Assembly: GCA_020056225.1 (NCBI GenBank)
Contig: JAGVIE010000019.1
Span: 1-51,948, forward strand
Length of the DNA stretch: 51,948 bases
Source: Bacteroidota bacterium
GTDB taxonomy: Bacteria; Bacteroidota; Ignavibacteria; UBA10030; SZUA-254
Reading direction: 5' to 3'
Of this stretch, positions 1 through 51,948 are shown piece by piece. Every line of letters begins with the position of its first letter. Position 1 is the first letter of the stretch. The position numbers and the translations under genes were made by a program. Below the pieces are notes generated by a model, which was not told the origin of the DNA, ran no database searches, and saw nothing but the letters and a program-made list of their open reading frames with translations.

Positions 1-66
1 CGGAGACATTCTGCTATCGGTTATCAATCACCGGTGCAATTTGAATTAAATAATTTTTTGTCTTAA
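1..66 (+). CDS. IS3-family transposase, C-terminal fragment (DDE integrase, OrfB)
   Basis: Frame 1 from the first base reads RRHSAIGYQSPVQFE and then a short tail to a TAA stop at 64-66. The pattern RRHSA(L/I)GYxSPxxFE is the hallmark C-terminal end of IS3-family OrfB transposases, just after the catalytic glutamate region of the DDE core. Only 21 codons are inside the window, so the catalytic residues cannot be checked and it is unknown whether the element is intact. The reading is short but the motif is very characteristic. The inverted-repeat-like sequence directly downstream supports it. Confidence 0.7.
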   Translation, partial: RRHSAIGYQSPVQFELNNFLS

Positions 67-90
67 CTTGTTGTCCAGAAAATCGGGACA
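1..90 (+). mobile_element. Right end of an IS3-family insertion sequence (truncated by window start)
   Basis: The first 66 bases encode the last residues of an IS3-type transposase. A terminal-inverted-repeat-like sequence, TGTCCAGAAAATCGGGACA, follows at 72-90. Its reverse complement begins TGTCCCGATTTTC, a plausible IS3-type left end. Stop codon to IS end is about 24 bases, which is normal for this family. The left part of the element lies outside the window. The precise end (base 90) is inferred from the repeat-like sequence, without seeing the other end. Confidence 0.65.
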
Positions 91-548
91 AGATCATATA
101 CTACTACCATCTGGAGATAAAAAGCGTTAATAATCCGTCCATTTCACACAAGACTACAAAAACAATGGTTTTTTTGAAATGAGAAAAATTCTTATCTTTT
201 TTTATTTCTGTCCATTTGGATTCTCTACATACATAAATTCATAATTTAATAGAATTTTAGACTTTCCTTCGTAAAACCTGTTGATTTTTCGAGAATCGCA
301 GAAAACCTTCAAAATTCGTACTTGACAATCTTAACAGAATTACTTAACTTTGTCCGCTAAATTATCCTTATAAGTCATTATAATCATTATGTGGAATACA
401 TGAGGTTTAAATGAAAAAACGGCTAAAATTATTCGTTTATATCATTGTACTTTCGAGATATCGGAGATCCTCAATTCAATATTGCTAAACAATTTTACTT
501 TCCTTCAGCCCAATATGATCATTTGTAACATAACATAAAGGAATGTCT
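91..548. other. Intergenic region between IS end and giant repeat-protein gene
   Basis: AT-rich DNA with no convincing gene. It contains a promoter candidate at 322-352, leaving a leader of about 195 bases before the start at 549. A 21-codon reading frame at 179-244 (MRKILIFF...) looks like the beginning of a signal peptide but stops at once. It may be a relic and is not called as a gene. Confidence 0.5.
322..352 (+). promoter_or_regulatory. Candidate promoter TTGACA-N17-TAACTTTG
   Basis: TTGACA at 322-327 is followed after 17 bases by TAACTTTG at 345-352. The second box fits the Bacteroidota -7 consensus TAnnTTTG, and the first includes the TTG of the -33 box. It is the best such pair in front of the repeat-protein gene. 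Predicted by motif only. Confidence 0.4.
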
Positions 549-3500
549 ATGAAACTTTCTACAATAATAATTTTATTTGTTTTTATTATCTCACTCATTA
601 TGGCAGTAATTAACGCAGCTCTTAGCAAAGTGAAAAATCCGATTCACATAAGTGCTATTGGTTTTCTATTCAAGCGGCGAGAGAAAATAGTCTCTCAACG
701 CGTAAGACTGAACGCCGTCTTCATGCTGTCAGTATATGCTTTTGCGCTGAGTATCATCTGGTGCAGTGAGACTTTAGCCCAAAGCTGTGCAAACTATGCA
801 CCTGTTACAAGAGCCACAGGAATAACCTATAATTCAATTGCGGGATTAAGTCCATCATATTTTACATGGAGAAATACAACTCTTAACCAAAACGATGATA
901 ATAGAAGTTATCCCGTACCTATTGGTTTTGATTTTTGGTATCTGGGTGTCAGGTACACTCAGATTACCGGAAGTCTAAATGGAACATTAGATTTTTCAAC
1001 GTCAACTTCTGATGGTAATAATGGAGGAACGGGACCTTATGGTCCGAACTATAATAATTTATTTTCCACAGCCAATCAAACTATGCTGGCACTTGCTCCA
1101 TTATATGCCGATTTGTGGACGGCTAACGCTGGAACAACCCCTATTGCTACCAGTTTAGTTTATCAAGTAAGTGGATCCGCTCCTAATAGGGTATTAACTG
1201 TTGAATGGATTAATTTTGATGAGTGGAACTCCCCTGTAAATGTTCCTGCCGCTTCGGTGAATATGCAGGCGAAAATATATGAAACAATTGGGGTAATAGA
1301 ATTTATTTATGGGACCATGACTGCCGGTGCCAGTGGCGGCGGCTCATATCCCCTGAGATATACTTGTGGTATAAATAATACTTGGTCTGTTGGAGCTCCC
1401 AACGCTACTCAGCTTCTCACACAACAAGTCGCTAATACAATCACATTTAATAATACTCCACAAAATGCGTTGACTACTTTGCCTACTTCCAATTCAAAAT
1501 TAACTTTTACTCCTCCTGTACCAACGGCGGCACCGACAGGACTTACATTTACTGCTATAACTCAATCAGGAATGACGTTAAACTGGACAGACAATGCGAC
1601 CAATGAAGTAGGATATGCAGTTTATAATTCTATGGATAACGTTAATTTTAATTTTGTAGTCCAGACGACTGCAAGTGCTACATCAACAGCAGTAACGAGT
1701 CTTTCATCGGGCACAACATATTATTGGAAGGTATATGCTGTTACAGATGGTGCATTAAGTTCTCAGCTTACGGGCAGTGAAGCAACACTACCGGCAGGAA
1801 CAATTACATCAATTGCCAACGGCAACTGGAGTGCAACGGGTACTTGGGATTGTGGTTGTATCCCTACTGCAGGAGATAATGTGATTATTGCAAATGGCAC
1901 TGCTGTTACATTGGATGTTGATGGTTCGTGTAATTCGCTTATCGTTGGTCAGGGCGTTAGCGGGCAGCTTATCATCGGGAATGATGCCATAGCAAGAACC
2001 CTTACTGTAGGTAATGATGTAATTGTTAATTCAGGTGGTACTATAATAACCGGTACTACTGATGCAACCCATATAATGAATGTTGGAGGAAATCTCACAA
2101 ACAATGGCACATTGAACCTTGCCCCAACAGCGACACGCGTATGCAATGTTACATTCAATAAAAATGGTAATCAAACGATTTCAGGTGCCGGTGTTATAAC
2201 TAACTTTAATTGCATCACGCTGAATATGGGGACTTCCAATTTCAATGTGTTAGATGTTGCTTCCAATAATTTTTCTGCAGCTTCTAATTTTCTTACACTT
2301 ACAAATGGTACTTTAAAATTATCGGCGGCAGCTAATATAACTCCATATACCGGAAATGTTACGATTCCATTTTCAAGTGGTATATGGCTTAACAATGCTG
2401 GAGCAGTAATATCGACAACAGGAGGAACTATTACACTTTATGGTCTACTACGAGCTACTGCCGGCACAATGAACATTGGAAGTGCAACCGATAATAATCT
2501 GACCTCTTATGGAGGAACAATTACAATAGACGGAGGCACGGTGAATATAGCTGGTCGGCTCGATAGAGCTGGTCCTACAATTCTTACCTATTTTACGATG
2601 TCATCGGGTACGCTTACAGTAGCTACTGTTGGTTCTACAACAGTTGGTGCAGCGCCTTTTAGAATAGATGAAGTTGGTTCAACTTTTAATATGTCTGGAG
2701 GAACCATAATCATCAGAAGACCTGGAGCGGGCAACCTTGGATACGTAAATACCGGTGGAACTGTTGGCATAGTTTCTGGCGGAACATTGCAAATAGGTGA
2801 TGCTTCCACTCCGGCTGCTCAGACCATACAAATTAACTCAAGTATAGCCGTACCGAATTTAGTAATAAGCAATGGTGTTGCTGTTACAGCACAGCTTGTC
2901 ACTAATTCATTATTCGTAACCAATGATGTATCAATTACTTCAGGAACATTAAATGCCAATGGGCTTAATATAACTTTAGGAGGTAACTGGACGAATAATG
3001 GAGGAACATTTACGCCTGGCACTGGCACCGTTACATTAAATGGTACCGCGAACCAGACTCTCACAGGAGCGACAATATTCTATAACTTAACCGTCAATAA
3101 TATTACAGGTATTACAATTGCCTCCAATCAAACTGTGAACTGGATATTAACACTGACAAATGGAATTATTACAACAAACTCAAACAGCATAATTCTCCCG
3201 TCTTCTGGATCGATCACACGTTCGCAGGGTTATGTGAATGGTAACTTACAAAAATATGTTGGAACAGGCGCTATCGCACCAATATTTGAAATCGGTAGCG
3301 GTTCCTATTCACCTGTGGTTTTAACTTTTTCCAGCGTAACAACCCCCGGAAATTTAACGGCAAGCGTTACGGCAGCCGAGCATCCGGATATATCGGCATC
3401 AGCTCTTGACAATACAAAAAGTGTGAATCGGTACTGGACTTTGATAAACAATGGAATTGCATTTACTACATATGATGCAACATTTACATTCGTGTCCGGT

Positions 3501-6500
3501 GATGTCGATACAGGTACAACCACGAATAATTTCTTTGTCGGGAAGTATGCAACTTCGAGTTGGTCATTACCGACAGTGGGAACGAGAACTTCAACGACAA
3601 CACAGATAACGGGAGTAAGTTCATTCGGTGATTTTGCTATCGGTGAGAAGAAAACCTACTCGATAACGGCATCAGCCGGAACTGGCGGTACTATTTCACC
3701 ATCGGGTACTGTGACGGTAACGCACGGGGATGATCAATCGTTTTCAATCGCTGCAAATGCCCATTATCATATTAGTGATGTACTCGTTGATACAAGCTCG
3801 CAGGGAGCGATTTCTGCATATACGTTTACAAATGTTACAGCAGCGCATATAATAGCGGCAAGTTTTGCATTAGATACGTACACATTAACGGTGAATACAA
3901 CCGACGGAACAGTAGCCAAGAATCCGGATCAACCGATATACAATCATGGTTTGAGTGTTGAGCTTACAGCGACGCCGGCAGTAGGATATCACTTTGTCGA
4001 TTGGACCGGAGATGCAACGGGCTCAGTTAATCCTGTTACAATAACGATGGATAGTAACAAGAATATCACTGCCAACTTTGCGATCAATACATATACTATC
4101 AATGCAACAGCCGGTGCTAACGGCGGTATTTCACCATCAGGAAATATTACAGTAAATCATGATGGTAACCAAACATTTACTATTACACCGGATGTTGGAT
4201 ATAACGTCGCGGATCTGTTCGTGGATGGTATTCACCAAGATTCGGTTGCAAGTTACACGTTCTATAACGTGACAGCGAATCATACGATTAATGCTACTTT
4301 CAGCATTAATTTGTATACCATTAATGCAACGGCAAGCGCAGGTGGAACAATAATCCCGAATGGCACTGTCGCTGTTCCTCATGGTGGCAGCCAACAATTT
4401 ATTATTTCTCCAGATGTAGGTTATCATTTTATTGATCTGTTCGTTGATGGTATTCATTCGGATTCGATGATATCATATACTTTTGAGAATGCTGTCGTTA
4501 ACCATACTATTGACGCATCGTTTGCCATCAATACATACACACTGAATATTACAGCTACAAATGGTACCGTTGCAAAGAATCCCGATCAGCCTACTTATGA
4601 TCACGGAACGAATGTCGAACTTACAGCAACACCTTCGACTGGTTATCATTTTGTCGATTGGGCAGGTGATACGACAAGTTCAATAACTCCGGTTACAGTG
4701 ACGATGGATGGGAATAAAACTGTTACCGCCAATTTTGCAATTAATACCTACACGCTGACAGTAAATGCAACTAATGGTACAGTAGCAAAAAATCCAGATC
4801 AGCCTACTTATGATTACGAGACAACTATTGAGTTAACAGCAACGCCGTCAATGGGGTATCACTTTATCGATTGGACAGGAGATGCAGCAGGTTCTGTTAA
4901 TCCGATTACAGTGATGATGGATGGGAATAAGAGCATCACAGCAAATTTCGGATTGAACTCCTACACAATTACTGCAACAGCAGGATTAAATGGTTCGATT
5001 AATCCGTCTGGATCGATAGTTTTGAATCACGGCGCTGACCAATTATTCTCGATGTTGGCAAATCTTGGATATCATATTGCCGACGTTTTAGTTGATGGTA
5101 TATCGGTTGGAGCCGTCACGAGTTATGATTTTAACGATGTTTCATCAAACCATACTATCGATGTATCATTTGAAATCAACTTAACACCGCCTACTCGCTT
5201 AATTATAGCGACTGCTGGTTCACACGGTACTATTGATCCGGCAGGCGTAATTGTTGTTAATACGGGTGACGATCAGGCTTTTACGATTACTCCAGATGAG
5301 GGTTATCACGTTGCTTCACTGATGGTAGATAGTATCCATCAGGATTCAACAACAAGCTACACATTTTATGATGTTGTGGATAACCATTCGATAAACGTTG
5401 CGTTTTCTATAGACGTGTATGCAATTATTGCAAGCGCAAGTGCGGGTGGGACGATCGTTCCAGCAGATACAGTCGCGGTTCCGTATGGTGCAAGTCAATC
5501 TTTTGCAGTTATACCGAATCCGGGCTTTCATTTAATTGATCTCTTTGTTGATGGCATTCACCAGGATTCTATCGTGAGCTACACATTTGACGATGTGAAA
5601 ACGAATCATACAATTCATGCTGACTTTGGAATCAACACATACACTATATCTACATCCGTCGGTATTGGAGGAACGATTGATCCTTCAGGTGCTGTGTCGG
5701 TTGATTTCGGGGCGAGCAGAACATTCGTAATAATTTCGGATGCCGGCTATCAATTGGATGGTTTATTCGTCGATGGAATTCATACAGATTCAACAACAAG
5801 CTACACATTTATCAATGTCACGGATGACCATACAATTAATGCGACATTCAGACGCTCTCAGTTCACAATCACAGCGACAGCAGGTAGCGGTGGAATTATC
5901 AGTCCATCCGGCGGTGTAACTGTACTGCGAGGAGGGACACAAAGATTCACATTTACACACGATGCCGGATACCATCTTGACGAATTACAGGTGGATGGTT
6001 TGCATCAAGATTCGGCGACCGGATATACTTTCCGGGATGTTACCGATGACCATACGATCAATGTCAGTTTTGCCATAGATACATACATAATAGCTTCTAC
6101 GGCAGGCTCGAACGGAACTATCGATCCGGAGGGGAATATAAATATCAGTTATGGTTCGAATAGAACATTCACATTCTTTCCCGAACCGGGCTACCATGTG
6201 GATAGTTTGTTTGTCGATTTCGTTCGTGTCGACTCAACACAAAGTTATACATTTTATAATGTTAACTCAAACCACGCAATACATGTTACATTTGGAATCA
6301 ACAAATTCACAATCACCGCAGGATCATCAGCCGGAGGCACTATCGATCCTTCAGGAATTATTGTTGTTGATTTTGGTGAGGATAAAGAATTTTCGTTCGA
6401 ACCTAATACAGGATACAGTTTCGATAGTCTTTTTGTCGATGGTATTCCGGTTGATTCGGCGGCAAGATATACATTCTATAACATCACGGCGAATCATACT

Positions 6501-7505
6501 ATCTATGCAAAATTTGCTATGAAACGTCTTATGATTACTGCAACAGCAAGTGCGGGTGGTACAATCGCTCCATTAGGAGTTGTGAGTGTGAATTTTGGTG
6601 AGAACAAAATATTCATCGTTACGCCGAACACCGGATACAACATCGATAGTATATTCGTCGATGGTGAGCATGTTGATTCGACGATCAGCTACACGTTTTA
6701 TAGTGTTGAAGAAAATCATTCGATATATGCCAAATTCGCGATTAAGAAATTCGCCATCACGGCGACAGCGGATACCGGCGGATCGATTATGCCGAACGGT
6801 ATTATTAACGTTAACTATGGTGCCAGCCAAAGATTTACAGTAGCACCGGATGTTGGTTATGATTTTGCTGAATTGACAGTCGATGGCGCGCATGTAGATT
6901 CAACTTTGAGTTACACATTTATTAATGTTACAACCGTACATTCTGTTCATGCCACATTTGTGATACAGAAATTCACAATTACTGCGTCGGCTGGCACCGG
7001 CGGAACCATAACCCCATCTGGATCGGTACAAGTGAATTACGGCGATAGTATTTTGTTCACAATGCACCCGCAGACTGGCTACATAGTGGACAGCATATTT
7101 GTAGACGACATCTATGTTGATAACGATACAGTGTATAATATTGAAAATGTTATCGCAAACCATACAATACATGTAACGTTCACCTTCGAAGATGATGTGA
7201 AGAATAAACTGTCGCAGATTCCCAAAGAATTCGCGTTGCATCAGAACTATCCGAATCCGTTCAATCCTTCTACGATGATCCAATTCGATCTGCCTCAGCG
7301 CTCGGTTGTTACTCTAAAGGTATACAATCTTATTGGTTCCGATCTGCTGACATTGATTGATAACAGGGCGATGGAAGCAGGGATTAAAATTGTTGAGATC
7401 AACAGTCAGAATCTTGCATCAGGTTTATACTTTTATAGAATCGTTGCGGAAGGAGCTGATGGTCAGAACTTCACAAGTGTAAGAAGGATGATCATCTTAA
7501 AGTAA
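549..7505 (+). CDS. Giant secreted InlB-like repeat protein with T9SS sorting domain
   Basis: This is a probable cell-surface protein of about 2318 aa, likely adhesive or structural; no enzyme motif is seen. The ATG at 549 is preferred to the one at 543 because AAAGGA then sits about 6 bases upstream. Order of parts: hydrophobic leader (1-25) and a second hydrophobic segment near 58-72 ending in ETLAQS; a beta-rich region with a fibronectin III-like domain (about 325-415); a segment with a GNWSATGTW motif that opens a long beta-helix-like, Asn/Gly/Thr-rich stretch (about 420-1030); 16 repeats of about 74 aa (1037-2215); and a C-terminal T9SS type A sorting domain with NYPNPFNPST and final RRMIILK. 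The unusual N-terminus, with two hydrophobic segments 35 residues apart, may mean the true start is the Met near residue 59. Function in adhesion is inferred from architecture. Confidence 0.85.
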   Translation: MKLSTIIILFVFIISLIMAVINAALSKVKNPIHISAIGFLFKRREKIVSQRVRLNAVFMLSVYAFALSIIWCSETLAQSCANYAPVTRATGITYNSIAGLSPSYFTWRNTTLNQNDDNRSYPVPIGFDFWYLGVRYTQITGSLNGTLDFSTSTSDGNNGGTGPYGPNYNNLFSTANQTMLALAPLYADLWTANAGTTPIATSLVYQVSGSAPNRVLTVEWINFDEWNSPVNVPAASVNMQAKIYETIGVIEFIYGTMTAGASGGGSYPLRYTCGINNTWSVGAPNATQLLTQQVANTITFNNTPQNALTTLPTSNSKLTFTPPVPTAAPTGLTFTAITQSGMTLNWTDNATNEVGYAVYNSMDNVNFNFVVQTTASATSTAVTSLSSGTTYYWKVYAVTDGALSSQLTGSEATLPAGTITSIANGNWSATGTWDCGCIPTAGDNVIIANGTAVTLDVDGSCNSLIVGQGVSGQLIIGNDAIARTLTVGNDVIVNSGGTIITGTTDATHIMNVGGNLTNNGTLNLAPTATRVCNVTFNKNGNQTISGAGVITNFNCITLNMGTSNFNVLDVASNNFSAASNFLTLTNGTLKLSAAANITPYTGNVTIPFSSGIWLNNAGAVISTTGGTITLYGLLRATAGTMNIGSATDNNLTSYGGTITIDGGTVNIAGRLDRAGPTILTYFTMSSGTLTVATVGSTTVGAAPFRIDEVGSTFNMSGGTIIIRRPGAGNLGYVNTGGTVGIVSGGTLQIGDASTPAAQTIQINSSIAVPNLVISNGVAVTAQLVTNSLFVTNDVSITSGTLNANGLNITLGGNWTNNGGTFTPGTGTVTLNGTANQTLTGATIFYNLTVNNITGITIASNQTVNWILTLTNGIITTNSNSIILPSSGSITRSQGYVNGNLQKYVGTGAIAPIFEIGSGSYSPVVLTFSSVTTPGNLTASVTAAEHPDISASALDNTKSVNRYWTLINNGIAFTTYDATFTFVSGDVDTGTTTNNFFVGKYATSSWSLPTVGTRTSTTTQITGVSSFGDFAIGEKKTYSITASAGTGGTISPSGTVTVTHGDDQSFSIAANAHYHISDVLVDTSSQGAISAYTFTNVTAAHIIAASFALDTYTLTVNTTDGTVAKNPDQPIYNHGLSVELTATPAVGYHFVDWTGDATGSVNPVTITMDSNKNITANFAINTYTINATAGANGGISPSGNITVNHDGNQTFTITPDVGYNVADLFVDGIHQDSVASYTFYNVTANHTINATFSINLYTINATASAGGTIIPNGTVAVPHGGSQQFIISPDVGYHFIDLFVDGIHSDSMISYTFENAVVNHTIDASFAINTYTLNITATNGTVAKNPDQPTYDHGTNVELTATPSTGYHFVDWAGDTTSSITPVTVTMDGNKTVTANFAINTYTLTVNATNGTVAKNPDQPTYDYETTIELTATPSMGYHFIDWTGDAAGSVNPITVMMDGNKSITANFGLNSYTITATAGLNGSINPSGSIVLNHGADQLFSMLANLGYHIADVLVDGISVGAVTSYDFNDVSSNHTIDVSFEINLTPPTRLIIATAGSHGTIDPAGVIVVNTGDDQAFTITPDEGYHVASLMVDSIHQDSTTSYTFYDVVDNHSINVAFSIDVYAIIASASAGGTIVPADTVAVPYGASQSFAVIPNPGFHLIDLFVDGIHQDSIVSYTFDDVKTNHTIHADFGINTYTISTSVGIGGTIDPSGAVSVDFGASRTFVIISDAGYQLDGLFVDGIHTDSTTSYTFINVTDDHTINATFRRSQFTITATAGSGGIISPSGGVTVLRGGTQRFTFTHDAGYHLDELQVDGLHQDSATGYTFRDVTDDHTINVSFAIDTYIIASTAGSNGTIDPEGNINISYGSNRTFTFFPEPGYHVDSLFVDFVRVDSTQSYTFYNVNSNHAIHVTFGINKFTITAGSSAGGTIDPSGIIVVDFGEDKEFSFEPNTGYSFDSLFVDGIPVDSAARYTFYNITANHTIYAKFAMKRLMITATASAGGTIAPLGVVSVNFGENKIFIVTPNTGYNIDSIFVDGEHVDSTISYTFYSVEENHSIYAKFAIKKFAITATADTGGSIMPNGIINVNYGASQRFTVAPDVGYDFAELTVDGAHVDSTLSYTFINVTTVHSVHATFVIQKFTITASAGTGGTITPSGSVQVNYGDSILFTMHPQTGYIVDSIFVDDIYVDNDTVYNIENVIANHTIHVTFTFEDDVKNKLSQIPKEFALHQNYPNPFNPSTMIQFDLPQRSVVTLKVYNLIGSDLLTLIDNRAMEAGIKIVEINSQNLASGLYFYRIVAEGADGQNFTSVRRMIILK
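3657..7193 (+). repeat. Sixteen tandem InlB-like protein repeats (about 222 bp each)
   Basis: The encoded units are about 74 aa. Thirteen follow the pattern YTITATAGxGGTIxPSG...GYHxxxLFVDGIHxDSxxSYTFxNVTxNHTIxATF. Three (units 2, 5 and 6) are a second type with GTVAKNPDQPTY...GYHFVDWTGD...VTMDGNKxITANF. The order is A-B-A-A-B-B then ten A units. The DNA of the units has diverged, so this is an old array rather than a recent expansion. Both types resemble the divergent InlB B-repeat family. Confidence 0.85.
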
Positions 7506-7550
7506 CAGCCTTGGTGGTACTTCATCAGAAGTAATGAATCTACTCGAAAG

Positions 7551-7581
7551 CCGGTTCCGATTTGCTGGGACCGGTTTTTTT
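7551..7581 (+). terminator. Rho-independent terminator after the repeat-protein gene
   Basis: Stem CCGGTTCC (7551-7558) pairs with GGGACCGG (7567-7574) with one G-T pair and an 8-base loop, followed by seven T residues (7575-7581). It lies 45 bases after the stop codon. Confidence 0.8.
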
Positions 7582-7864
7582 ATTGTCGACAGTGCAGATA
7601 ATTAAGCGTGTTCATCCCAATGTGGATCGTACTTAAGCGGAAATATTTTACTTTTGTAGAATCCGCACTGAACTATTTTCAATCTTACCCATTTCGTCCA
7701 CAGACTTTCAGAATGCTCGTAATAATTGTTATACATTTCTATCACAATATGCCTTAAATTTAGTCGTTCTAAACGATTATTCAGGTAATCACTTCATTTT
7801 CCAGCTTACCGCTATCTATTTATAGTACTGGTATAGCGGTTGACTATTTAATAGTCAGAGGATT
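7582..7864 (+). promoter_or_regulatory. Leader of the M6 protease gene with two hairpins next to the ribosome binding site
   Basis: A TACTTTTG box at 7649-7656 fits the Bacteroidota -7 consensus but has no clear -33 partner. Nearer the gene, ACCGCTAT (7808-7815) and ATAGCGGT (7833-7840) form a perfect 8-base inverted repeat. GACTATTTAATAGTC (7842-7856) forms a second hairpin that ends where AGAGGA (7857-7862) begins. The hairpins could affect translation start; this is inference. Confidence 0.35.
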
Positions 7865-10800
7865 ATGAAGAGTGTTGTAAATATTGTTTTTATTGGAAGA
7901 CACCGGCGGGTACTATCGGTTTTCTTTCATTCCCTTATCTTGTTGTCTGCCGGGTTAATCATTACTTCAACATTGAATGCCTCCGTTTCGCCGCATCCCC
8001 GCGTTGAGCAAATGGTGAAGGAAAAACAAATTACGATGCCGTATTATCTTGCTCATCAATCTGAATTGCATACGCGAGGTATCAATTCACCGGAGCGACT
8101 TCCTAAAATTATTAAACATAATAATGGTCTTTCAATCTCGAGTACAGGATTCAAAGCGCTTGCGATCTGTATCGACTTCACAGATAAACGCGCGTTAACA
8201 TCAGCGGCTCAATATGATACTCTGCTTTTCGGGACTTATAAACGTTCCTTGAGAAATTATTATCGTGAGATTTCATACGGTATGCTCGATATCATAACGA
8301 TCGATATGCCGGGTACAATCGGTTGGGAAAGCGCATCTCAACAATATAGTTATTATGTGAACGGGCAAAATGGTTTCGGGGCATTTCCGCACAATGCTCA
8401 GAAACTTACCGAAGAAGCGATCACGGCGGCTGACAGCATTGTTGATTTTTCACAATATGATAATGATGGTGATGGCTATGTTGATGCACTTTATATCATA
8501 CACGCGGGATCGGGTGGTGAAATCACCGGCAGCTCGAACGATATCTGGTCGCATACATGGACAACTTCAACGCCGATCATATCAGATGGAGTCAAAGTTT
8601 TTGTTTATTCGATGGAACCTGAATACTGGCTATCGCCGGGAGATATGACGTGCGGTGTATTCGCACATGAAACCGGTCATGCGATCTTCGGACTTCCCGA
8701 TCTTTATGATCTGAATGGGGATTCTCACGGTCTTGGCCGTTGGAGTTTGATGGCTTCCGGAAGCTGGAATGGCTCGCTTGGGAATTCACCCTCGCATCCG
8801 GATGCGTGGTCACGCTGGAAGATGGGATTTGTAGATCCTATCATTGTTACGTCTGAAATTTTTGACGTTCAGATTCCCGCAATTGAAGAAAGTTCAAAAG
8901 TATATCGTCTCTGGAGCAAAGGTACAACAGGCACAGAATATTTTTTAGTTGAAAATCGTCAGCAAATCGGATTCGACACTCAGCTCAAAGGCGCCGGCTT
9001 ATGTATTTATCATATAGATGAAATACGGGCAGGGAATAATAATCAATGGTACCCGGGGTACACATCATTCGGACATTATCAAGTTGCATTGGAACAAGCC
9101 GATGGAAAATGGGAACTGGAGAAACGGTTAAGCTCGGGAGATGCCGGCGATCCGTATCCGGGGTTATCAGTAAATCGGTCATTCGGCAGTTCAACTATTC
9201 CACCGAGTTTAGATTATAATGGATCGTCCTCCTATGTCGCCGTAAATAACATCAGCAATTCCGGCAGATTAATGACTGCCACTTTCTTTGTCGATTCAAT
9301 TTCTATTGATACAATTGCAGTGGATACCGCGCATTACATAACTGTAGGAGTTTCAGCCCACGGATCGATTTCACCATCGGGAAAAATTAGTATCCAGACC
9401 GGCGGTTCACAAATTTTTACTATCACACCTGATACCGGATATTATATATCGGATGTCCACGTTGATAGTGTCTCTATAGGTTCGGTTTCTGTATTCGAAT
9501 TTGCCAATGTAATATCAGATCACTCAATCAATGCAACTTTTTCAAGATTAACTTATCAGGTATTTGTAGAAACTGGAACCGGCGGGATAATAAATCCATC
9601 AGGTGTATCGTATGTTGCCCACGGTGATCAACAAACATTCAACATTATACCAAATCTCGGATATATTCTCGACAGTTTGTACATCGATGGCATTCATGTC
9701 GGTACAACATCGAGTTATACGTTTTACAATGTTACGTCATCTCATCAAATCAAAGCGGGATTTGCACTTACGATTTATACGATTCAGGCGACTGCCGGCG
9801 GGAACGGAGATATTACTCCATCGGGAATAATAAATGTGTTTTATGGCGAGAATCAATCTTTCCGCATACAGCCGCAATCAGGATATAACATCGACAGCTT
9901 GTTTGTGGATGGAATTCATGCCGATTCGTTGACCGGTTATACATTTTCGAACGTAACAGGTAATTGTTCTATCCATGTGATTTTCAAACAACAGCTATAT
10001 CCAATTCCCATACTGACGAAAATAGTAAATGGGAATGGTTATAGAGGCGATTCAAAAGAAATTCTCATATTAGGATCTAACTTATTACAGGGAAAAACTT
10101 CTGTGATCACAGGGGATGGGTTGAGCATTCTTTCGCTAAGATTTTCTACGGTGAGCTCAGAGAGTCTGTGGGCTAGTATTTTAATTGATTCGCAGGCAAC
10201 ACCCGGAACAAGAAATATTATTGTTTTCAATGATTACCCGGTAGGCGAGGGTTCAGAGAGTCAATCATTTACTATCTTAAATCGTCTGCCTGCGGCGGTA
10301 ATAATGGCGACACCATCGAACAACGATACAATAGGCAGTCATGGTGCGGGTGCCGTTGATTTCAGATGGAACCGCTCGATCGATCTGGATAAAGCCGATA
10401 CTGTGAAATATTCCATTCATGTCTGGGGTAGTGATCTTGATACGACTGTTCTATCGTTAAGTGATACAAGCTTCAGCTTGAATATATTGCCGCTTATTCC
10501 ACCTGACGAAAATTATTACTGGACCGTGATAGTTACGGATGGATATGGTATTATCGTACCTACGGATACATTCAAATTCGTGGCGAGCATACTGAACGAT
10601 ATTAAAGAAACACGCTCAAATGCCGGAAAGAATTTTGAGTTATATCAAAATTATCCAAATCCGTTCAACCCGACAACATCTATTTCGTTTGAGTTATCAC
10701 AACGGGCAATAGTGTCTTTGAAAATCTATAATGTTTTAGGGCAGTTAGCTGCTACATTAATCAACGACGAACAATTTGAAGAAGGATATCGGGAAGTTAA

Positions 10801-10921
10801 GTTCGATGCCTCTGACTATTCCTCTGGTTTGTATTTCTACTCTATTAAAATCCATGAACTGGGCGCTGATGAATCGGGATCGATCTACTATCGAACGAAA
10901 GAAATGATTTTGATGAAATAA
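7865..10921 (+). CDS. Secreted M6-family zinc metalloprotease with InlB-like repeats and T9SS sorting domain
   Basis: The product is a predicted exported endopeptidase of the M6 (immune inhibitor A-like) family, 1018 aa. A hydrophobic signal segment spans about 17-38. The catalytic region holds HETGH (His268, Glu269, His272) followed by the family-typical AIFGLPDLYD. A DNDGDGYVD calcium-loop-like motif lies at about 199-207. Three InlB-like repeats (about 490-714) resemble those of the upstream 2318-aa protein. They are followed by an IPT/Ig-like segment (LTKIVNGNGYRGDSKEI), a fibronectin-like segment and a T9SS type A sorting domain (NYPNPFNPTT to EMILMK). The ATG is preceded by AGAGGA only 2 bases away. 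Co-orientation and shared repeats suggest that both proteins work at the same surface. Substrate unknown. Confidence 0.9.
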   Translation: MKSVVNIVFIGRHRRVLSVFFHSLILLSAGLIITSTLNASVSPHPRVEQMVKEKQITMPYYLAHQSELHTRGINSPERLPKIIKHNNGLSISSTGFKALAICIDFTDKRALTSAAQYDTLLFGTYKRSLRNYYREISYGMLDIITIDMPGTIGWESASQQYSYYVNGQNGFGAFPHNAQKLTEEAITAADSIVDFSQYDNDGDGYVDALYIIHAGSGGEITGSSNDIWSHTWTTSTPIISDGVKVFVYSMEPEYWLSPGDMTCGVFAHETGHAIFGLPDLYDLNGDSHGLGRWSLMASGSWNGSLGNSPSHPDAWSRWKMGFVDPIIVTSEIFDVQIPAIEESSKVYRLWSKGTTGTEYFLVENRQQIGFDTQLKGAGLCIYHIDEIRAGNNNQWYPGYTSFGHYQVALEQADGKWELEKRLSSGDAGDPYPGLSVNRSFGSSTIPPSLDYNGSSSYVAVNNISNSGRLMTATFFVDSISIDTIAVDTAHYITVGVSAHGSISPSGKISIQTGGSQIFTITPDTGYYISDVHVDSVSIGSVSVFEFANVISDHSINATFSRLTYQVFVETGTGGIINPSGVSYVAHGDQQTFNIIPNLGYILDSLYIDGIHVGTTSSYTFYNVTSSHQIKAGFALTIYTIQATAGGNGDITPSGIINVFYGENQSFRIQPQSGYNIDSLFVDGIHADSLTGYTFSNVTGNCSIHVIFKQQLYPIPILTKIVNGNGYRGDSKEILILGSNLLQGKTSVITGDGLSILSLRFSTVSSESLWASILIDSQATPGTRNIIVFNDYPVGEGSESQSFTILNRLPAAVIMATPSNNDTIGSHGAGAVDFRWNRSIDLDKADTVKYSIHVWGSDLDTTVLSLSDTSFSLNILPLIPPDENYYWTVIVTDGYGIIVPTDTFKFVASILNDIKETRSNAGKNFELYQNYPNPFNPTTSISFELSQRAIVSLKIYNVLGQLAATLINDEQFEEGYREVKFDASDYSSGLYFYSIKIHELGADESGSIYYRTKEMILMK
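9332..10005 (+). repeat. Three InlB-like repeats inside the M6 protease gene
   Basis: Three units of about 74 aa, each ending in a pattern such as SYTFYNVTSSHQIKAGF, match the majority repeat type of the 549-7505 protein. They sit between the catalytic region and the Ig-like segment. Confidence 0.8.
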
Positions 10922-10942
10922 AAGAACGAAGGATTATTGATT

Positions 10943-10986
10943 GACCCTGAAGCTGATTTTTGCAGTAGCAGGGTCGTCTTTTTTAT
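10943..10986. terminator. Terminator between convergent M6 protease and aminotransferase genes
   Basis: GACCCTG (10943-10949) and CAGGGTC (10969-10975) form a perfect 7-base stem followed by GTCTTTTTTAT. The loop is long (19 bases). It lies between two convergent genes, but the T-run favours the plus strand. Confidence 0.55.
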
Positions 10987-11004
10987 CGATCTTGATTGAT
11001 AAAT

Positions 11005-12180
11005 TTACAAACTGCTAAAAACTTCTTCTAGTTGTTTAATCAATTCTTGAGCATGACTTTCATTTATTATTAAAGGCGGCAGAAATCTGAGCACATTGCC
11101 ATTCGTGCAGTTTATCAGCACGTTGCGGTCCCTGAGTGCGTTCACAATTTTCTCGCCTTCGAAGTGCAGTTCCATGCCGAGCATTAAGCCCCTGCCCCTC
11201 ACATCTTTAACGATTGAAGGAAATATTTCTCTGAGCCGCATAAAATCTGATGAGATAATTTTTCCCATTGCTTCGGCATTCAACATTACACCGCCGTTTA
11301 TAATTTCATTGAGGACAACAAAACCGGCGGCGCAAGCTACGGGGTTTCCGCCAAATGTTGAGCCATGCATGCCAGGATTAAGAACATCACAAGTCTTCGC
11401 ATTACCAAGAATGGCGCCGAGCGGTAGCCCGCCGCCTAACGCCTTTGCAACGACTACAATATCGGGTTCAATCCCGTAATGCTGGAAGCCAAAAAGCTTT
11501 CCGGTTCGTCCAAAACCCGATTGTATCTCGTCTGCGATTATAATGAATCCGAATTTTTCCCGAAGAGATTTGATTGATGAGATGAAATCAACGGAAGCAG
11601 AAATTATTCCACCCTCGCCCTGAATAAATTCCAGAATTACTGCCGATGTATTCCGATTGATTGTATTGTTCAGTTCTACCGTATCGTTATATTTTATCAC
11701 GCGGCAGTTATCCAATAGCGGTTCAAATCCCGCGCGATATTTTTCTCTGTCCATTAAGGAAAGCGCGCCGAGAGTTCTTCCATGGAAGGCGTTGGTGAAT
11801 GAAATGATCTCACTCTTCCTGTCGTTTGTTCCCCATTTGCGCGCTATCTTAATTGCGCCTTCTATTGCTTCCGTACCGCTGTTCGAAAAAAAAACTTTTT
11901 GATATCCGGTATGCTTCACAAGCTGTTCGGCTAACAGGATTTGGGGTTCCTGCAAATAATAATTGGAAAGATGAATATATTTTGAAACTTGTTCTTGAAT
12001 TGCTTTCAAGATTTTAGGATGTCCGTATCCTAATGCGTTCACGGCAAGTCCGCCGAAAAAATCGAGATAACGTTTACCATCCTTTGTATAGAGATATACT
12101 TCATTTCCCCGATCGATTTCCAATGGGATGCGATTATAAGTATGGAATAAATTTTTTCTTTCTCTTTCCTGAAGCGGCAT
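11005..12180 (-). CDS. argD: Acetylornithine/ornithine-type aminotransferase (class III, PLP)
   Basis: PLP-dependent class III aminotransferase of 391 aa, the normal length for ArgD. Visible family features are SNSGTEAIEGAIK (100-111), FHGRTLGAL (132-140), ADEIQSGFGRTG (216-227) with Asp217 for the pyridine nitrogen, the Schiff-base Lys246 in VVAKALGGGLPLGA, and HGSTFGGNPVACAA. It probably moves an amino group between glutamate and N-acetylornithine semialdehyde in arginine synthesis. Closely related enzymes use ornithine, 4-aminobutyrate or N-succinyl substrates, and no other arg gene is adjacent. It is the last gene of a minus-strand set, 20 bases after the DUF6599-like gene. That unusual context makes a role outside arginine synthesis possible. 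Confidence 0.8.
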   Translation of the reverse strand: MPLQERERKNLFHTYNRIPLEIDRGNEVYLYTKDGKRYLDFFGGLAVNALGYGHPKILKAIQEQVSKYIHLSNYYLQEPQILLAEQLVKHTGYQKVFFSNSGTEAIEGAIKIARKWGTNDRKSEIISFTNAFHGRTLGALSLMDREKYRAGFEPLLDNCRVIKYNDTVELNNTINRNTSAVILEFIQGEGGIISASVDFISSIKSLREKFGFIIIADEIQSGFGRTGKLFGFQHYGIEPDIVVVAKALGGGLPLGAILGNAKTCDVLNPGMHGSTFGGNPVACAAGFVVLNEIINGGVMLNAEAMGKIISSDFMRLREIFPSIVKDVRGRGLMLGMELHFEGEKIVNALRDRNVLINCTNGNVLRFLPPLIINESHAQELIKQLEEVFSSL

Positions 12181-12200
12181 ACTCTAAGTTAAAATTTGCG

Positions 12201-13073
12201 TTATTTAATGTTTTTGATAGTTTTTAGATATGGGTCAAGGTCATAAGCTTTTAGGTCGGATTCGATGAAATATATTTTCAAAGGAGATATTTCTCGTACT
12301 GCGCGGCAACGACCCCCGGTAATTGTCTGCCGGTATTTTGTTTTCTTTGTTGAAGGAATTTTTAATTTTTCATAGAATAAATTCTTTTCTGCCGAAGTAG
12401 AAAACTGAATTTGCGCCGCGCAGACGCTTCCACCATTAAGATCAACAGGCAAAAGAAAGAGTGAGTAATTTTTCATCCCATCGAACATGTCTTCCCATGC
12501 AGGGAAACCGTTTTGAATACCCAGAGGTCCCTTAATGTATTTCAATCCGCGAAGATGTTGAAGATATAGCTTGTCGTTAAAGAATGTGGGATAGCTATAT
12601 TCCGTATCTTTAGTAAAGCGGCGGATAAGTTGCAGTGATATATTCTGCGCTTCGTCCGAGCCGTCATCGTTCGCTATTCTAATATATAATTTGCCGCTAA
12701 CAGCCTGAATCTGATGCGGGGTGATGCAGTTAAATTTTGAAAAAGAAGCTGAAGTTGAGCATTTATTTTGCGAAACAGAGTAAATGCCGAATGCCGAGTT
12801 TTCATTTGTCATCTTGTATATTTCAATCTTTAAATGGCGCTTGTGCCACTCGATCTCCTCTACACTGACCTTCTCGAAACCATATTCCAGATAAATATCC
12901 GCGCCGCCATCGATGTAACCCCAAAGTGAATTTCCATCGAACTGTTCAGATCGTAGGATCACGCCGCCCGGTATATCGGAAAGAGTGACCTGTGGAATAT
13001 CATTTTGCGCCTGAAGAAAATTGCAGGACAAAATGAAAAGGAAGAAAATAAATAATAAAGGTTTAGAGGTCAT
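12201..13073 (-). CDS. Exported DUF6599-like protein
   Basis: The 290-aa protein starts with a signal sequence (MTSKPLLFIFFLFILSC). Cys17 could be a lipobox cysteine, but the later AQA-like site (LQAQ) would fit signal peptidase I instead. The body contains LWGYIDGGADIYLEYGF (about 50-66), which matches my memory of the DUF6599 family (W(E/G)YI(N/D)GAADxYLxYGF). No catalytic motif is recognised. It lies 30 bases downstream of the DUF362 gene and 20 bases upstream of the aminotransferase gene, so all three are probably co-transcribed. DUF6599 proteins are often found beside DUF362 proteins, which supports the family assignment. Function unknown. Confidence 0.7.
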   Translation of the reverse strand: MTSKPLLFIFFLFILSCNFLQAQNDIPQVTLSDIPGGVILRSEQFDGNSLWGYIDGGADIYLEYGFEKVSVEEIEWHKRHLKIEIYKMTNENSAFGIYSVSQNKCSTSASFSKFNCITPHQIQAVSGKLYIRIANDDGSDEAQNISLQLIRRFTKDTEYSYPTFFNDKLYLQHLRGLKYIKGPLGIQNGFPAWEDMFDGMKNYSLFLLPVDLNGGSVCAAQIQFSTSAEKNLFYEKLKIPSTKKTKYRQTITGGRCRAVREISPLKIYFIESDLKAYDLDPYLKTIKNIK

Positions 13074-13103
13074 TCACCGTAATCTTTTCAAAACATCATC
13101 CCG

Positions 13104-14261
13104 TTATGATAAATTCACTTTTTTCAGATCGATTTTATTCAGATCGGCTATTCCGAGCTGAAGGTTTTGCGCAAGCTCTAAAAATATTTTACCTTTCGAA
13201 GATTCTTCTTTCTGAATCTTTTCTTCGATTCGCTTTTTCAATATTATTTCATATCCTATTCTGTCAACAGCGACCGGATCTGTGCCAATTAAAACGCTTT
13301 TGTATTCGGTGATGAACTGTTCGTTTGCCGCGGGACCGCCGTTGTAACATCCTTTAATTCCATCGACTATGTTCAGCACGACCTTATCCCGGAGTGGCGG
13401 AAATGCACACACTTCAGCCGAAGTTTCTGCCCACAATTGTTTATGCAATCGTCCGGTGTTGGAAACACTTCCATAAGCCAGATTCTTTAAACACAAAGTG
13501 ATGGACGATCCTGCGTTCTTCAATATCGGTATGTTGATAATTTTATCGACTTGCTGGGTTACTATTTTTGAAAAGTATGAATGTTTTCCCTCATTTATCA
13601 TATAAGGTAAAGTCTCTGCGTCGTACTTATCTTCTACATCAGCCCAATAAAACCAGTCTTTATCGATCATTTCTTCGCCGTACAGTTTTCCTTTTTCATC
13701 TACGAAAGAACCCTTGCTGTCTTTTCGCTCGGTGCCGATAATTTTAATTCCGGGGAAATTCTTTTCAGTGAAGCCGACTTCATGCATCTCAAATTCCCGC
13801 CGGTCCCAGATTAGAATGTTCTTCCCGGGAATGCCAGCGGTATTTAACTGCTGGATAATTGCGCGGGTGATTTCGATGCTGGTTGCGAGGGATGCACCCG
13901 CAACAGGATTTACTTTGAGTCCGATGATATCCTTTGGAGACACGAACATTCTCCACGCCTCCGCAATATCTTTCGCTCCGGTGAGATTCAGCATTCCCGA
14001 TCTTACCATTTCGTTAGTGGCGGGGTAATCGATTTTATTTTTTGCAATGCACTTATCGTGATAAACTTGCACCACTCTTCCCGGGAATTTACCGGGCATA
14101 GAATTTTGATTGCGTGGATATTTCAATGCATCATTAATGTTGGTTGAAGGTTTTTTCTCCGGCGCGGATTGCGCAAACAACCCCTGCATTGTCTGCGATG
14201 AAATTGCGGCACCGAGTCCGCTGGCTGTCATTAGCTTGAAAAATGCTCGTCGGGTTAGCAT
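13104..14261 (-). CDS. Tat-exported DUF362 protein
   Basis: The 385-aa protein opens with a twin-arginine signal (TRRAFFKLMTASGLGAA), so it is probably exported folded, with or after cofactor insertion. The body has DUF362 features: IGLKVNPVAGASLATSIEI (about 112-130), INIPILKNAGSSITLCLKN (about 243-261) and IGTDPVAVDRIGYEII near the C-terminus. Unlike many DUF362 proteins it has no ferredoxin-like CxxCxxC cluster. The start codon is preceded by AAAGGTGAT at good spacing. It is the first gene of a three-gene minus-strand set and diverges from the DUF5916 barrel gene. Biochemical function is unknown for the family. Confidence 0.85.
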   Translation of the reverse strand: MLTRRAFFKLMTASGLGAAISSQTMQGLFAQSAPEKKPSTNINDALKYPRNQNSMPGKFPGRVVQVYHDKCIAKNKIDYPATNEMVRSGMLNLTGAKDIAEAWRMFVSPKDIIGLKVNPVAGASLATSIEITRAIIQQLNTAGIPGKNILIWDRREFEMHEVGFTEKNFPGIKIIGTERKDSKGSFVDEKGKLYGEEMIDKDWFYWADVEDKYDAETLPYMINEGKHSYFSKIVTQQVDKIINIPILKNAGSSITLCLKNLAYGSVSNTGRLHKQLWAETSAEVCAFPPLRDKVVLNIVDGIKGCYNGGPAANEQFITEYKSVLIGTDPVAVDRIGYEIILKKRIEEKIQKEESSKGKIFLELAQNLQLGIADLNKIDLKKVNLS

Positions 14262-14374
14262 ATAATCACCTTTATATGTTTTAATATCGGGATATTGTAT
14301 CAGTTTGAAATTAAGTAATTCTTTATTGAAATCAAATTATCAGAAAAGATACATATATTAAAGGGTCGATTTGA

Positions 14375-14390
14375 GTTTGATCTATCAAAC
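14375..14390. promoter_or_regulatory. Perfect 7-base inverted repeat between divergent genes, candidate operator
   Basis: GTTTGATCTATCAAAC has perfect arms GTTTGAT/ATCAAAC around a 2-base centre. It lies in the 260-base divergent region between the DUF362 gene and the DUF5916 gene. The short spacer fits a dimeric regulator site better than an RNA hairpin. Confidence 0.35.
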
Positions 14391-14521
14391 GATCATCCGA
14401 AGGCAAATCGCGTCGTTTGGTGATTATATTTTCTCTTACATCAACCTTTTTCTTATTTTCATCGTATAACTACTCAGTGCGTCATACATCCTAATGAATT
14501 ATCTTATTGCAAGGAAACGAT

Positions 14522-16759
14522 ATGAATTTTAAACACATTTTATGTTTGATAGTTTTTTCAACTCTTGGATTTCTCGATGCATTGGAAGGACAGACGGTAA
14601 ATAATAATGAGAAGCCGACCATTCAAGTTGTAAAACTCGACCGCCCGATAGAGTTAACTGGAAAGCTCGATGATCCGAATTGGTCGAAAGCCGAACCGGT
14701 CGAATTGAACTATGAAGTCACGCCGGGTGACAATACTCCCGCCCCCCAAAAAACATTAGTAAGAGCGCTATATGACGATAAGTTTATTTACTTCGGTTTT
14801 AAGTGCTTCGATACAAATCCGGAACAGCTAAGGGCGAACATTTCCGATCGCGATAAAATGTATCAGGACGATTGGGTATTCGTTGCAATCGATACATACG
14901 GCGATTACCAGAGATCGTATGAGCTTTGTGTTAATCCGTACGGCATTCAGGGTGACCTGCTGGCAACGATCAACGGTGAAGATTCAAGTATCGATTGGAT
15001 ATGGCATGCAGCTGCGGCAACAAATGAAAATGGCTGGACGGCAGAGATGGCTATCCCGTTTTCGAGTCTTAATTTTCCGGACGCTGAAGAACAACACTGG
15101 AGAGTTAGTATTCTTCGGACTATTCCGAGAATCAGCCGTACACAGATATCATGGGTTCGGTTAGATAGAAATATCCCGGGGATTATGACGCAGGCAGGAT
15201 TCCTGATCGGATTGAAGAATATTAAATCGGGCAACTCATTAGAGTTATTACCTTATACTATAGGGCAGAAAACCGGAAAGCTTTCCGATATGGGAAATCC
15301 GAACTCAGGATTCAAATACGATCCGTGTAAGGGCCGCATCGGTGGAGGGATAAAATATTCTCCCGGTCCCAACTTTTCACTTGATGCAGTTATCAATCCC
15401 GATTTCAGTCAGGTCGAATCCGATGCCGCACAGATAAGTGTTAATACAACTTTTGCGCTTCAATACGATGAGAAGCGTCCCTTCTTTCTTATCGGTCGTG
15501 AACTTCTGCAAACATCGATGTACTATTCGAGGTCGATCAATGATCCGTTGGGTGCCGCACGAATAATCGGGCAGTCAGGTTCGCTTTCATATTTGTATAT
15601 GGGTGCGTACGATCGGAACACGGTTTTTGTTGTCCCCGGTGAAGAGAGAAGCAATACAGTCCCAACGACACTGAAATCTTTCGCAAACATCGGCAGGCTT
15701 CGTTATGATTTGGGAGATGAATCGTACATCGGCGGTATGCTGATGACGAGAGATTTTTCGGGGGGAAATAATCATATAGCCGGCATCGACTGGAATTATA
15801 AATTCTGGAGTAACTGGTACTTCAGCGGCGAGGGATTTCTATCAAGAACGAAAGAATTGAACGACACGACGCTTCTAAACTCCGGAAGGCTATTCGGCAA
15901 TACGGGTTACAATGCGGCTTTCAACGGTGAACGGTATTCGGGCAATGGTGTCAATTTGAGTTTATCCCATTCCGAAAGGGCGTATAATTTTGGATTCACA
16001 GTCAATAATTATTCACCGACATACCAAGCTTATAATGGAAGCTTCAATCAAAACGGGATCCGGCAATTTTTTATGAGGCACGAGTACGATTATTATCCTT
16101 CAAATTCGTTCATAGATTTCGGAGCGGTCGGCTTTCACTCGTTTATGCGATATGATTTTTCGGGAATAAAAAAGGAGCAGGTCGTACAGCCGTACCTCTC
16201 GCTTACCTTGAAAGGGCAAACAAATATTTACATTCAGCATCTAACCGTCAATGATGAAAGTTTCAGAGGTATATGGTTCGACAAGATCAACAGAATTTCT
16301 TATAGTATTAATTCGCGGCCGATGAATGTGATAACTCTTTCGACTTATGGGCAGATTGGCAGGTTCATATACCGCACGAGTTTACCAACAATGGGAACCG
16401 GGCATAAATTAGGCGCTAGTGTTACATTAAAACCCACTTCCCGCTTAAATATATCATTATCATACGATCGGGCGAGATTATCGAGCCGGGAAACGGGCGA
16501 ACTATATTATGACGGGAACATTTACCGCGCCGTTGCTATATATCAGTTTTCATACGAGATATTCTTCCGCACGATTTTCCAATACGATTCGTTTGCCAAA
16601 GCATTTCAATTGTATCCTCTCTTCAGTTATAAGCTGAATGCATTCACTACTTTCTATGCCGGTGCGACAACCGATTATCTGAATTACGGAGGTGATATCG
16701 GAACTGTAAACACCGGTCAACAATATTTTATGAAACTGCAATATTTGCTGAGTATATAG
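14522..16759 (+). CDS. CBM9-like domain plus DUF5916 outer-membrane beta-barrel protein
   Basis: The ATG at 14522 is chosen over a TTG at 14507 because AAGGA lies 6 bases upstream. The product is 745 aa. A signal peptide (MNFKHILCLIVFSTLGFLDALEGQ) is followed by a CBM9-like beta-sandwich (about 35-215; LDRPIELTGKLDDPNWSKAE and ALYDDKFIYFGFKCFD). A DUF5916-type region follows (about 220 to the end) with NPDFSQVESDAAQI and EKRPFF(L). The tail is made of many alternating hydrophobic/aromatic beta strands and ends in a barrel-like strand (QQYFMKLQYLLSI). It is probably an outer-membrane protein that handles a glycan or glycoprotein; no substrate is known. Divergent from the DUF362 operon. Confidence 0.85.
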   Translation: MNFKHILCLIVFSTLGFLDALEGQTVNNNEKPTIQVVKLDRPIELTGKLDDPNWSKAEPVELNYEVTPGDNTPAPQKTLVRALYDDKFIYFGFKCFDTNPEQLRANISDRDKMYQDDWVFVAIDTYGDYQRSYELCVNPYGIQGDLLATINGEDSSIDWIWHAAAATNENGWTAEMAIPFSSLNFPDAEEQHWRVSILRTIPRISRTQISWVRLDRNIPGIMTQAGFLIGLKNIKSGNSLELLPYTIGQKTGKLSDMGNPNSGFKYDPCKGRIGGGIKYSPGPNFSLDAVINPDFSQVESDAAQISVNTTFALQYDEKRPFFLIGRELLQTSMYYSRSINDPLGAARIIGQSGSLSYLYMGAYDRNTVFVVPGEERSNTVPTTLKSFANIGRLRYDLGDESYIGGMLMTRDFSGGNNHIAGIDWNYKFWSNWYFSGEGFLSRTKELNDTTLLNSGRLFGNTGYNAAFNGERYSGNGVNLSLSHSERAYNFGFTVNNYSPTYQAYNGSFNQNGIRQFFMRHEYDYYPSNSFIDFGAVGFHSFMRYDFSGIKKEQVVQPYLSLTLKGQTNIYIQHLTVNDESFRGIWFDKINRISYSINSRPMNVITLSTYGQIGRFIYRTSLPTMGTGHKLGASVTLKPTSRLNISLSYDRARLSSRETGELYYDGNIYRAVAIYQFSYEIFFRTIFQYDSFAKAFQLYPLFSYKLNAFTTFYAGATTDYLNYGGDIGTVNTGQQYFMKLQYLLSI

Positions 16760-16798
16760 TCAATTCGAATATGTTGGATAGAAAGCAAAACCTGATGT

Positions 16799-16921
16799 AA
16801 GGGGCTGTCTAAAAAGAATCAATTACTGTCTGCCTGAGCTTGTCGAAGGCTCAATGCCGCTCAATTTCACATTTCGACAAGCTCAATGTGACACACTCTC
16901 GGACTTATTCGACAGCCCCTT
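16799..16921. mobile_element. MITE-like 123-bp element with nested inverted repeats
   Basis: The ends are AAGGGGCTGTC (16799-16809) and GACAGCCCCTT (16911-16921), perfect inverted repeats, with TA at each outer flank (16798-16799 and 16922-16923). Inside, TGAGCTTGTCGAA (16835-16847) and TTCGACAAGCTCA (16873-16885) form a second perfect 13-base pair. It has no coding capacity. The structure fits a non-autonomous element with possible TA target duplication. It could also act as a transcription stop after the barrel gene. Confidence 0.6.
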
Positions 16922-17043
16922 TACACTGATACGCTGGCTTAATCCAACATAACTGGAAATCGATCAAGCGGTCGCCGGATTTTGAGCATAAGGTAGGATG
17001 TTGTAAATGATATGCTGATATTTTAAATTACAAAGAGGACTCT

Positions 17044-17376
17044 ATGAAAATTCAGAATGTTCCATTCACAGTAACCGACTGGGACGAAATCGATACAGTT
17101 GAACACAAAGGTGAGAGCGGAACCTCGTTTTGGCAAACAGTTGAAACGGGAAATATTCGAACCCGCATTGTTGAATATTCTACAGGTTTCGTTGCCGATC
17201 ATTATTGCGAGCGGGGACATGTGGTATTGGTTCTTGAAGGTGCACTGCAAATCAAATTGAAAGACGGACAAACATTCTCATTGAACAGAGGTATGGGTTT
17301 TCAGGTGGAAGATGATGACAGGAATCCTCACACGGTAACGAGTGAAACAGGCGCTAAAGTGTTCATTGTCGATTAA
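17044..17376 (+). CDS. DHCW-motif cupin-fold protein
   Basis: Small single-domain cupin of 110 aa, with start set by AGAGGA 5 bases upstream. The sequence GFVADHYCERGHVVLVLEGALQ (about 49-70) corresponds to the DHCW-type cupin motif, with DHYC in place of DHCW/DHWC. A second cupin strand set (GMGFQVEDDDRNPHTV) supplies a further His. Such proteins are probably cytoplasmic and metal-binding; the substrate is unknown. Its stop lies 17 bases before a VOC-fold gene and the two are probably transcribed together. Confidence 0.75.
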   Translation: MKIQNVPFTVTDWDEIDTVEHKGESGTSFWQTVETGNIRTRIVEYSTGFVADHYCERGHVVLVLEGALQIKLKDGQTFSLNRGMGFQVEDDDRNPHTVTSETGAKVFIVD

Positions 17377-17392
17377 TCTAATTAGAGAAGAA

Positions 17393-17743
17393 ATGAGAAA
17401 ATATCATCACGTCGGAATTCCAACAAACACTCCCCATCAAGGTGAAGTATATCTCGAAAAATATAAAGTATTTATCAAAGGATTCGACTCAAATCCATAC
17501 GGTATTGAGTGGATGCGTTATGAAGCTGGATCGCCCGTCCACGCGTTAGTGCAAAAGATTCCGCACATTGCGTTTGAGGTTGATGATCTTGCCTCTGAGC
17601 TTGCAGGAAAAGAAATTATAATTCAACCAAACAGCCCGTTGGAGGGTGTGACTGTTGCTTTCATTATTGAAGATGGCGCACCCGTTGAATTTCTTCAATT
17701 CGCTAACTCCAAAGTATTGCAGATGAAGAATGCTGAAACATAA
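17393..17743 (+). CDS. VOC-superfamily (glyoxalase-like) protein
   Basis: The ATG at 17393 is preferred because an earlier in-frame start at 17342 would lie inside the cupin gene. AGAGAAG is just upstream. The product is about 116 aa. It has a VOC-like beginning (KYHHVGIPTNTPHQGEVYLEKYKVF) and a central PHIAFEVDDL segment with the PHxAFxVDDL metal-side strand. It ends with EDGAPVEFLQF, in which the Glu is the usual metal ligand. A single VOC half implies a dimeric enzyme or binding protein. Substrate not predictable. Confidence 0.75.
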   Translation: MRKYHHVGIPTNTPHQGEVYLEKYKVFIKGFDSNPYGIEWMRYEAGSPVHALVQKIPHIAFEVDDLASELAGKEIIIQPNSPLEGVTVAFIIEDGAPVEFLQFANSKVLQMKNAET

Positions 17744-17761
17744 TGGTTTCTCTTTTGCTAT

Positions 17762-17791
17762 TTTGTAGTTGCTTAATAAATATTATTTTTG
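17762..17791 (+). promoter_or_regulatory. Bacteroidota-type promoter TTTG-N18-TATTTTTG
   Basis: TTTG at 17762-17765 (-33) and TATTTTTG at 17784-17791 (-7, TAnnTTTG) are 18 bases apart and about 68 bases before the lipoprotein start. It is the best match in the window to the published Bacteroidota promoter consensus. Confidence 0.5.
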
Positions 17792-17858
17792 GAAATTAGA
17801 ACAAACTATTCAATATTAGATTTATTTCTCTTTTAATAAACAAACAGAGAGCTTACCC

Positions 17859-18380
17859 GTGAAAAATAATTTATGGAAAATTCTTTTTCTCATTGTTGTT
17901 TCCTTATTTCTTGCAAGCTGTGCATCCACTAAAAAAGTGACAGTCAAACCTAACGAGCATATGGAAGTTGGGTGGACACCCCGGACGGTTTTCCAGTCTC
18001 CATCCTATGCCGCATGGTTCGACACAGGTTACGCCGCTTATCAACCACAAACAGAGTATATAGATCGTCTGAAAGATTTTACTGAAAACGTAGACCTGAC
18101 TGTAGTATATGGGACTTGGTGTAGTGATAGTAAACGGGAGATGCCGCGTTTCTTCAAAATTATGGATACGGTTGAATTTCCATCCGATCATATTACTCTG
18201 ATAGCGGTTGACCGGACGATGCAGATACCGCCGGGGATTGCCAAAGAGTACAACATTACTAATGTTCCCACATTCATTTTGAAATATCGCGGAATTGAGA
18301 TCGGTAGGATTATAGAAAGTCCAAAAACAACATTGGAGTGGGATTTAGTTGATATTCTTTCACCACTACTTCCCCAGTAA
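17859..18380 (+). CDS. Thioredoxin-like lipoprotein with a single active-site cysteine
   Basis: The 173-aa lipoprotein has signal MKNNLWKILFLIVVSLFLASC with lipobox LASC (Cys21 lipidated). The thioredoxin fold follows with GTWCSDSKREMP (86-96), where Cys88 is present but the second cysteine of CxxC is Ser91. The cis-proline loop is NVPTF (Pro137). With one cysteine it cannot be a simple disulfide reductase. It may form a mixed disulfide, act as a redox sensor or use a partner thiol. It is probably anchored in the inner or outer membrane facing the periplasm. A good promoter lies upstream and a hairpin lies downstream. The family (WCSDSxREVPRF) is common in Bacteroidota. Confidence 0.8.
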   Translation: MKNNLWKILFLIVVSLFLASCASTKKVTVKPNEHMEVGWTPRTVFQSPSYAAWFDTGYAAYQPQTEYIDRLKDFTENVDLTVVYGTWCSDSKREMPRFFKIMDTVEFPSDHITLIAVDRTMQIPPGIAKEYNITNVPTFILKYRGIEIGRIIESPKTTLEWDLVDILSPLLPQ

Positions 18381-18426
18381 TCGTAGTGCAGTAGCCGGTA
18401 AAAAATCTTTCAATAACTAATAACAT

Positions 18427-18453
18427 AAATGCCAGATTATTTATCGGGCATTT
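18427..18453. terminator. Weak hairpin after the thioredoxin-like gene
   Basis: AAATGCC (18427-18433) pairs perfectly with GGCATTT (18447-18453) around a 13-base loop. The T-run is short, so termination would be modest. It also lies downstream of the tRNA-Arg gene on the minus strand. Confidence 0.4.
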
Positions 18454-18489
18454 CTATTCATACAGGAAATAACTCATACTAACTTTTTG

Positions 18490-18562
18490 TACGCCCGGAG
18501 GGACTTGAACCCCCAACCCTTTGGTCCGAAGCCAAATGCTCTATCCATTGAGCTACGGGCGC
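18490..18562 (-). tRNA. tRNA-Arg: tRNA-Arg (anticodon TCG)
   Basis: On the minus strand the 73 bases fold as a full cloverleaf. The parts are acceptor GCGCCCG with CGGGCGT (one G-T at the end), D arm GCTC/GAGC, anticodon arm TTTGG-CTTCGGA-CCAAA with anticodon TCG reading CGA, variable GGGTT, T arm GGGGG-TTCAAGT-CCCTC, and discriminator A. CCA is not encoded. Confidence 0.93.
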
Positions 18563-18880
18563 GATAGAAAATATTTCATAAAAATATACAATTTTCTATC
18601 TCCGATAACAAATGTGAATCATCATAAACGCTCAACCCCCACCGCACATTGATAGATTATAATATTCATAAAATGTTTATCAATCCTCACCTTAAATTTC
18701 CTTCGTTGGAGCCACTTTTATCATGACAGTGTAGTTCTTTTCCACCGTTTGTGATAAATATCAATTCGCCGTTGAGTTTCAAAATCAATCCCCTTCACCC
18801 AAAGTGCGAATTCGCACTCCTTGATTGAGAAAAGGCGCATTCTTCTATAGTTTAGCCATAGAGATTATAAAAGTTAAGAA
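18563..18880 (+). promoter_or_regulatory. Intergenic region with a perfect 16-bp palindrome before the first putative hydrolase gene
   Basis: No gene is seen here. AGTGCGAATTCGCACT at 18803-18818 is a perfect 16-base palindrome about 63 bases before the start at 18881. It is flanked asymmetrically by TCAATC (18785-18790) and GATTGA (18823-18828). It is a candidate dimeric regulator site. No clear TAnnTTTG promoter is seen. Confidence 0.4.
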
Positions 18881-21800
18881 ATGGCAAACATGAAAGAACA
18901 GATCATAAATCAGAAAAAATGGAATTTTAAGAAATTCTCCAAATTAGTGGTTCTTATCTTCCTATTCAGTGCTTCAATCACAGCCCAAGTCATCGATAAG
19001 AAGCAAAATCAATCATATCCGTTATTGTTCAATTTAGTATGGGGTGGTGGAAGCGATTGGTGGCAGAACCAGTTTCATTGGAATCTCACAGTTTGGACAG
19101 ATAGCATACCTGTAAAGAGAGCACAGAGTGCATACGGAAAGCGCGACAGTATTTACTGGTCGTTTACATCAGACTGGAATGCCGGAGAACCACTCAACAG
19201 GTTGATGACGATACCGGATCAGTGGTATGTACGAACAGCAAACGGATCAAGGATATCGTACTGGGGAACATATTTAGTAGATCCGACGAATTATTGTCCG
19301 CAGGTGAACGGAAGAAGATATAATGAGATGTTAGCAGATACGTTAGCAGTGTTTGCGAACCCGACGGTATGGGACGGAATAAACAGTGACGGCACGTGGG
19401 CATATCCTTTTCAGAATTTAGCAGATATAGATTTAGATCGTAATGGGTTGGCAGATTATTCAGAGACGTCACATGGCAGCACTCCGGCAGAGAGGCAGGC
19501 ATGGATAAGCCGAACATGGGCGGCTGGATATTATACATTAGCAAATCGGTTGAGATCAAAACAGGGCTGGACAAATAAACTTCTTACTTACTGGACGGTG
19601 AAAGATTCGATGGGAATGAATGCATTCAACGGAGCCGGTTGGGAAAATGCGCCTCAAAACGCGCCCGTTACATTCGATCTTTCTTTCCCCGATGCCGGTG
19701 TTAATGGCTTTAACAGCGCCAAGCAAATTTTCGATACATGGAATAAAGTGACAACAACATCATTGCCCAGGATGAACTATCTTAGCGCATCGATGGCGTC
19801 GGAAGCAACTAATTCAAACTGCCCGCAGCCTTTTTGGCAGCATGCAAAAGAATGGTATAGATATATGCGCTGGACCTTAGGTATGGCGATGATAACTGAT
19901 GCATACTACAATATTCAGGATGCAGACGCTTCATCAGGAGTGAACGATCATTCAGCGTCTTTCTATTATGATGAATTTAATTCTAATCTTGGACAGCCAA
20001 CAGGAGCGCCACAACAATTACCGAGCGGCGTATGGGTTCGGTTCTTTACTAACGGCGCGATAATATTGAATACGCAAAGTTCAACACAGACTGTAACAAA
20101 CGCTAATCTTCAAACTATAGCGGGGTACAACGGTCCGTACTATCGCTTATTCAGTAATCAAGACACTGCATGGAATAATGGATCGATATTTACTTCTGCA
20201 ACTCTTACAACAGTGCCGGCAGTGCGATGGCGCCAGCCTATCGGAGACATGATAATTTTAAAGAACTCACAAGATACCGTTATTTGTCCAATCGTTATAG
20301 ATAACGCTTACGCAGGAACAACACCGGGCAGCAGTCAAGCGGTATTGACAAACTTAACCTGGGATAATGAAGCAAACAGCGGTACAGCGCTCGATTATAA
20401 TCCGACTTATAATGTCGGATACCGTGGATCGACAGATACACGCTGGTATCGAAGTCACAGGACGAGTGCAGGAAGTGGAGAAGCGACCGCAGTCTACACA
20501 CCGGGAATCAATCGAGCAGGATATTGGAGAGTATATGAATGGCACGGCTGGGCGGGGACAGCGACAAACTCGTACAGTGAAGCAACCAACGTACCATGCA
20601 GAATCTCTTATGATGGAGGTTATAAAGATACGACAATCAATCAGCAGATGAATGCCGGCCGATGGAATTTGTTGGGAACATTTCCCTATAGCCCCGGAGG
20701 TAATAAATCATTAACGATCACTAATAATGCAAATGGCGTAGTAATAGCTGATGCTTTTAAGTGGGAATTTGTTGCATCGAACGGATTACCGAATCAAACA
20801 ATTCAAATTCCCCAATCTCCAACGCCGACTAATCCATTAAACGGCACGACTGGAATCGATTTAACAACAACATTAACATGGAATACCGTTGCGAATGCAA
20901 CACGATATCATCTGCAGGTTGCAACAGATTCCAGTTTTACAACGCTCGTTGTAAACGACTCTATATTGACAACTAACTCCCGTCAATTGCAATCTCTTGA
21001 ATACCAGAAAACATACTATTGGCATGTATCGGCTATCAATCAGTATGGAAGAAGTATGTACTCGAACATTTTTAGATTCACCACGATGGCACAAAGTTTA
21101 TCGGTGCCCCTGCTTACTTCACCGTCAAATGGAATTTTAAATAGCGATCTAACCACGTCGCTTGCGTGGGATACTGTTTCCGGTGCGACACTGTATCATC
21201 TGCAGGTTGCAACTGATTCTGTTTTTACGGCGCTTATTGTAAACGATTCATCGTTGAGTGTCAACTCCCGTCAATTGCAATCTCTTGAGTATCAGAAAAC
21301 ATACTATTGGCATGTATCGGCAAAGAACCAAACGCTATCCGGTAGTTACTCGAATTTGTCAAGGTTTACTGTTCGGTCACAGGTATTGCTTATAGGGCGA
21401 AGTTCAATCGATTTTGGCAATGTAGCAATTGGAAAAACCAAAGTAGATTCTGTTATGGTGAAGAATCCTGAATCGCGATCCGTTTCAATCCTGAAAATCA
21501 GTCAGGCATTATCTCAGTTCAGTGTGTTACCGCAGTCTTTCACTTTAGCGCCCAACGAGAGTCTTAAAGTGCGCGTTGTATTCGCACCGACAGAAAAATT
21601 GTCGTACTCAAGTATGACGAAATTTGATATTATTGCGGATTCGATCTCTGTGGCAACAATGCCGTTAAAAGGTTCAGGTATCAGACCGCCTAAGATCAGA
21701 CGTACACCAGCAGCCATGACAATAGTTGTATCTCCTAATGTTCCTGAGAAAGATACGCTCATTGTATATAATGATGGAGATCAGGATTTAGTAATATCTT

Positions 21801-22315
21801 CAGCATATTCAACTAATTCTGCAATCAACATCTCTCCGAATATAAATACTATAGCGCCTGCCGATAGTCAGCAGTTTGTCGTTACAACTCTCTCGGAAAG
21901 CGTGAAGGTGGACAGCGGATACATAATATTGGTTAATAATAGTGAGTTATCAGTTGACTCAACCAGAATAAAAATTACAGTAATTAATGGAGTCAAGAAT
22001 AAAATTACCATGCCTGCGAATTTTGGTATGTTGCAGAATTATCCAAATCCTTTTAATCCGGTGACAAACATAATATACAATCTTCCCGTCGCTGCTAAAG
22101 TACGGGTAAATATTTTTAATGCTATTGGACAGGAAGTCAAAAACCTGGTTGATGAAACGGAAGAAATGGGTATCAGATCGTTGCAGTGGGATGCGACGGA
22201 TGATAACCGTAATTCGGTTTCCAGCGGTATATATTATTGCAGGATAGAAGCTATACCGTCAGCAGGCGGAAGCATGCCTTTTGTACAGACGAAAAAGATG
22301 ATACTGTTAAAATAG
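18881..22315 (+). CDS. Secreted putative glycoside hydrolase with golvesin-like domain and T9SS sorting domain (paralogue 1)
   Basis: The 1144-aa protein has signal FSKLVVLIFLFSASITAQ. A TIM-barrel-like region (about 45-425) contains WDGINSDGTWAYP (164-176), which recalls the DGIxxD loop of GHL-type putative glycosidases, and (V)RFFTNGAIILN (about 383-394). An EF-hand-like loop DIDLDRNGLAD is at 182-192. Next come a golvesin C-terminal-like domain (about 505-630; GYWRVYEWHGWAG and GVVIADAFKWEF) and two near-identical fibronectin-like units (about 645-835). An ASPM/Hydin-like Ig domain (IDFGNVAIGKTK) and a T9SS type A sorting domain (NYPNPFNPVT to KMILLK) complete it. Catalytic residues are not proven. 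A paralogue lies at 27458. It probably acts on extracellular glycan. Confidence 0.8.
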   Translation: MANMKEQIINQKKWNFKKFSKLVVLIFLFSASITAQVIDKKQNQSYPLLFNLVWGGGSDWWQNQFHWNLTVWTDSIPVKRAQSAYGKRDSIYWSFTSDWNAGEPLNRLMTIPDQWYVRTANGSRISYWGTYLVDPTNYCPQVNGRRYNEMLADTLAVFANPTVWDGINSDGTWAYPFQNLADIDLDRNGLADYSETSHGSTPAERQAWISRTWAAGYYTLANRLRSKQGWTNKLLTYWTVKDSMGMNAFNGAGWENAPQNAPVTFDLSFPDAGVNGFNSAKQIFDTWNKVTTTSLPRMNYLSASMASEATNSNCPQPFWQHAKEWYRYMRWTLGMAMITDAYYNIQDADASSGVNDHSASFYYDEFNSNLGQPTGAPQQLPSGVWVRFFTNGAIILNTQSSTQTVTNANLQTIAGYNGPYYRLFSNQDTAWNNGSIFTSATLTTVPAVRWRQPIGDMIILKNSQDTVICPIVIDNAYAGTTPGSSQAVLTNLTWDNEANSGTALDYNPTYNVGYRGSTDTRWYRSHRTSAGSGEATAVYTPGINRAGYWRVYEWHGWAGTATNSYSEATNVPCRISYDGGYKDTTINQQMNAGRWNLLGTFPYSPGGNKSLTITNNANGVVIADAFKWEFVASNGLPNQTIQIPQSPTPTNPLNGTTGIDLTTTLTWNTVANATRYHLQVATDSSFTTLVVNDSILTTNSRQLQSLEYQKTYYWHVSAINQYGRSMYSNIFRFTTMAQSLSVPLLTSPSNGILNSDLTTSLAWDTVSGATLYHLQVATDSVFTALIVNDSSLSVNSRQLQSLEYQKTYYWHVSAKNQTLSGSYSNLSRFTVRSQVLLIGRSSIDFGNVAIGKTKVDSVMVKNPESRSVSILKISQALSQFSVLPQSFTLAPNESLKVRVVFAPTEKLSYSSMTKFDIIADSISVATMPLKGSGIRPPKIRRTPAAMTIVVSPNVPEKDTLIVYNDGDQDLVISSAYSTNSAINISPNINTIAPADSQQFVVTTLSESVKVDSGYIILVNNSELSVDSTRIKITVINGVKNKITMPANFGMLQNYPNPFNPVTNIIYNLPVAAKVRVNIFNAIGQEVKNLVDETEEMGIRSLQWDATDDNRNSVSSGIYYCRIEAIPSAGGSMPFVQTKKMILLK
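20818..21393 (+). repeat. Tandem 288-bp DNA repeat encoding two fibronectin-like units
   Basis: Two consecutive units have long identical DNA stretches, for example 20975-21000 and 21263-21288, exactly 288 bases apart. Each unit encodes about 96 aa with YHLQVATDS and a YQKTYYWHVSA strand. The high DNA identity points to a recent internal duplication. Unit edges are approximate. Confidence 0.75.
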
Positions 22316-22371
22316 TAACGGTAGAAGGATACTATTATCAGAATCGATGGTATTGATATATATCAGATAAT

Positions 22372-22406
22372 AAAAAACCAGAGGCAATTTCTGCCTCTGG
22401 TTTTTT
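22372..22406. terminator. Strong bidirectional terminator
   Basis: CCAGAGGCA (22378-22386) pairs perfectly with TGCCTCTGG (22392-22400). AAAAAA lies before the stem and TTTTTT after it, so it can stop transcription from both the hydrolase gene and the convergent lipoprotein gene. Confidence 0.9.
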
Positions 22407-22481
22407 GTTTGATCTACTTTCTTAAACCGGCAGCTTTTTAGGTAATTTTAATTACTGTCGGAATCGAAGATCGGCTATTGC

Positions 22482-23849
22482 CTAATCACAATGAGACACG
22501 CACAATAGACCGTTATTGTATTTGTCAAATGTCGTCATCCAACCTAATACTTGTTTTTGAACGCTCTTTGAAAGAGATGCCCAATCATTAGCATTCTTTG
22601 TTGAGAGGAATATATCTGCTGCAGCGATCGCGCTGGAGATGCATTCAGAAGATGTTCCCTCGCCGCTTCCATTTGCACCGGCAATATTTAATTTAGCTGC
22701 AAGCAATTGAGCGTATAATTTCAAGATTCCATTGGTTGCTCCGCCCGGACCCGTGAATTGCATTATGCTTACCACCTGCGTGTTGCTGGTGACAACAAGA
22801 GTTTTCGCACCGGCAGGTAATCCGAGGTAAATCGGGAGATAGGCGCTTACCATATCCTGATTATGTCCGTAGAGATTTGGAACCGCGTGAGTTTTATAGA
22901 AACCGATTGTTCTCGTGCAACCCGATGGCGGCGTGCATCCTATAGTGTTAAGATAATACTTGGTATTCAACGTACCCTGGATCCACCAATCTCTCACTAA
23001 ACCGTCTACTCTGATGCTGTTCTCGGCTGTGAATGATTCCTCGGTTGGTACTCCGTTGTTGCATACATGAAGCATGAAATAGCCGGTTCCGCTCTCGCAG
23101 AATTCTATTGATGCCGGCACAGGTGTTACGCTCCAACCTGCTGTTGATACACCGGGGCTTGCCGGTATTATTGTTCCCGGAACGTCGGTTACCGTTACAC
23201 AATTTTTTTGCGGTGCACAGCCCTGTGTTACAGGTGATTCGATTGTTGTTCCAAACGGTTGTCCAAGATTATCGACATAATTGGTGATGGTTATGTTGGC
23301 TACAACTTTGTAGGAACAATTTGGATCGATACCGCCATATGGCGTAGTAACAATCTCAAAATAATAACAAAACGACTCACTGGGTCCTAATACGGGTTTA
23401 TTGCTGATATATCGGAGCGGTAAATTTTCAACCACAGGTGTAAAATCTCCTCCGTCACAGCTTTTTAGAAGGGTCGTTGTGATAGTTAAATTTTCAGTCG
23501 CTTCCGCTCCTGTGTTTTGCACACAGATTTTGCCTTCGAAGCCGGACATCAGAGGTCCCTTGACAGCAGTGATGGTTACCTGAAGATCACGACATTCGTC
23601 TTTGCAAATGCTGTTGTCGGATTGATCCATAGATTTGGTGAATGTCCAATCAAACAAATTATAACAACTGATGCTTACACTTTGACCTGAAAGCGATGTA
23701 CCGGTTGTTGTTTGGGTTTCACCCTGTAAGGGCTGTTCCGTCACTTTTGTTGTGACGGGAGAGGTAGCAGAATCTTTACTGCATCCTGCAAGCCAGAACG
23801 TCGCCCCTACAACAAGAAGGAACGACACGAGCAAATAGAATCTTTTCAT
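22482..23849 (-). CDS. Lipoprotein of unknown function with GFYKTH motif
   Basis: The start at 23849 (455 aa) is chosen because AAAGGAG precedes it and a clear lipoprotein signal follows (MKRFYLLVSFLLVVGATFWLAGC, Cys23). A longer in-frame opening up to 24110 has no signal and is unlikely. The body is Cys- and Thr-rich with Ig-like beta segments (DLQVTITAVKGPLMSGFEGKICVQNTGAEATENLTI). It then has CTRTIGFYKTHA (about 298-309), similar to the CTxTxGYWKTHP motif of many secreted proteins, and a helical tail. No enzyme is recognised. It is convergent with paralogue 1 and separated from the next minus-strand gene by about 450 bases. Probably a surface-exposed or secreted lipoprotein. Confidence 0.7.
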   Translation of the reverse strand: MKRFYLLVSFLLVVGATFWLAGCSKDSATSPVTTKVTEQPLQGETQTTTGTSLSGQSVSISCYNLFDWTFTKSMDQSDNSICKDECRDLQVTITAVKGPLMSGFEGKICVQNTGAEATENLTITTTLLKSCDGGDFTPVVENLPLRYISNKPVLGPSESFCYYFEIVTTPYGGIDPNCSYKVVANITITNYVDNLGQPFGTTIESPVTQGCAPQKNCVTVTDVPGTIIPASPGVSTAGWSVTPVPASIEFCESGTGYFMLHVCNNGVPTEESFTAENSIRVDGLVRDWWIQGTLNTKYYLNTIGCTPPSGCTRTIGFYKTHAVPNLYGHNQDMVSAYLPIYLGLPAGAKTLVVTSNTQVVSIMQFTGPGGATNGILKLYAQLLAAKLNIAGANGSGEGTSSECISSAIAAADIFLSTKNANDWASLSKSVQKQVLGWMTTFDKYNNGLLCVSHCD

Positions 23850-24301
23850 TGAATAACTCCTTTTGTTATTGGAAAAATGTGAAAATTGTTTTATGCGATG
23901 TAGATAGAAATGAAATAATTTTCTAAACGATATTAATAAGATATAAGTTCCAAAATTTAACAAACGATCTATAAACCAAATGCCATTAAACATGGTCTGT
24001 CGGATAGAATGTCCCAAGACCACTATCATATAAACAAAAATAATAAGCAAAAGCAATATTTGATTACTCGTTTTATCTGTTTGATCGGACGGAAGCCTTA
24101 GGATTGCCAATTCTGTGACGCGGTTGGCATAATTCCGGGTATTCCCTCAATCACGAGCAGCCCCTGAATATGGTCTATTACCCTAAAAAACCGTCACTGA
24201 ATTTTACACTAACTGAATTTCCACTTATTCTGAGCGCACATTAAAGTAGTAGAGTGATGCAGGTTGAACGCTGCCAAACAATAGACGAAGTCACAAACTT
24301 A
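23850..24301. other. Intergenic region upstream of the lipoprotein gene
   Basis: 452 AT-rich bases. No gene, no hairpin of note and no good TAnnTTTG/TTG pair on the minus strand are seen. The open frame continuing from the lipoprotein gene into this region appears non-coding. Confidence 0.4.
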
Positions 24302-25957
24302 TTAATCGCCTGATTTCCTTCTCAAAATAGATGCATCGATAACTGCCAATCCATTCTGGAAATTGAGAGTATGTGTTCTAAGCAAATTATTTTTCCAACT
24401 GGGTGTTATCTCTTGAACACGAATCTCTGAATATTCATTCTCATTAAGCGCGGTGATCCGGTTAATGTTCATCGCATAGCCGTACCTCACCGAACAATCT
24501 TGCCCGACCCGATAAAGATTTCCGTTCATCTCAAATATTTTTCCTGCTTGCCGCGCATTTTTCACATCGGAAATGACAGGATTCATGGGATGAGGTTTCC
24601 ATTTATTCGTCATTAACTCCGTTGAATGAAAAAGAAAAAGTTCTTCCGAGAGCGATGCGCCCGGATGCTCTCTGATATTGACGAACATCCACCATTTTCC
24701 ATCTCTCTCTAATAGTGTGGTATCGACCGCCTCCACATTTTCCATCAGGTTCATGACGAATTCCCATTTATCAGGGAAACCGGTACATCGATATAGTTCG
24801 ATGGTTTGATTTTCGCTCGTTTCGGGAATCATATAATATCGATTGTCATGTCTGAAAACGAACGGGTAAGATAAATGATATGGTTTCTGCAGAACTATTC
24901 TCGGCTGATCATGATTGCAATGCTTATCTAGTGTAATGACTGATATATGAGCACGACGGTTTTTGAAGATCATCTCTTCGATGAAGATATAATATTTATC
25001 ATCGTGCAAAATTATGTGCGGGTCAGCCCAAAATTGATCTTTCGCCGGTAACATTTCTTTGAAATTTCTGAAGTTGGGTGAAAGATTCGGCTCGGTGTAA
25101 GAAAATAAAAGAACCCATTGCTCGAAATAGAAAAACTTCCGAATTTTATTGAATATTTTTTTAATAGCAAACGGTAAAAGAGCTTTGAACATTTGAATGT
25201 TGCCCGGAGCGATATATTGCCCGAACGATCGATGGTTCGGGGGACGAATAGAACGACTGATCTTCTCGAAAAACTTTTCTTCTCCTGGATCGGATAATTC
25301 TTTCAGCGTCCGCGGGATGAAGGATACAGATTTCCAATAATTAATATTGTTATTTTCCATCATCGATTTGTTGCCGGCAGATGTAAATGATTGATATATT
25401 ATTTTTTCACCGGCAATCTTCTCTGAAGTCATGAGAAGATAGGCGCCGATCTCCCTGCGTCCTTCAAGAACTTCCATCAATCCGGGGGGAGTGTTGGCTG
25501 GGTTTTCAATATCTCCGTGGAAAAAATACCAGACACCGTATTTCGAAGTTTTGGAGAGGGATAATTTATCAATATTAGCAAAACCAAATTGAAGAAACAG
25601 ATCAATCTGGTATTTTTTTATTGTTTCAGTCAACGATTGATCGATAAAGGATGACAATTGTGTTTCATCAACATCAATGCGGGGAATACCTGCAATTAAA
25701 TTCGACGCGTCTATTTTCTCCAATGCGTTCAGGCGGGGGCTATACATTTTACTGTCAAGATAGCGATACAGATTAAATAAACTCACGGAATGTTTCTTCT
25801 TGTCTGGCTCATAGCTTTTATTCATGAGCACTAATTCAATAGTTGCATAGTCTAATGATTTAATGGTGCGGATAATCTCGTGGGTCCATGCCTCCAGATT
25901 ATCCGAGTCAATCAAAATGCCTATTCTAATAATACTGTTCGTGTAATGATAATTCAT
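24302..25957 (-). CDS. GINT1-like glycosyltransferase-type protein (N-terminal formyltransferase-like, C-terminal five-blade propeller-like)
   Basis: The 551-aa protein has two parts. The N-terminal part (about 8-190) starts IRIGILIDSDNLEAWTHEII, a formyltransferase- or GT-like alpha/beta segment, and includes YGVWYFFHGDIENP. The C-terminal part (about 285-540) starts with QFWADPHIILHDDKYYIFIEE and repeats aromatic blade strands (YPFVFRHDNRYYMIPETSE, WWMFVNIREHPG). That is the glucosamine inositolphosphorylceramide transferase 1 N-terminal-domain fold, related to GH43-like five-blade propellers. Bacterial members occur in surface-glycan clusters. It is co-directional with a methyltransferase gene 35 bases upstream. 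Activity is not established. Confidence 0.7.
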   Translation of the reverse strand: MNYHYTNSIIRIGILIDSDNLEAWTHEIIRTIKSLDYATIELVLMNKSYEPDKKKHSVSLFNLYRYLDSKMYSPRLNALEKIDASNLIAGIPRIDVDETQLSSFIDQSLTETIKKYQIDLFLQFGFANIDKLSLSKTSKYGVWYFFHGDIENPANTPPGLMEVLEGRREIGAYLLMTSEKIAGEKIIYQSFTSAGNKSMMENNNINYWKSVSFIPRTLKELSDPGEEKFFEKISRSIRPPNHRSFGQYIAPGNIQMFKALLPFAIKKIFNKIRKFFYFEQWVLLFSYTEPNLSPNFRNFKEMLPAKDQFWADPHIILHDDKYYIFIEEMIFKNRRAHISVITLDKHCNHDQPRIVLQKPYHLSYPFVFRHDNRYYMIPETSENQTIELYRCTGFPDKWEFVMNLMENVEAVDTTLLERDGKWWMFVNIREHPGASLSEELFLFHSTELMTNKWKPHPMNPVISDVKNARQAGKIFEMNGNLYRVGQDCSVRYGYAMNINRITALNENEYSEIRVQEITPSWKNNLLRTHTLNFQNGLAVIDASILRRKSGD

Positions 25958-25992
25958 CTATGCAATAATTGCATGCTAATAAAATGTGTGAT

Positions 25993-26943
25993 TTATGATT
26001 TGACCGCTAAGATGTAGGCGCCCGTTGTGGTTAGATCATCGTCTGATAGTTTTCGAAACGGTTTCGCTAATTGTTCAGGATTGAAGTTAGGGGAGCTTGT
26101 CCTTTTCATCTCAAGTGTAATATTGAAATTCGCACCAAGTAATGAATCTCTATGCTTTGAGTATGGCTCACGATTGATAATGCATCGCTTCCTGCCGCGT
26201 ATAAGTTTCCACTCAAAATCTGAATATGTCCAATGCCCATCCCAGAATTGGGACAATCCCATAGAAGTGAAATCGATCTGGTGCGACATGACTCCGCCTG
26301 ATTTCAATAATTGGTAACACTGTTTATAAAATATCTCAAGGTCCGGGATATATTCAAGTGCAGTTTGAGAAAAAATCAAATCAAATTGGTTGTCCGCAAC
26401 ATCTTTTAGATTATAATCCGGCGCCCGATATGATATGCGTATAGGGTTAGTTTTATTTTCCGAATTTGCTAGAGCTTGCCGGATGTTTTCCAGCCGTAAT
26501 TTCAGCATTTTTTCTTTTAGATGTCTGGTAGATAAAATTGATTTAGGAAATTCATATGATGCTAAAAACGGTTTCACGAGCGGGAATTCATCGGGACCGG
26601 GGATATCTTCTTCGTTTTGAAAAAGCTGAATAAGTTCCTCCAATATATTCTGGTCTGTACCGGGGTTAGTTAATCGAACACTATCGAAAGTATAATATGA
26701 ATCGGCTCCGCTAATTAAAGCCGCAATCCCGGTGCCTAATGATTCTCCCGGACCGATTTCTGCAATCGTAAGCGGTATGCCGAATGGAATTTTTGAATTG
26801 ATAGTAACTAAATGTCTCAACCAAACTGAATAACAATACCGGGCGGAGACGTTTCCTCCCATGCTTCCTTTCCCGGGACTTCTTTTTACGCCCGGGATAA
26901 ATGTTGCCATCCCCTTCAACATTAATTTTATTTTTCGATTCAT
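25993..26943 (-). CDS. Class I SAM-dependent methyltransferase
   Basis: The 316-aa protein has a Rossmann methyltransferase pattern. The glycine-rich SAM loop is IAEIGPGESLGTGIAAL (about 60-76), followed by the acidic strand TFDS. FDLIFSQTALEYIPD (about 193-207) and LLKSGGVMSHQIDF are motifs IV-V. A long insertion lies between motif I and motif IV. The next gene on the same strand is the GINT1-like protein 35 bases downstream. It may therefore methylate a sugar or lipid of the surface glycan; that part is inference. There is no good ribosome binding site, which is usual in this genome. Confidence 0.75.
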   Translation of the reverse strand: MNRKIKLMLKGMATFIPGVKRSPGKGSMGGNVSARYCYSVWLRHLVTINSKIPFGIPLTIAEIGPGESLGTGIAALISGADSYYTFDSVRLTNPGTDQNILEELIQLFQNEEDIPGPDEFPLVKPFLASYEFPKSILSTRHLKEKMLKLRLENIRQALANSENKTNPIRISYRAPDYNLKDVADNQFDLIFSQTALEYIPDLEIFYKQCYQLLKSGGVMSHQIDFTSMGLSQFWDGHWTYSDFEWKLIRGRKRCIINREPYSKHRDSLLGANFNITLEMKRTSSPNFNPEQLAKPFRKLSDDDLTTTGAYILAVKS

Positions 26944-27457
26944 AGAGTAACTTCGATTAAGATATGTGATATGTCATATTGATAAAAGGCTTTCCGCTTC
27001 CATTTTATGACAACAAAAGAATATCAAACAACAATAATTATTATTTGGTCATTTTCTAACAAATCAGCCAAAATCATCCCATGAAATTGCTTTGGAACAT
27101 ACTACAAAAGTAAATAAAAGTCAATTAAGTCCCTACGCTCCTTTATATATAAATATCTGAACTTATATTAGATGTTTCGGGAGCAACACAGTACATACGT
27201 GAAAATTATATCGTAATAAAGAGTGTGAACATTTATTAATTCAAAAAGACTTGATTTTCAGAAAAAATTGGGTAAATTAGATAATTATAGTCTGTTCAAA
27301 ACTCCCGATCAAGATGTTATGCTAAGTGAAGCATAAGATCTAAATCAGTGTTGAAGAAGATGTTTCCCGCGGCTTTCGGGCGGGCGAAACATGGCTGTAA
27401 AAATAATTTGAAGCTCTCTGTTTATTCTACATCGAAGGATATTATTTTAGGTATAAA
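26944..27457 (+). promoter_or_regulatory. Long leader of paralogue 2 with two hairpins
   Basis: The region is AT-rich and has no gene. Two stem-loops stand out upstream of the TTG start. TTATGC (27317-27322) pairs with GCATAA (27331-27336). ATGTTTC (27360-27366) pairs with GAAACAT (27386-27392) and encloses a GC-rich core in very AT-rich surroundings. Spacing of 65 bases or more to the start codon leaves room for a structured mRNA leader. I match it to no known riboswitch class. Confidence 0.35.
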
Positions 27458-30451
27458 TTGAAAAATTATTATTCGAAATATCTTTATAAAATATTCATTC
27501 TGTTAATCTTTATTGCTTCTACTGTTTTAGCGCAAGTCATCGATAAGAAGCAAATACAAGATTATCCGTTATTATTTAACCTGACGTGGGGAGGTGGAAG
27601 CGATTGGTGGCAGAATCAGTTTCATTGGAATCTCACTGTTTATTCCGATAGTATACCAGTAAAGAGAGCACAAAGCGCATACGGAAAGCGTGACAGCATA
27701 TACTGGTCGTTTACAACAGATTGGAATGCGGGAGAACCGTTGAATAGATTAATACCATTTCCGGATCAGTGGTATGTACGAACAGCGAGCGGTTCAAGGA
27801 TATCGTACTGGGGAACATATTTAGTAGACCCAACGAATTATTGTCCGAGGGTGAACGGGAGAAGATATAATGAAATGTTAGCAGATACGTTAGCAGTGTT
27901 TGCGAATCCAACTTTGTGGGACGGAATAAACAGTGACGGGACGTGGGCATATCCGCTTCAGAATTTAGCAGATATAGATTTAGATCGAAATGGGTTGGCA
28001 GATTATTCAGAGACGTCGCATGGAAGTACTCCTGCCGAGCGGCAGTCGTGGATATGCCGTACCTGGGCGGCAGGATATAATACATTGGCGAACCGATTGA
28101 GGTCGAAGCCGGGTTGGGCGAATAAACTTCTTACATACTGGACCGTGAAGGATTCAATGGGGATGCATGTATTCAATGGCGGCGGATGGGAAAATGCACC
28201 GCAAAACGCACCCGTAACATTCGATGTTCCATATCCAGATGCGAGTTTGAATGGATTTAATAATGCAAAGCAAATATTCGATGCATGGAATAGTACAACT
28301 CCAGCTCCATCACCGCGGATGAATTTTCTAGGTGCTTCTATGCAGCCGGATGGAGGTACTAAATCGTGGTATAGATATATGCGATGGACTCTTGGAATGG
28401 CTATTCTTACCGATGCATATTATTCCGTACAAGAAGCCGATGCGCAATCGGGTGTCTATGACCATGCCGCAGTATTTTATTACGATGAATATGTATCTCA
28501 TTTAGGAAAACCCACAAGCATACCTCAAACGTTGCCAAACGGCGTCTGGGTAAGATTTTTTACAAATGGGGCGATGATATTGAATACAAGAAGTTCTGCC
28601 CAAACGGTAACCGATGCCAATCTGCGCGCAGTCGCTGGTTATAGTGGACCATATTACCGCCTTTACGGTAATCAGGATACAACATGGAATAATGGAACAG
28701 TATTTACATCTGTAACGTTGACTACAACGACCTCGGTACGGTGGCAGCAGCCGATAGGTGATATGATACTTCTCAAAAAGACTCAAGATACTGTAGTATG
28801 TCCGATTGTCGTGGACAATTCATATACAGGAACAACACCCGGAAGTGCCACGGCAGTTTTGACAAATTTTGTTTGGGATAATCAAGCGAATAGCGGCACT
28901 GCACTTGATTTCAATCCAACATACAACGTCGGGTACCGTAGCAATACGGACCCACGGTGGTACCGTAGCCACAGAGCGAATGCAGGCGTAGGAGATGCGA
29001 CCGCGACATACACACCGGGAATCAATCGTGCGGGGTACTGGAGAGTCTATGAGTGGCACGGCTGGGCGGGAACAACAACTAATTCATATGCCGAAGCTAC
29101 TAATGTTCCATGCCGAATAAATTATAATGGTGGATTTAAAGACACTACAATTAATCAGCAAATTAATTCCGGTCGATGGAATCTCTTAGGAACGTTTCTG
29201 TACAGTCCGACCGGGAATAAGATGCTTACGATAACTAACAGAGCGAATGGTGTTGTGATAGCAGATGCTTTCAAATGGGAGTTTGTTGCATCCTCGACTT
29301 CACAAGGGAACACACCAGCATATCCCAAATCCCCGATACCGCAAAATCCGCCGAACGGAGCGCTTAACCAGCCAACTACTATCAGATTAAATTGGACTTC
29401 AGTAGTGAACGCGCAAAGTTATCGTTTGAGGGTATCCACAGATTCATTATTTGATGTCAGATATATTATAGTCGATGATTCCACTCTCACCGATACTTCG
29501 CTGCAAATTACTAATCTCAATCTTAACAAGAAATATTATTGGTGTGTAAGAGTAAAATCGGCTGAAGGTGTTAGTTCTTTTAGCGCAATCCAGAACTTTA
29601 CGACTTATGTGAGCAGCAGCGGATTGATTGAAGCCAGCAAAGGATGGAATATGATTTCTGTTCCTTTTCACGTACAGGATCCGAGAAGAATAACTCTATT
29701 TCCTACATCGACATTGAATTCGGGAATGTTTATGTATGATGGAACTATGATCGAGAGCGACACGCTGAAACATGGTATGGGTTATTGGCTGAAATTCGAT
29801 TATCCTCAAATAATCGGCGTCAGCGGAATACCGGTTACATCTGATACTATTAATTTAAAAGATGGCTGGAATCTTATCGGTTCGATTTCAACGCCGGTTT
29901 TTTTTACAAATTTCCGGACTGATCAGCCGGACTTGGAACTTTCTCTGCCTTATAAACTTCAAGGTTCATACGTGATAGACTCGGTTATCCAACCGGGAGT
30001 AGGATACTGGATTAAAGCGAATAAAGATGGGACTTTATTTTTATCATCTTCGAGTTTAGCTGCAAAATCGTATCCTATTAAATTTATTCACATAGCCGAT
30101 AAACCACCCGCCACTCCGGAAGAAAGCCAGGAAGTTTCCGATCTCGATAATATCAAGTATTCATTGTTGGCGAAAAATTATCCCAATCCTTTCAATTCTT
30201 CCACCACTATTAGTTTTGTTTTACCGGCTTTCTCGAATGTAACTTTGAAGATATATAACGTACTTGGGCAAGAGGTTGCAGTGTTAATTGACAATCAATC
30301 GCTCGATGCCGGTAATCATCAGGTAGATTTCTCTCCAGCAAGCGCCTCAAAAAATTATGAGCACGGCTCCGGTATTTACTTTTACCGGATCATCGCCCAA
30401 TCGCAACAACAAACTCTTATCTCAATCGATAAGATGTTGCTGCTTAAATAG
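27458..30451 (+). CDS. Secreted putative glycoside hydrolase with golvesin-like domain and T9SS sorting domain (paralogue 2)
   Basis: The 997-aa protein has a TTG start and signal LYKIFILLIFIASTVLAQ. The first two thirds match paralogue 1 closely: WDGINSDGTWAYP, the DIDLDRNGLAD calcium-like loop, VRFFTNGAMILN, and a golvesin-like domain with GYWRVYEWHGWAG and GVVIADAFKWEF. After the golvesin-like domain it carries one fibronectin-like unit. A different domain follows, with two copies of a KGWNMISVPF / DGWNLIGSI motif (about 728-865). It ends in a T9SS type A sorting domain (NYPNPFNSST to KMLLLK). The catalytic regions are probably functionally the same, while the C-terminal accessory domains have been exchanged. 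It lies directly before the polysaccharide operon. Confidence 0.8.
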   Translation: MKNYYSKYLYKIFILLIFIASTVLAQVIDKKQIQDYPLLFNLTWGGGSDWWQNQFHWNLTVYSDSIPVKRAQSAYGKRDSIYWSFTTDWNAGEPLNRLIPFPDQWYVRTASGSRISYWGTYLVDPTNYCPRVNGRRYNEMLADTLAVFANPTLWDGINSDGTWAYPLQNLADIDLDRNGLADYSETSHGSTPAERQSWICRTWAAGYNTLANRLRSKPGWANKLLTYWTVKDSMGMHVFNGGGWENAPQNAPVTFDVPYPDASLNGFNNAKQIFDAWNSTTPAPSPRMNFLGASMQPDGGTKSWYRYMRWTLGMAILTDAYYSVQEADAQSGVYDHAAVFYYDEYVSHLGKPTSIPQTLPNGVWVRFFTNGAMILNTRSSAQTVTDANLRAVAGYSGPYYRLYGNQDTTWNNGTVFTSVTLTTTTSVRWQQPIGDMILLKKTQDTVVCPIVVDNSYTGTTPGSATAVLTNFVWDNQANSGTALDFNPTYNVGYRSNTDPRWYRSHRANAGVGDATATYTPGINRAGYWRVYEWHGWAGTTTNSYAEATNVPCRINYNGGFKDTTINQQINSGRWNLLGTFLYSPTGNKMLTITNRANGVVIADAFKWEFVASSTSQGNTPAYPKSPIPQNPPNGALNQPTTIRLNWTSVVNAQSYRLRVSTDSLFDVRYIIVDDSTLTDTSLQITNLNLNKKYYWCVRVKSAEGVSSFSAIQNFTTYVSSSGLIEASKGWNMISVPFHVQDPRRITLFPTSTLNSGMFMYDGTMIESDTLKHGMGYWLKFDYPQIIGVSGIPVTSDTINLKDGWNLIGSISTPVFFTNFRTDQPDLELSLPYKLQGSYVIDSVIQPGVGYWIKANKDGTLFLSSSSLAAKSYPIKFIHIADKPPATPEESQEVSDLDNIKYSLLAKNYPNPFNSSTTISFVLPAFSNVTLKIYNVLGQEVAVLIDNQSLDAGNHQVDFSPASASKNYEHGSGIYFYRIIAQSQQQTLISIDKMLLLK

Positions 30452-30774
30452 CGTTAATACCCAACGGTAACATAAATTTTTTTCTAACCGGGAGATATCT
30501 CCCAACACTTCCTTTCTCAATCCACCTTAAAACAGTGTAATATCGTGGTAGAGATTGAATGTTTTGTCTGAAGAACCATAGTTATGATTTGTAGTTCTGA
30601 GACGGATGGCAATCAAACGCCGATATATAGGGAATGTTGAACAGCGCAACCAAAAATCCCTGAAATTGATTATTAATGTAGAAATACTTATTATTCGTAG
30701 GAAAGTTTTGCGATCGAGACAATATAACGATTGAATTAGCGATTAGTGATGTTTCATTTAGTATTTATAGCAGA
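30452..30774 (+). promoter_or_regulatory. Intergenic region before the polysaccharide operon; 14-bp palindrome and weak promoter
   Basis: GGGAGATATCTCCC (30490-30503) is a perfect 14-base palindrome with no T-run, so it is more like a protein site than a terminator. TTGATT (30666-30671), 17 bases, then TATTAT (30689-30694) resembles a sigma70-type promoter about 80 bases before the start at 30775. Neither is proven. Confidence 0.3.
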
Positions 30775-33057
30775 ATGAATGTGAATAAAGATAACAAGAC
30801 GAATCACAGCAGCATCTCGACCCAAGAACCGACATTTCAAGAATATCTGACTATTTTTATCCGTGGGAAATGGATAATCATTATAACATTCATAGTTTCC
30901 CTCGCGGGGGTTATTCTCTACACTAAACTCACCGATCCTTTATTCAAAGCAAGCTCTACAATAATAATAAACACAAGATTTGCCGAGTCTCCCCTTTTTC
31001 TTAATGTTGTGATGGGGACCGAGAGAAATCTGGTTATGAACGAACTGGAGATTCTAAAATCCAGGCCCCTCGCTGAACTTGTTGCGCAAAAATTACTGGT
31101 TCAAAAAATAATCGATTCCACCAGTAGAAAAAACATACAGGTAATTCTTCCACCCAAGGAGCAACAAGGTAAGCAAAAATATGCTTCGCTGGAACATGTT
31201 ATTCAGCGATTGATGCTTTCCGTAGACCTTGAAGCATTACCGGGAACCGATGTTATACAGATAACTGCAAGCAGCAAAGACCCAGAAGAGGCGGCATTGA
31301 TTGCAAATTATTACGGGCAATCGGCATATGAGATGAACCTCTACACGAGCCGGGCAAAGTCCAGAATGTTCCGGGAATTTCTTGAAAAAGAATTGATGAC
31401 GAGAAAGCAAGCATTGACTGATGCGGAAGATTCATTGAGTAAATTCATGCAGAGTCACGGGATTATCTCCCTCGATCAGGAAACCAGCAGTTTGGTCAGT
31501 CAAGCATCAAATCTTGAAGCTCAACGTAGCGAGACCGACATCAGTCTGCAGTCAATGACAAAAACATTGGAATCTTACATTGAACAATTCTCTCAGCAGG
31601 AGACCAACGTTGCAAAAGTCATAGGCGAAGCCAACGATCCGTACATTTCCAGGCTTCAGGAACAGCTGGCTGCTCTTGAAGTCCAGCGTGATGTGACGAT
31701 AGCTCAAAACCCTGCTTCAATTGGGAAAGATGTGTATAATCAAAAACTTAAAGAGATCGATAGCCAGATTGCCAATCTTCGGTCGAAGCTAAAGGAGCGA
31801 ACCAATGAGTTTTTGCAATCCCTTCTTCCTGGCGGACAGTCTGGTTCAGATCAAAGAGATCCGGCGGGATATTTAAAGCAGATCAAACAGAAAATTTTAG
31901 AGACACAAATTGATATTCAAACATTGAAGGCAAAAAGAAAAGCGCTCGATGATGCTCTTCAGCAATTTGAAGGTAGGTTTGCAAACCTACCGCTTAGGGC
32001 TGTCGATTATACAAGGCTACAGCGTTCCAAGCTAACTAATGAACAATTGTACAACACCGTACAGGAAAGATTTAACGAAGCAACTATTAACGAACAGTCT
32101 CAGTTCGGCTATATTGAGTTTATCGATAGAGCTAAAATCCCCGATTCACCCGCAAAACCCAAATTATTATTGAACATCCTTCTCGGTATAGTTTTTGGCA
32201 TAGGACTTGGAGTCGTTATAGTTCTGATAAAAGAGAAGATCGAACTGCGGATCCGGAACGCAGGTGACCTGAAAAGAGACGGATTTTCAGTGCTGGGCAC
32301 GATTATGAGTATGGATGAGGAACTCAAACTGCTCAAGAAAAAGTCTCTTGATGAACAAGAGAAACCATCGTTCGATCCCCGGCTGATTACTATTACGAGT
32401 CCATTCTCGGCAAGTGCTGAATCATATCGTCACCTCAGAACAAATCTTATGTACAAAAGAGATGAAAGTGTACTGAAATCGATTCTAATCACCAGCTCAA
32501 AACCACAAGAGGGCAAAACCACTGTATGTGCAAATTTATCGGTTGCATTCGCACAGATGCAAAAAAATACAGTCGTAATCGACGCGGATCTGCGCAGACC
32601 GAATTTACATAATTTTTTCACCATGTCTAAAGAACCGGGGTTATCTGATTATCTTTCAGGGGAAATGGAGATTGAACAAATAATAAACAAAACTAAAGTC
32701 GAAAATCTCGATTTTATCGGCAGTGGAAACATATTTGATAATCCTTCCGAACTTTTAGCTTCCGGCCGGATGCTTGGATTTTTAGACAGGATGAAAAAAC
32801 AATACGACATTGTCATTTTAGATTCTTCCCCTGTCCTGGCAGACACCGATCCTTTAATCATTTCAACTCTCGTCGATACTGTGGTAGTAATTACGATGGC
32901 TGAGTTTACAAGACTTGGAGAATTAAGACAATCGATGGAACTACTTGGCGGAGTACGCGGTAAAGTTCCGGGGCTTATCGTGAACAATTTCAATTTCCAC
33001 TGGTCACATGGTATCGCTTATGGATACTCCGGATATGGTTATTATAGTTCTAAATAA
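30775..33057 (+). CDS. Polysaccharide co-polymerase / tyrosine autokinase (Wzz-BY-kinase fusion)
   Basis: The 760-aa protein controls chain length and export of a surface polysaccharide. A Wzz-type N-terminal region has a membrane segment (about 31-50), a long coiled-coil-rich periplasmic part (180-440) and a second membrane segment (about 461-483). A C-terminal BY-kinase follows. It has Walker A SSKPQEGKTT (Lys581), Walker A' VVIDADLRRP (600-609) and Walker B YDIVILDSSP (677-686). The last 12 residues hold five tyrosines (YGYSGYGYYSSK), the expected autophosphorylation cluster. It is the first gene of the polysaccharide operon and is followed 35 bases later by the SLBB gene. Confidence 0.92.
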   Translation: MNVNKDNKTNHSSISTQEPTFQEYLTIFIRGKWIIIITFIVSLAGVILYTKLTDPLFKASSTIIINTRFAESPLFLNVVMGTERNLVMNELEILKSRPLAELVAQKLLVQKIIDSTSRKNIQVILPPKEQQGKQKYASLEHVIQRLMLSVDLEALPGTDVIQITASSKDPEEAALIANYYGQSAYEMNLYTSRAKSRMFREFLEKELMTRKQALTDAEDSLSKFMQSHGIISLDQETSSLVSQASNLEAQRSETDISLQSMTKTLESYIEQFSQQETNVAKVIGEANDPYISRLQEQLAALEVQRDVTIAQNPASIGKDVYNQKLKEIDSQIANLRSKLKERTNEFLQSLLPGGQSGSDQRDPAGYLKQIKQKILETQIDIQTLKAKRKALDDALQQFEGRFANLPLRAVDYTRLQRSKLTNEQLYNTVQERFNEATINEQSQFGYIEFIDRAKIPDSPAKPKLLLNILLGIVFGIGLGVVIVLIKEKIELRIRNAGDLKRDGFSVLGTIMSMDEELKLLKKKSLDEQEKPSFDPRLITITSPFSASAESYRHLRTNLMYKRDESVLKSILITSSKPQEGKTTVCANLSVAFAQMQKNTVVIDADLRRPNLHNFFTMSKEPGLSDYLSGEMEIEQIINKTKVENLDFIGSGNIFDNPSELLASGRMLGFLDRMKKQYDIVILDSSPVLADTDPLIISTLVDTVVVITMAEFTRLGELRQSMELLGGVRGKVPGLIVNNFNFHWSHGIAYGYSGYGYYSSK

Positions 33058-33092
33058 ATTTTTGACTAATAAGTCGATAAGGATGAACTGAT

Positions 33093-33641
33093 ATGAAAAA
33101 CGGTTTCTTTCTCTTAAAGATAATTTGCTTGTCATGTATCTATATGTTGATCAACGGAAATATAAAAGCCCAGGTTCAAGAAGGCGTTTTGGGATCTACA
33201 ATACCGTCGGCGGCATCTGTAGCATCATATTATTTTATTTCCAAACCCGGTGAGCTGACTATGCAGGTTAATATTTGGGGATATGTTCGTAATCCGGGAA
33301 GATATGAAATTCCAAGTTCTACCGACCTGATTCAACTAGTCTCGTATGCGGGCGGACCAATTCCGGATGGCGACATGAGTGATGTAAAGGTAACCCGCCT
33401 ATTGAAAAATGATTCGACATATACGCATCAAGAGTTTAATGTTGACCTTGCGGATCTGACTAATATCAAGTCAACTGATTTGAATCTATATCCAGGAGAT
33501 ACGATTTTTATCGACCGAACAAGCTGGTCATCTTTCAGAGATATTCTTACCGTCATGATACCAGTTGCTACTGTAGCCATGACTGCGTGGCTGGTAATCA
33601 TTACGAACCAAAATAGCAACCTGCGACAATCTACACCATGA
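33093..33641 (+). CDS. Minimal SLBB-domain polysaccharide export protein
   Basis: The 182-aa protein has a signal (LLKIICLSCIYMLINGNIKAQ). One SLBB domain follows (about 58-150; VNIWGYVRNPGRYEIPSSTDLIQLVSYAGGP), and then a single hydrophobic segment near the C-terminus (DILTVMIPVATVAMTAWLVII). The Poly_export (PES) domain of Wza-type proteins is absent, and the size is about half of Wza. It may supply a periplasmic ring attached to the membrane, with a Wza-like pore encoded elsewhere. It overlaps the next gene by 4 bases (ATGA), so the two are translationally coupled. AAGGA lies 9 bases before the start. Confidence 0.8.
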   Translation: MKNGFFLLKIICLSCIYMLINGNIKAQVQEGVLGSTIPSAASVASYYFISKPGELTMQVNIWGYVRNPGRYEIPSSTDLIQLVSYAGGPIPDGDMSDVKVTRLLKNDSTYTHQEFNVDLADLTNIKSTDLNLYPGDTIFIDRTSWSSFRDILTVMIPVATVAMTAWLVIITNQNSNLRQSTP

Positions 33642-35002
33642 TTAGCGGTTATTCACAGCAATTATTTTTTGTTTTTGCTCTGATTAGCGCGGTAATACTT
33701 ACCTACAAAGGCACAAAAAAACACCGGATAATTACTTTTTTGTTAACATTCTGGCTGTTAGGCGCCTCGATCATTCATCTTGAAGCATACAATTTGCCGT
33801 TGAAATTTTTAGGCGGTGAAATGCAGTATAAGCGGCTGGTGTTTCTTATATTATTGTTTTATCTAACAATGTTTATATTTTTGAAACCCAGATTGCCGGA
33901 AAGAATTCCCCGCCTTCCATTCGAGAAATATATATTTGCGTTCTTCGGATGGTTTATGGTTGTAATTGGCTATCATTTTTTCACCGGTACACTCGGGACA
34001 AGAGACTTTGTCGAGGTTGCCGAAGGTGTTATGCTGGTACTGGTTTTATTTTTGGTTCTGAAGCATATAGTTACTATCGAAATATTACAAGTTTTAGGGC
34101 GAGCTATCATTTTGGTTGCGGTGCTGTCTTCGTTAGTAGCGATTGTACAATTTTTTGGAAATCCCTGGTTCCTTCGTATCGGTAGCGACCTGACTGCGTT
34201 CGGAGGAAAATTACGAAGCAATGGATTGTTCTATGCAGAATATGTGCACAGTTATGCTTGCGTGATGGCGCTGATGGTAACTCTTCTTGGAGTCAAAGAG
34301 GGGAAAATACGAAATGGATTAGTGGCGCTGCTGCTGGTCGGGATTGTTTTATCATTCCATAGAATGAGTTGGATTGTTACAATTGTTATATTCGTCTTAT
34401 ATATCCTTCTTTTTAATAGAACTGGTTTTAAGAAATTTATTGTCTGGGTTCCGCTTGCGGCTTCCATCATATTGTTTTTATCTCTTGAAATATTCCAGGT
34501 TGTAGATAGGGTTCAAGAATCGTCCTTCTATAAAGCGAGATTAAGTCAGAATAGTTTAGATAGCCGGGAGAAACTTAGCGAGATGGCATTAAGGCATCTT
34601 GATGAGATTTTCTTTTTGGGGGCAGGTAGCTCCAAAAGTGGAGTGTATTATTATGCAATGATGAATGCTGTGAATGACAGAGATTGGGCTATGGGTTTAA
34701 GGGGTGGATTCCATAACATTTATGTCTATAGCCTATTTTTTTATGGAGTGCCGTTTGCTGTTATTTTTATTCTAATGTTGATAGTAGTTATAAGATATTT
34801 TCTAAAATCATTTTTTGCCGGAGAAGCTTTTTCCTTTTTTCCGTTTCTCTTTCTTGTTATGTTTATAATAATGAATATAACAAATTGCTTTCCTGTTGAA
34901 TATGATTTTGGATTTTACTTAGGTCTATTTCTCGGATGCGGCGCTGCAGTTATTTCAAAAAATATTCCAGCAGACAATCTTCTTATCTTCAAGAGTGCAT
35001 GA
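33638..35002 (+). CDS. O-antigen polymerase/ligase-like membrane protein (Wzy-like)
   Basis: The 454-aa integral membrane protein has about 11 hydrophobic segments. The large loop between later segments includes SSFYKARLSQNSLDSREKLSEMALRH and FFLGAGSSKSGVYYY, with the arginine-rich RxxxW/R-type loop seen in O-antigen ligase/polymerase families. It probably joins repeat units made on the lipid carrier. It starts by an ATGA overlap with the SLBB gene and ends by an ATGA overlap with the flippase gene. The family cannot be separated into ligase or polymerase by sequence alone. Confidence 0.8.
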   Translation: MISGYSQQLFFVFALISAVILTYKGTKKHRIITFLLTFWLLGASIIHLEAYNLPLKFLGGEMQYKRLVFLILLFYLTMFIFLKPRLPERIPRLPFEKYIFAFFGWFMVVIGYHFFTGTLGTRDFVEVAEGVMLVLVLFLVLKHIVTIEILQVLGRAIILVAVLSSLVAIVQFFGNPWFLRIGSDLTAFGGKLRSNGLFYAEYVHSYACVMALMVTLLGVKEGKIRNGLVALLLVGIVLSFHRMSWIVTIVIFVLYILLFNRTGFKKFIVWVPLAASIILFLSLEIFQVVDRVQESSFYKARLSQNSLDSREKLSEMALRHLDEIFFLGAGSSKSGVYYYAMMNAVNDRDWAMGLRGGFHNIYVYSLFFYGVPFAVIFILMLIVVIRYFLKSFFAGEAFSFFPFLFLVMFIIMNITNCFPVEYDFGFYLGLFLGCGAAVISKNIPADNLLIFKSA

Positions 35003-36219
35003 GTAAAGTTAATTTTAAATATGGACAAGCCGGGTCACTTTATATAGCGGTACTATTGAGCATCGTTATCGGGATAGGATCGAGTATAATAACAACACGA
35101 ATTCTTGGTCCGCAAGATTATGGCGATTTGAAATTTATTCAAAATTTTTTCCAACTCTTGGCTACGATAGCTCCTTTCGGAATCCTCCCAACAGGCGCAT
35201 TATTATTGGCACGCATGAGAGAAAACGATCTTCGTAAATCCGAATTGATTGGGGCAATCCTACTCATCACGGCGTTTTTATCTCTGGTGTTCATGACGAT
35301 TTCCGTCGGGTTTTCATTTTTTGAAAATCGATTGTTAGGTAATCTTCTCGGACAAACAATTTTATTATTTTCGCCTTTGGTTGCAATCTTGATTTTCCAG
35401 CCTTGTCTTGAATATATACTGCAGGGAGACAATCAAATTTACAAATTGTCTTTTTCCCGGATAATGCCTGGGTTACTGTATGTTATTCTTATGTTATTGA
35501 TGCAGTATTTTTTTCATATTACGCTCGGGATGTCTCTTTTAATTCAACTGGTTACATCCGGCATTATTACTATCGTAATTATCCAACAGCTTCACCCGAC
35601 TCTAACTCATTTTAAAGAAAATAAAAATACTATCATTGAGGCAAATAAGCATTACGGTTGGCATATATATCTTGGGAGTTTAAGTAGTGTTGCTACCTCG
35701 TATTTGTCTACCTTTATGATAAGTTATTATATTGACAATACTCAGGTTGGTTTTTTTGCTCTTGCAACAACGATATCGATGCCGTTAGCGCAGATTGCGA
35801 ATGTTGTCGGCACAACATATTTTAAAGATTTTACTAAGGAAAAATTCCTCCCTCGTAAAATTACTCTAGTCGCCGTAGGCTTCACTTTGGTGGCTTTTGG
35901 TTTATTCGTTATATTTATTAAGTATCTTGTTGTTATATTGTATACCCAAAAATTTATAGAAGTCGTCTCGCTCTCTTATATCATTGCACTAGGTTATTCG
36001 TTTTTAGGAATCGGCGATTTCCTCAACCGATTTCTTCAGGCGCACGGTAAGGGTAAGGAATTGCGGAACGGAGCCTTCTTGGTTGGTTTTGTAAATATTT
36101 TCGGGTATTTTTTACTCATAAAATTTTTCGGAGTTACCGGTGCTGCAATAACTCAGTGTTTATCGGGTTTTATATATCTCTGTGTGATGTTTTATTACTA
36201 CAGAAATTTCAAAAGGTAG
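34999..36219 (+). CDS. Polysaccharide flippase (Wzx/MATE-like)
   Basis: The start is placed at 34999 because ATGA overlaps the upstream stop. The in-frame start at 34936 would lie inside the polymerase gene. The 406-aa product has the MOP-superfamily pattern: the first helices carry GSLYIAVLLSIVIGIGSSIITTRILGP followed by DYGDLKFIQNF, and 10-12 hydrophobic segments follow. It probably flips undecaprenyl-linked repeat units to the periplasm. It is followed by 124 non-coding bases with a hairpin and then the CapE-like gene. Confidence 0.85.
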   Translation: MSKVNFKYGQAGSLYIAVLLSIVIGIGSSIITTRILGPQDYGDLKFIQNFFQLLATIAPFGILPTGALLLARMRENDLRKSELIGAILLITAFLSLVFMTISVGFSFFENRLLGNLLGQTILLFSPLVAILIFQPCLEYILQGDNQIYKLSFSRIMPGLLYVILMLLMQYFFHITLGMSLLIQLVTSGIITIVIIQQLHPTLTHFKENKNTIIEANKHYGWHIYLGSLSSVATSYLSTFMISYYIDNTQVGFFALATTISMPLAQIANVVGTTYFKDFTKEKFLPRKITLVAVGFTLVAFGLFVIFIKYLVVILYTQKFIEVVSLSYIIALGYSFLGIGDFLNRFLQAHGKGKELRNGAFLVGFVNIFGYFLLIKFFGVTGAAITQCLSGFIYLCVMFYYYRNFKR

Positions 36220-36259
36220 GGTTTGTCATCTATCCAATCATTACATAGAATATGGAATG

Positions 36260-36279
36260 AAGCAATACTATGATTGCTT
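36260..36279 (+). terminator. Small hairpin between flippase and CapE-like genes
   Basis: AAGCAAT (36260-36266) pairs perfectly with ATTGCTT (36273-36279) around a 6-base loop, followed by the T-rich GATATTATTTTA. As the largest gap between neighbouring genes in the operon, it could partly attenuate transcription. Weak. Confidence 0.3.
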
Positions 36280-36343
36280 GATATTATTTTAGATTTACTT
36301 ACATTAACGAAACAAATACTTCTTTTACAATTTGGAGCACAAT

Positions 36344-37348
36344 ATGCTAAATGGAAAAACACTTATGATAACCGGTGGTACGGGTTCATTTGGAACAACG
36401 TTTGTTGATAGAGTGTTGCGCGATTATTCCCCTTCTTCCATAATAATTTTTAGTAGAGATGAGAAGAAACAATTCGATATGAGAAATAGATTACACACGC
36501 CTATATTAAAATTCGTTATTGGCGACGTGAGAGAGAGAGACAGAGTATTCCAGGCGATGAAGGGGGTCGATTATGTATTTCATGCAGCCGCTCTAAAGCA
36601 GGTTCCTACCTGTGAATTTTTTCCTTATGAAGCTGTGATGACTAATGTAATAGGAACGCAAAATGTGCTTGATGCTTCTGAGGAAAATGAAGTAGATAAA
36701 GTTATAGTTCTAAGTACCGATAAAGCCGTATATCCGATTAATGCCATGGGTTTATCAAAGGCAATTCTGGAAAAATTAATGCTAGCGAAAGCAAGAACAT
36801 TCTCAAGCAAAACAGTATTTTGCGGTGTTCGCTATGGAAATGTGATGTATTCTCGCGGATCGGTTATTCCGCTCTTTATTGAACAAATACAAAATAAGAT
36901 GCCCGTCACAATTACAAATCCGGCAATGACTAGATTCTTATTACCGCTGCCAATCGCAATTGAACTTGTAATCTATGCTCTTCAAAAAGGAGAGAACGGT
37001 GATATTCTAGTCCGGAAATCTCCCGCAGCTACTATTGAAATGATTGCTGATGTAATATTGGATATTTTTCAATCAAAGTACGGGAAGAAAATAATCGGGA
37101 CAAGAGAAGGCGAAAAACTTCATGAGACGTTAGTAACTCAAGAGGATTTACTTAAAGCGCAAAGTTATGACGATTTTTACCGGATTAAAAATTTAGAACG
37201 TCTTGACTACGATAAATATTTTGTTGAAGGAACGATTGATAAATTTCCTAAAGAAGGGTATACTTCAGAAAATACTAAGAGACTCGATTTTAGCGGGACA
37301 AAAGAACTCATTCTATCATTACGCGAGGTTCAGGATTTATTGAAATGA
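36344..37348 (+). CDS. capE: UDP-GlcNAc inverting 4,6-dehydratase (CapE/FnlA/WbjB-like)
   Basis: The ATG at 36344 is chosen because GGAG lies 6 bases upstream. The earlier TTG at 36332 overlaps that site. The product is 334 aa. The NAD-binding motif is GGTGSFG (11-17). STDKAVYPINAMGLSK (124-139) supplies Ser124, Met135 and Lys139, an SMK triad in which Met replaces the usual Tyr. That replacement is typical of the inverting dehydratases that make UDP-2-acetamido-2,6-dideoxy-4-keto-hexoses. In this family the enzyme also epimerises C5 (and C3) on the way to L-FucNAc. It overlaps the CapF-like gene by ATGA. Confidence 0.9.
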   Translation: MLNGKTLMITGGTGSFGTTFVDRVLRDYSPSSIIIFSRDEKKQFDMRNRLHTPILKFVIGDVRERDRVFQAMKGVDYVFHAAALKQVPTCEFFPYEAVMTNVIGTQNVLDASEENEVDKVIVLSTDKAVYPINAMGLSKAILEKLMLAKARTFSSKTVFCGVRYGNVMYSRGSVIPLFIEQIQNKMPVTITNPAMTRFLLPLPIAIELVIYALQKGENGDILVRKSPAATIEMIADVILDIFQSKYGKKIIGTREGEKLHETLVTQEDLLKAQSYDDFYRIKNLERLDYDKYFVEGTIDKFPKEGYTSENTKRLDFSGTKELILSLREVQDLLK

Positions 37349-38472
37349 GTAAAATTAAAGTTGGAATTACCGGGCAAAGCGGTTTCATAGGGTATCATCT
37401 CTTTCATTATTTAGCGACCAAGACCGATAATATCGAATTAGTTCAATTCAACGATAATTATTTCTCGCAACATTCGGCTCTCCAGGATTTTGTGAATCAA
37501 TGCGACGCTATTGTTCACCTTGCCGCTATGAACAGGGGAAATGAAATAGAAATTTATGATACTAATATCCGGCTTGTTCAGGAATTAATCTCTGCTTTAA
37601 GATCGACTCCGAAAAATACCCACGTAATTTTTGCTTCATCTGTACAGGAGAACCGTGATAATGTTTATGGAAGATCAAAAAAGGAAGGTCAAATATTATT
37701 TGATGAATGGGCCGCGACATCGAACGGAAGAAGCACAACACTTATCATACCGAATGTTTTCGGAGCATTTTGTAAGCCACACTATAACTCAGCAGTAGCT
37801 ACGTTCTGTTATCAACTCTCGCATGACCAGTCGCCGGAAATTAAAATAGACGCGGAACTTCCCTTGATATATGTGAATGATCTTGTCGATAATATTTATC
37901 GGGAAATAATTTCCAGGCGCGCCGATAAGACAATAAAGATTTTTGTTCCGGAGACTGAACACCGCAAGGTTTCCAATCTACTTCATCAGTTGCTTAATTT
38001 TAAAAAAGATTACCTCGCGGATGATTTAATCCCGGAGTTAAAAACACCATTTGATGTCGCATTGTTCAATACGTTTAGATCTTATATCGATTATTCATAT
38101 TATCCTCACAAGATTCCTGTTAAAGAAGATGAACGCGGATACCTGGTAGAAAATATAAAATCACAAAGTGCCGGGCAAACTTTTTTTTCTGTTACAAAAC
38201 CAGGGATCATTAGAGGAAACCATTATCACTTTCGTAAATTCGAAAGATTCTGTGTTATATCAGGTGAAGCTGTAATTCGATTAAGAAAAATAGGTACGCA
38301 GGAAGTAGTCGAATATAGAGTATCCGGTGAAGAACCGTCGTATGTAGATATACCTATATATCACACGCACAATATCGAGAATATAGGGAAAATAAAACTA
38401 TTGACTATATTTTGGTGCAACGAATTTTACAATCCAAATGATTCAGACACCTACTTCGAGAATGTCAGATGA
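37345..38472 (+). CDS. capF: Bifunctional UDP-4-keto-sugar reductase/epimerase, CapF-like
   Basis: The 375-aa protein has an N-terminal SDR domain (GITGQSGFIGYHL, 8-20; VYGRSKKEGQ) and a C-terminal cupin-type domain (about 250-370; ITKPGIIRGNHYHFRKFERFC-like, with KPGIIRGNHYH and PIYHTHNIENIG). This two-domain layout is diagnostic of CapF/FnlB. In that family the cupin domain epimerises C3 and the SDR domain reduces the 4-keto group, giving UDP-N-acetyl-L-talosamine. It is coupled by ATGA overlaps to both neighbours, CapE-like and CapG-like. Confidence 0.9.
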   Translation: MSKIKVGITGQSGFIGYHLFHYLATKTDNIELVQFNDNYFSQHSALQDFVNQCDAIVHLAAMNRGNEIEIYDTNIRLVQELISALRSTPKNTHVIFASSVQENRDNVYGRSKKEGQILFDEWAATSNGRSTTLIIPNVFGAFCKPHYNSAVATFCYQLSHDQSPEIKIDAELPLIYVNDLVDNIYREIISRRADKTIKIFVPETEHRKVSNLLHQLLNFKKDYLADDLIPELKTPFDVALFNTFRSYIDYSYYPHKIPVKEDERGYLVENIKSQSAGQTFFSVTKPGIIRGNHYHFRKFERFCVISGEAVIRLRKIGTQEVVEYRVSGEEPSYVDIPIYHTHNIENIGKIKLLTIFWCNEFYNPNDSDTYFENVR

Positions 38473-39632
38473 AAAATAAGAAGAGCAATTTAAAGGTTTT
38501 GACCTTTGTGGGTACACGACCTGAGGTAATACGATTATCTCAAACCATGCTTCTGCTGGATAAATATGTTAACCATGTGGTAGTTCACACGGGACAAAAT
38601 TATACCTATGAATTAAATAAAATATTTATCAAAGATCTCGGCATACGAAAACCGGATTATTATTTAAAAGTTAATACTTCTACGCTCGGTTCGATGATGG
38701 GCGATACCCTGATAAAAGCTGAAAAAGTATTATTAAAAGAAAAACCGGATGCTGTGCTGATTTTGGGAGATACCAATAGTTCGATAGCAGGGATTATGGC
38801 TAAAAGATACAAGATACCGATCTACCACATGGAAGCAGGCAATCGGTGCTATGATCAGAACGTTCCTGAAGAAATCAACCGAAAAATCATAGATCATATT
38901 TCGGATTTCAACTTGGTTTACACCGAACATGCCAGAAGACAATTACTCTCCGAAGGAATTCCGCATCGCCGAATTTATCTTACCGGCTCTCCGATGAATG
39001 AAGTATTGAAGTATTATGAAAAAAAAATAACGCAATCGGCAATTTTAACAAAATTACAGTTAAAGCCGCATGATTTTTTCCTCGTCAGTGCGCATCGGGA
39101 AGAAAATGTCGATAAACCGGAATCATTGCGCTTGATCATCAAGACAATAAATAATATTGCATCTGAATACGGTAAGAAAATAATTATATCAACCCATCCA
39201 AGAACCCTGAAGAGAATACAAGAAGAGGGAAACATAAAGTTTAACAAAAATATTCTCATGCTAAAACCTTTTGGTTTTACAGACTATGTATGGCTGCAGA
39301 TGAATGCAATCTGTACTCTTTCTGATAGTGGAACAATTAGCGAGGAGTCTGCGATATTAGGATTTCCGGCGATTACGATAAGAAATGCAACCGAGCGTCC
39401 GGAGGCTCTCGATGCAGGCTCAATTATTCTTACGGGCATCGATGAGTCGACGATAGCCGATTCAATCAAGCTTGTAATAGATGAAACACGTATTCGTGCC
39501 CCTCAATCGCGGCCCGCAGACTATGGCGTATCAAATACATCATGGAGGGTGCTGAAATTAATTTTAGGTACTGCTAAGTTAAGCAACAAATGGGCTGGTA
39601 TAGAGATTAATCGAAAAATTAAAGATCAGTAA
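38469..39632 (+). CDS. wecB: UDP-N-acetylhexosamine 2-epimerase, CapG/WecB-like
   Basis: The 387-aa protein is a non-hydrolysing UDP-GlcNAc 2-epimerase family member. Visible features are VGTRPEVIRLS (about 15-25), VVHTGQNYTYELNKIF, ILGDTNSSIAG, MEAGNRCYDQNVPEEINRKI, SAHREENVDKPE and LSDSGTISEESAILGFPAITIRNATERPEALD. WecB makes UDP-ManNAc. Placed third after CapE and CapF, this copy is expected to act as CapG/FnlC, converting UDP-L-TalNAc to UDP-L-FucNAc. The three together form the complete known cassette. Confidence 0.9.
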   Translation: MKNKKSNLKVLTFVGTRPEVIRLSQTMLLLDKYVNHVVVHTGQNYTYELNKIFIKDLGIRKPDYYLKVNTSTLGSMMGDTLIKAEKVLLKEKPDAVLILGDTNSSIAGIMAKRYKIPIYHMEAGNRCYDQNVPEEINRKIIDHISDFNLVYTEHARRQLLSEGIPHRRIYLTGSPMNEVLKYYEKKITQSAILTKLQLKPHDFFLVSAHREENVDKPESLRLIIKTINNIASEYGKKIIISTHPRTLKRIQEEGNIKFNKNILMLKPFGFTDYVWLQMNAICTLSDSGTISEESAILGFPAITIRNATERPEALDAGSIILTGIDESTIADSIKLVIDETRIRAPQSRPADYGVSNTSWRVLKLILGTAKLSNKWAGIEINRKIKDQ

Positions 39633-39649
39633 TATTACTTGCTAATATT

Positions 39650-40837
39650 GTGAAATTATTTATTGTTACAGATGAGCCTGTCCCATATGGAATGGCAGCA
39701 ACAAACCGAATGCTCTCACTCTCCAGGGGTCTGGTAGAAGAAGGTATACCGGTTCAAGTTATTTGTATTCGAACGACTGAAAAACGCGAGGAGAATATAA
39801 TAAACAAAAATTCAACCGGTACCATTCAGGGTATTCAGTATGAGTATTCATGCGGAACTACTCTACGAGGAGAAACCTTTTTTAAAAGACGTTATTTGTC
39901 GATGAGGGGAATTTGGTACAGCGTTTTCTTGCTGCGAAAAGCTCAGAGTCAAGATATTCTTATGCTGTATCTAAGTTCGCCATCCCAGGTGATTTTTTAC
40001 TATTTGGCGGCAAAATTATTCGGTTTATATTATATCATAGATAAGAGTGAGTATCCATTCGTCCTAAATAATAAATCAGCAATAGGAAAATTTTATGCGT
40101 ATTTATATACTTCATACATATATAAATTATTCGACGCAATACTTGTAATGACCACACCATTGCAATCCTATTTTGCTAAGAGGATCCGAAAAAATGCAAA
40201 ACTGTTATTAGTGCCGATGACGGTTGAAAGTGCAAGATTTCTGAATAATCAAACTATATCTCCGGAGAGAGATCGTTATATAGCTTACTGCGGTTATCTT
40301 GGTGGAAATAAAGACGGAGTCTCTATCCTTATTAACTCATTTGCTCTTCTTTTAAAAAAAATCAATAATATTAAACTTTATATTATCGGTGATGCTCAGG
40401 ACACAAATGATTTGGAAAACTTACAGGCATTAGTCAAGGAATTAAATATAGAAAAGTATGTTGTCTTTACCGGACATGTATCGCGGGAAGATATGCCGGG
40501 TTATTTATGTCATGCTGCCGTACTCGCCCTTGCAAGACCAACAAGTCTGCAATCACAGGGCGGCTTCCCGACAAAGCTCGGCGAATATCTTTCTACCGGA
40601 AATCCTGTTGTTGTTACGAGCGTGGGAGATATTCCGTTTTTTTTAAAAGACGGAGATAACGCTTTTTTATCCGTTCCCGACAGTGCCGAGGCATTTGCGC
40701 AAAAATTAGAGTATGTTCTTACAAATCCCGAACACGCGAAGCAGGTCGGGATAAAAGGGCGGGAAACGGCGCTTACAAATTTCGATTATAAAGTTCAAGC
40801 AAAACGGTTAGTTGATTTCTTAAGTACAATCTCCTGA
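39650..40837 (+). CDS. GT4-family glycosyltransferase
   Basis: The 395-aa protein has a GTG start and GT-B fold. The N-terminal part opens MKLFIVTDEPVPYGMAATNRMLSLSRGL. The C-terminal donor domain has GYLGGNKDGVSILINSFALL, a VVFTGHVSREDMPGYLCHA segment and FPTKLGEYLSTGNPVVVTSVGD, the last being the E-x7-E-like region of family 4. It begins 17 bases after the 2-epimerase gene and is followed 6 bases later by the CapA-like gene. A retaining mechanism is expected. Donor and acceptor cannot be predicted, although transfer of the locally made L-FucNAc is one option. Confidence 0.85.
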   Translation: MKLFIVTDEPVPYGMAATNRMLSLSRGLVEEGIPVQVICIRTTEKREENIINKNSTGTIQGIQYEYSCGTTLRGETFFKRRYLSMRGIWYSVFLLRKAQSQDILMLYLSSPSQVIFYYLAAKLFGLYYIIDKSEYPFVLNNKSAIGKFYAYLYTSYIYKLFDAILVMTTPLQSYFAKRIRKNAKLLLVPMTVESARFLNNQTISPERDRYIAYCGYLGGNKDGVSILINSFALLLKKINNIKLYIIGDAQDTNDLENLQALVKELNIEKYVVFTGHVSREDMPGYLCHAAVLALARPTSLQSQGGFPTKLGEYLSTGNPVVVTSVGDIPFFLKDGDNAFLSVPDSAEAFAQKLEYVLTNPEHAKQVGIKGRETALTNFDYKVQAKRLVDFLSTIS

Positions 40838-40842
40838 AATGA

Positions 40843-42060
40843 ATGTCGAATAACAGCATCATAGATCAGATTCATAACGAAGAGATTTCCGTCAGGGATA
40901 CCGATTGTGAAACGGTTGATATACTCTTTGCAGGTGATTTCTATATGGGAAACCTTACCCGGGAACTTTGCCGGAAGAACGAATATGAAAAAATATATAA
41001 TGAAGTACTTCCCGCATTAAAGCAAAAGGATCTATCGATTGTCAATTTGGAAAACCCACTCACGGGTGAAGAAAATCCGATTCCCAAGGTCGGTCCGCAT
41101 CTTAATGCGCCGCCGGATTGCATACGTGCAATTCAATATGGAGGATTTGATGCCGTCGCATTGGCAAATAATCATATTCTCGATCATGGCGCTATAGGTT
41201 TGAAAAATACCATTGCCGCTTGTCAGGCGAGACATCTAAAAACCGTAGGTGCCGGACTTTCCTCCGACGAAATCCAAAAACCTTTGATAGTGAATGTAAG
41301 ATCGGTAAGGATCGGATTAATCAACGTTACCGAAAATGAATTTTCAACTATCAGAGACGGCGAAGCCGGAGCAAATGCACTTGATCTTATCTCGGTATAT
41401 CGGCAAATTACCGATGCAAGAAAAAATGCGGATGTACTTTTCATCATTGTTCACGGCGGGCACGAGTTCTATCCGCTGCCCAGTCCGGGAATGGTAAAGA
41501 TGTACCGTCACTTTGCAGACCTCGGGGTAGCGGCAGTCATCGGACATCATCCGCATTGCGCAAGCGGATTCGAGATCTGGAATGGCGTGCCGATATTCTA
41601 TAGTCTCGGTAACTTTGTATTCGATTGGCACGAACCACAAGAGGAGATTTGGTATAAGGGATATTTCGTCAAGTTGACGGTTGACAGTTCGTCGGTGGTT
41701 CGGATGAAAATTTTTCCTTATAATCAATTCAAGGATGATTCGGGTTTGCACTTCATGCAGGGTGTTGAAAAATCGGACTTCCTAAATAAAGTTGCCGAAT
41801 ATTCTGAAATCATTCGGGATAGCTCGGTTTTGGATAAAAGCTGGAAAGAGTTTTGTGATTCGAAAAAGTATGAGTATTTGAAAAACCTCCTCGGTCTTAA
41901 TCGAATTGAAAGTGCATTGTTGAAAAGAGGCATAGGTGCCGGTTATATTTTTCCTCGAAAAGATAAGTTGATACTGCTGAATTTAATGCGTTGCGAGGCG
42001 CACCGTGACGTATCGGTTGAAATATTAAAACAATTAATTTCAGGAGAGAAAATAAAATGA
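40843..42060 (+). CDS. CapA-family (PGA_cap) metallophosphatase-like protein
   Basis: The 405-aa protein is CapA-like. Visible metal-site segments are LFAGDFYMGN (about 27-36), VNLENPLTG, DAVALANNHILDHG (about 103-116), IIVHGGHEFYPLPSP and AAVIGHHPHCASGFEIWNGVPIFYSLGNFVFD (His residues in GHHPH). In Bacillus, CapA belongs to the poly-gamma-glutamate complex, but many paralogues serve other polymers. No signal peptide is visible, so it may be cytoplasmic. It is coupled by ATGA to the ATP-grasp gene, and no CapB or CapC is present. Confidence 0.85.
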   Translation: MSNNSIIDQIHNEEISVRDTDCETVDILFAGDFYMGNLTRELCRKNEYEKIYNEVLPALKQKDLSIVNLENPLTGEENPIPKVGPHLNAPPDCIRAIQYGGFDAVALANNHILDHGAIGLKNTIAACQARHLKTVGAGLSSDEIQKPLIVNVRSVRIGLINVTENEFSTIRDGEAGANALDLISVYRQITDARKNADVLFIIVHGGHEFYPLPSPGMVKMYRHFADLGVAAVIGHHPHCASGFEIWNGVPIFYSLGNFVFDWHEPQEEIWYKGYFVKLTVDSSSVVRMKIFPYNQFKDDSGLHFMQGVEKSDFLNKVAEYSEIIRDSSVLDKSWKEFCDSKKYEYLKNLLGLNRIESALLKRGIGAGYIFPRKDKLILLNLMRCEAHRDVSVEILKQLISGEKIK

Positions 42061-43106
42061 AGGTCGGAATTCATATAGACCCGGATGGAAGTCCGGATAA
42101 AACACTTCTTCGGTATGAAAAAATTCTCGAATTCAACGGAATAAAATATGCACGGATGAACGTTAACCAGCCGGATTTTTGGCAACAAGTTGAGAAACTC
42201 GATTTATTTATATTTGACTGGTATTGGACATCCCGTCAACATCAAATGGCGCCGACCATCCTTTCATTGATAGAGAATGAAATGAATGTAAAATGTTTCC
42301 CGAATCAAAAAACATGGTGGACATACGACGATAAGATAAGAGAATACTATCTTTTAAAGCATCATTCTTTTCCGGTTATCCCGACATGGATATTTTGGGA
42401 TGAAACTTCTGCTCTTGAATGGCTTGATAGTACAGAATTACCGGTCGTTTTTAAATTGAAGGGTGGAGCAGGCTCTGAAAACGTCGTATTAGTAAAAACA
42501 AAGTCTCACGCAGAACTACTTATACATAAAATGTTCGGTAAAGGGATCGTGTCGGGACGTGTGCCCGGCACACTGAATTTAAGAATAAATGACCTTGGTT
42601 ATTTTAAAACTATTAGACGTTATGTGGGAGATCGATTGAGAACGTTACAATTAAAAGATATCTCTCCATTTGAACAAAAGCATAAAAATTATACACTATT
42701 TCAAAAATATTTGGGCGGGAATACATTTGACGCAAGAATAACGACGGTAGGAAACAGGACATTCGGAAGTATTAGATACATGAGAAAAAACGATTTTCGG
42801 GCTTCCGGCAGTGGAAGCAGTAGTTGGGCGAAAAAGGATATCGATCTCCGATGCATCGAAATCGCGCACAGAGTTTCAAAGAAATTGAATTTTCAAAGTA
42901 TGGCGTATGATTTTTTGTTCGACAATGACAACAAACCGTACATCGGTGAGATATCATTCACTTCACCCGATTGGTCTGTCTGGAAGTCACCCGGTTATTG
43001 GGACAATAATTTGGAATGGCATGATGGTCAGTTCTGGCCCCAGTATTGTATCCTTATGGATATGCTGAACCTTCCGGATTTGAAACAGCCTGCAATGGAA
43101 CGGTAA
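42057..43106 (+). CDS. ATP-grasp-type ligase
   Basis: The 349-aa protein is ATP-grasp-like. The N-terminal pre-domain starts MKVGIHIDPDGSPDK. The ATP-binding part has TYDDKIREYYLLKHHSFPVIPTWIF, then FKLKGGAGSENVVLVK (about 136-151) as the flexible glycine-rich loop, and a C-terminal YDFLFDNDNKPYIGEISF (about 282-299) that carries the metal-binding acidic and Asn/Glu residues of RimK-type enzymes. Such enzymes join a carboxylate to an amine using ATP. Partnered with CapA and set between glycosyltransferases, it may attach an amino acid or amide to the polysaccharide; that is inference. It starts by an ATGA overlap. Confidence 0.8.
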   Translation: MKVGIHIDPDGSPDKTLLRYEKILEFNGIKYARMNVNQPDFWQQVEKLDLFIFDWYWTSRQHQMAPTILSLIENEMNVKCFPNQKTWWTYDDKIREYYLLKHHSFPVIPTWIFWDETSALEWLDSTELPVVFKLKGGAGSENVVLVKTKSHAELLIHKMFGKGIVSGRVPGTLNLRINDLGYFKTIRRYVGDRLRTLQLKDISPFEQKHKNYTLFQKYLGGNTFDARITTVGNRTFGSIRYMRKNDFRASGSGSSSWAKKDIDLRCIEIAHRVSKKLNFQSMAYDFLFDNDNKPYIGEISFTSPDWSVWKSPGYWDNNLEWHDGQFWPQYCILMDMLNLPDLKQPAMER

Positions 43107-43113
43107 TATCACG

Positions 43114-44238
43114 ATGAATAACAAAAAGCGAAAAGTGTGTATATTCGGTTCACAGGTAGCTTCGGCGCTTCAAGGGAACGCAATGGGCGGAGCTGAATTG
43201 CAAATGGCGATGCTCGCGAAAACTTTAGCAGAGCATAATATTGAGGTTGTGGTGATCGATAGGGAAGCGAAAGAAGATTTTCAATTTGACCGGAACATTC
43301 AGATTCGATCGATCCCCGGGTGGTACCGGGGGATTCGTGGTCTCAGATTTTTCACACATCGAGTTCCCAATTTTATCAGGACTCTAAGAAATATTCACGC
43401 ATCGCTGTTTTATGTCAGAGGAATATCTTATCTTTTCCTGATACCGCTCTATGTCGCGAAGCGATGTAAAGCGAAGTTTGTTCTTGCGATATCACACGAT
43501 TCGGAATTGTGGCGGTTTCAGGAACGCTTCAAAGTGTTTTATCGTAAGAATTCATCAGTTTGGGATTGGATATCGACCAATATACCGAACGAGGTTGCAG
43601 CCTACTTTCTTGTACGGTTTTGCGATGTATTGCTCGTTCAGCATGAAGAACAAGCACAGAAGGTTTCTTCGCTTGGGAAAAAAGTAATCTTGTTGCCGAA
43701 TATGTTCGATCCAAGGATCGAACATATTTCACGAAACAAATCTAACGGCAATATTGTTATTATTGGAGCATTATCAAACCGCAAGGGATTGGATTTATTT
43801 TTGCCGGTTGTCCAAAAACTCAAACATGTAACGTTCGAGTTTGTAGGGGAAGCAGAAGATATAGAGGGAAATAGAATTAAAGAGCAATTAAAAAAATGTC
43901 CGAATGCGATTTTACACGGTTGGCTCAATCGTGAAGATACGCTCAGGAAAATTGCATCTGCGAAAGCGCTAGTCAATACTTCGCGCATGGAAGGATTCCC
44001 GAACGCATTTATTGAAGCATGGGCGCTGAGAACTCCGGTTATATCGCTTTCTGTAGATCCCGGTAATGTGATTAAAAATCATAAACTTGGTTATGTATGT
44101 AATGGCAATGTTGAATTGCTTGAAGAACTATTACTTAAAGATACATTGGACTTAAACACCGCTCAAATTCAGGATTATGTTTTGAAACGTCATTCTGCTA
44201 AATATACCATCAACGTATTTGAGGATATTATCTCATGA
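43114..44238 (+). CDS. GT4-family glycosyltransferase
   Basis: The 374-aa GT-B fold protein has acceptor-side motif GNAMGGAELQMAMLAKTLAEH (about 20-40) and a donor domain with IIGALSNRKGLDLFLPVV, VGEAEDIEGN and HGWLNREDTLRKIASAKALVNTSRMEGFPNAFIEAWALRTPVI (about 270-312). The last contains the E-x7-E-like pattern of family 4. It lies 7 bases after the ATP-grasp gene and overlaps the next glycosyltransferase gene by ATGA, so the two are likely to be produced together. Sugar specificity is unknown. Confidence 0.85.
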   Translation: MNNKKRKVCIFGSQVASALQGNAMGGAELQMAMLAKTLAEHNIEVVVIDREAKEDFQFDRNIQIRSIPGWYRGIRGLRFFTHRVPNFIRTLRNIHASLFYVRGISYLFLIPLYVAKRCKAKFVLAISHDSELWRFQERFKVFYRKNSSVWDWISTNIPNEVAAYFLVRFCDVLLVQHEEQAQKVSSLGKKVILLPNMFDPRIEHISRNKSNGNIVIIGALSNRKGLDLFLPVVQKLKHVTFEFVGEAEDIEGNRIKEQLKKCPNAILHGWLNREDTLRKIASAKALVNTSRMEGFPNAFIEAWALRTPVISLSVDPGNVIKNHKLGYVCNGNVELLEELLLKDTLDLNTAQIQDYVLKRHSAKYTINVFEDIIS

Positions 44239-45383
44239 CGGATAATATGCCTAAATCCGTACGTGTACTATTCATTGTGGCAAGAATGCCGGTCGGAGGT
44301 GCGGAAACCTTTTTAATAAGCCTGTTGAATCGGTTGGATAAAAATCTGATTCAACCTTTTGTATTCTCCTTGGGATCCGAAGGTGATCCGTTATATCAAA
44401 AAATTCCTCAGGATGTTTTTAAATATGTTCGGGCAAGAAAATGGAGATACGATTTATCGCCGTGTGAATCTATCGGAAGTCTTATTGTATCCGAGAAGAT
44501 TCAGACTGTGGTTTGTTCCGACTATTTTACTTATTTTTATATCTGGAAAATACTCAGGAAACAAAAATTAAATATCCGTGTTATTATCTTGCTGCATGTT
44601 ACAAAACCCAGGCATCTTAAAGAATTTCTTCATGGATTCATTTTTGCTAGAATGTTGTCCGGCAGCGAAGAAATTCTGACTACATGCGAGAATCAGCGGA
44701 AATTCCTTTCCCGTATATTTATGATTCCGCAGAAAAGGTTTGCTGAAATTATATACAACGGTGTTGATACAAATTACTGGACCCTTCCGGCAGACTCACA
44801 GCGAAGGCTAGATCTTAGGAAACAATTCGGTATTCCAGAGAATGCGATTGTGATTATCAATGTAGCCGGATTTCGGAAAGAAAAGAGACACGACCTGATG
44901 GTAAAAGCTTTTCATGAATTATATTTGAAGAGCAGTCGTGAAGATATATATCTGGTATTCGTCGGTGGCGGCGACAGACAGATTCAGGATTCAGCGCAGC
45001 AGTTGGCGCGTCAATATAATTTATCCGGAAAGATAATATTCGCGGGCATACAGGATGATTTAAGATCAATGTATTGGATGGCGGATATTTTTACGTTAGG
45101 ATCGACAAGTGAAACATTTTCTATCGCCGCGCTGGAAGCTATGTCAACCGGTCTCCCGAGTGTGCTGACCGATATTGGCGGAGCAAGCGAGATGATTCAG
45201 ACAAATATCAATGGCGTAATCGTGAAGCCTTACTCATCGCAGGCTCTCGCTTCTGGATGGATGAAATGTATCGAGCTGCTTCCATCCATGGATAACTCTG
45301 ATATCAGGAATGGTGTTGTTGACCGGTTTAATTTGAATAATTGCATTCAATATTACAATCGTTATCTGTCAGGATCAAACTGA
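44235..45383 (+). CDS. GT4-family glycosyltransferase
   Basis: The 382-aa GT-B protein has VARMPVGGAETFLISLLNRLD (about 16-36). The donor domain has GFRKEKRHDLMVKAF, VFVGGGDRQIQDSAQQLA and SETFSIAALEAMSTGLPSVLTDIGGASEMI (about 292-321), with the E-x7-E-like acid pattern. It overlaps the upstream glycosyltransferase gene by ATGA and is followed by the epimerase gene after 31 bases. It is probably one of four transferases that build the repeat unit. Confidence 0.85.
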   Translation: MTDNMPKSVRVLFIVARMPVGGAETFLISLLNRLDKNLIQPFVFSLGSEGDPLYQKIPQDVFKYVRARKWRYDLSPCESIGSLIVSEKIQTVVCSDYFTYFYIWKILRKQKLNIRVIILLHVTKPRHLKEFLHGFIFARMLSGSEEILTTCENQRKFLSRIFMIPQKRFAEIIYNGVDTNYWTLPADSQRRLDLRKQFGIPENAIVIINVAGFRKEKRHDLMVKAFHELYLKSSREDIYLVFVGGGDRQIQDSAQQLARQYNLSGKIIFAGIQDDLRSMYWMADIFTLGSTSETFSIAALEAMSTGLPSVLTDIGGASEMIQTNINGVIVKPYSSQALASGWMKCIELLPSMDNSDIRNGVVDRFNLNNCIQYYNRYLSGSN

Positions 45384-45414
45384 TGTTGAACAAAATATCA
45401 AACAATAACAAATT

Positions 45415-46389
45415 ATGAATATTGTCGTTACAGGTGGCGCAGGTTTTATCGGATCGAATCTAATCGACCGTCTCCTCGAGAATGGACATGCGGTAATATG
45501 TCTCGATAATTTTGACGATTACTACGATCCCGGTGTGAAAGAAAAAAATTTGATTGGAGCACGGAAAAATAAAAATTTCGTGCTTCTTAGAGGAGACATA
45601 CGTGACGAGCAGATACTCGAGAAATGTTTTTCCGAACATCACGCTGATCTTGTAATTCACCTTGCGGCGAGAGCCGGTGTGAGACCCTCACTTGCAAACC
45701 CGCATCTTTATTATGATGTGAATGTTGTTGGAACGCTCAGACTTCTCGAAGCGATGAGAAAATATAAAGTCACAAATCTTATCTTCGGTTCATCTTCATC
45801 GGTTTACGGAAATAATAACAAAATCCCGTTTTCCGAGATCGATCCGGTAGATCATCCGATCTCGCCTTATGCCGCAAGCAAAAAAGCGGCTGAGCTGTTA
45901 TGCCATACATATCATCATCTCTATAAATTCAATATATTTTGTCTTCGTTTTTTTACGGTGTATGGGCAAAGACAAAGACCGGAGATGGCTATTCATCATT
46001 TTGTAAGAAGAATACTCAGCGGAGAACAAATTACACTTTTCGGAGACGGAACAAGCCAGCGTGATTATACATTCATCGAGGATATCATTGATGGAATAAC
46101 GAAATGTATGAATGTGCTTCATGGTTATGAGATTATCAATTTAGGCGAGTCGCAGACAATTTCATTGATCGATCTTATCAAAGTGATCGAAGAACTGACA
46201 GGGAAGAAAGCGGTTATCGATTGGAAACCAATGCAGCCGGGTGACGTGATGAAGACTTATGCAGATATTAGTAAAGCAAAAAAAATACTTGGTTATCATC
46301 CCGGATATTCTATTAGAGATGGTCTGAGCCGGTTTATCGATTGGTTCCAGAACAATCAGGATAAGAGTATTTCTGGGATTCATCTTTAG
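45415..46389 (+). CDS. UDP-glucuronate 4-epimerase-like NAD-dependent epimerase
   Basis: The 324-aa extended SDR has TGGAGFIG (6-13), FGSSSSVYG (about 126-134) and Y152AASK156 as the catalytic Tyr-Lys pair. RFFTVYGQRQRPEMAI with CLRFFTVYGP-like spacing and FGDGTSQRDYTFIEDIIDGI are typical of the UDP-glucuronate 4-epimerase/UDP-glucose 4-epimerase-related group. It would interconvert UDP-GlcA and UDP-GalA, and so supply a uronic acid. No UDP-glucose dehydrogenase is in the window, so UDP-GlcA must come from elsewhere. Substrate assignment is moderate. Confidence 0.75.
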   Translation: MNIVVTGGAGFIGSNLIDRLLENGHAVICLDNFDDYYDPGVKEKNLIGARKNKNFVLLRGDIRDEQILEKCFSEHHADLVIHLAARAGVRPSLANPHLYYDVNVVGTLRLLEAMRKYKVTNLIFGSSSSVYGNNNKIPFSEIDPVDHPISPYAASKKAAELLCHTYHHLYKFNIFCLRFFTVYGQRQRPEMAIHHFVRRILSGEQITLFGDGTSQRDYTFIEDIIDGITKCMNVLHGYEIINLGESQTISLIDLIKVIEELTGKKAVIDWKPMQPGDVMKTYADISKAKKILGYHPGYSIRDGLSRFIDWFQNNQDKSISGIHL

Positions 46390-46455
46390 CCGAATCTGAT
46401 TAGACAGTAGTACCACATGAATAAATAGTTGAAGTATAGCAGGAGAATAAATCTA

Positions 46456-47436
46456 ATGAAAAAAGTTTTAGTTACAGGTGCCGGAGGATTCATCGGCAGT
46501 CATCTAACAGAAGAGTTGGTTAACAATGGATACCATGTAAGGGCATTTGTTCGCTACAACAGTCGGAACAATTGGGGGCATTTGGAATCCCTTGACAAAT
46601 CAATTTTGGATCGCATAGAGATTATGACCGGTGATATTACAGATCCGTTTTTTGTTGATAAGGCTGTTGAAGGAACAGACACGATATTTCATCTTGCGGC
46701 GTTAATCGCTATTCCATATTCGTATGCCGCTCCCGAGAATTTTGTCAATGTCAATATCAACGGAACATTGAATGTTCTTAAAGCGGCGCTGCATCATAAT
46801 GTTACACGAGTTGTTCATACGTCAACATCGGAGACGTACGGTACCGCCCTTTACACACCGATCAATGAACAGCATCCACTTCAGGCACAATCGCCGTATT
46901 CAGCTACTAAAATCGGCGCAGATAAATTAGCTGAAAGTTTTCACCTGTCGTTCGGTTTGCCGGTATCAATCGTCAGGCCCTTCAATACTTATGGTCCGAG
47001 GCAATCTGCGCGCGCTATAATCCCAACATTGATCAGCCAGATATTGAGCGAGCAAAATTTTATCAAGGTCGGTTCATTACATCCGGTTCGTGATTTTACT
47101 TTCGTGAAGGATACGGTAAATGGTTTCATCAGCGCGGCAATGTCTGATGGGTCGATCGGAAAAGTGACGAATATCGGTACCGGCTCCGGTATCTCGATCG
47201 GCGACCTGGTGAAAAAAATAAAAATGCTTTTAGGTAAAGAAAAAGACATAGTTGTTGATGACCAGAGAATCAGGCCCGAAAACAGCGAAGTATTAAAACT
47301 AATATGCGATAATTCGATGGCAAAAAATATCCTCGGCTGGTCACCAGCATATTCCCTAGATGAGGGCTTACGGAAAACCATTGATTACATCAAGGACAAT
47401 CTTAAATTTTATAAAACGAATATTTATAATATCTAG
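46456..47436 (+). CDS. LegB-like NAD-dependent nucleotide-sugar 4,6-dehydratase
   Basis: The ATG at 46456 is preferred because AGGAGA lies 9 bases upstream. The TTG at 46429 has no such site. The product is 326 aa. The nucleotide motif is GAGGFIG (8-14) and the catalytic pair is Y148SATK152. VRAFVRYNSRNNWGHLE, VRPFNTYGPRQSARAIIPT and VRDFTFVKDTVNGF match the LegB group, which makes a 4-keto-6-deoxy GlcNAc nucleotide (GDP- or UDP-linked) in legionaminic acid synthesis. The other leg genes (legC, legG, legI, legF) are absent. The following nucleotidyltransferase and Rmd-like genes suggest a different final sugar. Confidence 0.8.
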   Translation: MKKVLVTGAGGFIGSHLTEELVNNGYHVRAFVRYNSRNNWGHLESLDKSILDRIEIMTGDITDPFFVDKAVEGTDTIFHLAALIAIPYSYAAPENFVNVNINGTLNVLKAALHHNVTRVVHTSTSETYGTALYTPINEQHPLQAQSPYSATKIGADKLAESFHLSFGLPVSIVRPFNTYGPRQSARAIIPTLISQILSEQNFIKVGSLHPVRDFTFVKDTVNGFISAAMSDGSIGKVTNIGTGSGISIGDLVKKIKMLLGKEKDIVVDDQRIRPENSEVLKLICDNSMAKNILGWSPAYSLDEGLRKTIDYIKDNLKFYKTNIYNI

Positions 47437-47444
47437 GAGATAAC

Positions 47445-48146
47445 ATGCAGGCTATTTTGGTAGCAGGAGGGCAAGGAAAAAGACTTCAGCCGTATACTCT
47501 GGTCATTCCCAAACCGCTGATTCCCATTAAGGATGAACCGATTATGGAAGTGATTGTCAAGCAGTTGGCTAGACATGGGTTCAAACAGATTCATATGTGT
47601 ATCGGTTATTTTGGCGAACTACTTCAAACATTTTTTGGAGATGGTTCAAAGTACAAACTTAAAATAACGTATTCGAAAGAAACAAAACCGCTCGGAACAA
47701 TCGGACCTTTAACTTTAATCGAATCTCTGGATGATGATTTTTTAGTCATGAATGGAGACACTCTATCCGATATGAATTATAAAGAGCTTCTGAAGAAGCA
47801 TAAACTCTCGAAGAGTGCATTAACAATCGCAACGTTTTCGAAAAAAGTGAAAATCGAACTAGGTATTTTGGAATACAATAGTGATAAGAGTTTAAAAGAT
47901 TACATAGAAAAACCTACACTGTCTTATGAAGTCAGTACGGGAATTTACGCGCTCAACAAAGAGGTCATCAAGCTTTTGAAACATAACGAATATTTTGATT
48001 TTCCATCTCTCGTTAAGCTGCTGCTTAAGAAGGGGATGAAAGTCAACACAGTGCACCACGATGGTATCTGGCACGATTTGGGAAGTATTGAAAGCTTTGA
48101 ATCCGCTTTGGTGGATTATGAAAAAATGAAAATCAATGCCAGATGA
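47445..48146 (+). CDS. Sugar-1-phosphate nucleotidyltransferase
   Basis: The 233-aa protein is a short NTP-transferase. Its start MQAILVAGGQGKRLQPYTLVIPKPLIPI is the hallmark nucleotide-binding loop (GGxGxRL...PKPLIPI). VMNGDTLSDMNY holds the metal-binding Asp, and IEKP and GIYALNKEVI are further family features. The length fits the PtmE/HddC-type guanylyl- or cytidylyl-transferase group rather than long RmlA- or ManC-type enzymes. Its ribosome binding site AGGAGA overlaps the stop of the LegB-like gene, so the two are coupled. It probably makes the GDP- or other NDP-sugar used by LegB. The nucleotide cannot be told from sequence alone. Confidence 0.8.
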   Translation: MQAILVAGGQGKRLQPYTLVIPKPLIPIKDEPIMEVIVKQLARHGFKQIHMCIGYFGELLQTFFGDGSKYKLKITYSKETKPLGTIGPLTLIESLDDDFLVMNGDTLSDMNYKELLKKHKLSKSALTIATFSKKVKIELGILEYNSDKSLKDYIEKPTLSYEVSTGIYALNKEVIKLLKHNEYFDFPSLVKLLLKKGMKVNTVHHDGIWHDLGSIESFESALVDYEKMKINAR

Positions 48147-49095
48147 TTTCCCAAAGCAAATGACCTCCCAACAAAAAATATTGATTCTCGGCGCAAACGG
48201 CTTCATTGGGCGCAGACTCTGTGGTATTTTCTCAGAGAATAAACATCAGGTAATCACGGCAGATATCACCGGACAGGTGGACGTCTCAATTAATGTGCTT
48301 AATAAAGTGCAATTATTTGAAACAATAGACCGATACAAACCTGATTGTATAGTGAATCTGTTAGGTTATACCGATAACGAACATCCGGATGTACTATATG
48401 AAGTAAATCTTTTTCCTTTCATTCATATTGTAACTGCACTTACAAAGTTAAGATTGAAGACCCGTGTTGTAATAGTCGGTTCAGCGGCCGAATACGGAGA
48501 TTCTGAGTCGACCGACGGATCATTAAAAGAGAATGATCCTAAAATTCCAGTCTCACATTATGGTGTTGCAAAGTTTATGCAAACGATGATGGGTCAACTT
48601 TACCACGCTCAGCAACAGATAGACATAGTAGTTGCTCGTCCATTCAATATTATTGGAAACGGAATGAGTGCCAAGCTGGTTCCTGTATGTTTCATAGAGC
48701 AATTTCTAAAGCATCCGGGGATTCAGAAGGCTGTGATAATAAAAACCAAAAATCTTGACACAATTAGAGATTTTCTGTCTCTTGATGACGTAGTTAGAGG
48801 ATTATACAAGGTTATCACGGTCGGTCGGTCGGGTGAAGTATATAATATATGTTCAGGGGAAGGTGTCAATATACGAACATTGTTTACGATGGTAGCGAAA
48901 GAATTTCCCGGTGTTAATTATGAAATATCAGAAGAGGCTTCTGACAGAGATAAAAACATAATAATGAATAGTGTAGGTAATAATTCAAAATTAAAAGAAT
49001 TAGGATGGAAACAGGAAGACAGCCTTGAAACAGTGATTGGGAATCTCATATCGGAGAAAAAGAAAAATCTTCATTCCGGCAATGATTATTTATGA
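48136..49095 (+). CDS. Rmd-like SDR reductase (NDP-4-keto-6-deoxysugar reductase)
   Basis: The 319-aa extended SDR overlaps the upstream gene by 11 bases. No ribosome binding site is clear and a second start at 48160 is possible. The nucleotide motif is LGANGFIG (near residues 18-25). GSAAEYGDSE, a YGVAK catalytic pair, ARPFNIIGNGMSAKLVP and TKNLDTIRDFLSLDDVVRGLY resemble the GDP-6-deoxy-4-keto-D-mannose reductase (Rmd) group, as does VYNICSGEGVNIRTLF. It would reduce the 4-keto product of the LegB-like dehydratase. The order dehydratase, nucleotidyltransferase, reductase supports one pathway. Confidence 0.75.
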   Translation: MPDDFPKQMTSQQKILILGANGFIGRRLCGIFSENKHQVITADITGQVDVSINVLNKVQLFETIDRYKPDCIVNLLGYTDNEHPDVLYEVNLFPFIHIVTALTKLRLKTRVVIVGSAAEYGDSESTDGSLKENDPKIPVSHYGVAKFMQTMMGQLYHAQQQIDIVVARPFNIIGNGMSAKLVPVCFIEQFLKHPGIQKAVIIKTKNLDTIRDFLSLDDVVRGLYKVITVGRSGEVYNICSGEGVNIRTLFTMVAKEFPGVNYEISEEASDRDKNIIMNSVGNNSKLKELGWKQEDSLETVIGNLISEKKKNLHSGNDYL

Positions 49096-50351
49096 AGGTG
49101 CTGCACGTAAATAAATTTTGTTTTATTAAGGGCGGTGATTCGACCTACATGTTCAATCTTGCCGAATTACTTCAACAGCACGGGCATTCGATCTCTTATT
49201 TCTCCATGCACCATCCTAACAATAAAGTTACTGCTTATGAGAAATACTTTGTAGATGAAATAGATTTTATCGAAATGAATCGCAGTAAGACAATTAGAAA
49301 CGGTATGAAGGTTTTGTCTCGCACGATATATTCTCATCAGGCGAGAAAAAATATAGCAAAATTAATTGAAGACGTAAAACCCGATGTTGCGCATCTTCAT
49401 AATATACATGCGCAAATCACGCCTTCCATTCTCCATGAATTCCATAAGCATGACATACCTGTATTCTGGACTCTGCACGATTACCAATGGATATGTCCGA
49501 ATACTAACATGGTATCTCACGAAGAGATTTGTGAATCATGCAAGGGGAACAGGTTTTATCAATGTACTATAAAAAAATGTAAGAAAGATTCGAGGAGCGC
49601 GAGTATTGTTGCAACATTGGAGGCAGTGGTGCACGATTTACTTGGAATGAAAAATTTGGTTTCAGAATATATCGCGCCGAGTGAATTCTTAATCAATAAA
49701 TTCGCAGAGTTCGGCTGGAGTTCGAAGCGAATGCATCATCTTCCGTATTTCCTGGCAAAGGAAAAATTTATATACGATGGAAAAGTTTCCGGTAATTATG
49801 CCTTATATATCGGTCGTTTGGAAAGCTACAAAGGAGTAAAAACGCTTCTCAAAGCCGCGGCAATCGCAAAAGAAATACCACTAAAAATAGTTGGTGAGGG
49901 TACAGAGAAAAATTCACTGATGGATTTTTGTAGAGAATCTGGTTTAACGAACGTCGAATTTGTCGGTTATCTATCTGGTGAAAAATTAAACCAGGTCCTT
50001 CACAATTGCGGGTATGTAATTGTACCTTCAGAATGGTACGAGAATTATCCTTACGCGGTGATGGAGGCGATGGCGGCAGGGAAAGCAGTAATAGCCTCAA
50101 GACTCGGAGGCTTGCCGGAAATGATTGAGGAGGGTATAACGGGTTATTTATTTGTCCCGCGGGATGAAAAAGATCTTGCTGAAAAAATGCGTATTATCCA
50201 TAGTGATAATTCATCGCGTAATAAAATGGGAAGTGCCGGCAGAGATCGCGCCATAATATTATATGATCAGGAATTTCATTATGAGAAAATAATGGAAATC
50301 TATTCGAGACAAGTGTATAATAATAATTTACCGAAAGGAATTACTTCGTGA
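49092..50351 (+). CDS. GT4-family glycosyltransferase with a cysteine-rich insert
   Basis: The 419-aa GT-B protein opens MKVLHVNKFCFIKGGDSTYMFNLAELL. It has HLHNIHAQITPSILHEF (about 97-113) and WTLHDYQWICPN. A Cys insert (CESCKGNRFYQCTIKKC, about 141-157) could bind a metal and is seen in a subgroup of family 4. The donor domain has LYIGRLESYKGVKTLLKAA and PSEWYENYPYAVMEAMAAGKAVIASRLGG (about 314-342), with the E-x7-E pattern. It overlaps the upstream reductase gene by ATGA and the RmlD-like gene by GTGA. It is probably the fourth transferase of the locus, perhaps using the newly made deoxysugar. Confidence 0.85.
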   Translation: MKVLHVNKFCFIKGGDSTYMFNLAELLQQHGHSISYFSMHHPNNKVTAYEKYFVDEIDFIEMNRSKTIRNGMKVLSRTIYSHQARKNIAKLIEDVKPDVAHLHNIHAQITPSILHEFHKHDIPVFWTLHDYQWICPNTNMVSHEEICESCKGNRFYQCTIKKCKKDSRSASIVATLEAVVHDLLGMKNLVSEYIAPSEFLINKFAEFGWSSKRMHHLPYFLAKEKFIYDGKVSGNYALYIGRLESYKGVKTLLKAAAIAKEIPLKIVGEGTEKNSLMDFCRESGLTNVEFVGYLSGEKLNQVLHNCGYVIVPSEWYENYPYAVMEAMAAGKAVIASRLGGLPEMIEEGITGYLFVPRDEKDLAEKMRIIHSDNSSRNKMGSAGRDRAIILYDQEFHYEKIMEIYSRQVYNNNLPKGITS

Positions 50352-51250
50352 AAAAGATTTATATCGCAGGATGTGGAGGAATGCTTGGGGAAGCTTTTCA
50401 TAAGCAATATCAGGATAAATATATACTAAAGTGTACCGATATCGATGTAAATGAAGAATGGTTAAGTTATTGCGATATTCGAGACTTTGAATCATATAAT
50501 AAAGATGTAGAAAATTTCCGGCCCGATTATCTTTTTCACTTGGGCGCCTTTACTGATCTTGAATTTTGCGAGCTTCACCCCGAGGAAACATATGAAACAA
50601 ATACAATTTCAGTTGAGCATGCCGTTGATATCGCAAACCGGCTGAGTATCCCTTTGCTTTATATAAGTACCGCGGGTATTTTTGATGGGAAGAAAGATGT
50701 GTACGATGATTGGGATGTGCCTAATCCGCTGGGACATTATGCCAGATCGAAATATGCAGGAGAACTTTTTGTAAAAGATCATTCTCGTCGGTATCTCATT
50801 TGTCGAGCAGGGTGGATGATGGGCGGTGGACCAAGGAAAGATAAAAAATTTGTCCAGAAAATAATAAAACAAATTAAAGAAGGCAAAAAAGAATTATTTA
50901 TTGTTAATGATAAACTTGGTACTCCGACCTATACTCATGATTTTGCGATGAATGTAATGAAATTATTGGAGAACAATCGCTTTGGCTTATATAATATGGT
51001 ATGCGGGGGTGTCACGGCGCGTTTGGAAGTTGCGTCGGAAATGGTGAAGATTTTGAAAAGAGAAAATGAAATTAAGATAACAGAAGTTTCATCCAATTTT
51101 TTTTCAGATGAATACTTCGCAGATCGACCAGCATCGGAAAGGTTGTTGAACAGGCGTCTGGATTTACAAAAAATGAATATTATGCGAAACTGGAAAATCA
51201 CCCTTAATGAATATTTGGAAATATATTTTAAGGATTTTTTCAATAGGTAA
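50348..51250 (+). CDS. RmlD-like sugar-nucleotide reductase
   Basis: The 300-aa protein has a GTG start that overlaps the previous stop (GTGA). Features are IAGCGGMLGEAF (about 6-17), LFHLGAFTDLEFCELHPEETYETNT with the RmlD-like HxxAxTxxxxxExxP pattern, STAGIFDG where RmlD has STDYVFDG, and a YARSKYAGE catalytic pair. RmlD makes dTDP-L-rhamnose, but RmlA, RmlB and RmlC are not in the window. This enzyme may instead reduce another 4-keto-6-deoxysugar or be one step of a pathway encoded elsewhere. It is the last gene of the operon. Confidence 0.75.
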   Translation: MKKIYIAGCGGMLGEAFHKQYQDKYILKCTDIDVNEEWLSYCDIRDFESYNKDVENFRPDYLFHLGAFTDLEFCELHPEETYETNTISVEHAVDIANRLSIPLLYISTAGIFDGKKDVYDDWDVPNPLGHYARSKYAGELFVKDHSRRYLICRAGWMMGGGPRKDKKFVQKIIKQIKEGKKELFIVNDKLGTPTYTHDFAMNVMKLLENNRFGLYNMVCGGVTARLEVASEMVKILKRENEIKITEVSSNFFSDEYFADRPASERLLNRRLDLQKMNIMRNWKITLNEYLEIYFKDFFNR

Positions 51251-51763
51251 TAACTTATACAGGATAAATCGTTTTTTCCACGAATCAATAAAAAAGCTTC
51301 TGACGAATCACTCTAATCATTCAATCCAAGATGTTTAACAGAAACATAGTTATCTTCTAATTCGCTGTTGTGCATAGAACGGGAAAATCAGAAAGAAATT
51401 AATAAAATCCCTTGATTGTCTGCTGACCGTTTCTTAAATTAGTCTACGCTAAATTGATAGAATTATCTGCTTTTTATTCCAATACTTAGCAATTTGGCTC
51501 TTCATATGAGGCATATTTCAATGCTTGAAATTATGTCTATTGTTCATAAGCAGTTTGTTAGATGGTATCGGAAATAATCCTTTAGGGAGATCTATTAATA
51601 TATCCTAACATCAGATGTCTTCCTTGTTTATTTCACGATAAGGGGAACCAGTATCCATAAATTTAAGAATTAAGAAATTGAACTATTTTTGATAATCAAT
51701 TGTTAACTTATTATTCCGTACTTATCCAGTAAATGCCAATTTATGAGTTTTGCTAATATTTTT
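51251..51763. other. Intergenic region downstream of the polysaccharide operon
   Basis: About 510 AT-rich bases. No gene, no clear terminator and no RNA gene are seen. A TATTTTTG box (51684-51691) fits the Bacteroidota -7 consensus, about 70 bases before the next start, but it lacks a convincing -33 box. Confidence 0.35.
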
Positions 51764-51948
51764 ATGAAACGATTCATAGGAATTATACTCCTGTTCATTG
51801 CTTTTATCACTCTTCTCGAGGCAGCGATACCTAATCCTGGAGACTTTAAAACAAAGCAATCCGGTAATTGGAACGATCCCGGGACCTGGCAGGTTTACGA
51901 CTCGACATCGCTGACATGGGTTGATTCGACAATCACGCCTGGAATAGA
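51764..51948 (+). CDS. Secreted protein, N-terminal fragment (runs off window end)
   Basis: The ATG at 51764 opens an open frame to the window end. It encodes a signal peptide MKRFIGIILLFIAFITLLEA and then IPNPGDFKTKQSGNWNDPGTWQ. The in-frame ATG at 51743 is an alternative start. The GNWNDPGTW motif also occurs (as GNWSATGTW) at the start of the beta-helix-like part of the 549-7505 protein. In Bacteroidota it often marks the beginning of long secreted beta-rich proteins with T9SS sorting domains. Only about 61 codons are visible, so size, domains and function are unknown. Confidence 0.65.
   Translation, partial: MKRFIGIILLFIAFITLLEAAIPNPGDFKTKQSGNWNDPGTWQVYDSTSLTWVDSTITPGI

Follow-up and report, generated by a model that had tools for sequence, protein, structure and literature searches.

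A capA gene overlaps an ATP-grasp ligase gene within a polysaccharide locus

The window, by which we mean the whole 51,948-nucleotide stretch of DNA analysed here, carries a polysaccharide gene cluster on its forward strand, and within this cluster a gene for a CapA protein overlaps one for an ATP-grasp ligase. The features are as follows:

33638..36219, + strand: Wzy_C/O-antigen ligase-family protein and Polysacc_synt flippase-type protein (profile matches)
36332..37348, + strand: UDP-GlcNAc 4,6-dehydratase/5-epimerase-like protein (FnlA model 393 bits, under the cut-off of 730)
37345..38472, + strand: WbcJ-like reductase (246 bits, under the cut-off of 500)
38469..39632, + strand: non-hydrolysing UDP-GlcNAc 2-epimerase, WecB type (266 bits, over the cut-off of 210)
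39650..40837, + strand: group 1 glycosyltransferase with a GTG start, 5 nt before capA (profile match; frequent neighbour of the pair)
40843..42060, + strand: CapA/PGA_cap subfamily protein, 405 aa (PF09587 at 210 bits, structure model, residues)
42057..42060, + strand: ATGA stop/start overlap of capA and the ATP-grasp gene (sequence)
42057..43106, + strand: RimK/LysX/ArgX-like ATP-grasp ligase, 349 aa (PF08443, structure model, conservation)
43114..44238, + strand: group 1 glycosyltransferase, 7 nt after the ATP-grasp gene (profile match)
44235..45383, + strand: group 1 glycosyltransferase (profile match)
45415..46389, + strand: GalE-type SDR, possibly a UDP-uronate 4-epimerase (profile comparison)

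Also encoded on this strand around the pair are an SLBB protein, a protein of the Wzz/tyrosine-kinase type and several SDRs, and the group 1 glycosyltransferases number four. The ATGA overlap likely couples translation of the ligase to that of CapA, and the two genes also overlap at L080, L081, L098 and L100, making five of the 13 loci, window included, at which the two genes are co-located. Promoter and terminator scans across the cluster gave results at chance level. A profile search of the genome from which the window comes returned a single PF09587 match and no match to CapC (B. subtilis control positive) or PgsB (B. subtilis control over the cut-off), so the genome does not show the CapB/PgsB plus CapC that would mark a CapABC system. 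These results bear out the preliminary description of a CapA protein paired with a RimK-type ATP-grasp ligase, without CapB or CapC and flanked by glycosyltransferases, here those at 39650, 43114 and 44235.

Some of the surrounding genes recur at other loci. Homologues of the 39650 glycosyltransferase accompany the pair at L009, L016, L079, L100, L101 and L102, besides the window, and the ligase alone at L017 and L096. FnlA-, WbcJ- or WecB-type homologues were found at L016, L100, L101 and L102 and, with the ligase alone, at L017, L087 and L099. The CapA-ligase unit is thus frequently, though not invariably, placed close to a FucNAc-type sugar pathway. WbuB of E. coli is a known L-FucNAc transferase, according to an excerpt of PMC5560731, and by its position the 39650 protein may be WbuB-like.

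Genes for uronic-acid formation occurred near some of the pairs. One UDP-sugar dehydrogenase in the genome scored over its cut-off, on a different contig. Among the eight other pair loci with genome coordinates, a count that leaves out L009, L010, L012 and L016, a UDP-sugar dehydrogenase lay within about 25 kb of the pair in four (G121, G165, G031 and G416), and G122 had only a partial 27-bit match near the pair. Uronic-acid genes were rejected as a constant companion of the pair. Because the genome encodes a UDP-sugar dehydrogenase and the 45415 protein resembles GalE-type epimerases, a uronic acid is nevertheless a possible acceptor of the substituent. The earlier suggestion that the 45415 epimerase would provide this uronic acid needs correcting: the protein is a GalE-type SDR, for which UDP-uronate 4-epimerase activity is one possibility.

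Elsewhere in the window, a LegB-like dehydratase just under its cut-off is followed by a nucleotidyltransferase (46429-48146), and a 551-aa protein with a match to the GINT1_N glycosyltransferase domain (24302-25957) neighbours a 542-aa protein with no Pfam match at 1e-5. The region 543-10921 encodes probable type IX secretion cargo: a protein of 2320 aa that combines divergent InlB B-repeats with a Por secretion tail, followed by an M6 peptidase that shares this tail. A defence or phage origin for the pair was considered and set aside: PADLOC gave no hit, the ATP-grasp protein had no plasmid match, and CapA matched one phage family only (phrog_23677, itself without known function).

The ligase has the fold and catalytic acids of ArgX, LysX and RimK

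The ATP-grasp protein scored over the PF08443 RimK cut-off (29.6 bits against 21) and under that of TIGR00768 rimK_fam (52 bits against 143), which places it outside the RimK family proper. By sequence, its matches to solved ATP-grasp enzymes were weak (best E 0.0012). Its structure model (pLDDT 83.7, with a low-confidence insert at about residues 173-199) aligned with ArgX (Z 23.6, rmsd 3.1, 274 aligned) and RimK (Z 23.1, rmsd 2.8, 272 aligned). The nine best structural rows were all ArgX, LysX or RimK, with Z from 22.2 to 23.6; other LysX entries, at Z 19.5 to 20.1, were level with D-Ala ligases (19.6).

The protein carries D285, E298, S300 and the motif R240xxR243xxDFRASG. Lysines 93 and 133, D285 and E298 were kept in all 37 ATP-grasp rows, and S300 in all 34 strong rows; RimK, LysX and ArgX have ExN at the position of this ExS. 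Together, the model and the aligned rows display the ATP-grasp fold and catalytic acids that define the RimK/LysX/ArgX group, and from these features amide formation is the likeliest activity predicted for the ligase. Assignment of the enzyme as TupA-like was rejected, as neither the protein nor its genome gave a PF14305 match and hhalign returned a probability of 1.1% (seven TupA rows, two shallow alignments).

CapA resembles the peptide epimerase MslH in fold, with a site that also recalls phosphoesterases

CapA belongs to the PF09587 PGA_cap family (210 bits against a cut-off of 27) and falls well outside the MslH equivalog NF038314 (71 bits against 700). No N-terminal signal or membrane anchor is visible in its sequence. 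MslH structures were its only convincing solved relatives by sequence, and its model (pLDDT 76) also matched MslH best (Z 31, rmsd 2.7, 292 aligned), with phosphatases next at Z of about 16. The C-terminal motif N380..R383...H387 (N..R...H) falls in a stretch of low pLDDT.

The site residues of CapA are D32, E70, N110, H111, D114, H204, H236 and H238. MslH Glu44, Asn87, His88, Asp91, His259 and His295, whose roles are taken from an excerpt of PMC10406935, align with E70, N110, H111, D114, H204 and H238, and D32, at the start of the structural alignment, is the presumed counterpart of Asp11. CapA differs from MslH at two positions: H236, the first histidine of the GHxH pair, is kept where MslH has Gly293, and the calcium ligand His261 aligns with H207, a variable position. 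CapA thus lacks the combination of His261 ligand and glycine at GHxH that marks the single calcium site of MslH. When CapA was mapped to YmdB by motif order alone, eight of nine YmdB site residues (from the same excerpt of PMC10406935) had a CapA counterpart, and the equivalent of Asn40 was variable. Given the H236 that MslH has lost, the CapA site appears to resemble those of two-metal phosphoesterases. For a phosphoesterase the site seems to lack nothing, and for an epimerase of the MslH type little; the residues alone do not decide between the two.

The preliminary description had proposed structure modelling with a view to carboxylate and amine pockets. The models delivered the folds, namely ArgX/LysX/RimK for the ligase and MslH for CapA.

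The ligase recurs with and without CapA

We searched 395 genomes of the phylum for the ATP-grasp family at E 1e-10, counting matches above 270 bits as strong. The family occurred in 33 genomes, 23 of them strong. PF09587 exceeded its cut-off in nine of the 23 (including G365, at 28 bits), and in seven of these nine CapA stood beside the ligase or, in G251, one gene away. Since 16 of the 23 strong genomes had no CapA beside the ligase, CapA is optional for the ligase and the pair is not obligate. Among the ten weaker genomes, two (G122 and G416) had CapA next to the ligase or one gene away. A DNA-pattern scan of genome contigs yielded nine ATP-grasp loci, with CapA directly upstream of the ligase in three (L009, L010 and L012) and, in L016, on the downstream side with a gene between; no CapA was found in the fetched stretches of the other five, that of L011 being short. 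Of the bearers, Desulfamplus magnetovallimortis (L010) has both genes, and Robertkochia (L014) and Robiginitalea marina (L015) have the ligase only. The co-located loci are the window, L009, L010, L012, L016, L079, L080, L081, L088, L098, L100, L101 and L102, over which the largest gap between capA and the ligase gene is 1.9 kb. An AsnB-type amidotransferase lies between the two in L088, and a divergent form of it in L101.

Several loci carried additional ligase-like genes. Two tandem ATP-grasp copies follow CapA in L079 (7050-9068) and L080 (8698-10942); in the L079 genome the copy on the CapA side has a stop within the match, and in L080 a sugar-transfer-type ATP-grasp (PF14397, 6452-7564) lies two genes past the tandem pair. 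At 13165-17030 in L012, downstream of the pair, a second, distant ATP-grasp is accompanied by an Asn-synthase-like protein of divergent type. In L082, L085, L088 and L090 the ATP-grasp gene is immediately preceded by that of an asparagine-synthase-type amidotransferase, recognised by Pfam in L088 and judged by the start of the protein in the others. Within 3 kb, G276 (L121 region) has an ATP-grasp of TupA-like type together with two proteins weakly related to the RimK-like family.

A motif-bearing CapA subfamily lies near three kinds of carboxylate-activating enzyme

The N..R...H motif was present in one open frame in 10 of the 13 co-located CapA rows; the CapA of L081 is broken, with the motif in a second frame, and those of L098 and L102 are co-located without it. 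Four CapA rows without a RimK-like partner (L138-L141) also carry the motif, and none of the 17 other CapA rows of the order does. The N-termini of these 17 are mostly hydrophobic and signal-like by eye, and no RimK-like ATP-grasp was found in their loci, some of which lie on short contigs; the CapA site residues are kept in them as well. The ten co-located rows with the motif in one frame group together in the tree (support 100/98), in a clade whose record titles include Bacteroidetes, Desulfamplus and Candidatus Aegiribacteria, and all co-located CapA rows taken as a single group had support of only 60/24.

A search with the CapA alignment at E 1e-55 found 12 of the 395 genomes, and motif-bearing CapA, defined by a 300-bit line drawn after viewing the list, occurred in 11. 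The excluded twelfth genome, G061, scored 190 bits without the motif and has a weak Asn-synthase match as neighbour. The partner was a RimK-like ATP-grasp in seven of the 11, a PaaK-like ligase in two and a TupA-like ATP-grasp in two, a count made after the neighbourhoods had been viewed and uncorrected for the frequency of such ligases around polysaccharide genes in general. All seven RimK-like cases had a gap of at most 1.9 kb, the partner in G122 being a distant member (130 bits). In G375 and G326 a PaaK-like adenylating ligase adjoins CapA (NCBIfam matches below cut-off); the two ligases are 33% identical to each other, and solved PaaK relatives were found for that of G375. The TupA-like enzymes of G139 and G268 matched PF14305 at 185 and 177 bits, and TupA-like genes are separated from capA by one gene in L140 and two in L141. 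Both TupA-like cases belong to a single genus and both PaaK-like cases to a single family, and TupA-like proteins occur in 6 of the 27 ATP-grasp genomes searched.

Both the CapA subfamily (11 genomes) and the ATP-grasp family (33) were present in seven of the 395 genomes, spread over five families (hypergeometric P ~4e-6, uncorrected for kinship). Both profiles had been seeded with paired rows, and our own genome and G031 were chosen as seeds because they are paired; with these two removed, five of nine remained (P ~2e-4, again uncorrected for kinship). Co-location and these probabilities, with or without the seed genomes, led us to reject random co-occurrence, one of the outcomes that the preliminary description had named as fatal to its proposal and for which it had called for this neighbourhood survey. 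Coevolution, as judged from CapA and ATP-grasp distance matrices, was rejected as not significant (Mantel r 0.38, P 0.056, 12 pairs; r 0.30, P 0.069, nine pairs). The pair is real and conserved and belongs to a wider CapA-ligase pattern. Our main argument for a shared substituent is that one CapA subfamily has carboxylate-activating enzymes of three kinds in its vicinity, and the TupA-like and PaaK-like cases fit a tailoring reaction that would be based on a carboxylate.

A proposed two-enzyme unit for tailoring a surface glycan

We consider the chances about even that CapA and the ATP-grasp protein work together in the cytoplasm as a two-enzyme unit that tailors a surface glycan. In the first step, judging from its fold and residues, the ligase would convert a carboxylate into an acyl phosphate and couple this to an amine; either a sugar nucleotide or a lipid-linked precursor would carry the resulting amide. 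The likeliest product would be an amino acid on a uronic acid, with an amino acid on an amino sugar also possible. In the second step, CapA, as a soluble metalloenzyme, would process the newly installed group. The earlier idea of glycan decoration, in which an amide is a reasonable proposal, is partly supported by a conserved unit in polysaccharide loci and a probable amide-forming ligase; the uronic-acid genes it looked to are not constant companions.

For the second step, our first choice, held tentatively, is an MslH-like epimerisation at the alpha-carbon of an amide-linked amino acid with a free carboxylate. We lean this way because the target of MslH, which alone among solved proteins is a convincing relative, is an amide-linked residue whose carboxylate is free, and because epimerisation could follow the action of any of the three types of ligase. 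Against it stand H236 in place of Gly293 and the variability of H207 at the His261 position.

Our second choice, more doubtful still, is a metallophosphatase: the ligase would place a phosphorylated amine, such as serinol phosphate or ethanolamine phosphate, on a uronic acid, and CapA would remove the phosphate. The motif-order match to YmdB (PMC10406935, excerpt) and the rank of phosphatases as next fold matches after MslH both fit this reading, which has the better precedent at the level of a whole system, as Cj1435 dephosphorylates the product that the C-terminal domain of Cj1438 makes with serinol phosphate or ethanolamine phosphate (PMC11800379, excerpt). However, the site residues are generic to the family, being kept in the 17 CapA rows without the motif as well, the nearest solved relative by far is an epimerase, and no gene for a phosphorylated amine turned up among the matches analysed.

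It is unlikely that the ligase alone acts on the glycan and that CapA serves another target of the locus, for instance a nucleotide sugar or an intermediate attached to lipid, the two being neighbours through shared polysaccharide loci. Such separate roles would agree with the 16 strong ATP-grasp genomes lacking an adjacent CapA, with the four of 11 motif-bearing CapA genomes lacking the RimK-like family and with distances that do not clearly track each other, but the genes overlap in five of 13 loci, co-location exceeds chance even without the seed genomes, and the four exceptions have another carboxylate-activating ligase nearby. A stripped-down poly-gamma-glutamate system, in which the ATP-grasp enzyme would replace CapB and build a short amino-acid polymer while CapA kept its usual capsule role, recalls the family membership of CapA and the PDB title of RimK (poly-alpha-L-glutamate synthetase) but is very improbable given a genome without CapC or PgsB matches, a CapA without a visible anchor and a locus rich in glycosyltransferases.

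Extending the epimerase reading to the whole subfamily, motif-bearing CapA might act as a glycan amino-acid epimerase after a RimK-like, TupA-like or PaaK-like ligase, turning an L-amide into the D form, although we rate this broader claim as rather improbable. Amide-linked amino acids, some in the D form, occur in surface glycans, and Hafnia alvei is listed with D-allothreonine in amide linkage to galacturonic acid (PMC10609480, excerpt). If the claim is true, a CapA epimerase would be a route to D-amino-acid substituents such as this one. The recurrence of the subfamily near three kinds of carboxylate-activating ligase could serve as a genomic marker for amide-bearing glycans, and the pattern gives a widespread protein family a testable role.

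Comparison with known systems

The ligase shares its fold and catalytic acids with RimK, LysX and ArgX, and the DFR motif with RimK, but differs from all three in its ExS, its low-confidence insert and its polysaccharide context. CapA shares the PF09587 family with the CapA/PgsA proteins of poly-gamma-glutamate synthesis; unlike those systems, the pair lies in a polysaccharide locus of a genome that gave no match to CapC or PgsB, and no anchor is seen. MslH, which epimerises the C-terminal Trp of a lasso peptide, has a CapA-type fold and counterparts of the site residues, whereas its C-terminal region differs and the neighbours of CapA are glycosyltransferases.

The pair had been put forward as an undescribed tailoring system. 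Among the matches listed in the open-licence literature, none described polysaccharide loci in which CapA is paired with an ATP-grasp enzyme; the novelty is tempered by a resemblance to Campylobacter jejuni. The second enzyme of the window pair is a CapA protein, unlike Cj1435, and its ligase is RimK/LysX-like and free-standing, unlike Cj1438, in which a C-terminal TupA-like domain is fused to a GT2 domain. The closest known system is nonetheless the ATP-grasp amidoligase Cj1438 with Cj1435 of the HS:2 capsule, where, according to an excerpt of PMC11800379, an ATP-grasp enzyme forms an amide on a uronic acid and a second enzyme then acts.
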